Assembly (NCBI RefSeq): GCF_036711975.1
Contig: NC_091976.1
Span: 34,782,001 to 34,846,000, forward strand
Origin: Onthophagus taurus
Lineage: Eukaryota; Arthropoda; Insecta; Coleoptera; Scarabaeidae
Length of the DNA stretch: 64,000 bases
Reading direction: 5' to 3'
Part shown: positions 1 to 64,000 of the stretch, piece by piece
Numbering within the stretch: position 1 is the stretch's first letter
Layout: each line of letters begins with the position of its first letter
Position numbers and translations under genes: made by a program
The notes under the pieces: generated by a model
What the model was told of the DNA's origin: nothing
Databases searched by the model: none
What the model saw: the letters and a program-made list of their open reading frames with translations, nothing else

Positions 1-3000
1 ATTCCCGTTTTAGTCAAATTATCCATTAAATTAACCAATTTCATCGCTTCATATTCTTTCTAAAAATCAAATCCTACTTTATCGACTTTGTACGTTTGGT
101 TGCATATCATTTTAAATTTTAATAAACAATTATTTACCTGCTCATCAGTCATATTATCAGTAGCTTTTGGCGTATCAGGTTGATAACATCCCATAACCGG
201 ATTAATTTGTGATTTTAATTGATTGTATTCATCAGTATCGCTATCGGAGCTATCGGAGCTATAATTATTTGAATTTTCCGTGTTTCCACCCAACATAAGA
301 CCCCGTGAAGCGAACATTCCCGCTGCATTTCCATATCCGGTATATTTAATCATCCTATTTACGTTTTCTTTACATAAAATGAATAAGAAATCGGCCGATA
401 AATCTCTAACTTCTGTAATGGGAGATGTCAAAAGTCGACAAAAATATCCGCGATAAGATTCTTCCTCCTCCGGTCGTGACCTAACATCCTTTAACGGGGG
501 AAGTACTTGTGTTTTGAGATACTTTCTCATTCTGCGACAACTTCGTGCGCAATTTCTTAAAACGGTGATAACCGGAGATAACAACTCCAATTGTTTCGAA
601 ACGGTACAGTTTTTGGTGAATTTAGCTTTCAAACATTCTAACATTGTATAGATCGCCGTCATATCGTACCCCATATATTGTAACGTTTCATTTGTGGGGG
701 GTTCTGTGACGCATTCCAACATTAAATGGCCCAATTCGGTTTCGGGAACATTTATTAATAAATTTATTATGTGGTTATTTAATTCGTTGTTGTTATCGTC
801 CTTGTTTTCAAATTCCCAAAGGAGATGGTCACGTAACAAAATGACGAGATCTCGACTCAAATCAGATTCAATTTCCGTTTTGACAGTTAAATTAAATAAG
901 GTTTTTAAGAGTTCGCCAATCAATTCAACTTGCTTTAACTACAAAAATAAAAAAATTTAAAAGATAATTAGAGACGCGAGTGGATAAAGGTGTTATGTAA
1001 CAATTTTGAGAATTTTAGGATTTTTGGTCTAAAGATGTTTTGCAGATTAATTCTTACTTTTTTGCAAAGTACCGGTTGATAAAGGTGCTATGAGTTTCAC
1101 AATCTAAATTAAGTTAATGGATAAAGGTGCTATGTGACTTTAACACCTTTATCCATTTTGTTTCCTTCGGTAGTGCAGATCAAGTTACCGTGATTTGTTT
1201 GTATTTAACTAAATTTTGACAGGTGCTAAATCGTGTAAGTAAAAATAAATTCCACATGCTAATTTATGTTTCAAATGGCTGAATTACGTCCGGTTAATGG
1301 TGGTATGCGTTTTCCTCTTTTTGTATGGTTAAGTAACATGAATGTTGGGTTCATTTATCTTTAGATTCAGGTATGGGATTTGAGTTCTGTATTGGCCAAG
1401 ACGAATGTATAAGCACTGATTTAAATAAACATAATATTGCGGTACAAGAGAATAATTCAAGTGATTTGACAATGAAATTCAAAGGAAATGTATTGGCACA
1501 TATTGGCACACCTAAACACACAATGGGAGAAGATACCCCAAATAATTCAGATAGTATCTCGACAGAAAAAAATCAAAAACTAAAAAAGAAAATATTTGAA
1601 CCTTCAGAAAAGATTGCTAGGAAAAGGAAGAGGGATGCAAGTAAGTGGAAAAGGGAAACGGCAAGGATTGCAAGAGATCGAGGGGAAAAATATATTTCTC
1701 AAACGGGAAAAGAAATTGCCGCTAAGAGTCCAAATCTAAAATATGTACTGTGTACGGATCGTTGCAGATTAAATTGCGATGAGAAGTTTGAAGTCAACTC
1801 AAGAGAAAATATATTTAAAAGTTTCTACAAGTTAAATCAGAATTCCAAAAATATTTTACTTTTAAAAAGTATAAAAATTGGCCCAGTTCAGTGCCATAGA
1901 TCTTCAGCTAAAAATCCAAAACAGTTTTCATTTAAATATTTTATAACTTATAATGCAACACAAACGCAAGTTTGCAAACTTGCTTTTATGTCATTATATC
2001 AAATTGGTAGAAAAAAAGTTGCTGTTATTCAGAGAAAGCTGAAATCAGGTGAGGTAGCTCCAAGTCCAGACAGAAGAGGCTGCCATGATAAAAGGCCCCA
2101 TAAATTGCCAGCTGAAGTTGTTGAATCTATTGTTGACCACATAAAAAGATTTCCTGCCGAACAATCACATTATTCAAGGAATAAAAATATTAATAAGATG
2201 TATCTTTCTCCGCTGCTAAATATAGCTAAAATGTACAGGTTGTATATAAACGAATGTCGCACCAAAAAATGTCCAGAAGAGTACATAGTAAAATTATGTT
2301 CATATAGCAACATTTTTTCTACAAAATTTAATTTATCTTTTGGACAACCTAAGAGCGACACTTGCAGCACTTGCGACAGCGGTGAAAGCAATGAAGAACA
2401 TAAAGAGAGGTACAGAAAGGCGTTTGAAGAACAGAAAAAGGATAGGTTAAAAGCTAAAAGCAACAACGAAATTGGTTATCTCACCATGGATCTACAACAA
2501 ACCATGCCTTTGCCAAGAATAACCACATCTAAGGCTTTCTATCTGAGACAGATGTGGTTGTACAATTGAGTTGTCTGGTTTCAATATCCCCTAAATCCAT
2601 TTTCGGGCAAAAATGAGATATATACGCCATCTGTTAGAAAAAGTTGTTTTCTATAAAATACTCAATGATTTGTATTAAAAAACGCGCGAATCCCTTAAAA
2701 ATTCAAATCAAATAGACAGCCTTTAGATATTAAAGAGAGCTACTTTCGATTTATTTTTAATACTTCCTTCAACATCGGCTTTGGATCTCCTAGCACCGAT
2801 GTTTGCTCTAAGTGTCTTGAACTCCGGGAAAAAATTAAAAATGAAAAGGTTGCATCTATTAAAACAGTGCTAACTACAGAATACCGAATACATAAGCTCA
2901 GGGCCAAAGCATTTTTTGAACAGCTAAAAGACAAACGGGACGGCCTTCTGACAATTTCTTTTGATTGTCAGAAAAACTTGGTATTGCCCAAAATACCAGA

Positions 3001-6000
3001 TCAAAGTACCTATTATAGTAGACAACTGTACATTTACAACTTCACTACTGTAGTGGGGCACTCACATATTCCGTTAACAAAAGATAATGTTAAAATTTTC
3101 ACGTGGACTGAAGATGAACATGCCAAGGGCGCCAACGAAATTGCAAGCTGCGTCTTTTACACTTTAAACAATAGTAACTTAGAGGGAATAGATACACTTC
3201 GATTGGTCGCCGATGGATGCGGCGGCCAAAATAAAAATACCATTATGATATGTATGTTGTTCAAATGGCTAAGCAGTATAAGCAGTTCTATTAGAACAAT
3301 CGAGCTGGTATTCCCAGTGGTGGGGCACTCCTACATTCCACCTGACAGGGTTTTTGCTACTATCGAAAAAGAAATAAGAAAGAAAGAAGAAATTGTAATG
3401 CCAGAAGAATACATAAATATTTTTCAAGAACATGCTACTGTTTTTAAACTTGGAAAAGATGTTCCCGATAGTGATTGGAAAGGTGCTGGTCAAAAAATCC
3501 TTAAGCCAGTGTCTCAGTGGCATTTTAAATTTAACCAATGTAAGAGATATATTATACGACGTGGCAACAAAAACGCCATCACCATTCGAGGTGAGTTATC
3601 TTACCGTTCAGACACCGGAACATTCAAAGGAGTTTTTAGGAAAAACCAAACCGCCATGAATATCCAGCCAAAAGAAATTCCTACCGGAGTGAAACCAAAA
3701 GATCTGAAAATGAGAGATGTAAATAACTTGTTAAGCAAACATTATGGAAAGAACTGGAGAGCGGTAGAAAATTTGGCTTATTATAGAGATGTGTTGGGAA
3801 AATTTCAGGACAATAATATTCCTGGCGATTCTCGAGAAGACAGTGGGGACGAAGAGCCTAGTTTATGTGAATCAACCGAAAATATACCTGATGTTACAGT
3901 TTAAGAGTTTTTTAAGTACAGCTTTTAAATAACATATCTTTCAAAAAATAAAGTTTCCTGTTATTAGCTACAAAGAGATTTGATTCACTTTCAATTCATG
4001 CCTAATCCATTTTGTTCAGATTCAAATGAGCCTTAATCCACAGTTTGGTAGTAAACGCAACCAAACACCATTTTTAAATCCACTTTGTGATTTTTATATC
4101 TATTTCAAAAGACGTGGTTATAGAATTTTTGAAACTTCAGTAAGTCTTCTAATAACAAATAAATTATGTTTGAATTATTAACGCCAAAATCATCCCAAAA
4201 TACTTTTTTGCCGTTTTCTCAAAATCGAAAAATTTGGACTTAAGGGTATTTGAAACCAAACAACTCAATTTTGGTATACATTTCATATCAAAAGAAGAAC
4301 AACCTTATTTTTTTATGTGGACTGACGACGTTGCCAATAGAGGGAGCAGCGAAATTGCGAGCTGTTTGTATTATTTCGCCCAAATGATTAAAGAAAGTAA
4401 CCCTGAGATTAATCACCTAATAATTTGGTCAGATTCTTGTGCCGGCCAAAACAAAAATTTTAATATCATTGCTTTATATCAGCTCCTAATTTTGAAGGGC
4501 ATGTTTAGAAAAATTGATCATAAATTCCCAGAGGTTGGACATTCTTATTTGGACTGTGATAGAGATTTCGGAAGAATTGAAAAAACTTTAAAAAAATGTG
4601 AACGGGTTTTTGTACAGAGACATCATAAGAACTTCAAGCAAGAAAAATGCACATGTTATGAATATGGAAAACCATTTTAAAAAGTTTGATCAATTGCCTC
4701 TAAAACTCGGTTTATATAACAGAAAAAAAAATAAATCGGATAAAAAAATACATTTTAGAGATGGTATCAGGTGGATTAGGGTGGAAAAGTTTGGGGAGTA
4801 TTCATACAAGGAATGTCTGGATGAAAATACCGAATTTGAAATTGTCAATTGCTAAAAAAATAAAAAGACTACAGAAATATGTGTTTATCCAGACAGAGTT
4901 TCGGAAAAATATGGCAATATTTCTAAAGAAAAGTTACTGAATTTGAAACAACAGTTGCAATTTGTACATGAAGAATACAAATATTATTACGAAAATATTT
5001 TACGCGATAATAAAATACTTTAGATGACATCTTTCATTCGTAATAAATTTTAAATTTGTCTCTTATTTAGTGGATGTACATATTCTTTCTTGTAATTCCT
5101 TAACTTATCTTCATTTTGTAAAGTTATTATACTGTAATATATTTTGTTGTTGAAATAAATTGAATAATATGAAAAAAGAAATAAATAGTAAAAACTTTAA
5201 ACGAGAATAACTCAAAATTGTTCCCGTGTTACATAGCACCTTCATCCACTCGCGTCTTCAATTATTTTTGTTAAATATAATCACCTTAAATTCTTCATTA
5301 TTTCGAAAATCTTCAAATGCTTTCCCTAAAACTCCCATAAGTTCAACAATTCCATTAAATTTCTTATTAATTTTGACTCGACTATCACTTTGTAACGCCG
5401 TTAAAATAAATAAAATCTTCATATCTAAGATTTTAACATCGATCGGAATCTCATTCTCGCTTTAAAAGAATATATTCATTTAACAACTCTTTTAATATCA
5501 AAATACTCACGGATAATGTTTAACCCGTTTAAAAATACCCTCCAAAACACCATGTTTTAAACAAACCTCTCTAGAAATATTAGCATTAAACAAAATATTA
5601 CAACAAGCTTTTAGCCCTTCGATGAGCTTATCGTTATAAACAACAGTATTATTATCTCCTCCCAACCCCCCCATTGCTAGTATTAACACCAAAATGTTCG
5701 TTGAAACAAGTTCATTTAAACATTTTTTCTCACGACTTAATAATCGGATTATTATCAAACAAAATTGGTGTAAATCCCCTTGTTCTTTATCTTTTAAAAT
5801 GTGATACAGTGCTTTCCATAATGATACTCTCGTGTTGTCTTCATCTAAAGCTGGGAAATTAAATTGATCTGAAAACTGGTTTTAAAACAAATCAATTATT
5901 AGCATTATTATTTTTCAAATTTAAACCTTTTCTATTAGATCTTTAAGAATTTCTTTTTTAGCTGCGTTATCATCGCTATTTAATACTTCAATTTGTGATT

Positions 6001-6004
6001 CCAT
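1..6004 (-). CDS. ric8a: Ric-8 (synembryn): G-alpha chaperone and guanine exchange factor, 3' end outside window
   Basis: Ric-8 proteins fold and activate heterotrimeric G-protein alpha subunits in the cytosol. Exons read on the minus strand: 6004-5927 (start MESQIEVLN), 5875-5511, 5459-5285, 938-138 and 59-1 (continues past the window edge). All junctions are GT/AG and keep frame, giving about 492 residues here; the family is usually 530-570. Family hallmarks seen: the LKQVELIGELL helix, PPLKDVRSRPEE, the KYTGYGNAAG motif followed by ASRGLM, then an acidic serine-rich stretch and the QKEYEAMKLVN tail. A 78-bp intron (137-60) removes an apparent stop at 60-62, so the long exon does not end there. 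The 4.3 kb intron between exons 3 and 4 is almost entirely a transposon. The start codon faces FUT8 head-to-head. Confidence 0.93.
970..1160. repeat. Subterminal iterons of element A
   Basis: The word GATAAAGGTG followed by YTATG occurs at about 983, 1078 and 1120 on the plus strand, and an inverted GATAAAGGTGTTA at about 1141-1156. The right terminus carries one more inverted copy at 5231-5246, with C in place of the A of AAAGG. The copies at 1120 and 1141 face each other and would form a hairpin. Repeats of this kind near transposon ends are commonly transposase binding sites; that role is inferred here. Confidence 0.7.
2568..4266 (+). mobile_element. Element B: smaller relative nested inside element A
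   Basis: Inverted ends GAGTTGTCTGGTTTCAA (left, 2568) and the complement of GAGTTGTTTGGTTTCAA (right, ending 4266), extending imperfectly to TCCA. AATT copies at 2564-2567 and 4267-4270 flank it, the same target as element A. Removing B together with one AATT rejoins element A's reading frame exactly (WLYN then FGIH), so the boundaries are firm. The words TAATCCA and AAATCCA recur near both ends, with sequence unlike element A's iterons. It retains only the C-terminal part of a transposase, so it was probably non-autonomous. Confidence 0.88.
2712..3904 (+). pseudogene. Element B transposase-like protein, C-terminal part only
   Basis: An open frame runs from about 2712 (QPLDIKESYFRF) to the stop at 3904. 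It aligns by eye with element A: STDVCSKC matches SDTCSTCD, SFDCQKNLVLPK matches MDLQQTMPLP, then WTEDEHAKGANEIASC, ADGCGGQNKN and GHSYIPPDRVFATIEK. The N-terminal cysteine cluster and the region preceding QPLDIK are missing. The frame is otherwise unbroken over about 395 codons and ends in an acidic tail. The divergence from A and C shows it is a separate family rather than a recent copy. It may have been mobilised by a full-length relative elsewhere. Confidence 0.7.
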
Positions 6005-6779
6005 ATTTTAAGAAATTTTAACAATCTTTATAATACGCCCTAAAACAAGTTTTGAGGTTAACCATTGATTTTAGTTTGGTGTAGAATGAAGGTTAATAAT
6101 CGATTTAGTAAAAAGAGATGTACATATTTGTAAATTGATGTAGAAAGTGATGCAACATATTATTTATTTTTTTTTAAATTTAATTTTAGATTAATCTGAG
6201 TTGATTCTCAAAAGAGAAAGTTATTTATAAAAAAAGGTTTTTATGGTTCATGTAATTGCGGAAAATAATTATACAAAGAGGAGGAAGTTTAAAGATAATG
6301 TAGGTCGGTTGTATGGGTCATAAATGCAGTTGGTACCAACACACGTTTATCCAATTCAATCTAATCATTCAATAAAAGTAATCAAATTATTTTATTTTAA
6401 CGAATCGATAAGACTGCAAAGAAAGAAGAATAACTTATAATTAAAGTGACAAAAATAATTGAGTCGCCTCGGTTGGTATTATTGCGATTTAACTTCACGT
6501 TGATTATTTTTACTTCTTCCTGTCAAACCTGTCAAAATGTTAAATTGTGTTAAATCGGATAGTTAACGAGTTCCTCAAACATATTTTAAAAATATGATTG
6601 TGGTGACATGACATGAATTATTTACGGTACTGTTCATAGTGCTAAAAATAAATTAACTATACACATACCACATGTACAAATGTATTCCATATGCATAAGT
6701 TTATAACCTAAAAAATCCAGTTGTTAAGTAATAAGTAGTAACGTAAAAATAAACGTATAAAGTATAATAAATCAAAAAA
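6005..6779. promoter_or_regulatory. Shared 5' region of ric-8 and FUT8
   Basis: The two start codons face each other 775 bp apart. The stretch is AT-rich, shows no reading frame, and holds no convincing TATA box that I can assign to either gene. Bidirectional promoter use is inferred from geometry only. Confidence 0.45.
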
Positions 6780-8822
6780 ATGAGTGCAATATTCAGACAC
6801 GTAAACGCGATAGTTTTAATATTCTTTGGTATTTGGATTGTGATCCTTTTATTTATTGCATTTCCGATGATCTCTACACACGTATCTCCTGCAAATACGG
6901 AAACTGTAGATCGACTTGCGAAGGCTTTAGCTGATTTAGAGATACTCCGTAAACAAAATAACGAGTTACAAGAGCTTTTTAGAGATATTAAATTAGGGTA
7001 ATTATTCAATGCACTCTCATTTATCGAGTTTTACAACCTCAACATCTTTTGTAGTGATTTTAAAAGTGAAGAAAAAGAAGCAATAGAAAACTTTCAAATG
7101 CGTCTGACGAAAGTGGAACACCCAAAATCGAAAAGACTTCAAGACGTCGGGTTTGTAAGCCAAAAAGAGGAACCAAACTCTCAATACGAAATATTGAGGA
7201 GACGAATTGCCACAAATACAAAGGAGTTATTTTATTATGTTCGGGGTGAGATGCATAATCTGAAACAGCAAGTTCAACAGTTATCGGTGAACGCTGAGAG
7301 TTCTGTGGATGAGTTTTTGAAGGTGACCAAAGAGCACGAACGATCTTTATTGCATGATATCGCGCAATTGGGGGAGATTGATGGTTTCGCTACTTGGAGG
7401 GAATTAGAAGCTACCGAATTAAGTAATTTGGTACAGAAACGATTGAAGTATTTACAAAATCCCGCTGATTGTGAAAGTGCCAAAAAATTAGTTTGCAACT
7501 TAAATAAAGTAATAAAAATAATTTTAAACAATAAATTTTTAATTTGTAATTATTTTAAGGGTTGTGGGTTTGGGTGTCAACTTCATCATGTAGTATACTG
7601 CTTATTGGTGGCTTATGGAACCGAACGTACTTTAATTTTAAAATCGAAAGGTTGGAAATATAATAAAGGGGGATGGGAGGAAAAGTTTAAACCAATAAGT
7701 GATACTTGTACAGATACGTTTGGTGAAAACGGCTCAACTTGGCCTGGTAATGATTATCATGAATAATAATAAAAAATAATTTAAAAATTGATTATTTTAG
7801 GAACCCCCGAAACTCAAGTTTTAACTATATCCGTTATCGATTCGATTTCACCTCGACCTCCGTATCTTCCACCGGCAATCCCCGAGGATTTAGCCCCGCG
7901 ATTAATACGATTGCACGGCGACCCCATCGTTTGGTGGATCGGACAATTTTTAAAATATTTAATGAAACCACAAGAAAAAACTTCGGCTTTAATGCAAGAT
8001 ACTATGTATAATATTGGATTTAAAAGACCTATTGTTGGGTAAAAATATTAATTTTAAAATTACAAAAAAGTGATGCAAACAAATTTTTTAGTGTTCATAT
8101 TAGAAGAACGGATAAAGTAGGCACAGAAGCCTCTTTTCATTCTGTTAATGAATACATGGCTGTTGTTGAAGATTATTACGATCAATTAGAATTAAAAGGA
8201 GCAGTTGAAAAACGTAGGATATATCTCGCAACGGATGACCCGAAAGTTTTAGCAGAAGCGAAAAAAAATTATCCCTCCTACGAGATTTTGGGTGACGCTT
8301 CTATATCAAAAACGGCATCGATTTCAACAAGATACTCAGAACAATCTTTAAACGGGATCATTTTAGACATTCATATGCTGTCAATGAGCGATTATTTAGT
8401 TTGCACGTTTTCATCTCAGGTTATTTAAACAACAAATTTAACAAAAATGTTTAACCACAACATTTATTAATAATTTTTAGGTTTGTAGAGTTGCGTATGA
8501 AATAATGCAAAATTATTTTCCGGATGCGTCCGATAAGTTTAAATCCTTGGACGATATTTATTATTTCGGGGGTCAGAACCAACACAATCGCGTGGCTTTG
8601 TTGCCACACACCGCGCAATCCCAAGGCGAGATTAACTTGAACGTTAACGATTTGGTTGGAGTTGCTGGAAATCATTGGAATGGTTATAGTAAAGGGAAAA
8701 ATTTACGGACGAAACAAACGGGGTTATATCCAAGCTTTAAAGTACAGGATAAAGTGGAAACAGTGAAGTTTCCAACGTATGCCAAAGCCACTAATAAAAA
8801 TAACGATAATGATAATGTGTAA
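6780..8822 (+). CDS. FUT8: Alpha-1,6-fucosyltransferase (FUT8)
   Basis: Golgi type II enzyme that adds core fucose in alpha-1,6 linkage to the innermost GlcNAc of N-glycans. Exons: 6780-6997, 7067-7508, 7560-7746, 7801-8038, 8092-8419, 8481-8822; every junction is GT-AG and in frame, giving 584 aa (vertebrate FUT8 is 575). In order: a short cytosolic tail, a signal anchor at about residues 10-32, a coiled-coil stem, [15 protein letters not shown], the ISDTCTD cysteine region, the [16 protein letters not shown] donor-binding motif with the catalytic arginines, [24 protein letters not shown], and a C-terminal SH3 domain ([13 protein letters not shown] through TGLYPSFKV). An AATAAA overlaps the stop region. 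Nothing is missing; this gene looks intact. Confidence 0.97.
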
Positions 8823-8999
8823 TAAACAAATTATTTAATAATTTTATTTCAACAGAAAAGATATTGTTGTTTTAAACCACGGAAATAAAACTTTGCATTA
8901 CGTAGTTTTATATTAAAATTTTATGTTTGTCTAGGTTTTATGTTCCTATATTTTATAATTTTTAAATCAAATTAAACTATGCTTCATATGTAAATATGA

Positions 9000-9195
9000 A
9001 GAGTAGTGCTTTTCTGTTGTTCTGCTGGGATTCCTGTGGATTTTGCCAGTTCTTATAAGTGGCTGGGTCCAAAAGGCTCGTGATCTTGTGCAATCTTGTT
9101 GTATTCATTTCTGTCCATAACTAAGGTCGCATTCCCCTTGTGCGCTGGTAGAACGATAATGTTATCGTTCGTAGCTGCTTTAAGCACGTTATCTT
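9000..9195 (-). pseudogene. Fragment of Penelope-like element N-terminal region
   Basis: On the minus strand the frame reads NDNIIVLPAHKGNATLVMD followed by NEYNKIAQDHEPFGP, then a stop. This resembles the LPADKGNATVVMD block that precedes the reverse transcriptase in Penelope-like elements. It is short and broken. It corresponds to the part absent from the larger element at 60721-62330, though the two need not be from the same family. Confidence 0.6.
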
Positions 9196-10286
9196 AAAAG
9201 TTAATTTACATATTTCAATTCAAGTGGTACCTAGGTATTAAATTAAATTTTTTTTATCAAAGTGAAGTTTATTAATTAATCAAAAGATGGAAATTACATT
9301 TAAAGTGATTTTATTAATATATTGTAATAATTTTAACATTCTCTTAGTTCACCGAGAGAACATAACCTAGAATTTGTGACAGAGAGATTTTCTGTTGGTG
9401 AAAATCTTATCTTAAACCGTTTTGTTTACTTTCAAATGTATCAATTATTGTAGTACAGCTCCTAAAGCACATTTTTCATCCATCGTTTGAGGTTTTAACG
9501 TTATTTTGAGGAAGAAATCCTTGATTTAAATTTGAATTTTTCCAACTTTACTCATTGTTGAAATTTGGCGTGTACTCCAATGTATGTCTAAAAACAAGAA
9601 AAGACAACGTTGAATACGAAGTTTTATTACGTTTCATAAACGAATAAGGGAGAAATCAGCGAAAAAAGAATTAAATTTTGAAGGTTAATTCCGAGAAAAA
9701 TCAAGAGATGACGCTAGTTTCGAAGAAAGAATTTTGAATTTTGAAAAGGGCGCGAAGCTAAGGACCAATCAGAAACGAGGAAAAAAACGGTTGGAGTGCC
9801 GGGGTATATAAGGAGATCGCGAACAGGGAGTGAGCGAGCCGTCGTCGGACCAGCGTCGAATGCACGCCGTCAGATAGAAGAATTTTTGAAAAGATAACCT
9901 CAAAAATCTAAGATAATTTTTAAAAAAAAGTCAAACCAACTTACAATATTAAAATAAAAAGAGAATCATCCTACAACCTATTCCAAGAACTACTGATACT
10001 TCTTCGAGATCATCCAAGACCCTATTTCCGAAGAACAAACAGTTCAATTTCCCGTAAGAAGAATCCTGTAGACAATCCAGAAAATTAGTTAGTGCCCCGA
10101 ACACAAGAGACAATCCATAATCCAGATACCACATTGAACTCCAATCCATTATTTTTCACAGTGAGTCGGATGATAATTTTATTTTATTATTTAACATAAC
10201 CTACAAAAAGAAAAATCAAAGAATCAAACTCAAAGAACAACTCACAAGAGTTTTCCATTTGTTATTTTCAAAGAACGGTTCTAACT
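9196..10286. other. Gene-free stretch with a TATA/CCAAT promoter-like core
   Basis: No coding region recognised. The first half is AT-rich and featureless. Around 9755-9870 the composition changes: CCAATCAG, a TATATAAGG box, then GC-richer sequence. It could be a solo LTR of a retrotransposon or an orphan promoter; I found no matching second LTR in the window. Confidence 0.4.
9805..9813 (+). promoter_or_regulatory. TATA box (TATATAAGG) with upstream CCAAT
   Basis: A canonical TATA element sits about 50 bases downstream of CCAATCAG, and a GC-richer leader follows about 25-30 bases on. No coding exon is visible before Nup37 at 11032, and Nup37 would not be expected to use a start this far away. 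Confidence 0.4.
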
Positions 10287-10296
10287 AGTTTTATCC

Positions 10297-10511
10297 CAAG
10301 GTTTATATATAAGAGGTTGTCTAGGTTCGTACGCAATCATACTGCGCATTACGTCACATGTGGAAAATAATACCGCCAAGCAGTACCGGTTGCGTGCGCA
10401 ATCTGTGATCGTTTACGTCACGAAACACTGCTACTCTTGCCCCTTGCCCACAAACTTAAATCAAAGTATTGCAGCATAGGAACTTAGACAACCTTTAATA
10501 TATAAATCTTG
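10297..10511. mobile_element. Short inverted-repeat MITE, hAT-like
   Basis: Inverted ends CCAAGGTTTATATATAAG and the complement of CCAAGATTTATATATTAA, continuing inward through AGGTTGTCTAGGTTC (right copy has A for one G). A 9-base direct repeat, GTTTTATCC, brackets it at 10288-10296 and 10512-10520, compatible with an 8-bp target duplication plus a shared end base. About 215 bp, no coding capacity. Confidence 0.7.
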
Positions 10512-11031
10512 GTTTTATCCTACTCTCTCTCTCTCAAATAATAGACTGGTTCTCTCTAATATCGATATTTCAGTCGATAACCGCAGTTATCTATTTTATT
10601 TAAAAATTTATCTCTCGTAAATAAGCATTGTTATTAAAGTTAATTGAGGAAAACCATTTTTTTTGTTACTCATAAAACGAGTTAATTTGATTTTGTGTTA
10701 ATTAAATGAATTTTCTGTCGAACCTGATTAATATTCTTTTGAACCTGAACTTGCCCGAAAGTTTTTAATAAGAGTCTCTTAAAATTAAAGAAACCCAAAT
10801 TTATAGATTAATAACTTGTGTATAAAACATCACACAAGTAAAACAGCACAATATTTTCATTAAATTTTAAAATTTATATAAAAAACCGGATATTTAACAT
10901 AAATCTTTTTGACTTTTCATATTATTTTGATTCGTTTTATTATGCTTAGGGGCGCCCTCTTTACACAAAAATTATAACTATTTTTATTTAGAGGTTATGT
11001 TAGTTGTTTAAAAGTTTCATTTTTCGTTAAA

Positions 11032-12050
11032 ATGGATTTCGAAGCGATTCACAAGCAATTTACCGAACCGGTTTATTCGATTGATTTACAAGAAAATAGC
11101 CCTGTTTTAGCTGTTCATTATTCCACTTATGAATGGTCTCAAGATATTATTTTGTTAGCTTTTCCCAAGAAAATAATCGTTGGTCAAATCCTCTTTGAGG
11201 TAATTATAAAGATATTTTATAGAAAGAAAACGTGTTATAAAACTAAATATTTTAGGATAAATTAGAACTAAGTATTCTGGCTGAAATCCAACATCCTCTT
11301 CGATGCACAAATTTATATCTTTCTTCTGAAACTGTGTTGAATATAATTCCGATAAACGTTCAATTTTGTACGGCGGCTAATGATTTTAAAATACGCATTT
11401 TTAAGACTAACTTATCAGATGAAAATTCTTGTATGGAATTAACTGGACATGAAAGTTATATTAACGATCTAAATTATGATCCAACAAACAGTTATATTGC
11501 GTCTGTTAGCGATGATCACACAGTTAAAGTTTGGTCGACGGAGGATAATAAGTTAACAGCCTTTTTTAACTTAACATCCCCAGGAGTATCCTGTTGCTGG
11601 CACAGAGAAGATCCTTTAAAATTATTGGTTGCTGAAAAAATCGGAGTAATTCGGTTTTACAACGTTTCAGCGATTAAACCAATTTTATCGTGTAGTTACA
11701 CAAAATCATTATCAGCGGCTCATTGGTCCCCAAATGATTCTCAGTTACTTGCATCATTACATATGGGAGAACTTTTATTGTGGGATGCAACACGTTTGAG
11801 TCGCCCAATTCAAACTAAATTGATTTATACAGAATCTGGTGGTGATTTAAAATTTAATATGTCCGGGGAATTTTTAGCGATTGTGAATAAACTGGAAAAC
11901 TCTATCAAAGTATTTCACGTTCAAACACAACAGGAACGGTTAAACGCAACTCTTTCATCACCAACAAACATTACATGGCACTTTAGATATCCCTTAATAT
12001 GTGTGGGAGATGATCGTAAATTGAATTTTTGGAAAATTCCTGGAAAATAA
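11032..12050 (+). CDS. Nup37: Nucleoporin Nup37, WD40 protein of the Y complex
   Basis: Component of the outer-ring (Nup107-160, Y) complex of the nuclear pore. Two exons, 11032-11199 and 11256-12050, joined in frame (FE|DKLELS), give 320 aa against about 326 in human. WD40 signatures: VQFCTAANDFKIRIFKTNL, LTGHESYINDLNYDPTN, IASVSDDHTVKVWS, SPGVSCCWHRED, LLVAEKIGVIRFYN, SAAHWSPND and a terminal ICVGDDRKLNFWK. The order and spacing match Nup37 rather than generic WD40 proteins. The start is the only ATG before the motif YSIDLQ, placed after a short AT-rich leader. Intact. Confidence 0.93.
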
Positions 12051-12970
12051 TTGTCAATTTAAAAAAACATAACCTCAAAAGATGGAAATTAAATTTAACA
12101 CGATTTCATCAATAAATAAATGTAAATATTCATTAAATCTTAAAAAATTAGGTAAAAATATGTATTTAATGCGTAAACATTAATTTTTTGATTCTAATTT
12201 TCCGATTTTTATATTGAGGTTATGTTCCTGGAAAATGATAAATAAATCAATCAATATAATCTGTTTTTTATTTAAATTAATTGTCAAAGCGTCGTCAAGT
12301 TGGTATTGAAAGTAAAAACGCATGTCGTGACTTTTACTTTAATTGTGTGCCACCACTGTCTATCAAATTTGTTAAGATTGATTAAAAAACAATTTTCATA
12401 TAATTTTTTTGTTGCTAAATCTACCATAAAAATGTTAAGAAAGGGTGGAACGGGATGTGAACTGTCTAAACGCGAAAAAACTCTATAATTAGGTATTGTG
12501 AAGAAGTACAGACGGAGACACCAAATAAGAATTTAAAATATATATGTGATAAAGCTTCACGTATTTTTGATGTATGTGTATTGCACTTGAGTTTTAAAAT
12601 TAAATTTATATTCAACATAATTGTATTAGGTTCACAGCACGACGGTTTTTAAAATTATTCAAACCTACAAAAAATATCAAACTGTAAAAAAACCAAAAAC
12701 ACAAGGGCGTTGTAAAATGAACTACAAAACGGATAATAATTTATATTTTATTAAAGAAGAGTTAGGAAGACAAATGTAGCCCGAATGTAAAATCCGGGCT
12801 AAGTGCAAAAAATGAAGTTTTGAGATAAATGATAAAAACTTCCTAGGAACATATTCTGCTTAAATATTTAACTTAACTTCACCTGTCATCAGTAAAGGGC
12901 TTTACATACCTATGAAATTTGAACTAAGAATACCAACATGCCTATTTTATATGTAAACTTTTATTTAAGA
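12051..12970. other. Gene-free AT-rich stretch
   Basis: Contains the Nup37 3' flank with several AATAAA-like words. A small hairpin (AGCCCG ... CGGGCT) lies at about 12779-12801. No credible coding region or repeat was found. Confidence 0.4.
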
Positions 12971-12974
12971 AATT

Positions 12975-15354
12975 ATGAAAAGAGCTATGTGCCAATACTT
13001 TTTTGGTAAAAAGGGGGCTAAGATACCAGTTTAAAGTTCGGTATAATGATAACTGAACTGACTGAACTGTATGAATATAACACTTTATTTCATTGTTTGA
13101 ATGGTGTTTTGGTGAAGGGGGGTTAAATTTTTGGAGTAGGTGGATGGGGGAAGGGTCTACGGGTCAATTTTGTGCAGAACAGCAAAGAACAGGAAAATAA
13201 GAGTTTTTAGGCTAGATAATAATAATAATAAATCAATGTTTTATAAGTTTAGTATTATATTGAAGTAATACGTACAAGTTATCTTAATTAATGCAGTAAG
13301 AGTTAAGAACAAGATACTGTAGAAAAAATCAAAAATATAAACAAACAAACATAAAAAATAACCGAATTAAGACCAACTAAAAATTGTACTGTTTGAAGTG
13401 TCTTTTATGCCGTTAACTCCCTATAAAACTGTTTAGTTTCTTCTTTAAGGTATGGTATCATTTTCTTCAAATCTGCTTTCTTTTCATTGTTCAGTCGCGT
13501 TGCCATCTCCAGCTGAGGTAGATTCATACCTACAATATGGTTCTTTGTGATATTCTTTTTGAACACATTCGTAATCTTCCATGGTTCAAGATCACTAAAG
13601 GTTTTTTTTGTACATACTCTGCCGGGGTTGTCTTTTGATACTTTAATCCAAACTACTTTTGATATTTCTAACTGCGTAGTGTTAAGATAAAGTTGGGCTA
13701 GCTTGGCAAAGTTGAAAAAGTCCTCTTCCTGCATCATGGTTGTTTCAAACGAATTCTTATCACATGCGTTGCAAATAACTCTGCAAAGGTCCATTGGCAC
13801 TTCACACTTGGCTTTCTTTCTTTTTTTCTCTATGATTGCAAAATCACGGTCACAACTAAGATATGAGTGGCCTGACACGACAAACTTATGCTGGATCTCG
13901 TCAGCATAGCCATTACATACTAGATAACAACTACTTACTACATAAAAACACAATCATTTTATTTTTATTTTGTTCGCAGCAGTTGTCACTCCAAATTACA
14001 AACTGTTTCTTGTGAGTAATATTACTTTTTATACCTTTGAGGACGCAACTTGCGATTTCATTTCCTCCACGATCACTGATACCCTCGTGCCATAAAAACA
14101 TTAAGCCTTTATTATTATCAGCCTTGTGTATACATAAGTTGTAGCACGAAAGTTGACGCAAATAGTACATTTGACAATGCGTTAACGCAGGTAACGACAG
14201 AACTTTTTCTAAGTCTATTGCCATTGTACACATATTACTCGTAGGAGTTTGAGACTCCTGATGGTCATTTTTCATAACTGTGCGTGCGCTTTCCGCTTTA
14301 CGATGATGCAGCGAGGCGCGATTTTTTACTCTGTTTACGGAGTCATTCATTATTTTACTGTGAATTACTGTCTTACATGTATCTTGTCTGGGGCGATGAA
14401 ACCTAAGTTTTTGGATTTTTTGTCGAACTATTTTTTTGAAGTAACCGTACTTAACTGTAGTCGTCGGGTTACGATCCACGAAAGACGCATGCAGCTTGTT
14501 GTAATTTAAATCTGGGCTCAAATACAAATTTGAACTTTTAGCCCTAGTATAACGGCTCTCTTCTTTGGGCAAAGCAGCAATGTGCACAATAATGAGCCTT
14601 TCATCTTCTGCTGAATACTTTCTCTCTCTAATTTTGTTTCCCCTCCGCTCAATGTAAGTAACGTCCCCACGCTTTATCGCCTTAACGAGAGTTTCGACCC
14701 TACGCTTTGTAATACCAAAAACATCGAGAAACGTTTTCTTGCAAACTTGCTTACAAACACCTTTGCCATCTGGGATAGTAAAAAAGACAGATGCCTGGCG
14801 TCTACTTGCTGTGGGATCCACATATGAACCATGGCGCCTGCGCTTAACACCGAAAACAGATATCAGCCCCATTAAGTAGGAATTTTGTTTAACATTATCT
14901 CCCAGTTGATAAAACTTATTGAACAGACTGAGTTTTTGATCATGCCCCATATTTTTGCAGTCATAACGGCATTGGCATTGTACCTGAAAATCAAACAAGC
15001 TTTAGATAACTTTCCAAATATGTGCAAACTAACAAACTTACCTCTTCGCCTGGTGGTTGTTTTTCAGATAATCTTCCACAGGATCTTTGATTCTTATTAA
15101 ACTGTGCTAGCCTCCCTTCACATGTCTTCCTACGTTTTTTAGTTAAATCAGTTGTTTCCATATTTATAAAACCCACAAAATAACACTAATCACAAGCACT
15201 GATCACCAAACATAACCTCTAACAACTCAGAGAGTAACAAGACACATAGAACGTTTTTTACCAAACACCTGATGCGTCATAGCACACCACGCATCATAGC
15301 TGATTTTTTAAAAACTAGTTCCACAACAAACTAATGATAGCCCACTTTATACGG
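12975..15354 (-). mobile_element. Element C: third DUF7869-like transposon, nearly complete
   Basis: The right end runs to 15354 followed by AATT (15355-15358). The likely left end follows AATT at 12971-12974. The proposed termini (TATGAAAAGAGCTATG and TATAAAGTGGGCTATC read inward) match only in part, 11 of 16, so the left boundary is tentative. GCTATG words recur near both ends (about 12985 and 15260-15295), echoing the GCTATG of element A's iterons. Carries a two-exon transposase gene. Confidence 0.6.
13405..15161 (-). pseudogene. Element C transposase-like protein, full-length but with one frame break
   Basis: Exon 1 is 15161-15042 (METTDLTKKRRK to PPGEE, 40 codons); a 58-bp GT-AG intron (15041-14984) follows; exon 2 starts VQCQCRYDC. 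Order of motifs matches element A: cysteine cluster CQCRYDCKNMGHDQK, SVFFTI region, FGITKRRVETLVKAIKRGD (HTH-like), ESRYTRAKSSNLYLSP, RQDTCK, MAIDLEKVLSLPA, WHEGISDRGGNEIASC, WSDNCCEQNKN, GHSYLSCDRDFAIIEK, and a basic C-terminus ending KQFYRELTA. A frame change at about 13931-13955 interrupts it between MIVFL and YLVCNGY; it is too short for an intron, so I read it as a small indel. The other codons are open, making this the most complete member here. Confidence 0.72.
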
Positions 15355-15399
15355 AATTGCATTTGGTACATTGCACGTATTTCACAACCTAACGCGAAA

Positions 15400-17260
15400 A
15401 TGAATTATTTGGCACTTAGCCTGGATTTTACATTCAGTCTACAAATACAAAAATTGCATGAAAAGAAACAGTATTTTAATCTTAATGATTTACTTAATTT
15501 TGCAAGAAATGAATGTGATTTTACTAATGGTAGATCAAAATTACATAAAATTATAAAATCTATGGAATATAGATATAAAAAGATTAGCAATAGAAAAGTG
15601 TTAATTGAACAACCACATATAGTTTCAAAAAGAATTACATTTTTAAAGACATACTTGCAATACCTAGAATCCGGAGAGTATACTTTTGTTTTTCTTGACG
15701 AAACTTGGATTTACGAAAATGGCACCCAAGTTTATCAATGGGTAAATGAAAATGAAAGATTCGGTATTCCGCAAAGAGCAGAAGGCGAAGGAAAAAGATT
15801 TACAATCTTGCACGCAGGCACTTCGTCAGGGTTTTTGCCAAATTGCGATCTCTTGCTCAGTGACAACACGGAGCACAGAGATTATCATAAAAATATGACG
15901 TCAATTATTTTTATGGAATGGGTGCAAAATCAATTACTTCCAGCATTAAATAATTTGGGTGCGAAGTGTGCGGTAGTAATGGATAATGCTCCATATCACT
16001 CAACACAAATCGAGAAAGCTCCAAGTTTCTGCACAAAAAAAATGATATGAAAAAATGATTAACTGAACATAATATACAGTTTGAACCAACCTTAAATAAA
16101 AAATCGTTATGGGAAATAATCCGTTATTACAAGCCTCAAATTGAAAAATCCTTTGAAATTGATAAATTAATAAGAGACCATGGCCATACTGTTCTTCGCC
16201 TTCCTCCATACAATTGCCAATATAATCCCATTGAACTATGTTGGGCGTTCTTAAAAACTTATTACAATAAACATGTTCAGTCCAGCTCGGAGAAAAAGAT
16301 CTGTCGTGTCAAGGAGACTTGGCAAAAAGCTCTTGGTCATTAGTAATGACCATGCCTACTTCTATTCATCACTGCCTCTCCCTGATCTCCATATTCTCCT
16401 ATACCACCTCCCCCCTTGTGTATATGATTACTAGGGCACGGAACTTTTGTAACAAAACGATACGATTTCCCCCCTCCACTCGTTCTCAGCAGAAAATTTC
16501 ATACAAAAGTTGTTCTAAATTAAATTCTAAAACGATTTTCTCAATAAAAAATATATATAATATATATATAAAATTTTTTTTGAGATTATGTTCTTAATTA
16601 TTGATCAAATCAAAAATTTTTATTAACAATATTTGTTTAGAATTACTTCAGGCTTAACAGTGTTTGTTAATACAATTTTTTGCTAACTTGAAATTTTAAT
16701 TTCCCTCTGAATAGTATGCTATCAAAATTAATTATCTCAACAATTATTGTTTTTATTAAAAAATGTTTTAAATAAAATTTGTTTCAATTTCGATTTTGAA
16801 TCAATTATCTTAATAAAAAATTTTTACATCTCTATTAATTAACCATCTAAGTGTAATTATGTATAAAAATTTAAAAATTATTATTTTGAGGTTATCTCCT
16901 TAATTATTGATTAAATCAAAAAAAGTTGTTGACAAAGTTTGTTTAGAATTGTTTCAGGAACAATTTTTAGTGACACAATTTTTTTCTTACTTGAAATTTT
17001 AATTTCCCACTGAACAGTATGGTATTCTTTTAATCAAGATTTTCTGAGAACGAGTGGAGGGGGGAAATCGTTTTGTTACAAAAGTTCCGTGCCCTGGTCA
17101 TTACACTCCGGAGATGTGGGCAAATAGTGTTCGCCACTGTGAAGAACTAATTAAAAAAGATTGGACAACATTAATGGGAAATTCATTAATAACTGATTTA
17201 CCTCCTGTCATCATCCAACTAGCGGAAGACTCAGATTCTTCCAGTAATTCTGATTTTTAA
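15400..17260 (+). pseudogene. Sailor-like (DD82E) IS630-Tc1-mariner transposase, broken
   Basis: Catalytic blocks in order: VFLDETWIYENG (first D), VVMDNAPYHS (second D), LPPYNCQYNPIELCWAFLK (E). Repairing one base in the A-run near 16040 leaves 82 residues between second D and E, the spacing I associate with the Sailor group. A TGA (near 16052) lies just beyond the frameshift. After ETWQKALGH at about 16342 the gene is split by a 753-bp insertion and resumes at 17096 with GHYTPEMWANSVRHC, ending in an acidic serine tail at 17260. The N-terminal DNA-binding part was not identified; element C ends immediately upstream, so the front may be lost. Confidence 0.72.
16343..17095. mobile_element. 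Palindromic hAT-like MITE inside the Sailor-like gene
   Basis: Direct copies of GGTCATTA lie at 16335-16342 and 17096-17103. Inverted arms of about 65 bases (AGGGCACGGAACTTTTGTAA and on through the C-rich CCCCCCTCCACTCG) start at 16430 and end at 17095. Ends of the C/TAGGG form with an 8-bp duplication suit hAT elements. Between 16343 and 16429 there is an extra stretch beginning with TAATGACC, an inverted copy of the target, that the simple model does not explain. The interior has two diverged direct copies about 306 bp apart (near 16582 and 16888). Confidence 0.65.
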
Positions 17261-18084
17261 ACAATATTCAAATTTTAATTATAGCACTTAATGATGTTAT
17301 CTTAATATATTGCGCACGAGTTTTAATTTCAAAACGTAGATATTAGCCAAGTGACGAGAGATTAGTGGCTTCGTCTTTAAAGTGACAATCGGTGACAACT
17401 TCGTTTAGAATATACACAACCTTACTTATTATTTAGTGGAAAATATTATAAAGCGTGGTCATAGAACATGGTATCTAGGGTGGTACAGACCGTTTTTTTA
17501 TAAAAATTTGGCAATGACAATTGATTTAAATAAAAAACAAATTTTAGAATAAATACATTTATTTGTACTTAGCTGCGATAAATTGTATACATTTTTACAA
17601 AATCTCCAATTATTTTATTTTTAATCCTTAAGCCTAAAATATTCCTTTACAAGTTTGTTGTAAAAACACTTAAAAAATGGAAAACACAAAACCAAGCCGA
17701 AGAGCGTGTTCTTTTTGTGTATATAGTAAAATTCGGAATATAATTAAACATCAAAAGATGAAAGCTAGCCAAAGATTTTCGAAAAATTGTATAATACGCT
17801 GTATATCGATATTGTGTCCAACCACTTTTTCGTTTAAATATTAACATCTTTGTATTTAAAAAAATCAGACCCAAAAAATCTTAAATTAATCTAAGGTAAT
17901 TAAAGAAAATTTGTGTGTTGTGGAAAATTAAAAAACTAATCAAAAAAAATTTTAACGTATCACAGACAAACAGATGCCCCAAGGACAAAAAGCTACCGTA
18001 TTTTGTGCACTTTTTACCTTTAAAATTGTTTAAGGGAAATAAATTTTGGACCACGGCATCTTTCTGTTTAAACAAAAAATTTCA
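17261..18084. other. Spacer between Sailor remnant and TMEM272-like gene
   Basis: AT-rich. Probably holds the 3' end of the Sailor-like element and the 3' untranslated region of the minus-strand gene that follows. No coding region supported. Confidence 0.4.
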
Positions 18085-21000
18085 TTATCGTCTTTCTGCG
18101 TTTTCCGCATTCTCATTTTCAAAAGCTGTTATTTTTGGTTGTAACACAATGCTCGCGATACTCAAAGAACACAAACACAGAGTCACCGTTCCGATTAAAA
18201 TATACACAGCGGTTATCAGCCAAAACGCGAATAAATACAAACTTTTATTACAATATTTTCCGTTGTCTTTTAGCGGATCATAATTTGGTTCGTATTCTTT
18301 GTAAACCCAAACCGATCCAATTATAAACCATCCCAACATAAAACAGTTTAATAGTGTTTGAGTCGGTGATTGACGAAGTTGTTCTTCTTGTTGATCCTCT
18401 TCACGCTGTCTTACTCTCGTTGATAAATGTAAAAGTTGTTTTAAAATACCAAAAATACCTACATTTCATTTAATTCAATTTGATTTATATACAGGATGTC
18501 TCAGCGAGACCGGTTATTAGACGTTTCTGGGATTCTGGCGAAAATAAAAATTTGAGAATTCAGACTTAAGTATTATCAATTACGATCTCTTCGTCTAAAA
18601 TATTTTCAGATTTCTTGCACTTCCGGTTATACCGGAAGTCGTCACCAACTTTATTTTTTTAAATGGAACACCTGTATATTTTTACATATTTGGATTTGTC
18701 TGTTTTCAAGGTTTATAAATAACTTTACCTTTTGCAATTTGATTCGATGCAATTTGCTCAAAAAATCAGAAAACACTCAATTTTTGGGATATCAATTTAG
18801 GATTGAGAACATGCTTAAGCAACATGATGGAGTATGTTTTGGTGCCGAGAACTGCGGTCTAGAACGTTTGATCACTTTACTATGGCACGTTAACTTTTCA
18901 AAATTTGGAAGTACCATAACTTCATTATTTTAAATGGCACCCCCCATATTTTATTTTTTAGTCGTCTTCGGTGTCTCATTCTACATCTTTTATATCCCAT
19001 ATGGCCCATACCTAATAAAGGTGTCCCAACAAGAGCGCCGGATTTAAATTTGCCGCCATTTTATTAATACGAGTTGTACGGCGTTTTTTGTTTGACAGTT
19101 GTCACGTATAGACCGCGCGATTTATGAATATGGTGAACTATTCAAACGAACAACGTCTAACTATTGTAAAAACACATTACAAAAATGGTGAAAGTTTTGC
19201 GAAAACTGTTCGCCAATTACGTCAAGTTTTCGGTCGCAATAATGCGCCAAATGAATCAACAGTGAGGCGTTTAATTACAAAATTTGAGACCAAATTTATG
19301 CTGGTGGATCAGAAGATCAATGTTCGTCGTCGTCCTTGTCGGTCACTTGAAAACATAGCCACAGTAAGGGAATCTGTGGTCGATAATCCAGGAACTTCCA
19401 TTCGGCATCGTGGTCAAGAATTAAACATTTCCAGAAGCACTTTGCAACGCATTTTGGTAAAAGATCTGCATTTGCACGCGTACAAGGTTCAATTGGTGCA
19501 AGAAATCAAGGCGCCATGCGCAGCGCCGTGGATTTGCTGATTGGGTGTTGGAACATCATCAAATTAATGCGGACTTTTCGAAGAAAATCATTTTTTCAGA
19601 TGAAGCACATTTTCAACTCGACAGATACGTAAATAAACAAAACTGTCGAATTTGGGGTACTCAATCAACCAATACATCCACCGCGAGTAACTGTTTGGTG
19701 TGCATTTTGGAGTGGCAGAGTGATTGGTCCTTATTTCTTTGAAAATGCGCAAACTGTTAATGGTGTGCGGTATCGGGAAATGTTAACGGAATTTTTGTGG
19801 CCCGAATTGGATGTCATTGATGTGGAGGACATGTTTTTCCAACAAGACGGTGCGACCTGCCACACAGCACGTGAAACAATGGCGTTACTGTAGACAAAGT
19901 TTCCGGGCCGTGTCATTTCTCGATTTGGCGATCAACATTGGCCACCAAGATCGTGCGAGCTAACACCGATGGACTTTTTTCTTTGGGGCTATGTAAAGGA
20001 AAAGGTGTATGCGAATAAGCCTGAAACAGTTGAAAATCTTAAAGAGGAAATACGGCGCGTTATTGGTGAAATACAGCCACATTTATGCGAAAACGTTATT
20101 GAAAATTTCAACAAAAGAGTAACCCTGTGCCAGAGGTTTCGTGGTGGCCATTTGCCTGATGTTGTATTTCATATTTAATCGGAACTATTTTTCTTTATGT
20201 TGAAATCAAAATATTTGCTTAATTCAAAAAATAAATGTGTTTTTCTTCAAAATTAAATCCGGCGCCCTTGTTGGGACACCCTTTATTAATAGTTTGGGAG
20301 ATAATTAGGGTTTTTTGAAAAATACACACATACCATATGGATATTTAGCCTAGTGTGCCATGAAAAACAAGCCTTCTCAATGAGTTCTTGTCAAAGACTC
20401 ACTTGTTTATGTCACTTGATGCATGTGAGCTAATAATTATCTGTTATGTCCTTTAATATTAGTACTGAAACGAGTTAAAATCGATAACAATTACGAAAGT
20501 AATATTTACACAAATCAAGAAATTCTTAATTTATTTTCTTTGCATGAAAAGCGCGACAAAGTTCGTAATATGATTCTCAGATCTTCTTTGGCAGCTCGAA
20601 TAGAGGTGTTGGGACTGGCCTCGAAATGTTGTCGCACTTTTCGTGCACAAAAAATAAATTATGGATTTCTTCATTTGTATAAACATTATTTACGTTATTA
20701 ATATCCATATTAACTGGTTCTAGACTCACAAGCATCAAACAACCTAATTAGACTTTGACGTTTCATCAATAAGTCATTAAACATTTGTTTTCCATGGCAC
20801 ACTAGGTTAATATCCATATGATATGTGAGCATTTTTCAAAAAACCCTAATTATTGCTCAAACTATTAATGTTAGGCATAGGACATATGGAATATAAAAGA
20901 TGTAAAATGAGACGCCGAAGACGACTAAGTAATGAAATATGGGGGGTGCCATTTAAAAAATGAAGTTATGGTGCTTCCAAATTTCGAAAAGTTAACGTAT

Positions 21001-21699
21001 CATAGTAAAATGACCAAACGATCTAGAAAGCCGTTCTCGGCACCAAAACATACTCCATCATCTTGTTTAAGCATGTTCTGAAGTCTGTATTCTCAAATTT
21101 TTTGTTTGGCCAGAACCCCAGAAACGTCTAATGACCGGTCTCGCTGAGACACCCTGTATTTATTTTTTTTTTATTTACTTACCACCAACTAATAAATAAA
21201 CTGGAATGTATTCGCCTTGGGGACACTCGTGTAAATAAATCAGACCCATTACGATCATACAAATCGGTACAATTATAGTTACCCCTAATATAACGGTACA
21301 ACCAACTATAAAAAATAATAAATTAATGAAAGAAATACACAAAATATATTTTTAATACCTGCACCCAATAAAATTATTACCACATTTTTTAGAAAATCAA
21401 AAACTCCTTTACTTGTCTTTCTTGCTTCTCTTACTCTACCAAATAATGAATCGTACGAAGGTGGAGGTCCTAATAGCAAGACATAAATTAATATCAATTA
21501 CTACAATTATTTTTATTTACCATTGATTAAATTTTTGAAAATTTTTATTCTTACCGTTTGGATCGATAGCTTCTTCGTAAGTTGGTGGTTCTCCCAAATC
21601 TTGGGAGATAGCTGTTGAAGGGCCCCCATACAAATTATAGTACGATGGCGGGGTACTTTGCAAGTCATTTACCGAGCTGGACATCAGGCCCACGTTCAT
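18085..21699 (-). CDS. TMEM272-like multipass membrane protein with PPxY motifs
   Basis: Function not established; insect relatives are annotated transmembrane protein 272-like. Exons on the minus strand: 21699-21555, 21469-21359, 21305-21183, 18458-18085; splice sites are GT-AG and frames agree, giving 250 aa. The N-terminus carries TPPSYYNLYG, EPPTYEEA and GPPPSYDSLFG, PPxY or PPxY-like motifs that typically bind WW domains of Nedd4-type ligases. Four hydrophobic segments follow: VVIILL-to-VILGV, TIIVPICMIVMG with the HECPQGEYIPVYLLVGG loop, FMLGWFIIGSVWVY, and LYLFAFWLITAVYILIG. The 2.7 kb third intron is filled by a transposon nest (18492-21156). A later in-frame ATG (MSSSVND) could also serve as start. 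Confidence 0.85.
19018..20283 (+). mobile_element. Mariner element, rosa-type
   Basis: TIRs AAGGTGTCCCAACAAGAGCG and the complement of AAGGGTGTCCCAACAAGGGC; TA duplicated at 19016-19017 and 20284-20285. Length 1266 bp, normal for mariner. It sits in the left arm of the surrounding palindromic element, so it inserted later. Confidence 0.9.
19124..20178 (+). pseudogene. Mariner transposase (DD41D, rosa family), inactivated
   Basis: N-terminal helix-turn-helix (NEQRLTIVKTHYKNGESF, ESTVRRLITKF), a second HTH (SRSTLQRILVKDLHL), then IIFSDEAHF (first D), FFQQDGATCHTA (second D) and CELTPMDFFLWG (third D). Forty-one residues separate second and third D, the DD41D spacing of the rosa group. Inactivated by a frame change around 19530-19545, another near 19660, and a TAG at about 19891 within the catalytic domain. 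The C-terminal frame runs to 20178. Confidence 0.85.
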
Positions 21700-22193
21700 T
21701 AGAAACTATTTAATTTTACTACATACACGGTGTACATTATTTTAAGGGACGAAATTATTTTCAAGATTCCGTTTTATTTACGCAGATCTATTATATTCCA
21801 TTAGAGATTCCACCACCATGTCTTTTCTTATTGAGAATATTGAGCAATTATTTGACGTTTCTTTGACAGATGATTGTCAAAACGCGAAATACCAACATTA
21901 AAAAATAAATTTTTTGAAAATATAAGATATTGTTTTAATAATAAATGTAATAAACGTTAACTTAAATAATTAATTAATGATTACGTTAAATTGATTGAAT
22001 TAATTTAGGATATTAAAGTAATTGACGGTAAAGAAAAATTTGGTAGTAACGTCAACAGATGGCGGGAATAAACATGGAGACATTTAAATGTTGAGTTTAT
22101 TAATTTAAAAAGATTATATAAAATAAATTTTGTACTTAAAATATTCAGAAACAAATATAGTAACTCCTCTTTGTACATAACTACTCATTCTTT

Positions 22194-23075
22194 TTACTCA
22201 TCAATCTTCTTGTATAAAGCACACGAAAAAATCATTCCCAAAATCTAAAAAATAAACATAAATAATCATAAAATCAATTTAAAATTAATTTTTACTTACC
22301 AATATACAAGCGACAATTATTCCAGCACTTCCAATAATAACCGCATGTTCTTTAACCAATTTCTTAGTGATATTCAAACAACCGTTGGTATACATAATTA
22401 TTGGGCTATGTTGGGTAACATCTTGACATGATTGTCTTACACCAGGAGCGGTCTCCCTGCAACATGTATCGGGAGTTTTGAAATCCCAATCGCGGTATGA
22501 ATTGACTCCACAACATTGCAGTCTAGTTTGAGTTTCATCCCAAGCATCGGTAACTGCCCGGTTATTTCCATAATGTTTTAATGAGGCTAACATAGCATTT
22601 TCTAAGGTGGTCTCAATTTTTCCTCTAAACACATATCCCAAAATTCCTCCAATAAGCATTGTTACAAATATTAAAAAAACACAAATGAAATACTAAAAAT
22701 AAAAAATTAATTTGATGTTGATGAATTATTGTTGTTACATACAGCAACGAGAAGACATCTAATTTCTTTAATAGAGCCAAAATATCCCAAAAAGGAAATA
22801 AAACAAACTATTATTCCCATTGTTAACATGATGTAGATAGATCCTGAGTATAAATTTGTTCCCAAGAGTTGATTTGCAAAAGCTTTATCAGTTATTGACC
22901 ATATTCCTAAAGCTACAAGAACTAACCCACCAAGCTGTAATAAAAAAAAATAAACATTTTAAAACATTTAATAAAACAATTTTTTGGTATGAATACATAC
23001 AAAAATTATTAAATTGGTAACAAACATTGCGTATTTCACACAATTACCACACCCATCAAGTTGTGCGTACCCCAT
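22194..23075 (-). CDS. Tetraspanin
   Basis: Four-pass plasma or endosomal membrane organiser. Exons 23075-23001, 22934-22743, 22692-22300 and 22244-22194 join in frame to 236 aa, the usual size. The N-terminus MGYAQLDGCGNCVKYAMF leads into TM1; TM2 is around SIYIMLTMGIIVCFISFLGYFG, followed by the conserved short loop; TM3 is around FICVFLIFVTMLIGGILGYVF. The large extracellular loop has the diagnostic LQCCGVNSY, PDTCC and NGC cysteines, six in all counting CRE and SCQD. TM4 is followed by a short tail, CALYKKIDE. Which tetraspanin orthologue this is cannot be fixed without a tree. Confidence 0.93.
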
Positions 23076-24327
23076 TTTAAGAAATAAAAAAGAACTTCAC
23101 ACAAGGGTTAAAATCAACGTATATTGCTACAAATGAAATTGGAAATTCACTTTCTACGTTCTACTTTGTGCACGCGAGGCCTTGTACTCTTAAGTCACAC
23201 TTAAGTTTTCTTCTGAGCTGAGTCACAGAACCAAGCGAGGATTCAGCGCACGAAACGCTTAGGAAGAACTGGTTTTGGGGGGGAAGACGTAAAATAGTTT
23301 AAATTAAAAATTTATGCTAAAAATTGCTTTATTTCATTTTATATTATAATTTTAACACATTTTTTAAATTGATGAAAAATTTTATTTTATTAATTACAAT
23401 TTGAAACTTTTTATTATTAGTTATGCTATTGACTAAAAGATGCCGCTTATAAGTAATGATTAAAATTTCAATTAATTTAGAGCCATCTAATTACCAAGTA
23501 CTAAACTAATTCTTTAATTTTAATTATTTTTTAAAATAATAAATAATTTAATTTCTTTTAATTTTTTTAATAACATACTGAAATGTAATGAAAAATAAAG
23601 ATCGATAATCTTTTATTTTTTTGTGTAACACCCACTTCACGTGGACGTAGGTTCCCATTATGTTACGTTAACGTTACAGTTTATCGTCTCTCTATTTTAT
23701 ATTTGAACATCGCAGCCGTGCTCGTTCCGGAAAAGCCCCTTCGCCAACCATTACCGTGGGACAACGATTTTACCGAATTTGTTGTTAGCTTTTACGTCGA
23801 TTGCACATCGTTTTGTATTATTAGGTACTCAACTAAAATAATAGCTTTTCGGGGATTAAATCAAATTTTTTCTGGAAATTTCAATAATATTATCTTGTAA
23901 CTCTTATATCATAAACTAAAATATTTAAGCTTCATTTTAACATACATATCATATCATGATTCTTATTATGTTTGATTTTTAAATTTAACATTAACACAAT
24001 TGGGTACTTAATTGAATAGTGAGTTAATTTTAGCTAAGTTATAAAAAAAATTGTTTCCGCAACATTTTTAGAGGTAACGGAAATCCCAATGTAAAATGCA
24101 TTTTAATAAAGCCGAAACTAACGCAGATCTTTATATATAACCGGTCCTAACCGGTTTTGCAAAATTAAAATTTTATATTTATTGAGGCAAACACGCCGCT
24201 ACTAGCCGCTACTTTTACGGGTTAGCTAGCGCACTACCAGCACGGAATTAGGCAGCCTTTATAATGTACAGATTTTTAATGGGGATGTATGCAATAGACT
24301 TTACTTAGTATATGCTTTGTTAATATA
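23076..24327. other. Tetraspanin 5' flank and gene-free spacer
   Basis: Bases 23150-23300 are GC-richer with a TGAGTCA word (AP-1/Maf-like, near 23220) and a CTTAAGTCACACTTAAG palindrome, likely the tetraspanin promoter region. The rest is AT-rich with no recognised gene; a 65-codon frame at 23703-23900 has no recognisable homology. Confidence 0.4.
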
Positions 24328-26028
24328 AACTGACCGGCAAAAAAAAACGGCCACTATAAATTAGCCAAAACTTCAAAGCTGGCTTTCTCGCGAACCGCGC
24401 ATTCGATTTTGATGATTGTTTTTTTGATCGAAAGGTTGATTCTTCGGTAATAATCCTGCGATAGAAATTTTCATTTAGATTTTAATTTGAGCATATACGG
24501 GTTGCAAGAATGAGAAAAACTTTTGTTTCTCGAAATTTGTAATACCCTGTGGGGTGCAACTGCTACAGCAGATAGTGTTAACTGGAATCACACGGTAGCC
24601 CAATCTTTTCTGAACATCTTGTTTTTTTATTCACTCTATTATCTTTATTACTAACGAAGATGCAGTGTTTTAAAGCGAACGCCTGTAAAAACAAGACAAA
24701 CAAGCATAAAAAAAGCTAAGGTGGCGCGCTAGGTAGCGTATGTCATTTGTTTCGAATAGTAAATTGACAGTTGTTAAAGATTTTTACAGTCTTTTAACAT
24801 AATAGCAATCCCGTTGTCAGTAACTGATGTTGCGGCTATTGTTACTTTAATTGAGGATGGCAAAAGTCAGCAATACGTTGCCCATACGTTGGGTGTACCC
24901 TGAACAACAGTTCAGGATGCCTGGAACCAATATGTGGAAACAGGAAATTTCACTAGGCGGCAAGGTTTCGGTAGAAGACGAGTGACAACAGCAGTTGATG
25001 ACCGATGTATTGTTCTAAACACTCTGAGGAATTTTAGAAAGACAGCTATAGAAACTCGGCATCCTCTTCAGATGGTGCGTGGGGTTGGCGTAAGTGAAAG
25101 AACTATTCATCGAAGACTTGATAAAAGTGATCTGACTGCAAGAAGACCTGCCAAAAGACCTCGGCTGCTCCAGAGACATCGGCGAGCACGTCTTCAATTT
25201 GGGCGCGTACGTATGAATTAGGGAATGGAACAACTCCGGTCGTAATGAAAGGTTTGCGACCTGCACCATTTCGGAAAGAGTACCTTTCCATGGAGGTTCT
25301 ATTCCCATTTTATTGGTGACGGATTCATGCTAATGCATGACAATGCGCGACCGCACGTAGCACGTGTGGTTAACGAATATCTTGATGAAGTAGGGTATTG
25401 AACGGATAGAGTGGCTCGCGTGCAGCCCGGACCTTAACCCTATCGAATATCTTTGGGACCAACTTGAGAGACGCATTCGTCGTCGTCCTGTCCTACCGGA
25501 CAATCTTCAAGAGTTACAAATTGCTTTTGAAGAAGAGTTTACCGCAATTGCTCACTGACATCAACGACATGCACCATTTGAAGACGACACCGAGCTTCTA
25601 CAGCTGTCGTTCTACGATTGCTTAGAACAATAAAACGGTCATCAGCTACTATTGTCACTCGTCTTGTTTTCACAGGCGATCGCTTGAAAATACTGCATCT
25701 TCGTTAGTAACAGAGATAATAGAGTGAATAAAAAAACAAAATGCTCAGAATAGATTGGGCTACCATTTGATTCCAGTTAACACCCTCTGCTGTAGCAGCT
25801 GCACCCCATAGGGTATTACAAATTTCGGGAAAAAAAGGTTTTCTCATTCTTGCACCCCGTATATGCTCAAATTAATATCCGAATAAAAATTTCTATCGCA
25901 GGATTATTACAGAAGAATCAACGTTTCGATCAAAAAAAGAATCATCAAAATCGAATGAGTGGTTCGCGAGTAAGCCAGCTTTGAAATTGTGGCTACATTT
26001 TGGTGGCCGGTTTTTTTGCCGGTCAGTG
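24328..26028 (+). mobile_element. Tc1-like element with very long inverted arms
   Basis: Ends AACTGACCGGCAAAAAAAAA and the complement of CACTGACCGGCAAAAAAACC, flanked by TA (24326-24327 and 26029-26030). The inverted arms cover about 370 bases each, as far as the GATGCAGT / ACTGCATC words at 24660 and 25700. Beyond that, 25560-25670 is an inverted copy of transposase sequence also present at 24975-25085, so the right half is rearranged. Length 1701 bp. Confidence 0.88.
24815..25620 (+). pseudogene. Tc1-type transposase remnant
   Basis: Reads VTLIEDGKSQQYVAHTLGVP, stop, TTVQDAWNQYVETGNFTRR and QGFGRRRVTTAVDDRCIV, the paired-like HTH and GRPR-like linker of Tc1 proteins, to RARLQFGRVRMN at 25221. 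The middle of the catalytic domain is missing. It resumes with CSPDLNPIEYLWDQLERRIRRR, which holds the final E, and breaks again near 25555. Cannot encode an active enzyme. Confidence 0.82.
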
Positions 26029-26030
26029 TA

Positions 26031-27415
26031 CTTTTATTCAATAATAACGATAACAATAATCGAGGTTGATTGTTGTTCCTTATTTTCTTAGACAATCCTT
26101 GAACACTAAATACGTTAACATTTAGTTTTATACCTAAAAAGGTGAGGTGAGAGTAAATCTAGAGATGATTTCCAGGAAAAAACGGATAAAAAATATTGAT
26201 TATTTGGAAAACCAGACGTGCATTCTTGTTTACGATGGAAGCTTTTTAGCGTAATGTACCCAGATTACCTAGGATATGAGAGGTTCCTTTAAAATATACG
26301 CTTTTGTGTTATATATAACTAAGCCGGTACAGGATTGGCTAAATTTTTCTTTTTACTTTCCACACTGATGATTCACTTAACATAGAAATATAAAAAATCT
26401 TACATTATAAATGTTAGTTAAACTTAAATTATAAAAGTTATAAGTGAATGATTAAATTTCTGCTTACTTAATTACAAAGTTTTAAATTTACAATAAACAG
26501 ACGTTGTTGGTCTTGAAGTAAACTGAGTGGATCGAATGTAATTTAACACCTCAAAACAATACTAAATATCAATTAATTAATTAATGAAAAAAAAATTTTT
26601 TTTCGAATATTTTAAAACGTACTCCCAAAACCATATTCCTTATTATTAACAATAGCGTTGACGCCGAAGAATGATCGTACAATGGGGAGGATCACTTTTG
26701 TTGTGTTTAATCCGGCCGGGATCAAAGGCTATTTTTGACGAGGTTAAACCCGCTTTCTTACCACCTTGGTATACTAATACATTAACGTCACTCAAGTTTC
26801 ATACGATTAAATCTAATCTATTGTAACTATACATTCAAACATTCATGTAAGAAACTGCAAAGAATGAAACCAAATCTTCTTTGTTATAATATTTAAATCA
26901 ATTTTGATTCATGAACTATCGAAAAAAAATTAACTAATTTATGTTATTAAATAATCGGCTTATAAGCTAAGTCGTGCTCCCACTGTATGATAACGCGATC
27001 CACCAGGACAGACCAAAACCGCTAATTTCCCAGTAATCCTTGCTCCGGAATGGTAGTGTGTGTGTAGGTCGCATTAGCTTCCCCGATACACATACTGGTT
27101 AAGGTCCAAAGCATTTGCGCTAATATGCCTATTCTCGACGGCGACCGTAATGGTTATATCACAGTATGAATACTCCCCACTCCATTCTCTATCTACAAAC
27201 ACCACGATGGTTCTACTTATCTAGTTATGGACCACTCCGTTCTACAATAATTACGTTTAGATAGGTATTAGTATTGTGGTTTTACAGTTATTAACTGAAA
27301 TAATGCATCAATTATTATTAAATTATTTCAATAATAAGACTGAAATTACCTTTAAGGTATATCGGAAATACACATAAATGAATACATTCTAAGCGTCAAT
27401 ATGTATCGACTACTG
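26031..27415. other. Gene-free spacer
   Basis: AT-rich apart from two GC-richer blocks (26640-26790 and 26970-27240) in which I recognise no protein, RNA gene or transposon. They could be remnants of unrecognised elements. Confidence 0.35.
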
Positions 27416-27538
27416 AAATCCTTAAGAACAGAAAAGACACAAATTGTAGTGTTAAAGATAGTAAGGACGAAATACTGAGGGAGGAAAATGAAATTATGAA
27501 AAGATAAAGAGAGTATTATGGAGAGTTACTTAACAAAT
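27416..27538 (+). pseudogene. Fragment of a non-LTR retrotransposon reverse-transcriptase ORF
   Basis: The frame reads VKDSKDEILREENEIMKR, stop, REYYGELLNKS. This matches the linker that joins endonuclease and reverse transcriptase in LINE proteins (typically ending RWREYFEELL). Only about 40 codons remain. It abuts the palindromic element that starts at 27545. Confidence 0.65.
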
Positions 27539-27544
27539 CGTAAG

Positions 27545-28674
27545 AGTAGTGTAAGAATGCCGGTTCTAGACCGGAAGTTAAGCCTGCCAATCCTGCGGTG
27601 ACGTCACGCCTCAATGTATTAGGTATAGGGGGGGATACCAACCAAAGTTTGGGGGAAAAAAATTAGGTTGGTATTAAAAGTAACTAGAGATCTAGGGATT
27701 TTTGGAAAATTAAATAGAAAAATTTAAATACAATGGCGCCACCTATGATTGAGTGGTGTAAGTACTAGATTTAGGAATTTTTTATAAAATTAAACAGAAA
27801 AATTTAAATATAATGACGTTAGCTATGATTGAGATTGTGGAGAACATGGTTTACCAACCATTGGGATGTGTTGGGAACACTTAGGATCGATTTATTTTTT
27901 ATACTGTGAGTAATTTCTATTGATTTTCGAGTTTTTCTTTTGATAATTTTATTTTTTTTAATTTTATCAACAGTTGTTATTGGAAATTTGTTTATCTAGA
28001 GAGATGTTATTGCGTCTAACCACATTTTTTTTTTTGCTGTACATTATCTCTACCGCCTGGTGCGAAATTTATTCATTCCGAACTTACACTCCAAACTGTT
28101 CACTTGAAGTTTATACACCGCTTATTGAAAAGATGGAACATCTAAATCGTTTAGGACAGTGTGAATTTTTACCTAAGAAAAAAGTGAGTGATTTACATTT
28201 GCTGAAATTGTTGAACTACGTGAAATGTGTTTGGTATATCTTGGAAAACTTAACAAGACATGTACTGTGCAAAAGATTGAATTTATAAAGAAGAAGAAGA
28301 AGAATATTGGTTCAAATGATGAAATTCCATCGGCATCTATTTCTTAAATGTAGTCATTTCAAGTTAATCACAGATTATATTATATATTGGTTTTTTTATA
28401 TATTATGCTAATATAATTTATTGTTAATTTGAAATGTAATGATTTTTTTTTATTTTTAATCCCATATTCCCACTCAATCATAGGTTTCGCCATTGTATTT
28501 AAATTTTTCTATTTAATTTTCTAAAAATCCCTAGATCTCTAGTTACTTTTAATACCAACCTAATTTTTTCCCCCCCAAACTTTGGTTGGTATCCCCTATA
28601 CCTAATACATTGAGGCGTGACGTCACCGCAGGATTGGCAGGATTAACTTAAAGAACCGGCATTCTTACACTACT
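27545..28674. mobile_element. Palindrome-ended element with 6-bp CGTAAG duplication and an internal ORF
   Basis: Ends AGTAGTGTAAGAATGCCGGT and its near-complement, arms about 230 bp each, through GGTGACGTCACGCCTCAATG and TACCAACCAAAG. CGTAAG is present at 27539-27544 and 28675-28680. The left arm contains a diverged partial duplication (AAATTTAAATACAATGGCG and AAATTTAAATATAATGACG). The interior has no transposase but carries a small reading frame with a signal peptide. Superfamily unknown to me. Confidence 0.75.
28004..28288 (+). CDS. Small putative secreted protein inside palindromic element
   Basis: Not recognised. It begins MLLRLTTFFFLLYIISTAWC, a good signal peptide, and the mature part starts near EIYSFRTYTPNCSLEVYTPL with cysteines at CSL, QCEF and later. 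The frame ends at 28288. From about 28185 the +1 frame reads FTFAEIVELREMCLVYLGKL and continues to a stop near 28347 after a lysine run, and looks at least as protein-like. A GTGAGT donor-like word lies at the switch (28174-28179). So either a frameshift or a splice event changes the C-terminus. Could be captured host sequence or chance. Confidence 0.35.
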   Translation: MLLRLTTFFFLLYIISTAWCEIYSFRTYTPNCSLEVYTPLIEKMEHLNRLGQCEFLPKKKVSDLHLLKLLNYVKCVWYILENLTRHVLCKRLNL

Positions 28675-28680
28675 CGTAAG

Positions 28681-29484
28681 AATACATTGCGAATGATGTA
28701 TAAAAACCCTAAATATACATTAGATTACTTATTATATAGTAGACACTTTTCGATTTTGATTACTTGGAAGTTTTTACTTATTCAAATCTCTTATTTGCAA
28801 CATTATCTTGTTTTGCTAAGTAGCTTAGTGCTAGTTAAATAAACTTTATTTAATTCGCTAAAAAGTTCTTTATGTTTAGAGGTTTATATGTTTCTTTCTA
28901 ACCATGTATGTTGTTTCACCTCGAAATAAAATAAAAGGAGAGATTGTGATAAATGATTGTAGACGTTAACTTAGATAAAATAAATAGTCATCATCAGTTA
29001 GAATTTAGGAAACGTTCAAAGATGGGGAAAAAATATTTCATAACTATTTTTTATTATTTATTTTTCGAGATTATTGCGTGTATGTTTGGCGGGCAATTTA
29101 AGCTCGTTCACTGCCACGCCTCTTCAGTGTTGCGTTACACACTCGGTGGTGGTAGACGGTGAAAGCGAGCCACTAGACGACGATGACGACGACACGAGCA
29201 CCAGAACAGCAACAGCAGCACGATAGCGAGGCCTGCGGTTTTCGATACCGCAACGCTGAAATGTCGGTTAGACACCTCAAATGTGTTCTGCTAAAGGCAG
29301 CCATCCTCCTCCTTCTCCTCTCTTAATACACATAGTGTACCTACCAACCAACCAACCAACTACAAGCCCGGTAATTTTGAATTAATCGCTCAAAGAGAAC
29401 GTTGAACATATGTTTAAGCGCTGTTACATTCCGTAAATAATGTTTTATTAATCAATCTATAATAAGAATGATTATAATTGTATG
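28681..29484. other. Gene-free spacer with a GC-richer island
   Basis: 28681-29080 is AT-rich. 29090-29350 is GC-rich, with GACGAC/CAGCAG runs and ACCAACC repeats, in the style of a 5' untranslated exon or promoter. No coding exon can be attached to it. Confidence 0.35.
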
Positions 29485-30131
29485 TACAGGGTGTCCCAAT
29501 TTCGATGTCCGCATAGGCTATCTCCGAAACTAAAAGAGATAGAAAAAAAGTAGCTTACATGTCATGATCCCGTTTTTCGAGAAAATGCTAATGCCGAAAA
29601 CTCCGAACAGCTATCGTCTTTTGTTTTCACCCTATCGGCAAAAACTGAAAATTTTGCAAAAACGACAATCGCGAATATCTCACTTATTATCAAAGATGGA
29701 GTATTATAAATAAAACATTATATGGGCACCTTTTTACGAAGAATTCAGTGGCGTAGGTAGAATTTTTTTCCCATCTTTTATTTTCGAGATTTTAGACGTA
29801 ACTTTATTTTTTTAAATGGAAACCATAGTTGGCTATGACTTAAAATAATTTGTTATTTTCTTCTGATAACAAATATATATAGTTTGTGGGGTATATTTCT
29901 TATAGTTATTGAATAATTAACAAAAATTCATTTTGTTCCATCTAAATCTAATGTATGTATTTAAAAGTTAATGTTGCTATGGTGATAACCATACATACTA
30001 TGATGGAATATAATGTATCAATTTGTTTGTTCTTTCTAAAACTATTGTATGTATTTAAAACTTAATGTTGTTATGGTAATAACCATACCATGAGGGAAAG
30101 GATTGTTTCCAATTATTGGCAAAGTTTGTAG

Positions 30132-30456
30132 CAAGGACAGTAGAATCTAACAGGACTGCTACATCCATTGTATTTTTGTAGTCGACTACGGGTTGGTTGC
30201 CCGCACTCTACGTCACACTATTTGCCACGCCTGATAACTGTCTATGTTTTTAGAGGTTATATGATAGACATTAATACGTCTAAAAACATAAAACTTCAAA
30301 ACTAATATGAATACGTCTAGGATATAACCTCTAAAAACACACAGCAAACGCATAGACTATAACAACAGCTAGGCGTGGAAAATGGTGTGACGTAGTTTGC
30401 TGGTAGGCTGTCACAACAATGGATGTAGCAGTCCTGTTAGATTCTACTGTCCTTGA
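30132..30456. mobile_element. 325-bp palindromic MITE with 8-bp duplication
   Basis: Ends CAAGGACAGTAGAATCTAAC and its complement, with arms continuing through AGGACTGCTACATCCATTGT. GTTTGTAG is duplicated at 30124-30131 and 30457-30464, suggesting a hAT-type insertion. Its inner part (30235-30350) is a second inverted structure around AGAGGTTATAT and ATATAACCTCT. It lies inside the transposase remnant. Confidence 0.82.
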
Positions 30457-31113
30457 GTTTGTAGTAGTATTTAAAAATTCACTAACAACTCTGGCATTAT
30501 GTGCTGGTGCTTCGTCATATTGAAAATATATCATTTGAGACATATTTAGTGGCAAATTGTCGTCCAAAGGCTCAATGTGCTGCCTTAATATATTGAGATA
30601 TTTCCCTGAGTTTAAGTTTTTATGGTAGACACTATATGCCAAAATTCTATTATCTAAAAGGGCACACCATACATTGAACCCCAATCTTCTTTGAACACTC
30701 AAAGACTTCATCGGTCCAGATTACATTTTGAACAAACAGCAGATTATTTAATTTTTTAAATATCATCTACAAAATTCTAATCTTCGATTGACATCTCCGG
30801 CACGTAAATAATGAGTTAGCCCCGCTTTGTATGGTTTATACTTATTTTTCTTTCATATTCGGGAGCAGCGTCTTTTGGGTCAGACGTCTTGTTGCAATTT
30901 CTCTTGCAGGTCATTTTGGTATGTTTTTGTATGTGGTTTGGGGAAGGACCAAATATCCATTAAATTTTCTGCTGACCGGCTGAAGGTTCGTACGTGCGGT
31001 TGTCTTCTTTCTGGATATCTTGTGAAATAAAATTCCGCGGCTAACGTCGCATTGTTATCTGATAACATGTAGCATTCCATCATGTTACATTTTTCATAAT
31101 TTTCGAAATTCAT
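30331..31113 (-). pseudogene. Tc3/mariner-like transposase remnant (DUF4817-type N-terminus)
   Basis: The N-terminal segment (31113-30880) reads YEKCNMMECYMLSDNNATLA and YPERRQPHVRTFSRSAENL, typical of the DUF4817 helix-turn-helix of insect transposases. The C-terminal segment (30711-30457) reads GFNVWCALLDNRILAYSVY and MIYFQYDEAPAHNARVVSEFLN, containing the second catalytic D. Past the inserted MITE, the frame continues FANNWKQSF at about 30123-30080 before entering the arm, so the last catalytic part is gone. Confidence 0.75.
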
Positions 31114-31767
31114 TGTAAAGTTTTATTCAGTTTTGTTATACTTTGACACTTAACACGCTGGTGCATAATTCCAGCACATAATGCCAGAGTTGATATCGAA
31201 TTTTTAAATACAAACTTTGGCAATTATTTGATACATTATGTTCCATCATAGTATGTATGGTTATCACCATAGCAACATTAACTTTTAAATACATACATTA
31301 GTTTTAGACAGAACAAAATGAATTTTTGTTAGTTATTCAATAACCATAAGAAATATACCCTACAAACTATATATATTTGTTATCAGAAGAAAATAACAAA
31401 TTATTTTAAGTCATAGCCAACTATGGTTTCCATTTAAAAAAATAAAGTTACGTCTAAAATCTCGAAAATAAAAGATGGGAAAAAAATTCTACCTACGCCA
31501 CTGAATTCTTCGTAAAAAGTAGCCCATATAATGTTTTATTTATAATACTCCTACTTTTTTCATAATAAGTGAGATATTTGCGAATGTCGTTTTCGCAAAA
31601 TTTTCAGTTTTTGCCGATAGGGCGAAAACAAAAGACGATAGCTGTTCGGAGTTTTCGACATTAACATTTTCTCAAAAAACGGGATCATGACATGTAAGCT
31701 ACTTTTTTTCTATCTCTTTTAGTTTCGGAGATAGCCTATGCGGACATCGAAATTGGGACACCCTGTA

Positions 31768-34313
31768 CATTTAGATGTTTATTATTATTCGCCAAGAAAG
31801 AAGTTTTTTGAAATTTTCTCTGGCGACCAATAATTTGTCCCCCCGTTTTTTTATAACGCTAAACTTTTAATAAAACAGCACCAGATACCGTGCAAAAGAA
31901 TATAATTAAGAGTTAGCCGCCGCGAAAGCGGGTAGGTAACGCAAAACTTTCGTTATAATTTCTGGCGTCGCGACGCCTTACGATATTTTGTTCCTTAACA
32001 TAAAACAACCCCTCCTTTTAGTTCTTGTAGTTCTTCTAGTTACGCTTCTTACCAAATTTAAATCTTCTCAGATCATATCAATTTTCTTTTGGAAATACAT
32101 AGTGGTAGTAGTAGTTTATTTCGATTTGAGTAAAAGGGAAAATTTGGTTTAGCCGATTCGGGAATGGGGCGGGTGGACACGAGGGGATTGAAAATTGAAT
32201 TCCAGAAACCTCGAAACGGTGCGGGCGTAGCCGCCGCATCGCTACTGCTGTGCTTTCTGCTGCTCCCGCCGTCCCGATCATTCAATTTCGTAGTAAATTG
32301 TTCATAACGGAAGCTCATATCCTGTCGGGTTTGGACGAAGAGAGGGAGGAACCCGGTTCCCCAAATCAACTTCTCTCTTCACCAACAGATTCAAATTCAT
32401 TTCTAATTTTCTAAAACCGAATTAATAATAATTAATAATTATTTGCTGTGTTTATTGAAATATATTTAGGGGTTGTACCTTTCTATTACTTGAAACTTTA
32501 ACGATCGTTAGTGATGTCACCGCGATAAATGAGCAATAGATATTCCGGACGAGGGCAGGTCGTCCCATTAAGGACGCAAATTATACACGGAACGTTTCGT
32601 CGCGGTGACATAATCTAAAGTTATTACTGTCCGGGGGTAACTGCCTAGCAAATCATCGAATCGAAGATTATCCTCCACACCATTGCCGAGGAGACCAAGC
32701 CACTAAACGTCCACTCAAATTAATTTACATCCCTTTACCACGTTCCATCAAATATAGGTATAAACTTTAAAAATGTTTGGGGGACATTAAGAAAAGCAAG
32801 CAAAGTGAAAAAAATTTAATCAACATTTCACCCGCACACATCTTAATTAATACCACATCAATTTGTTCCGGACATGCACTCACACATCTATTTTTAAAAT
32901 GAAATTCCCGTTAATTGTTCATTGACTCGGATCAAATCAAATCGAACCGAATCAATTTGGTCGGGGCTAATTACTCGCGCAGTTTATCGTATTGTTTAAT
33001 TGTTATTACCGTTTTTTTTAAACGTTTTTTTATCGATCCTTATTCGAGGCGTATCGTCGTTTTATTTGTTGTTGTTGGGATGCGCCGCCGCGTCCTCCCA
33101 TTTTAAATGGTCGATCGTTTGTCCATCGCGAATCCGACCCATTAATTTCGTTTATATTTACAGCACGCGACGCGCACGGTACTCGAATTACGGCGAATTA
33201 AAGCTTTTATTATGAAATAGCGGCATCGGTGTGTACGGGATCAAACCAAAACGCGAATTCTAATGAATTTATTTCGGTCGAGTTTACTGGATTTGCCCGG
33301 CGTCCGAGAGGATTACCTAAATTATTACGACCCCGGAATTGGTGTGTAATTAAGCTGATTTTGGGGTTGGATACGAATTTTGGGACTAGTAGGTTAGGTG
33401 GTTCAATTGTTGGTTTACGAGGGTACAAAGAACAGAAATAACGTAATTGATTTTCAACAAAAACCACCTTGAATTGGGACGTTTAATGGAAATTCAGATT
33501 CTCCCTAGATAATTGTTGGATTATTGACAAACTATATCTGAATATATGCGTGTATATATACATTAATATTCGAGATATTTCGGTTAAAATTGGGTTAATT
33601 TCCTGGATTAATCATTTAAAAATTTCATATTGATTTAATTCAATATTTAAAAAGACGTAGTAAACGTTTTTAAAAACTTTTTTATGTCCATGGTATTTAT
33701 GACATCCAATTTTATTTAATAATTAAATACTTTTGTTAGTAACAAAAGTTTTCTGAGTACGTCAGGAATAATACACGATTTTCAATTCATTCGTAATATT
33801 ATTATAATGTCCACAATCATTAACTAACAATAAGAGCATCTATCCTTCTCGGAAGTATAATAGATATTTGCAGACTTCAAAGACTTCTTAGTATGTGATA
33901 AACTAACATTTCAAAAAATTCTTGCTAAAACATTGAACAGGTGCGATGGTCCTGAGTGGTGTTGCTCCTAAAAACAGAGTTGCTTTTGTTTGTGAGAAAC
34001 GATTTATTTGACGCCATCAAAAAGTTAAATTTCGTGATTATTCAACGTAAGATGAAAGTAAGATTCTAATGATATACGGACGATTTCCATTTACTTGCAA
34101 TATATGTATACCATCTGACAATATGACTGAGAAGAAAACTAAGGTTCCTAATACATATGAATCTAGTAGTTGCAGCCATTCGTGAAAAAGAAAAAGTTCT
34201 CTATCACTCTTAAAATAACGGGATAGAAAGGAAAAATAGATATTTGAAACCACAGTTAATCTTAGCTACACATTCGAACAGTTCATTAATTTAAAAGAGA
34301 CCAACTTTATATG
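31768..34313. other. Gene-free region, mixed AT-rich and GC-richer islands
   Basis: GC-richer blocks lie at 31900-32000, 32130-32370, 32500-32720 and 33020-33440. Frames of up to 98 codons occur in them on both strands, but none resembles a known protein and the overlapping frames suggest composition effects. The block at 33020-33300 is the most GC-rich and could be a promoter or untranslated exon. 33500-34310 is plain AT-rich sequence. Confidence 0.35.
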
Positions 34314-34315
34314 TA

Positions 34316-34912
34316 CAGGGTGTCCAAATTTCGATGGGTTTGCAGGGTATCTCAGTTATTATGAAAGATAGAAAGCCGCGAACCTGAGCTACTTTTTTGT
34401 GAAACTTACAATGGCGCAAACCAAATTTTCATAGCTCTCGTCGTTTTTGATATACAGGGAGTGTTTAAAAATTTACGATTTTCAGACACCTCCTGTATCT
34501 CGGCTAGCCGTAAACGTAAAAACGGGTTCTAATACATTTTTTCACGTAGAATCCAATGGTGCACGTAGAATTTTTCTAGTCGTCACGGTTTTTGAGTTAT
34601 AAAGAGTTAAGTATTTTAGAAGTTGAGTATTCAGTATTTGAGTTGTGTTTATAACTCAAAAACCGTAATGACTAGAAATATTCTACGTGTACCATTGGAT
34701 TCCACATGAAAAAATCTATTAGAACCCGTTTTTACTTTTTTATTAAGTTTCCGGATAGCCGAGATACAGGAGGAGTTTGAAAATCATAAATTTCAAACAC
34801 TATGGGCTATGAAAATTTGGTTTGCGCCATTGTAAGTTTGACAAAAAAGTAGCTCAGGTTCGCGAAAGCCGCAACTTTCTATCTTTCATAATAACTGAGA
34901 TACCCTGCATAC
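34316..34912. mobile_element. Palindromic MITE, copy 1 (right end lost)
   Basis: Starts CAGGGTGTCCAAATTTCGAT after TA at 34314-34315 and folds on itself about 34625. The return arm matches as far as GAGATACCCTGCAT, then stops about 30 bases before the expected terminus. Same family as 36349-36996. Confidence 0.82.
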
Positions 34913-35117
34913 ACTGATAGTGTATGGTGTTAGTTGATGCGTTACGCAACTGGTTGCAGAAATTCAAAATTGTTTGAAATTAGTTGCGCAACGCCATTGG
35001 TTGCTCAACCAATTGCATTGTGTATGAGGTTTGTGCAACATATTCTGCAATAACGATGGTTTCTCTTCACGTGTGTTAGTAGGTGTTCATATTGCTTTTC
35101 TCAATATTGTGTTTTTG

Positions 35118-35660
35118 TACCGGGAATTTCATATAACTCGCAATATATGAATACAGTACCCATAGTTACGAAACTACTGTGCACTTGTACTGTCCGTCAT
35201 AAAATATAACACAGTTTAATAGTACAGGTACTGGATAGTTTTGCAAAGGAAAAGTTTTGCTTGGAAAAAAGTGACGTCCTTATGATAATCCTGAGTTTTC
35301 GACCGTCTTAAGAGATGCACGGCTAAACCGAATGTTTCTGGTTCTAGGTCTAGTGACCTAGAACCAGAAACAGTTGTGGGTACTTTTCATTCAATAAAAA
35401 TATAGCACAATCTAACGCTGAATAACAATTAAAACTTTAACTAACACTAAACCTTGATCCAGAAACATTCGGATATAGCCGAACGTCTCTCAAGCCGGCT
35501 AAACTCGAATGATTCTAGTCCTAGGTCTTAGGTTAGCTCTAGTGATAGTGCTAGTGCAAAATTAAAACTAACACTAGACCTAGAACTAGAAAGTTTCTGG
35601 TTTAGCCATGCGTCTTCAGACTACTAGTTTTAATTCAATAAAAATATACAACCGAACATA
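35118..35660. repeat. Hairpin repeat family, copy with 5' head
   Basis: The head (35118-35300: ACCGGGAATTTCATATAACT, then GGAAAAGTTTTGCTTGG) is shared with 45011-45195. The tail is a series of fold-back units made of TTCTAGGTCTAGTG, TAACACTAGACCTAGAAC and GGCTAAA-type words, e.g. GTTTCTGGTTCTAGGTCTAG facing CTAGAACCAGAAAC at 35338-35370. Confidence 0.7.
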
Positions 35661-35663
35661 GAA

Positions 35664-36092
35664 CTACTCTGTATGAAAGATCTTTCTCATATCAGATATC
35701 AAAAATATGGAACGGTCTCCCGGTTGGTCCCTATTGCAGCTTAGCTACTTTTAGAAGTCGTTATCGAAACCATCTATTGCAGAGTCAGGGTGTAGAGCAC
35801 GTGTAGTGAGCGGAAGTCGCTCTGTGACGCGGCATTATTTTGTTTTGTTTAAATTCCCATAAAATTTTATTTTGATAAGTGAAGCTCAGGTCAAGTGGAA
35901 GAACAGATCATCCATCTCAGGATGGATGACCTGAACTTCGCCTTTTGCCCATTTCTTTTCTATTATAGGTATTTTCTATTTGTTTTTTTTGTAACTATCT
36001 TTATGTTTGAATTGTAATTATATTATCTTTTTTGTATTTGTATTTGTATGGGCAATAAAGTCATTATTATTATTATTATTATTATTATCTAA
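35664..36092 (+). pseudogene. 3' end of a non-LTR retrotransposon with (ATT)n tail
   Basis: The frame reads YEKSFSYQISKIWNGLPVGP then FRSRYRNHLLQ, the form of the C-terminal end of Jockey/CR1-type reverse transcriptases (SLWNSLP ... FK..L). A non-coding 3' region follows, ending GGGCAATAAAGTC and eight or more ATT repeats at 36063-36092, a usual LINE tail. Direction plus; 5' part absent. It is joined directly to the hairpin repeat upstream. Confidence 0.7.
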
Positions 36093-36346
36093 TGCTAACT
36101 AGCGCTACCTAGCACTGTTACTGCAAGTAACAGAAGATCATCTTTAACCACTCTCATCCATACTCTGCTTCCTTTTTCTTTTTCTAACACCATCTTTCAG
36201 ATGGCATGTTTCCATGCACACACAACACAAGCAAGTTTGAAGTTTGTATAAAATTGTGTATAGTGTATGGGTTGGGTTTTTTGCACAATAACCTGTTGTG
36301 CAACGTTAGTTTGCGGAATTTGTTTGCAAGTGTATGGGGCCTACTG
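36093..36346. other. Short unique stretch
   Basis: No gene. Rich in TTGCGCAAC-like and GTGTATGG words, also seen at 34925-35050, hinting at remnants of another small element. Confidence 0.3.
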
Positions 36347-36348
36347 TA

Positions 36349-36996
36349 CAGGGTGTCCAAATTTCGATGGGTTTGCAGGGTATCTCAATTATTATGAAAG
36401 ATTGAAAGTTGCGGCTTTCGCGAACCTGAGCTACTTTTTTGTCAAACTTACAATGGCGCAAACCAAATTTTCATAGCCCTCTTTGTTTTTGATATACAGG
36501 GAGTGTTTGAAATTTATGATTTTCAAACACCTCCTGTATCTCGGCTATCCGGAAACTTAATAAAAAAGTAAAAACGGGTTCTAATAGATTTTTTCATGTG
36601 GAATCCAATGGTGCATGTAGAATTTTTCTAGTCATCACGGTTTTTGAGTTATAAACACCACTCAAATATTGAATACTCAACTTCTAAAATACTTAATTCT
36701 TTATAACTCAAAAACCGTGATGACTAGAAAAATTCTACGTGTACCATTGGATTCTACGTGAAAAAATCTATTAGAACCCGTTTTTACATTTCCGGATAGC
36801 CGAGATACAGGAGGTGTCTGAAAATCGTAAATTTTGAAACACTGTCTGTATATAAAAAACGAAGAGGGCTATGAAAATTTGGTTTACGCCATTGTAAGTT
36901 TCACAAAAAAGTAGCTCAGGTTCGCGAAAGCCGCAACTTTCTATCTTTCATAATAACTGAGATACCCTGCAAACCCATCGAAATTTGGACACCCTG
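36349..36996. mobile_element. Palindromic MITE, copy 2 (complete)
   Basis: Both ends CAGGGTGTCCAAATTTCGAT in inverted register, TA at 36347-36348 and 36997-36998, 648 bp. It folds into one long hairpin centred near 36672, with inner GATACAGG / CCTGTATC steps. No coding capacity. Confidence 0.88.
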
Positions 36997-37095
36997 TACA
37001 CCTTAACAATTTTCGCAACCTTCTTTAATTAATTCGTTTAATGGATTAACCGGCTAAATATTTTGGAAAAATTTGGACATTGACGTCTTTAGATA

Positions 37096-37918
37096 CAGTG
37101 GAATTCCTCTAACTCGAACTTCTATATCTCGAATTATCCTCTAAGTCGAATAATTTTGTAAGCTCAAGCGTTTGACTAGGTTTGAAATGTGTTTTTATCT
37201 CTCTAAGTCGAATTTCACTAACTCGAATTTCTCTGTAACTTGAACTGAACTACTGTAGAATTTCTTCAACTTTTACTTCTATAAGTCGAATTTACCAAAG
37301 AATAAAATATTCGATATAATCCGTTCGGTAAATATTTTTTTATTTGGGTGATTTTATGGTTCGAACGAATCCGGTAAAGTCCCTGTGTATATCCAGTTTT
37401 CTGAATTCACTTGTTTACAACTATGGGAAACCGAAATATTCGCTATTGTTAAAGCTGCGAGGTGGTGTATAGTGTTACAGTTTAAAATGGCTAGTAATAA
37501 GCGAAAATTAATGTGCTTAACGATTACGGAAAAGCTATCGTTAATTAAGATGGTAGAAAAAGGGGAAAAAAATAAAAAAGAAATTGTTGCTGAATTCAGT
37601 ATTCCTCAAGGTACATTGTCAACTTGAAAATGAAATACTTATCGCTGTGCCTACATTTGATGAAGCTTATTCCTCTCTTAGAAAACTTCAAACATTTGTA
37701 TTATCAAGAGAGATTGTTCAAGATAACATTCATAATTCTTTACATTTAATAGAAGATTTTTTCGACAAACTTGATTAATTTTCTACTTACAAGAAAAGTA
37801 CATTTCTAATTTTTTTCTTTAGAGCTGAAATTCTACTAATTTTTCTCTGACTCGAATACTCCATAACTCCAAGTTTCCTTCCGCTCCCTTAGTGATTCGA
37901 GTTAGGGGAATTTCACTG
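37096..37918 (+). mobile_element. Pogo/Tigger-like deletion derivative
   Basis: Ends CAGTGGAATTCCTCTAACTC and the complement of CAGTGAAATTCCCCTAACTC; TA at 37094-37095 and 37919-37920. The subterminal regions repeat the word CTAAGTCGAA or CTAACTCGAA on both sides. 823 bp, with the catalytic core deleted. Confidence 0.85.
37487..37778 (+). pseudogene. Pogo-like transposase: HTH fused to C-terminal tail, DDE domain deleted
   Basis: From MASNKRKLMCLTITEKLSLI to EFSIPQGTLST is the CENP-B/pogo-type N-terminal HTH. The frame then meets a stop at 37625-37627. A second frame (from about 37635) reads VPTFDEAYSSLRKLQTFVLS and HLIEDFFDKLD, the usual tail of Tigger-type proteins. The roughly 350 residues between are missing, so this is an internal deletion. 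Confidence 0.75.
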
Positions 37919-37949
37919 TATGTTGCCTCGAATTGCTTCGAACGCAAGC

Positions 37950-38330
37950 AATCCCGGCATTTTGAGCATATACATATGATGTTTTATTACGATGTTAAAC
38001 ACTTTTGTGTAAATATCATATTAACACCAGCGCTTTGGCCGCAAGTGACCACGGCTTTTTTAACGGTAAATATTTGTTTCATACCATGTTAACCAATTTT
38101 GTGCTGATATCATATTGTTCAGCGTATGATATTGATATTGATTGCAGTATTGACGAGGTTTGAGTCGATATCATATCAAAACCAGCGTCTCGGGCGGAAC
38201 CGGCCTCTGCGTTTTGAGTATATAGGATGTTTTATTACAGTGTTGACCAGGTTTATGTCAAATATCTTATCAACCTCATGCCTCGGTCACAAACGACCTC
38301 GGCGTATTGAAGCTAAGTAATTGGTTAATA
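37950..38330. repeat. Diverged tandem repeat, about 125-bp units
   Basis: TTTTGAGCATATA followed by GATGTTTTATTAC at 37960 recurs at 38212 as TTTTGAGTATATAGGATGTT, with a weaker unit between. The shared features are ATCATATYAACACCAGCG-like and CGGCCKCTGCG-like segments. Three units or so, heavily diverged. Confidence 0.5.
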
Positions 38331-40100
38331 CAATGTTAATCAGCTATGTAATTTCTTGAAAGCGTTGGTACGTCCTCATATCGTGCAGGTTTCGTCGACA
38401 ACGAACCAATTTAAATAACAGGCTACGTCATCTCGAAACCCGTAACATATGGGGATCTTAATATGGTGATTAGAAAAAACAAAATAAAAAAAATTTCGTT
38501 TTAAAATTACCGTCATCATTGCTACGGTTTAGCTTTAAATCGACGCAACTCTATTGTGCGATAATGTCATTGTGGTTGAGAACAATGTCACCGTGTAAAG
38601 TGAGACACCAAAGATAGCAGCACCCCGTTCGAAATGGAAATCCGGGCGCCGCCGGAGAAACAGATAAAGTTGTTGTTCGGGGTTCGGCGTTGTTTTAAAT
38701 AAGGCGTGAAGGGAGAACGGGGGTTGTTCCAGTTCCGGTTCCGGGGAGAATGCGACGTTTTATCGCGCTCACCTTCTCCCTCTCGGAAACGTTCTCGTCG
38801 TTCGTCGCTCTGTTCCAACTTGGTTTTATAGCCGGAGAAGCCGTTTACACCTGGGCCCCAACGCTAAATGAAATAGTATCACAAAACCGTGTACGAGAAC
38901 GTCCCAGTATTATAGTTGTAGTCTGCGTTTCGTCTTTCTGTTTCTCGTCTAATTCACTTAAAGTTGATACGTAACCGGATTTATTGCGATCAGTATTGCT
39001 AAAGTTAAAAAGAAACACATATAATTGAAATTACGTCAAAATAATAAATCGAATCGCGTGGTTTCGATCGAGATGGGGGAGGGGGGAAACTCTCAAAGAT
39101 CTGGAAAGGGGAATGTCGAAAGCTGTGGAAAATCACGGGAAATTGGCAATCGCGACGGCCCAACTTACACCTGTCAGAAATATATCCGCTTATGGTATGA
39201 GAGAGCGTCGAGAGTCGACATCTGGAGGGTTAAAGACGAAGACGAAGACGACGCTTTCACACCTCAACTTTGAATTTCGATTTATTAAGGGGTGGATTTT
39301 CCGAGCGACAATTATGGTAATAGTAAGAGATAGATCCTTGTTAATACAAAACCAATTCTATGAATTCAATTGAAAACAAAAATTAATTTTCCAACAATCG
39401 AATCAAACAAACAAAGGAAAATATTTTTTAATTATTGATACAAAACAATACAAGTTTTAAACCTCCACGGTTGAATCAATTTCGTGAATTTATTAAATTT
39501 CCAAAAAAAAAATCATATCTAATTTATTTATTTTCTCTAATAAAATGATTGAGAATAAAAAATCCGAGCACTTCAATTTCGACTCAGAAAACGAACGAGA
39601 AGCTAGTAATTGCAAAGTGTAAGGCGAAAAGTAATTTCTAAAAAATCTTTCTTTTTTTTTTTCTTCGCAGTCGGAGACGGGTTCGCATCTTTCGTATAAC
39701 TTGATAATTTTCGTTATGATTACTCTTCTCGAGTGCTCACGCCGAGGCAATCGTAAATCATAATTTAGGTCGGAAAAATTACTAACAAAAAATGAGAAAC
39801 TTTAAAAAATGAAATCCCCAAAAATCTCAACTCGTTTCATTTCAAACAATTTCGACTGAAAATTTAGTGAAAACCATTCAAATTAGCATTCGCTCTTTGT
39901 TGTGTGGAGTCGCGTTAATGATCAAATAGAATCATTATTTCCACCCGTTAATTTTATCATTAGTTCAGTGATGTTTCAATTTTGATAGTTAAAAAATTAA
40001 AATTAAAAAAAAATAAATAATAATCGTCTATCCCCTTTAAGTTGAAGGTTTTCTTTCAGATTTCTTACGGCGTCTGCGTAATCCACGGGGACATGAAGGG

Positions 40101-40110
40101 TATATAAAGG
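40101..40110 (+). promoter_or_regulatory. TATA box (TATATAAAGG)
   Basis: A strong TATA word about 50 bases upstream of an ATG at 40150. The spacing would give a very short 5' leader. Confidence 0.4.
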
Positions 40111-40149
40111 AATAGAGAAGGAGAAGTACTCCGTGGACCTGGTGGGCAT

Positions 40150-40335
40150 ATGGAATTTAGATCTCTTAGAAAACTGCGGTATGCGGACTTGGAAAAATAT
40201 TATCTCACAAGAAATATTGTCTTTCTGCTTATACTTTTCCCGTTGGGAACGACTACTTCCATGAAACGTCCCCCCTACAAAGCTCCTCTTAAGCTAACAA
40301 CGCAACGAACAATTTGCGTAGATGACTTATTTTAA
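40150..40335 (+). CDS. Possible small single-anchor protein, 61 aa
   Basis: Not recognised. Residues about 22-38 (TRNIVFLLILFPLGTTT) are hydrophobic and could be an internal signal or anchor, after a basic N-terminus; the tail is basic and proline-containing. It sits just downstream of a TATA box. A GTAGAT/TTTTGCAG pair at 40319-40371 could act as a tiny intron that would end the protein at TICRV. It may be chance. Confidence 0.2.
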   Translation: MEFRSLRKLRYADLEKYYLTRNIVFLLILFPLGTTTSMKRPPYKAPLKLTTQRTICVDDLF

Positions 40336-40848
40336 AGATTTATTTCTCAAACTAAATTATTACTTTTGCAGAGGGTGTAATTTCGTCCTACATTGTATTG
40401 GAAATGCGAAAAGGGAATGAATTCTTGTTGAAATCGGTTACAGTTTCGTTTCGCGATGTTGGTGAAGTTGCTAAAACTTTAACGGTTGTGGTTGTAAAGC
40501 GAACGTAACGTAAACGTTTCTTAATAAAAAGGCGTCGAAAGCGATCGTTTCTAGACGAGCAAGAAAGTTGGAATCGGGAAAAATACAAACTTGATCGGTT
40601 TTATTGCACACTTTTAAATTTAATTGATTTAACAACACTTTTTCGCAACTGTAATTATTACTAATATTATAACATTTACTTCACGGCATTGTACAATATT
40701 TATCGTTATATCAGAATGAGTTCTTGATATATTTGGGGAGATATTTTACAAATTAATTCTGTTTCTACTTTTACGAATTAAAAAATGATTTATATTTAAA
40801 GTTAAATATAACATTCTTGAATTGCCGAATTTAAGTTTAATACAAATA

Positions 40849-43266
40849 CAGGGTGATTCACATAAGAACCGACACAGAGCAGGGACATGTAGAGGACAAT
40901 AAATTAAGGTGATTTAAAGTAACTTATCTCTATACTAAGTTGTACACCAGAGGAGTTATAGGCCTTCAAAGTTGGGTCTTAAATTTTTAAAAAGTTCAAT
41001 ATTTTCGTAATAAATTAAGCTAGAAAAACCAAATTTGGCATACGTTATGAGTGTACCAAGGGTATTAATTGGTAGCAAATTGAACTCAATTGAGGCATTT
41101 CATAGGGTTGATTAAGGGCCATGGTACCCTAAATTTTGGCAGATCTTTTTAACCTTTTGACGGATTTAATACATTACTACTTCATTTAATGTAGAATTTA
41201 ATTCTAAAACTTTTCTTACTCTTATTATTTTTTAAAAACTTTGTCGTTTTCATAAAAAACTTAAATAACTAAAGACACTTATTTCGTATGTTACTTAAAA
41301 TAAGAGAAAATTTAGTAGTTGGCTATGAAATTGTACATCAAACTTGACGACAAAGTTATAAAGTTATTTGACGACAAGGTTTTCTTCATCTTTTCTCCAT
41401 CGCCTTTCATTCTTGAGTTATTATCGATTTTAACACCAAAAGTACCCAATTTTGACATTTTGGGGATTTTCTCTTTATCACCTGAAAATCATTACATCTA
41501 AACTAAATTTGTTTATGGATGATGTCTTCTTAGTTGACAATAAACAACTTATTCCTAAAAAACTTTTCTCCATCACCTTTCATCCTTGAGTTATGATCAA
41601 TTTTAATACCAAAAGTACTCAATTTTGATATTTCGGTGATTTTCTCTTTATCATTAGAAAATCATTATAACTAAACCAAATCTGTTTATGGATGATGTCT
41701 TTTTAGTTCATAATAAACAATTTATTTGAAGTATACTTTTCTCCATCACCTTTAATTTTTGAGTTATGATCTATATTAATACCAAAAGTACTCAATTTTA
41801 ATATTTTGGTGATTTTTTCTTTATCACTAGAAAATCGTTATACCTAAACTAAATTTGCTTATGGATGATGTTTTTTTAGTTCATAATAAACAATTTATTT
41901 CAAATAAACTTTTCTCCATCACCTTTAATTTTTGAGTTATGATCTATTTTAATACCAAAAGTACTCAATTTTGACATTTTGGTGATTTTTTCTTTATCAC
42001 TAGAAAATCATTATAACTAAACCAAATCTGTTTATGGATGATGTCTTTTTAGTTCATAATAAACAATTTATTTAAAAAAAACTTATCTCCATCACAATTA
42101 ATTTTTGAGTAATGATCGATTTTGATAACAAAAGTACTTAATTTTGACATTATGGGGATTTTCTCTTTATCACTAGAAAATCATTACATCTAAACAAAAT
42201 CTGTTTATCAATAATATCTTTTTAGTTCATAATAAACAATTTATTCCTAAAAAACTTTTCTCCATCACCTTTCATCCTTGAGTTATGATCAATTTTAATA
42301 CCGAAAGTACTCAATTTTGACATTTTGGTGATTTTTTCTTTATCACTAGAAAATCATTATAACTAAACCAAATCTGTTTATGGATGATGTCTTTTTAGTT
42401 CATAATAAACAATTTACTTCAAAAAAAACTTATCTCCATCACAATTAATTTTTGAGTAATGATCGATTTTGATAACAAAAGTACTTAATTTTGACATTAT
42501 GGGGATTTTCTCTTTATCACTAGAAAATCATTACATCTAAACAAAATCTGTTTATCAATAATATCTTTTTTGTTCATAATAAACAATTTATTCCTAAAAA
42601 ACTTTTCGTCATCACCTTTCATTCTTGAGTTATGATCGATTTTAAAACCAAAAGTACTTAATTTTGACATTTTGGGGATTTTCTCTTTATCACTAGAAAA
42701 TTATTATGCCTAATCTAAATTTGTTTATGGATGATGTCTTTTTAGCTCATAATAAACAGTTTATTCCTCAAATTACGTACAATTTCACAGCCGACTATTG
42801 AATTTTCGATGATTTTAAGTAGCATTAACAAGATACGCGTCTTTAGTTTTTTGAGTCTTTTATGAAAACGACAATGTTTTTTAAAAAATAGTAAGAGTAA
42901 AAAAAGTTTTAGAATTAAATTCCACATGAAATGAGGTAATAATGTATTAAATCCACCAAAAGGTTAAAAAAATCTGTCAAAATTTAGGGTATCACCACCC
43001 TTAATAAACCCTTTGAAATGCCTTAATTGGTGTCAATTTGTTACCAATTAATACCTTCGGTACACTCATAACATATACCAAATTTGGTTTTTCTAGCTTA
43101 ATGTATTACGAAGATATTCAATGTTTTAAAAATTTAAGACCCAACTTTGACCGCCTATAACTCCTCAGGGTACAACTTAGTATAGAGATAATTTGCGTTA
43201 AATCATCTTAATTTATTGTCCTCTACATGTCCCTACTCTGTGTCGGTTCTTATGTGAATCACCCTG
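40849..43266. mobile_element. Long inverted-repeat element with internal satellite
   Basis: Ends CAGGGTGATTCACATAAGAA in inverted register; TA at 40847-40848 and 43267-43268. Arms of about 490 bases (blocks CCTCTACATGTCCC, TTTGGCATACGTTATGAGTG and TTAAATCC match in inverse). The 1.43 kb between the arms is almost entirely a tandem repeat. No transposase frame. Confidence 0.88.
41335..42770. repeat. 173-bp tandem array, eight units, with dimeric higher-order pattern
   Basis: The word CTCCATC (last unit GTCATC) recurs at 41395, 41568, 41741, 41914, 42087, 42260, 42434 and 42607: seven intervals of 173 or 174. Units starting at 42087 and 42434 share private changes (ACTTATCTCCATCACAATTA, TTATCAATAATATC), while those at 41914 and 42260 share others, so the last part is built of 346-bp dimers. 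Confidence 0.92.
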
Positions 43267-43268
43267 TA

Positions 43269-45010
43269 TATTAAATTTTCCTCAGTTTTCTTTTCGTCTC
43301 TCTCCATTAGAACAGAGAATCATTAAAGGTTTATAATGTCGAACATGGTACCGCTTTTAAAGGGAAATCTCATCAGACGGGAGGGCTATTACGGCGATTT
43401 TTTCCCTTCACTTCTTATTGCAACGACGACGACGACGATGCGATGACAAAAAAAATATTGGAAAAAGGTCTTGAATCAAATTAGAGACGTTTTTGTTTCT
43501 CTACTCGTTTTGTACCTTTCGTTTTAAAAGTCAACAAGAACGTTAATGTCAACAAACTAATTTAGTAATAAACACTTTTTTTCTTAAATTAAATTTCTCA
43601 ACATATTTATTAAAATAATATTAAGTAATCATTAACCGGTGAAGATTTCGTAATGATTTCGAGTGACTAATATTCAGGTATCCAAAGATAAACGGGTTGG
43701 AGAGAGATTTGTGGGGACGAAACGGGGACCAACTCATAATCCGCAATAATTTGTTAATTAGAATGGCGTTGGGGGGAAGGGGATGACGTCGTCATCCCCC
43801 TTATAACTGAATTTAAAAGCGTCGCGGCGACGACGTGTAATCAGATATCCTCGGGGACCCGCGGCGTTTATTTATAATTACTTTTCCGGAGGATCTCATA
43901 GAGAAGACTTTTGCAGAAAAGACGAAGTACGCGCGAAAAGAGAGAGAGGCATTTGCAAAAACTAAGGTTTCTCGCTTTCTTGAAGACGCAGCTTCTCTCT
44001 TGCTCTTTTCGTTTCTACGGCATTTCTCCGAGTTAAAACGGGGGTTGAGTTGGGTTGAGGCAACCCATTTGTTTAGGAGGCGAAATTAGAAATTATTTCT
44101 GAGTGTAATTTGAGCTGGCTGGCGAAAATACGAAAGTAGAATACGAATGGGGCGAATGAAGAATGTGTGCAATTAATATTAGTACCTATCTTAAAATGTC
44201 AACAATTTCTAATGATTAAAAAGATTTTGGGTAAAAACTTAAATTTTTTTCGTTTATCTTTCATTCTCTCTTTAATAAAGTCAACCGCAATAAAATTTTT
44301 CATAAAGAAGGAGAAAAATTGGACGTTTCCTCGCTTTAAACACAATTAAGGGATTAAATCTCGGTATTATTACAACTTTTCTTTTTTTTGGCAAAAAAAT
44401 AGATTTTGAGTACAAAAAATATGAGCATAAATGAAAATAGATAATGTCCGTTGAGTGCACGGTTTGCATTCCCTCAAATTAGATTGGAAAATCCAATAAC
44501 TGAAGCCCTCAATTAGAGTAATTGAACGCTCACAGTTCTCGCTTGCTCGCCTGGATTCGTCCGTTTCGGGGCCACCACCAAGAGACAACAACAATCAAAT
44601 TTAATGGACAGACACGAAAATTATATTCGTGGAGGTAACCCCCCATTTACGTTTGAGGAGGAAGAGAAATTCCCCTCACTTCTCGATATTAATTAACATC
44701 CATTGTTTACGCGAGCGTTCGCGCTCATTTGTAAAACTGTGAGTGTTGAGTACTCCAAATATAAATCTACCTAATTAATTCTGGTACCTGGTGTATCACC
44801 CCTTGCTATAAAAGGAAGGGGGGAGAGTACCAAAACGGGGGGAAACGACCAGTTTTCGTTACGAACAATTGCTCTTCCAACACCGTACGGATTCCTTAAT
44901 TAGTAGTTAGTTGGTATTGGTTTTCTTTTAATTAAAAGAAATTCTTTTCGGATTTAAAGAGGATGTACAATTAAAATTAAATGAAGCAATAAAAGTCTTT
45001 TTATCTTCTT
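43269..45010. other. Gene-free region with promoter-like blocks
   Basis: 43300-44160 alternates GC-rich and AT-rich stretches (GACGACGACG runs, GGGGATGACGTCGTCATCCCC palindrome near 43780, CGTCGCGGCGACGACG). A TATA box follows at 44806. No coding exon identified. Confidence 0.35.
44806..44815 (+). promoter_or_regulatory. TATA box (CTATAAAAGG)
   Basis: Canonical TATA word followed about 45 bases on by a CAGTTTTCGTTACG stretch that could hold the initiator. The product is unknown; the transcript would run to the right into repeat DNA. Confidence 0.4.
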
Positions 45011-45482
45011 ATACCGGGAATTTCATATAACTCGCAATATATGAATGCAGTAACCATAGTTACGAAACTACTGTGCACTGGCACTGTCTCACATAAAATG
45101 CAACATATCTTAATAGTACAGGCATTGGGTAATTTTTGCAAAGGAAAAGTTTTGCTTGGAAAAGGTGACGTCCTTATGATAACTCTGAGTTTCCGTCTTA
45201 AGAGACGCACGGTTAAATCCGAATGTTTCTAGTTCTAGGTACTGTTACTTGTAGAACTAACACTATACCTAGAACTAGAATCATTTGGGTTTAGCCGCAC
45301 GTCTCTAAAAACGGCTAAACCCGAATGATTCTAGTTCTAGGTATAGTGTTAGTTCTAGTTTTACACTTGCACTGGCACTAGAACTAACATTACAGCCGTA
45401 CGTCTCATAAGACGGCTACACCCGAATGATTTTAATTGTTGATGTAGTGTTAGTTCTACTTTTAGTTCAATAAAAATATACC
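45011..45482. repeat. Hairpin repeat family, second copy with head
   Basis: The head (ACCGGGAATTTCATATAACT to GACGTCCTTATGATAA) is close to 35118-35280. The tail contains TTCTAGTTCTAGG / CCTAGAACTAGAA inverted units and GGCTAAACCCGAATGATT, then ends TTCAATAAAAATATACC as the first copy does. Confidence 0.72.
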
Positions 45483-45544
45483 ACAAACTGACTATATTAT
45501 TGTAATAAAATAATATAATATATAAATATATATAATATGATATA

Positions 45545-46018
45545 CAGTGTGTCCCCGGATAGGTGAAACGACTCTTATAAAATGTAAAATTTTTTCGATA
45601 TTAATTGTCATTTTTTGGGGTTTAGCCCTGCTTGGTGAAAGACTAATTTTGAACATATTTTCAAGTTTTAAAAAACAAGTGAGTGTTGACACTGAAGCGA
45701 AAGCTCCTTGTGTGTCAGGTAATGAGGTTTTTACCAAAGTAGGCTGATCATTCCGAAAATTTGCATATGGCCATAATTCTTCATTCTGAACAAAACTTCT
45801 TAGTAATACTTTCACGTACTGTAAACAGAAAAGGTAGTTTACCTGCCACAAAAAGAGTTTTTCTTTCACCGTCCAAGTTCACTTGTTTTTTAAAACTTGA
45901 AAATATGTTTAAAATTAGTCTTTAATCAAGCAGGGCCAAACCCCAAAAAATGACAATTAACATCGAAAAAAAAATTTACGTTTTATAAGAGTCGTTTCAC
46001 CTATCCGGGGACACACTG
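45545..46018. mobile_element. 474-bp palindromic MITE
   Basis: Ends CAGTGTGTCCCCGGATAGGT in inverted register; TA at 45543-45544 and 46019-46020. Arms of about 150 bp (TAAGAGTCGTTTCACC, ACAAGTGAGTG) close on a loop with no coding potential. Confidence 0.87.
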
Positions 46019-46029
46019 TATAAAATATA

Positions 46030-46788
46030 CAGGGTACCCATTATGTATGGAATATAGCATATATCTTGGTAAGTATCAACTTTATAAAAAAACATTTTAT
46101 ACAAAAGTTGTTTAATATTTTATTTGCCATAATAAGACTGCATTCAATTGTTTTTAATTCAGAAAACAAATGAGTAACGAATAATACTTACATTTTTTTA
46201 AATGGCAATGTTTTCTTTCGTTAGGCTCATTTGATAAAGATTACTTTTCTCTTTACGATGGCGTAAAATTTTTGTACCCTTACGTTAGAAAATTTTTGAA
46301 AAAAATGTTAAAATTGTTTATTAATAAAAATAAATCAATAACATTAATCTAGATAACCGAGATCTCAAATTATTACCGTAAATTAAATTTACGTGCAAAA
46401 TAAAACAAATAAACGAAAAATTAGTGTACATCTCCAATAATTCGAGGTATTTGACGATCTCGGATATCTAGATTACTGTTATTAGTTAAATTTTCTTAAT
46501 AAGCAATTTTTACATGTTTTCAAAAATTTTCTGATACAAGGGTACTAAAATTTTACGTCATCGTAAAGAGAAAAGAAATCTCTATCAAATGAGCCTAACG
46601 AAAGGGTACATTGCCATTTAAAAAACTTCAAGTGTTATTCGTTGCTCATTTGTTTTCTGAAATAAAAACAATTGAATGCTGTCTTATTATGGCAAATAAA
46701 ATATTAACAACTTTTGTATAAAATGTTTTTTTATAAAGTTGATACCTATCAAGATATATACTATATTCCATACATAATGGGCACCCTG
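46030..46788. mobile_element. 759-bp palindromic MITE
   Basis: Ends CAGGGTACCCATTATGTATG and complement of CAGGGTGCCCATTATGTATG; TA at 46028-46029 and 46789-46790. Arms extend well over 250 bases (GAAAACAAATGAG, TCATTTGATA, TTACGATG blocks). It lies 11 bases from the preceding MITE. Confidence 0.87.
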
Positions 46789-46815
46789 TATATAAAAATA
46801 TAAATATATATATAT

Positions 46816-47005
46816 GTTTTGGTCGATCCGAGATTTCATCCGTCCTTCCTGTTGGTTCCCTGTGGAACCAGCCAAAGTCGTAGTCTCCAGTCTGCCGACA
46901 GGAGACTACGACAACGCACTGAAGATGCCAGATGAGATTTTGGCGAAACGTCTGTCCCTTTCCAAAGGGTACCAACAGGAAGAACGGATGAAATCTCGGA
47001 TTGAC
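46816..47005. mobile_element. Penelope-like terminal fragment with palindromic ends
   Basis: GGTCGATCCGAGATTTCATC at the left pairs with GATGAAATCTCGGATTGACC at the right, and TCCTGTTGGTTCCC with GGTACCAACAGGA. The interior has CTGAAGATGCCAGATGAG and TTTTGGCGAAACGTC, the layout of the element ends seen at 60721 and 62241. No coding sequence. Assignment rests on this resemblance. Confidence 0.45.
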
Positions 47006-47064
47006 CACAACAACACTTACATCTCTATCCGTGATATAAAACCCCAATTTATTACAATTTACTA

Positions 47065-47400
47065 ATAAAACATTATAATCAAATGTGCAGACTTATACTT
47101 GAAATATTGTTACAACAACGTTTATGTAAAACAAGGAATTATTTTAGACACACTCAATCTGTATTAAATTTGCTTTAAAATGCTTTTTATTTCATCGTTA
47201 TATCTCAATTCGTTCTCGAGATATGATTTCTTAAATTTATGTTTTCAAAATCATTATAATCAATACAGAGTTACACTTAAAAAATTATTAAAACGAAGTT
47301 TATTGATAATAAGAAATGATTTCTCAATCTATATTAAATTTGCTTTAAAATGTTTGTTTTTTGATCATCATATCATAATTGGTTCTTGAGATACAATTAT
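47065..47400. repeat. Tandem duplication of about 170 bp
   Basis: TCAATCTGTATTAAATTTGC (about 47155) and TCAATCTATATTAAATTTGC (about 47325) lead two copies; CATTATAATCAA-type segments at 47072 and 47250 show the same offset. AT-rich, no coding. Confidence 0.6.
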
Positions 47401-50400
47401 TTAAATTTCTATTTTAAAAAAATAAATTAACTTTTTAAAAATTTAAAATATTCCATCAAATAACAAGCAGAAAAATAACGATGTTCCGCGGATTTTATTA
47501 CCTTCAATTCTCAAAATACTAAAATCAGATTCGGGTAATCTCGTAAAAATTCAATTGGAAGGTCGAATACTTGTTAAAATTTCTCTCCAACGTGATTTAT
47601 TGTTATTAGTACGCCAGAATAACGATTTTGTTCCAAAAAATCGAGAGAAAACACAAATTATGAAACACTTATAAAACACTTAATACCTCTTCCCCGTTGA
47701 AGTAGGGAGGATAAAAACTTCGTTCTCAATTTGCGCCAATTTCAAAACAAACTTCAGCCAGAAAGTAATCTTTCCGGTAACAGAAGCTGAAAATTCCCTT
47801 TCGCTCGCAACAATGAACATAATAAGAAAATATTTTTTAATACTCTTAAAATAATTTTAAAAAATATGAAGAGGAAAATCATCGCCTTTAAGAAATAAAA
47901 TAAATCTTTGGTGGAGTCGCCGGGAAAATGATAAATTCAATTAAATTTGTTGCTTACCAAGTTCTCTTCTTTATCGTGATATTGGAGCGTTGTTGTCTTG
48001 ATGTGAAACTGGATGATGATCGGGGAATGATGACGAAGACTTGATGAAATTACGCGACAATTTCAAGTCTTTCGTAAAACGTGGTTGACGTCGCGTTGTC
48101 TGGGTCGAAACTGATCGGGCGTCTCGGCGCTCACGGTACGTTGAGACGCCCCAGGACACGGCGCCTGTCCGAGCTCAAAACCGACTTTTAACCCCCCTCT
48201 TCTCCCTCATTCGATACTCTTCTACCCCTTTTAACATAGCTCCCACTACTATCTCTATAAAGTACCCCTACTTTTCAAGAAACAAAAATTTATTTAACGA
48301 AACTTTTTTACTTTTTTCTGAAAAGAAAGTAATGAATTATACTCGATGGTGTTAGATATAAGATTTTGAATAATCGTTTGTTGGAGGCGAATTTAAGGCA
48401 AATTTCAGACGAATTTGAGGTGAATCTACGGCAATCACCATTAACGGGAAACGTTTTAACCGGATGAGGGGAATGGGATGGTTCCCGTTGTGGAAAAGAA
48501 GATGTGGAGCGATACAAACGCGATCCGTGGGGCGCTCAGCGGTCGGTCTGCTCGTTAGAACTTGCGCCCAAGGAGGTTCGCGTCATTTATCACGCGGTTC
48601 GGGTTCAGATTTCGCGTCTATCCACAAAAGTTTCCCCCTTTTCCGTCCCCCTTTTCAGAAGAAACATTCGTCACGTCATTTTGACCTGCCAAATTTTAAC
48701 AATTCCAGAGTGACAATAATAATATTAATATCGTAAGGGGTTGTGTAATGAAAGCACGTAGGAAAGCGTTTGTAATATCTAACGATAAAAATGAAAATTG
48801 GGGATTTTCTATTCTTTGAGATTTTAGAACGCCTTTAGAGGTTATCCGTATTGCTTTTACATTGCCCAATTTCGGGATCGTTACTTGCGCTTGTCCAGCA
48901 TTTGTATGTATGCCGGATGGTATTTCAAGGGAGTCCAATTAGAGTACGAAGCCGGACCTGGTACGCGGTCAATTCCTGCTAGATATCAAAATGAAAATCG
49001 AATATTTTTGTGCCAATTTTTTTTAATTTATTTTTTTTTTATGGCATAAGCAAAACATTTCCGTTCTAACGGACTTAATTTTAACGACGACAAAAGGACG
49101 TGTGCATAAAAGGGGAAAAGCGCAACAGTTCGTCTATGAAATCTCATCATCATCGGAGAGGCGCTCTGCTTATCCGTCGTCGGTCAGAGAAAGGTGCTGC
49201 GCCCCCACGTGTGTGTGATCTGCAGAGCGTTAGCTATAAATAAACGGGTCGCTTTTCGATACGTCCTCTACGGACCGGAAAATCGTCGTCTCCTTGATCA
49301 TCATTTCGGGTTCTGGTTTAACGTGACGAACCGAAATTTCTATGCGCGAACTAATCCCTTTTACCCTTCGAGAATATACGAATATATACACATAGCCCAT
49401 ATTAGTTAAATTGGGGATAAGTACTCGTCTATCTGTACAATCTTAATATGCATATTAACCATCCTGTTAATATTCAAAAAAAAATTATTTTAGTAAGGAT
49501 TTTTTGTTATATTTCGACTTGATACGTACAATAATAAACAATGCGAAACGAACGTCGGATGTATCCAACATCCCTTCGTGTCGGAAGAAGTTATCTATGG
49601 GGAAAAGGCCTAAGATAAAGTCATAACGTGGCCGTCGTTGGTTAGGCGACAGCTCGAATTGATCTAGCCGCGTAAATTGGCGGCTTTCGGGCGTTGAAAC
49701 CGTCGTCGTCGTCGTGTGTACGACACGAACCACGTCGATTACAATGTAATCTCTGGTCTCGTTGTCGTCCTCCACGTTATTATTACGTTCTCTGCATCCC
49801 TACCGATAGAACGTGTTCGGTCCAATGTTTCAATACAAAGCTTCTCTCAACTATGTGTTTGTTTCTATACCCTAAACACTAAAGGGATCACACATTGAAT
49901 ATTTTGTATTAATTTAAAATTGAATTTTGTGTTAATTCCTTTTTTTTGTGAAGATACGGTTATTCGTTTGAAATTCTTGGCAGACAGGCCATCAATAACA
50001 AAAATTGGCCGCGCCAATATCGCCTTCGACGTCGTCGTCGCCGTCGACGAAGGCTTCTTCATTTGCGCCGCGCGTCCAAGGTACGATAAATTTCACGGTG
50101 GTGGCTCTTTTTTAAGTGCCTCCTCTCCACGGCAATCTGAACCCTAAAGTACTAACGGCCCGATCTTTTCCAACAAAATAGACCCCCGGAGACGAGCCGT
50201 AGAACTTAAAGAACTACGTCGGATGATTAACTTTAAATCAGAACGGATCTTCCAACGCCTGCGGCGCGTTGTTTTCCATACAGAAAAGATCCTAATTAAA
50301 TAAAACGGAGAGGTTAAAGCAACACCCTTGGCGATTAGAACAAAATTTGCATACAAATTGCAAGTAGTAGGACGTTTGACCAACGAAATCCACATTTAAT

Positions 50401-52737
50401 TTCAATTTAAAGTCCAAAAACTATACGACGAGAAACACAATTAAGAAAACGTTGATGTACGTCAAACTCGAGTGCGGAAAACGAAATCAAGTTGAATTGA
50501 AAGATCAATTAAGTTGTAAAAGAACCTTTCGATTTCTAAAGGGTTCTCTAAGATGTCTAATAATAAACTTACGTTTTCTCTTTATTTCTTCTAACATCAA
50601 CCTTTTTTTATATTAGATTAGACCTTTAAGTACAACGCACAGAACACTACTGAATCTAAATTTCAATTCGAATTTGTTCGGCAATCATGAACATCCGGAA
50701 GTTAATACATTACTCTTGTGTCACGCCTTCTATATTGGTCAACCGTAAATCCTGCATCCATTATGTGTACATTTATTTAAAAATTGGTTTAAAACCATTT
50801 TTACCAAAAAGTTTAAAATAGATTTCCCTCTAAAATTTCAAATTAATTAATGTCTAATAGATAGATTTTCGGTTCTATCGGTTTTATCTCGATCTCAATC
50901 GAGCGTTATTGAAAAAGATTGGATTCCAATTCGGAAATAAAGAGTTAGTTAATAGGATTTGCCGAGCTCCATTGACTCCAAGTCGCCGTCGGTCAGTTCA
51001 TTTCATTTCATTTGAATTCAGCTCGAATTGAGAAATAAAAAAGTAAACGTAAAAATGCGCCAATTCGACCGATTCAAGTTGATCATTTTGGATGAAAATA
51101 GCGCGCGCAATAATAACTCCGGTTGGAATGATGGACAAAGGTTACCACCGCCGACGCCTCTCTATCTCGCGGCGCACTTTTGGTTGTACATATGGACATA
51201 ACCGCGGGGAGCATCCTCTCTTCGTCGTCGTTAACGTTCACGAACAAAAGGGGCCAACCGAAGGGACATCACGCCCGAACGATTGCACCACGATTGTATT
51301 TCGTCATTCGTGTGTGAGTTGTCCGAGCGTGTGTCCTTTCACCCGAATCCGTTAATTCCTTTTTTTAGATTAGAAAGAACCAATATCGTGTAAAATGTTA
51401 AAAACATTTATGGTTTTACAATGCTCGTTACAATCATATTTTTATTTTGGCATTAATTACGCTTACGAGTGAATAACGTCATAATTAATTTAGATTTAAT
51501 TACATAGATGGCGCTTGTAATGGTTTTGGTATCTACTTTACCAATGAATTTTAAAATTTTACTTGACATTGTTAGCACGAATGTCAACGTGAATATTTCA
51601 TCGCTTTTTTTCTTCGTCGTTAATTAATATGTTAAGAATTTCATAATTAATTTTTTGTAATTCGCGACGGTAATGAAAGCTACAACAGTACTCAAACGGG
51701 TGCTGTAATGAGACTCCTTACAGCATCCGATGCTGTAATGAGATTTTAGTAACATTTTATGGAACCAGTTCATGTTGGTGACATTGGGTCATTAATTTTT
51801 CTAGTTGTCAATGTGACAATATTTGTCCATGGATGTTTAAATACGTTCTTAGCATCGAATACAAGGTCCACAATGATGAGGACATTGAACTCTGAGCAAC
51901 TTCTCTTATTTTGGGAGGTGTACATGAAACATGTTTGTCAGGTGAATACATTTTGTGTTTTGACAGTTTCTAATTGTCAATTCAAATTTCTATTTTCAAG
52001 TGTTACGGTGTTACCAACTGCTACATACCTATTTTCCTACTTTGTCAAAATTTATTTTATTTTTGAGAAAAAAAAAGCATAAGAGTGCGAATTACAAAAA
52101 ATAGCATAAAAAACACGTTTCATAAAACTTAAAGCACTCATTCATTAAAAAACTCGTGGCTTCGCCTCTCTTGAATTCGTGCATTTCAAACGTGTCTTAC
52201 GAAACTTGTTTTTTAATATACTATGATTCGAGTGACTTTATTGATCGTCATGACTCGATTGAATTACTTCAAACGAAACAATTAATATTTCGCTGATGTA
52301 TATGTAGCTATGTATGTGTAAAAGCTAATGATTGACTTCCCTTTTAGTTTAACATGATATAAGGGAATCTAATTAAGGTCTCCACCCTGTATAACAACAT
52401 TATTTTGTTAACAGTGCCGCCGCATGGTGCATTAAAATAATAATTTGGTTACTTCGAGGTCGTGTGGGGGGTAAGTTTCGAGAGCACGCCATCGGGGCTA
52501 TTTCGATGCGACCACGTTGATTGATTTAGTTGTGATGTATACCGGGGGAGAATTTTTTCCCCAAACAATATCGGTACGCTAATGGCGAGGCAAAAACTCA
52601 ATTTGCTCACGGTATTAATTGAGTTTACGTGACAAAATAGACAAGTGTTTTGAATTTTCATGGATGATTTAACCAATTTTAAAACAACCGGTGAAATTTT
52701 AATTTATCATTTATTTTTTTTCTTATTTTAATAGAAC
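47401..52737. other. Large gene-free region upstream of the otopetrin 3' end
   Basis: No host exon or transposon recognised in about 5.3 kb. GC-richer islands: 48020-48190, 48460-48690, 49090-49400, 49540-49830, 49980-50260, 51090-51340 and 52440-52600. They contain CGTCGTCG runs and overlapping frames on both strands, without homology I can name. They could be untranslated exons, promoters or enhancers of a gene beyond the window. 52040-52080 and 52720-52737 are AT-rich flanks. Confidence 0.35.
51505..51514 (+). promoter_or_regulatory. CTCF-like word TAGATGGCGC
   Basis: Matches the AGRTGGCGC core bound by CTCF in insects. Single short match, so only suggestive. Confidence 0.25.
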
Positions 52738-55700
52738 TTAATGACTAGCTTTTTCGTATCCGTATTTCCACATATCGACTAATCCAGCTGATGCGTGAAA
52801 TCGATAAAACATCATGAGTGGGAGCCAAACGTGTCCGAGTATGGTCCATAACACTTTTCCATAAAAAGCGTAGCGGTCGTCGTGTAAGTCGTGAGATGTT
52901 ACTTGGAATGTATGCATGATCCACATTGCTACGTTTGCTATTATTAGGAATGTTACTAATTCTCGGCCTGGTTTGGTTTTTCTCGTTTCCCTGCAGTTGC
53001 TACATCTTCTTATTCCATCGACGATCAATGTTGTTTGGATGATTACTTGAATCATCTAAAATTATGCGAGATAAAAATTATAGTTATACATTTAATTTTA
53101 TTTTACCATGATGAAAAGATGGGCTATGCTTAAACCGTTGCCGTAATAAACAGCGGGGACCATTCCAAAGATTAGATTAAGCAAAAACATGGGTATACAA
53201 ATATATAAAAGGACATCGTCTAACATTGAAATATGATGGTGATTTCTATCCAGTTTTACGACGTAAAAATATAACCAAATTGTAGCTCCTAACATAACGA
53301 GAAGGATCACAACATCCGTTGCTAAACTTACGGTTAACCCAGTTTCTTGGAACCGCCTAAAAATGTATGTTTGAAAATAAAAAGAGGGTTTCATCGATTA
53401 ATTACTCGTCATTTATGGCGACAAAGAACAAAATAATCGCCACGATCGTGACAATAAGCAAAATAATTCCTGCAAAAATTCCTTTATTTGATGAATGACA
53501 GTCGGTGTGTATCGTTAAGTTGCTTTCTTGTACCGGGGCATCCTCCCCAAAATTAGAATCGCAATCCCTAGCAATCGCTGCAGCTTCATCGTTATGTTCA
53601 AAGCTTTGTTTGCATGTTGCAATCGAATCCCAAACGATATACAAAATTCCAACTTAAAAAATACGATAATCTCATAATTTCAATTAAATTTAAATTTTTT
53701 TACTTACCTACTAAGATGTTAAATTCAACTGAAAATGGATAAAGATATGGAGAAAAATTTTGATAAATAATCGCCATTCCTTCATCAGCTTCACAAACAC
53801 CAGTAAATATTCGAACTTGTATGTTAAATCTGTTATCGTTTTGAGTAAGATTTGAAGCGTTTTCTTTAGGTACTCCATATTTCCCGTATCGGCCATGAGT
53901 CTCTAATTGTCTTTCATCTCTGGGATTCCAACCTTCGTAAAACGCGAGGTAATCGAATGTTTCTCTTATAATCGTATGAATCCATAAACATAAACTCGAC
54001 CCTATACAATGCATAAATCCCATCCTTGCCAACGGTATGTTTCTGTTAATAATAACGTTGGAGTATTTAAAAATGAAAAAGAGAAGGGTAAAAGAATAGG
54101 CGGGGTAAATAAAATCAAGTACTAAACGCTCGATTGTGGAGCATTTGTAAAACATGTCATCGTCGGATGTTAAATAGATTATTTGATAGCCTAAAATTAA
54201 AGCGGCGTGGATTAGATGGCCCAAACAAAAAACTGCAGCTCCGATTTTTAAATAAAGGCTTCCTCCATGTCTCCCCGTGGTTAAACAATAAAAGTGTTCC
54301 AAAGGTTTTTGTAGTTTCGCAGCTGGAGGTAGCGGTATAGACATTTGTATTCCACCATCGGCGTTCTCGGAGAACTCAACGTTTCCAGAGTGATTACGCT
54401 CCAATGTATCGTTAAATTTTCGTTTCCTATTCATGTAAACTCTCACATCAATCATTATGTATAACATAAAAATGAATGACACGCAAACTATGTAATAACT
54501 CAATATCTAAAAAAATAGTTTAAATAACAAATAAAAATAGGTATAAATAAAAATTTACCACCGTCATTGGTTCAATATCAAATATGATGTCTACTATAAA
54601 CGTTGTTGTGCCTAATACGACCAACGTGATCGCATATATTAAGCTGTATTGTATCGTGAGGATTTCTCTGAAAATTTGTAATAATATTAGGGAGACCGTA
54701 AATTAATATCGTTTAAAAACGATATTTATACAACTAACACTAATAGACCTAGAACTAGAGAACTAGACAATCATTCGGGTAAGCTGTTTTGAGAAACGTG
54801 CGGCTAAATCCAAACGTATCTAGTTCTAGGTCTAACATTAGTTCTAGTGACAGTGCTAGTTAGCATAAGATATCACTATGTTGCACCTAGAACTAGAATC
54901 ATTCGGGTTTAGCTGTCTTGAGAGACGTGCGGCTAAATCGGCATGTTTCTACTATCTGTGCAAAAAGTCAAGGCCCCTCACTTTAGAGATCGATATCTTC
55001 GCAACCGCTCCATAAAAAAAATTGCAACAAAATTTGTTGTAATCACTGAACATTTCTACGTAACTTATGTTAATCTGAAAATTTTCGGATCCACGGTTTT
55101 CTTGTTACCGCGAGTTAAATGAAAAATGCACTCAACTTTTCTCAGTCAACTTTGCGATTTTTTTTCTCGAAAACTATCGTACGAAAAAATTTTAATTTTG
55201 AACAGGTGGTAGTCTGATGTGTTCTCAATGAGTGGCATCTTTTATTTTTTCGATATTTCATACAGTTTCGCGGAAAATCGCGGTTTAGTAAGACGCCGTT
55301 ATGTCGAAAACGGTTGGGTGGATTTCTTCGTGGATTTGACCAAAATATGTCAAATAATGTTGGTTGTCGGATTCCGTTATCAGTTTTTCAATATTAAGGC
55401 TCTCTATTTGGTGGTCCCAGACAGGACGTCGCGCCTTATTTCTTTATGTAGGCAAGATAAAGGCGCGACGTACTGTCTGGGACGCACCATCTGTTCCGAT
55501 TGGACGGAACCTTCCTCTCCCCGCATAGCTGATTTCTGTTTCTCTTTAATTTGTAATTCCATTAAATCGCTCTTAAAAAATTAGGGAGCCTTATTTTTGA
55601 AAAACTGATAACGGAATCCGAAAATCCGCGTTATTTGACATATTTTGGTAAAAACCGCGTTGAAATTCGCCAGGTCGTTTTCGAAATAACAGCATCCTAC

Positions 55701-58110
55701 TAAACCGCGATTTTCCGCGAAACTATATGGAATATCGAAAAAATAAAATATGCCCCACATTAAGAACACATCGGTTTACCACCAGTTCAAATTTGAAATT
55801 TTTTCGTCAAATAGTTTTGGAGAGAAAAAATGGCAAAGTAGACAAAGTTGCTGGCACTCTCAAAAATCGGGTACTTTTTTCACTTAACTCGCGATAAAAG
55901 TAAAACCGCGGACCCGAAAATTTCCAAATTAACATGTGATACGCAGAAATGTTCACTGATTACAATTTTTTTACAGCAATTTTTTCCATGGAGCGGTTAC
56001 GAAGATATCGATCTCTAAAGTGACTTTTTGCACGGATAGTAGATCTAGATCTAGTGTTAGTTCTTCGTTTTAGTTGTTATTCAGTCCCAGGTTCTTGTAT
56101 ATTTTATTATTATATTTAATTATGTTTCACTGATAGATGACAATCGAATATCGACAAGCACGGAATCGAAATTACTTTCCGGTTTCCCTAATATAAATTA
56201 AATGAGAATTTAAATGGAATATGAAACTAAATAACGAGTTGAGGTAATATTATTTTTTGACTTGAACAAGAAATATATTATTCGGTTAAAACGCGGTTCT
56301 CTCATTGCTGTATTATATAGTATCGAATTACTGGCGCATACCGTTTCGGCAACAATAGATAATTACGGTACCTAATCGTCGTTTCCTCTTACCGTATAAT
56401 TATCGCCCTGAAACGGGGTGCGCGAATGAATGGGGCATCCGCGTGTGTGCTTCGCGTCGGGCTATCGGAGCTAATTTATAAACTAAAAGCGTATGCAGTA
56501 CGAACGTTCAAACAAATTGCGAAGAGTCACCGATAAATGAAAACTTCGTGTTCAAATGAATAATTTAAAATAAATAATTTTTTTTTTGAATTACCTTGTT
56601 ATTCTTTGTTTTTCTTCGTGACTAGTTGGTAAAATTGATTGGGCTTCTGAAATAACAGTTTCAGCACCTTTTAAGCTCCCGTTAACGTAGTCGCCGTATG
56701 GTGGAGTGTCACAGAAGAAACTAGCTTGAGGAGTTCCGTTTCCAATTGTGCTGATCGGTCTTTTTCTTAACATGGTTCCTTCTATTGGTTCGGGATCTTG
56801 AGAATACATGTTTGTATTTGGAATTACTAATTGTAAAACGACTCCATTTTTACCTTGTTGAACCTAAAAACATTATTATTTTTATTGCAATATAAAGTAG
56901 ATATGTTTCGATTAAGTATGGAATAAAATATCCGGAATATTTACAAGAATCATTAACAATATGCAACCAAAATCGAATGGGAGTTTGCAGAACTATTTGT
57001 GTAATTATTTGCATTTGAGATAGGTAAATAAAATATATTTGTTGATATAGGTCGATTAAATAAAAGTTATTTCCGGAAGTAGAAACTTGAATGGTGACGC
57101 TTCGACTATTTTCTGAACACCCTGAACCGTTTGGCTTCCGGTCGGATGTCGACGGTCCTTCGTTTGCGAGCGGCTGATTACAGCAATGGATTCGAAAGGC
57201 GTTTCTCTCCATTTTGCATTGAACGCGTTCGGTAAACACAAAAATAGACGAAATTAAACAGGGCTTTCCACAATAAATCTTTAACCTTTGGCTACTCCAT
57301 TCATACAATGTTAATAATAATTGGAACATTTGTTATTGTTACTAATCGTTTTGATATGATAAGAAAATTTGTTTAATATATCCTTTTTATTTACCCAAGG
57401 ATTCATATTAATCGCATAATGTGACAAGGTGCTTAAAAATAATGGATCAATGTAATTAATAAAAATAGAGTTACATTTTTATGACAAATTATTAATTATT
57501 TAAATTTCGTTTTTGATACTTACTCTGGGTTTAGCTGAAATCCCTTGGCTAATTATTGAATTGCTACTGTTCATACGTTTCAAAATAGGTCCGCTAGCAC
57601 TATGATGTAAACTTGGTTGACTTATAGTTGAAAGATGACGGTGTTTCATTGGATCTAAATTATTTTGGCTTGCAGGTCTTCTAAGTACACCATTTGGATC
57701 GTAAGAAACGGAATGTGAAAGGTTTTTTTGGGGCATCGGAGGCTAAAAATTTATTTATACAATTTTCCGGTTATTATTTTTCTTATAAATAAATAAATAA
57801 AATATTTTTATTACTATACCGAGATTACGTTACAAAAATTCACTCAATCCCCGAAATTAAGGAGAACAAAAGGTTTGTTAATAAGCAGGATCAAAACCTT
57901 TAATCTCTTTAAAATTAAAACAGATTTTCTTACAATTGTTGTTTAAAATAATAAAAAAGCGTAGATTTTCTTTAAAACAAAACATTTTTGAAAAATTCTT
58001 ACGTTTCTTATATTGTTCAAATCATCTCGATGTGCATCTTCATCGCTTGATTCTCCATTTCTCTTTTCCGCTTCACCACTAACTCCAGCGCCAGAATTAA
58101 CCGATTCCAT
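52738..58110 (-). CDS. Otopetrin-type proton channel
   Basis: Otopetrins are 12-pass, proton-selective channels used in acid sensing. Exons (minus): 58110-58003, 57742-57524, 56863-56595, 54667-54559, 54506-53708, 53652-53406, 53356-53107, 53055-52738; all GT-AG and in frame, giving 772 aa. The first three exons make a long cytosolic N-terminus (MESVNSGAGVSG, SASGPILKRMNSS, EKQRITR). Otopetrin blocks follow: YSLIYAITLVVLGTTTFIVD, VCVSFIFMLYIMIDVRVYM, LYLKIGAAVFCLGHLIHAAL, RLVLDFIYPAYSFTLLFFIF, ARMGFMHCIGSSLCLWIHTI, ETFDYL, FNILVGILYIVWDS, PVQESNLTIHTDCHSSNKG, VVILLVMLGATIWLYFYV, TTLIVDGIRR and WILG-like WTILGHVWLPLMMFYRFHAS near the end. The intron 56594-54668 is full of repeats. Which Otop paralogue is undecided. 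Confidence 0.9.
54720..54952. repeat. Hairpin repeat family, in otopetrin intron
   Basis: Contains CTAACACTAATAGACCTAGA, GTGCGGCTAAATCC, TCTAGTTCTAGGTCTAACAT and CTAGAATCATTCGGGTTTAG units. It resumes at 56039-56110 on the other side of an inserted palindromic element (TAGATCTAGATCTAGTG). Confidence 0.7.
54955..56036. mobile_element. 1.08 kb palindromic element with a second, GC-rich palindrome at its centre
   Basis: Ends TCTGTGCAAAAAGTCA and complement of TCCGTGCAAAAAGTCA; TA at 54953-54954 and 56037-56038. Arms about 450 bases (TTAGAGATCGATATCTTCG, TTTCGCGGAAAATCGCGGTT, CTGATAACGGAATCCG). Between them, 55413-55488 is a near-perfect GC-rich palindrome (CCCAGACAGGACGTCGCGCC facing GGCGCGACGTACTGTCTGGG) flanked by unrelated sequence to about 55580. 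Confidence 0.82.
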
Positions 58111-59889
58111 AACTTTACAAAACCACTTTTTTGAGCTTATTAAAAAATTCTTATTTAATTTATGACCAACTTCACGAGTGTGAAGTGCTAAAATGATCAA
58201 ACACGAGTATTTAAAGGGTCGCTCAGATTGATTTCTTAATAAAGTCAACTTAAATACCTCACGATAAGATAAGAAACTTTAGTCAACCTGCATAATCTGT
58301 AAAGCTTAGCGATTTATTTTTTTTTTATGTTGAAAATTTGAGGTTTACCAAATAATTTTTCTTTTCGTTTTCCATCAAATATTTCTCAAGAACATTTTTG
58401 GTTTAACGATATTGTGTCTTTTATCGTCTTATTTTACGGGTACTTGTAAATCACGCAAAAAGTTTTTGGGGAATAACGGGAAAAGGACGTGAAAGATGTG
58501 CAAAGATGAAGGAATAAAACGAGGAAAACGAGAACCGGATATATCCGCACCGCGTGACATAAATCTCTGTTACATTTTGCAGGGTCACCTGAGACCCACC
58601 CCCAGAAATACTGTACCTTTTGTTGGGGCTCTTAAGAATAACAATTTACTTATTGAAAAAATTATTTATTAAAAAGAAATTAAAAATTGATTCAAAATAT
58701 CTTAATTATTATTTGAATAGGACTTCCTGAAAGGTTTCGAAACTGTTCCCCTTTTCGATCGATCCCTTTTACATCTACGTAAAAGAAGAGATGGGGAGAG
58801 AATCAGATCATAGCCAATATTCAGTTAGAGGGCGATGTATGTTCAAATATAGAAAGGTAGACTTGTGAGCATCAAATTGAACCTTTTCCGCTTATTCCTC
58901 GTATATAGTGCTACGAACAAATTAGGTTTACCTACGACGTAAAATTGAGACACCTGTTTTTATGTTTGCAATTCCATATATTCTCCTCCGATCTAAAATC
59001 AGAAAATTAGATTACAATATAAATACTTATTTATACAAATATTTGCTTAAATGTTGCTGTTTTTATTGTTTACTAACAGTTTACTAACTTGATGTTGCTA
59101 TGGGGACCTAAAAAAACGTCCGCCATACGTTAAATGAATTTGATGAATTTGAAATTAACTTAACCTGCAATTTAATCTTTTTTGGGTCGTTTCTGTAAAA
59201 TGGGGCTAAATGGCTTCCGAATTTTAGTCGTTCGGGGTTCTTTTAGTGTTGGGTGCGAAGTGCATACGAAATCAAGCGTCAGTTTAAAATAAAAAAAAGG
59301 GAAGCGGCCACTTTGACGGAAGAAGTGAGGCGGCGCGGTTTTCTTTCTCTATTCGCCTCCGGCGCCTCGTTTCCGGTACAGGAAATAAGGTCGCAAATCG
59401 AATTGCTTGACGTCGCGGCGCCACTTCCCATCGCGAATTAGTCCCGTAAGTCCCGTTGCCCTCGAGCAGGATTTTCCAGACCCCGGAAATCTCTTTAATT
59501 TTTACTTACACCAAATTTGTTGTGACAAGATTTTTTCTTTTTCCAATTCAATTTCAGTTTTTTTCAACTTAATAAAAAAGTTAATAGTTAATATTACACT
59601 TTTTAATTTAAACTATATAGGTCTAAAACAATCTAAACAGATAATTTTTATTACTTTTGATATCTCAATTTGACTTGAAGCGACATCTTAAATGAAATTA
59701 ATACGTTTTGTATACAAATATACAGACTTCTACATGTATCAAATAGTTTGTGTAAAACTTTGATGACTAGATGGCGCTGCTATGGATAAATAACATAATG
59801 ATTATGAAATGTAACTAATTTTCAGCGATATCATCTACAACCACATATACACTGAATTTCACTGCAACATGTCAAAATAGTTTAACATT
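58111..59889. other. Otopetrin 5' flank and gene-free spacer
   Basis: 58111-58260 is likely the 5' untranslated region of the minus-strand channel gene. A GC-richer block lies at 59230-59480 with overlapping frames and no homology. Other sequence is AT-rich. Confidence 0.35.
59768..59777 (+). promoter_or_regulatory. CTCF-like word TAGATGGCGC
   Basis: Ten-base match to the insect CTCF core, preceded by AC as CTAGATGGCGCTGC. One of three within 3 kb. Confidence 0.3.
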
Positions 59890-59890
59890 A

Positions 59891-60720
59891 CAGTAAAACC
59901 TCGATATAACAGATCAATACGGGGAACTGAAGTCTGAAGACGCACTGCTAAACCCAAAACTTTCTAGTTCTAGTGTTAGTTCTAGTTTTAATTGTTAAGC
60001 AGCGCTAGATTGTTGTATATTTTTATTGAACTGAAAGTAGAACTAACACTAGACCAACAACTAGAATCATTCGGCTTTAGCCGTCTTATGAGACGCACGG
60101 CTAAACCCGAATTTTTCTAGTTCTAGGTTTAATGTTAGTTCTACATAGCCGTACCTCTCTTAAGACGGCTGGTAGTTAGCATTAGTAGCGTTAGTTAGCA
60201 TAAAATATCATTATGTTACATATTTTTATTGAACTAAAACTAGAACTAACACTAGACCTAGAACCAGAAAGTATCGGGTTTAGAATATTTCTAGTTCTAG
60301 GTCTAGTGTTAGTTCTAGTTTTACACTAGCATTATCGCTAGAACTAACACACGACCTAGAACTAGAATGATTCGGGTTTAGCCGTCTTGAAAGGCGTGCG
60401 TTTAAATCCGAATGTTTCTAGTTCTCGGTCTAGTCTTAGTTTTACACTAGCCCTATCACTAAAACTAACACAAGACCTAGAAGTAGAATCATCTTCGTCT
60501 TGAGAGACGTGCGGCAATACCCGAATGTTTCTAGTTCTAGGTCTAGTGTTAGTTTTATACTAGCACTATCACTAGAACTAACACAACACCTAGAACTAGA
60601 ATCATTCGGGTTTAGCCGTCTTGAAAGACGTGCGGCTAAATCCGAATGTTTCTAGTTCTCGCTCTAGTGTTGCACTAGCACTATCACTAGAACTAGAAAT
60701 CACTAGAAATTTTCGGGCTT
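59891..60720. repeat. Hairpin repeat array, preceded by a pogo-like terminal sequence
   Basis: 59891 begins CAGTAAAACCTCGATATAAC after TA, a typical pogo-type end, with no partner found. From 59930 on there are several tandem fold-back units with TTCTAGTTCTAGGTCTAGTG and complements; the word CGTCTTGA recurs at 60383, 60496 (GA-shifted) and 60617, giving spacings of about 113 and 121 bases. The array resumes at about 62331-62370 beyond the retroelement. Confidence 0.72.
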
Positions 60721-62330
60721 TGCCGTGCGTCTTTTAATAAAAGGTTTGACGTTTCGGATGCCATGTTGCAACCTTCTTCAGAAACTGGTTCGAAGTGACG
60801 AGATCAAAAATCGGTAACTATATATAAGTCGGAAAAACTAATTAATAATCAGTTAACGCTAATTACAAGCTAATTAATAACTAATTGCGTCGCGTCCGGT
60901 GTGAGGCGGGAAGAGGTCTTCGTGTTCACCACCATCTTCCATGTTCTGCTAAGCTCCCAGCCATCCTCTCTGTTAACGTTATTTTTATGTCGGTGGATCT
61001 CTATGGCTTCTCTTGTCAGTCTTTGGTAGTATCTGTTGTCCCTAGCCAGCACCTTTGTTTGTTCGAAGTCTATTCGGTGCCCCTCTGCATGGCAATGTTC
61101 CGCAACCACCGACTGCTGGATCTTCTTCAGCCTTACATCCCGCTCATGCTCCTTGATGCGGCACTCGACGTTGCGTCCAGTTTGGCCAACAGAAACCTTC
61201 CCACAACTACACGATAGTCGATAGACTCCCGCTCCTTTTAATGGAGTTAGTTTGTCCTTGGCTATCGGGAGTGTGTTCCGAATTTTGCTGACCGTGCCGT
61301 ACCGCACTACGATGTCGTTCTTCTTGAGGTGCCTAGCAATTCGTTCCGTTACACCTGAAACTTAGGGAACACAGATAAATCCAAGTGGTTTTGTACTTAC
61401 CGTGTCCTCTTTCTGCTTTCGCTGCTTGATGGCCTGGTTGATGTCCCTCGAAGTGTATCCATTCTTCTGCAGCACTCCTCGTAGAAAGTGTTGCTCCTTC
61501 TTCAAGTTCTCTCCTTCATATAGTCTCGCTGCTCGCTGAAATAATGTACGGATCACGGACCTCTTCTGTTGGGGATGATGATGTGAACAAGCCTGTAAAT
61601 ACCTGTTGGTATGGGTCTTCTTTCGATATACACCAAGTTCTATATCTCCATTTGTCGTCCTGGTGACCAATACATCTAGGAAAGGTAGTTTTTTGGCAGT
61701 TTTTGTTTCCATGGTGAACTTAATCATAGGATGTTGAGAGTTCAAGTGAACTCTTGGAGCCGTTTTTAACCATGTTGCCATATCACAAACGTGTCATCCA
61801 CATATCGTAGCCATAGTTTTGGTTTCCACTGGCTCTTCTTCAAAGCGTCCTCTTCGAATAATTCCATGTAGAAATTAGCTATAACTGGCGATAGTGGAGA
61901 TCCCATGGCTGCCCCTTCGAACTGCTCGTAAAATTCTCCTTTCCAGCTGAAATACGTCGACGATAAGCAATACTCCACCAGATCTGGCACGTATTCTGGT
62001 AAACCCTCCGGAATGAGTTTTCGGCGAAGACCCTCTACAGCATCCTTAACTGGTACCCTAGTAAAAAGGGATTCCACATCGAAACTTACCAACATATCCC
62101 CAGCCTCCAGCTTTACACCTTTTACCGATTCCACAAAATGTGTAGAATCCCTGACATACGATTCCGTGTTACCTGTAAAGGGAGACAGAATCTTTGCAAA
62201 TTGTTTGGCCAGCTGGTATGTTGGGGAGTTGATGGCGCTTGATCTCGTCACTTCGAACCAGTTTCTGAAGAAGGTTGCAACATGGCATCCGAAACGTCAA
62301 ACCTTTTATTAAAAGACGCACGGCAAAACC
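60721..62330 (-). mobile_element. Penelope-like retroelement, 5'-truncated, between inverted terminal copies
   Basis: About 85-100 bases at the left (60721-60805) reappear inverted at 62241-62325 (TTTAATAAAAGGTTTGACGT, GGATGCCATGTTGCAACC, GAAACTGGTTCGAAGTGACG). Between them lies the reverse transcriptase/GIY-YIG gene on the minus strand. The inverted-copy arrangement is common in Penelope-like elements. Read outward, each copy contains CTGAAGAAGG ... CCGAAACGTC, hammerhead-like words. Confidence 0.82.
60870..62250 (-). pseudogene. Penelope-like reverse transcriptase with GIY-YIG endonuclease, broken
   Basis: 62250-61766: SSAINSPTYQLAKQFAKILS, LVSFDVESLFTRVP (catalytic D), GAAMGSPLSPVIANFYMELFE and LWLRYVDDTFVIW (YxDD). 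A frame change near 61770 is followed by KLPFLDVLVTRT and GVYRKKTHTNRYLQ to 61362 with a stop, then (61330-60870) KIRNTLPIAKDKL, GAGVYRLSCSCGKVSVGQTG and CRIKEHERD, the GIY-YIG nuclease with its cysteine pair. It starts at the conserved SAINSP block, so the N-terminal third is lost. Two breaks make it inactive. A close relative's N-terminal block survives at 9000-9195. Confidence 0.88.
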
Positions 62331-62483
62331 CGAAAGTTTCTAGTGTTAGTTCTAGTTTTAGTTCTAATTTTAGTTTAATTCACACCGGCCGTGAAAGCCT
62401 TCGTACTTATAGAACTAACTTCCCGATATATTCGTCGTAACATTGAACATTGAACTAAAATTTCCAACTCTGTGATACTAGAT

Positions 62484-62493
62484 GCGCCATCTA
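62484..62493 (-). promoter_or_regulatory. CTCF-like word TAGATGGCGC, minus strand
   Basis: The same ten bases as at 59768, in the opposite orientation. Confidence 0.3.
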
Positions 62494-62683
62494 TTCGGAA
62501 ATTTAATCATTATTATAATTACGTTTAAGGCTGTAAAGTTTTTGTATTTATCCATGTTCGTCTTCAATTCCATTCTTTAATCAATTTAATCAAATCATCT
62601 TTTATTGATGTTTCGACTCTTTAATGTAAAATAGAAGATTTCGTCGATGGCATTTTTGAAACGATGGTTTCACTTTTAAAAAC

Positions 62684-62692
62684 TAGATGGCG
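62684..62692 (+). promoter_or_regulatory. CTCF-like word TAGATGGCG
   Basis: Nine of the same bases, followed by GG rather than C. Facing the copy at 62484. Confidence 0.25.
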
Positions 62693-64000
62693 GGTGTTTA
62701 ATAATAAATGTTAAAATTAAATAAAAATAGTTTATGGGAATTAAAGAGAATTTATTTCAAATTGAAACTAAAATAATTAGTTTTTGTATAAAATTAGACA
62801 AAGATTTAATTTTCTTGAAAAAAGATTAATATTTAACAAGTGTTCTAAATTAAATCCAACACAAGATTAAGAAAAGAATTTTTTTAAATAATTTAATTGC
62901 CAAAATATAAATAATTTAGTTTAACTAAAAATTTCTTTTTCTGGTGTATTTGTTTCGTTGCTTATCGTGCTTGTGTATTTATGTAGTTGGTCCATGGTAA
63001 GGGAGGAGGGTGGTCGTACCCATAGTTCGTGTTTTAAACTTATTGAATCAATTACAAGAGAGGCGTCGCGCTACACAATACGTGCGCCGCCCGAAAAGTA
63101 GAGTTGACACACCACCCTCGACCCCCGTATAACAAAAAAAAAGAACGGACGCAAAAAGAAAACAACCCGAAACGACCAACGACGCCCGCCGCGGGCCGTT
63201 TTCCGCACGTTTTTCCCCCGACCCCGATTATTTTGGCCCCTTTGTTATCAAATAAACCAGTGGCGTGCGATCCATTTTTGTAGTCGTTAGGGAAAAGTCG
63301 GTTTTCGGACTTTTTCTTAAGTTACCCGTTTTAATTGTTAGTACTCGAAGAATTAATGTAAAAGTAACGAAGTTAATTAATTGAACGGGAGGGAAATGAA
63401 AAAAAAAGGAATAAAAATCGTTTTGGGGTTTAAACCTTTTTTAAGATGATCGATCTAACCGTAGGGTATTGACGTGTTTTGTAAGGGTGGTGATCAAACA
63501 ACTGTTTGACAACACTTTTCGGAATCCAAAAACCTCTATCGATCATTCAATTTTAATTTTTAGGTTAATCCTTAAATTTTAACGAATACGATCAATATTA
63601 TTATTGATGACAAAGTTAAAAATGTTAACGTCTTTTTTTCGAACCTCAAAATTGAGTCTTCAGGTTGTTTGGCGGCGACGAAGTGTACCATGGATACAAA
63701 ACGAAGCCATTTATTACGGCACCGGTGACATGTAGCATTCGCCACGGCGATTACCAAAGAAGTCCCCATAAAAAGGGAACGCGAAAACCAAACCGACGAA
63801 GACGACTTTTTGAAAACGCCTTTGTGGCCGTTCTAACGCCGACAACAATGTTATACCTGGTGCAACAGAACCGAAAGCACACCTTTTAATGTCTTTCAAA
63901 GCGCACACCTTGCATGTTTTTATTTTTCCTTATTTTTCTATCAACATCAAAAAAAGGAACAAAAGAAAAACGAGTTAAATCTTAAAAATACTAATAGCAC

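Follow-up and report, generated by a model that had tools for sequence, protein, structure and literature searches.

The catalytic triad of Sola2 transposases is DDD, and Sola1, Sola2 and Sola3 are said to have been defined by Bao et al. in 2009 as groups with DDD transposases and 4-bp target site duplications (TSDs). The TSDs of Sola2 have been described as AT-rich, 4 bp long and of the form AWWT, with ATAT, AAAT and ATTT given as examples; the Sola2 elements presented there come from amoebozoans and contain Fanzor1 proteins (PMC3627910). In further work, Sola transposases are placed among RNase H-like proteins (PMC3985635), Repbase's list includes Sola1-3, Sola2 is named in an ostracod study and in a survey of insect MITEs and counted in a bivalve survey, and Sola is named in a tardigrade survey. 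Here we describe three elements, A, B and C, in a window of 64,000 nucleotides from Onthophagus taurus (C11:34782001-34846000 of a 290.8-Mb assembly with 33 contigs). Each is a genuine DNA transposon that has inverted ends and 4-bp TSDs and codes for a protein matching Pfam DUF7869. With a probability of roughly 85%, we assign them to the Sola2 group, as cut-and-paste DNA transposons belonging to three families, so that the kind of element is most likely ordinary and of a known type.

The positions of A and B are as follows.

966..969, target duplication AATT on the left of A
970..5259, forward strand, element A, probably Sola2-type, interrupted by B (from the inverted repeat and other copies)
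1373..2566, forward strand, N-terminal part of the A transposase, through the first-Asp motif DLQQ, ahead of the B insertion (from alignment A2)
2564..2567, target duplication AATT on the left of B
2568..4266, forward strand, element B, a deletion derivative nested in A, with ends GAGTTGT...ACAACTC
2699..3901, forward strand, 401-codon open frame of B with the catalytic (DUF7869) part
4267..4270, target duplication AATT on the right of B
4271..4680, forward strand, catalytic part of the A transposase past the B insertion (DUF7869, E-value 4.5e-15 on 4234-4677)
5260..5263, target duplication AATT on the right of A

Element B (1699 bp) sits inside the transposase open reading frame of A. B and the duplicated AATT break this frame, and when the flanks of B are joined at one AATT, a single open frame runs through the site. 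The empty site was found in all three of the other A copies that were examined (L062, L063 and L064, in addition to L061, the copy in the window), each of which displayed a single uninterrupted AATT. Without B and one AATT, A is 2587 bp long. Its catalytic-part frame (4271..4680) breaks close to its end. The left end of A reads GAAGACGCGAG in L063 and L064 and AGAGACGCGAG in the window copy. Both ends are present in L063, with AATT on either side. L062 gave no left match and has AATT at its right end. In L064, the left end lies next to AATT; the right flank assigned to this copy by script, GTTT, comes from an alignment ending 15 bases before the right end. A reading of the window from its letters (the sequence-only reading) had already proposed that A and B are each bracketed by AATT, and this sequence was found on both sides of each element. 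The inverted ends of A and B were also confirmed, with arms of 43 nt and 88% identity for A (960-1002 and 5227-5269, flanks counted in) and 36 nt and 83% for B (2564-2599 and 4235-4270, TSD counted in). A third inverted repeat, of 36 nt and 89% (12775-12810 and 15408-15443, flanks counted in), belongs to C.

The B protein was detected at at least 123 places in the genome, many of them representing other families with 32-59% identity, and the first 170 bases of B were found at 37 places. Thirty B loci were fetched, including that of the window, and 28 of these had both ends. Approximately 30 near-identical B copies lack the N-terminal half, and only one of the 30 fetched loci has kept a longer form. 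This copy, L017 (2474 bp), codes for a first exon and an N-terminal part that precede the shared region; it also contains a frameshift, recognized by eye, and two stop codons, and is flanked by AAAT and AAAG. The N-terminal part of L017 is absent from B, in which a short stretch at this position does not align to L017. The B copies differ from their majority sequence by 0.36-1.47% (27 copies, L017 being excluded as longer), and this low divergence indicates that the burst is young. Substitutions are spread over the three codon positions (62, 75 and 88, in ~10.5 thousand sites each, with 81 in 13.5 thousand non-coding sites) and thus give no sign of selection after insertion.

We considered whether B is independent, a short element that moves autonomously with its 401-codon protein. 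A frame of at least 398 codons is indeed retained in 9 of the 28 copies with both ends. However, there is no ATG ahead of the second catalytic Asp, the first one in the frame occurring after this residue, and both the longer form with its exon and N-terminal part in L017 and the distribution of substitutions argue against autonomy, which we regard as very improbable. B is rather an internal-deletion derivative without exon 1 or the N-terminal domain, and its amplification presumably took place in trans.

Element C is located in the reverse orientation.

12772..12775, target duplication AAAT on the left of C (from copies and the empty site)
12776..15442, reverse strand, element C, with ends GTAG...CTAC (from the inverted repeat, copies and empty sites)
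13405..13953, reverse strand, C-terminal frame of the C transposase with GHSYLSCDRDFAIIEK, frameshifted relative to the main frame
13931..14998, reverse strand, main frame of the C transposase
14984..15041, reverse strand, probable GT-AG intron (by eye)
15042..15161, reverse strand, probable first coding exon, METTDLTKKRR... (by eye)
15443..15446, target duplication AAAT on the right of C

C is 2667 bp long, and a frameshift near 13.94 kb disrupts the window copy. The element interrupts a Tc1-like element, and the empty target with one AAAT was found in two other copies of the latter, L073 and L075; a third Tc1-like copy examined, L074, is 2 bp shorter at this site. Nine C loci were given to the script, of which L034 had no left match; L041, which is the place of L040, and L039 and L042, which are one place without the right end, were omitted from the count. 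Perfect TSDs were present in all eight copies with both ends: AATT in five, ATAT in two and ATTT in one, all of the form AWWT. The ATTT is that of the window copy, which reads AAAT on the forward strand. The sequence-only reading had instead placed C at 12975-15354 with AATT. These ends were supported neither by other C copies nor by the empty site, and with the inverted repeats, the eight copies and the empty sites fixing the ends at 12776 and 15442, the AATT pair at 12975 and 15354 must be a coincidence. The C copies lie 0.53-1.37% from their majority sequence, with 29, 41 and 36 substitutions at the three codon positions (~4 thousand sites each) and 93 in 8.7 thousand other sites.

Several other features were observed in the window. 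The Tc1-like copy (12254-17547) is interrupted twice, by C and by an insert of ~752 bp (16343-17094) with the 9-bp repeat TGGTCATTA on either side. This copy displays a weak, below cut-off match to DDE_3, and the Tc1-like element occurs at 40 places with 99-100% identity among the matches listed in the genome. At 34312-37000, long inverted repeats nested in one another (425 nt, 95%; 171 nt, 94%; 118 nt, 94%) suggest a foldback-type element, and the long inverted repeats at 29482-31770 (338 nt, 96%; 226 nt, 94%), which are separated by about 1.2-1.8 kb, probably represent another DNA transposon with long terminal inverted repeats (TIRs). By eye, fragments at 60870-62251 on the reverse strand resemble a Penelope-like retroelement, with YVDD, a motif of reverse transcriptases, and a stretch similar to GIY-YIG. 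Probable pieces of host genes, also judged by eye, are an ataxin-10-like frame (60-923, reverse strand) and a WD40 (Nup37-like) frame (11334-12050).

We then considered the TSDs together. In the B family, 26 of the 28 copies with both ends have perfect 4-bp TSDs, the flanks of L017 and L027 being the two that do not match. L024 and L027 have a deletion in common and are perhaps not independent insertions. Two random 4-mers would match by chance in ~0.6% of cases at an assumed A+T content of 66%, compared to the 26 of 28 found for B and eight of eight for C. The perfect B TSDs comprise AATT (5), AAAT (5), ATAT (4), ATTT (4), ACTT (3), ATGT (2), AAGT (1), AGAT (1) and AAAA (1). AWWT thus accounts for 18 of the 26, and the remaining eight are the last five of these sequences. 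All 26 begin with A and 25 of them end with T, so that 25 have the form A..T; weaker leanings to A and T were seen at the flanking positions. A fixed 4-bp AATT target had been proposed for the group from the letters, but AATT makes up just 5 of the 26 perfect TSDs of B and five of the eight of C. The target is A-W-W-T-like, and what stands of that proposal is a DNA transposon group with short AT-rich 4-bp targets. TTAA, the target of piggyBac, Kolobok and Sola3, occurred in none of the 26 perfect B TSDs and none of the eight perfect C TSDs.

The proteins of A, B and C are related, as had been noticed from the letters. The Pfam DUF7869 profile (PF25273; cut-off, 26 bits) scored above its cut-off with frames of all three: 56.2 bits for A (4234-4677; E-value, 4.5e-15), 35.8 bits for B (7.9e-9) and 28.1 bits for the C-terminal frame of C (1.8e-6). 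The main frame of C by itself reached 15.7 bits, below the cut-off because of the frameshift. The profile was also above the cut-off in all ten divergent frames tested, the lowest score being 27.1 bits. The main frame of C contains cysteines, an HTH-like part, D-L-E, W..NEIASC and D-N-C-C-E-Q-N-K-N. The same order of blocks had been claimed for all three elements, but it does not extend to B, which has no N-terminal cysteine and HTH part.

A structure model of a C-family protein (copy L033) displayed an RNase H fold, in agreement with the DDE/D catalytic fold suggested by the sequence-only reading. D288 is on strand 1, D364 lies after strand 4, and D406 and E413 are on the helix that follows D364. 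D288, D364 and D406 are conserved, E413 is nearly as conserved, and the spacing of the second and third Asp is 41. The pTM of the model is only 0.58, which makes the domain placement uncertain. In the fold comparison (a VIA run that re-examined the 1000 chains ranked highest by Foldseek), the matches listed for the model were 50 PDB entries of retroviral integrases or transposases. The model has the RNase H catalytic core in common with retroviral integrases and with mariner transposases (Mos1, SETMAR), but none of these was matched by sequence when the PDB was searched, and mariner targets TA, in contrast to the 4-bp AWWT-like target found here. In sequence-only PDB searches, the B protein had no match and alignment A3 gave two weak hits (E-values, 0.3 and 3.3). 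No convincing match was obtained in PHROGs (three proteins) or NCBIfam (four proteins). Single-protein scans, which address close relatives only, found no viral contig with the B protein, two pattern matches in viral contigs with the L057 protein, none confirmed, and 15 in a bacterial and archaeal collection with the L033 protein, again none confirmed.

In L033, the DUF7869 match begins at residue 326 (profile position 26). By extrapolation, the profile begins downstream of the first catalytic Asp (288), which makes the catalytic domain longer than the DUF. DUF7869 appears to be most of a predicted RNase H-fold transposase domain, which would consist of the first strand together with DUF7869. 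The catalytic triad is likely to be D288, D364 and D406 (L033 numbering), the third residue being a tentative assignment as E413 is also conserved. In the long forms, the N-terminal region, with its cysteines and helix-turn-helix-like part, probably serves to bind the inverted ends. We infer activity for the long-form transposases; the enzyme would cut the element out at the inverted ends, which start with G, and join it to A-W-W-T-like targets with a stagger of 4 bases, resulting in the 4-bp duplications. Among divergent copies, L067 has His in place of the first Asp and L069 has Lys in place of E413. Both have long intact DUF7869 frames (L067:107-2017 and L069:229-1977), and that of L069 occurs at three places with equal score. 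Such frames could be dead or repressor-like copies.

In this genome, DUF7869 exceeded its cut-off at no fewer than 150 places, with scoring covering 150 of the 536 candidates; one element may yield several places. The 14 control genomes had none. Copy comparison provided ends for further families, but no firm ends for the L050 family. AATT occurs with GAAGAGTGTAAG in the L049 family (three loci; L044, L049 and L053) and with GAGGACCTTCCGG in the L043 family (both ends in L043, right end in L046), in which L048 has its left end behind ACTT. In the L060 family, the left ends at four loci are behind ATAT, AATT, AATT and ATTT, and comparison of these four loci did not reveal right ends. Long-form transposase open frames in the genome span roughly 490-830 codons. 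The presence of many long open frames might be taken to indicate domesticated host genes rather than transposases, but A, B and C occur as nearly identical copies scattered over the genome, for which TIRs, TSDs and empty sites were found, and we give domestication almost no credence.

The sequence-only reading had left the naming of these transposons open; their features likely fit an already named superfamily group, Sola2. They share with Sola2 an AT-rich 4-bp AWWT TSD, TIRs and a transposase of several hundred residues, here with a predicted RNase H fold. The AWWT pattern fits the C family in full and the B family for the most part. As AWWT TSDs and an RNase H fold are those of the Sola descriptions, membership of A, B and C in Sola2 is likely. 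The link between DUF7869 and Sola2 draws on the pattern of the TSDs, on the predicted fold and on descriptions of Sola2 rather than on its transposase sequences; the printed examples differ in being amoebozoan and in carrying Fanzor1. The DUF7869 elements might alternatively form a superfamily of their own that shares 4-bp AWWT targets with Sola2 by chance. Pfam keeps DUF7869 as a domain of unknown function, and the word DUF7869 occurred in no paper of the searched literature. On the other hand, the TSD pattern is identical to that printed for Sola2 (PMC3627910), and the placement of Sola transposases with RNase H-like proteins (PMC3985635) is consistent with the modelled fold. We therefore consider a separate superfamily unlikely. 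Similarly doubtful is a large superfamily of DUF7869 transposases with A-W-W-T targets, with Sola2 as no more than a single twig; were this true, genes annotated with DUF7869 only would mostly be transposases of a nameless group.

Taking A, B and C as probable Sola2 elements, what is new lies in the detail: a likely function for DUF7869, the corrected ends of C, the deletion derivative B nested in A, and the abundance of such elements in the genome. These families now have cleanly defined ends and targets as well as natural empty sites, and in B, a deletion derivative has become far more numerous than its longer relative. DUF7869, a Pfam domain of unknown function, gains a likely function. As it is apparently a transposase domain, genes annotated with DUF7869 should be screened as transposons.
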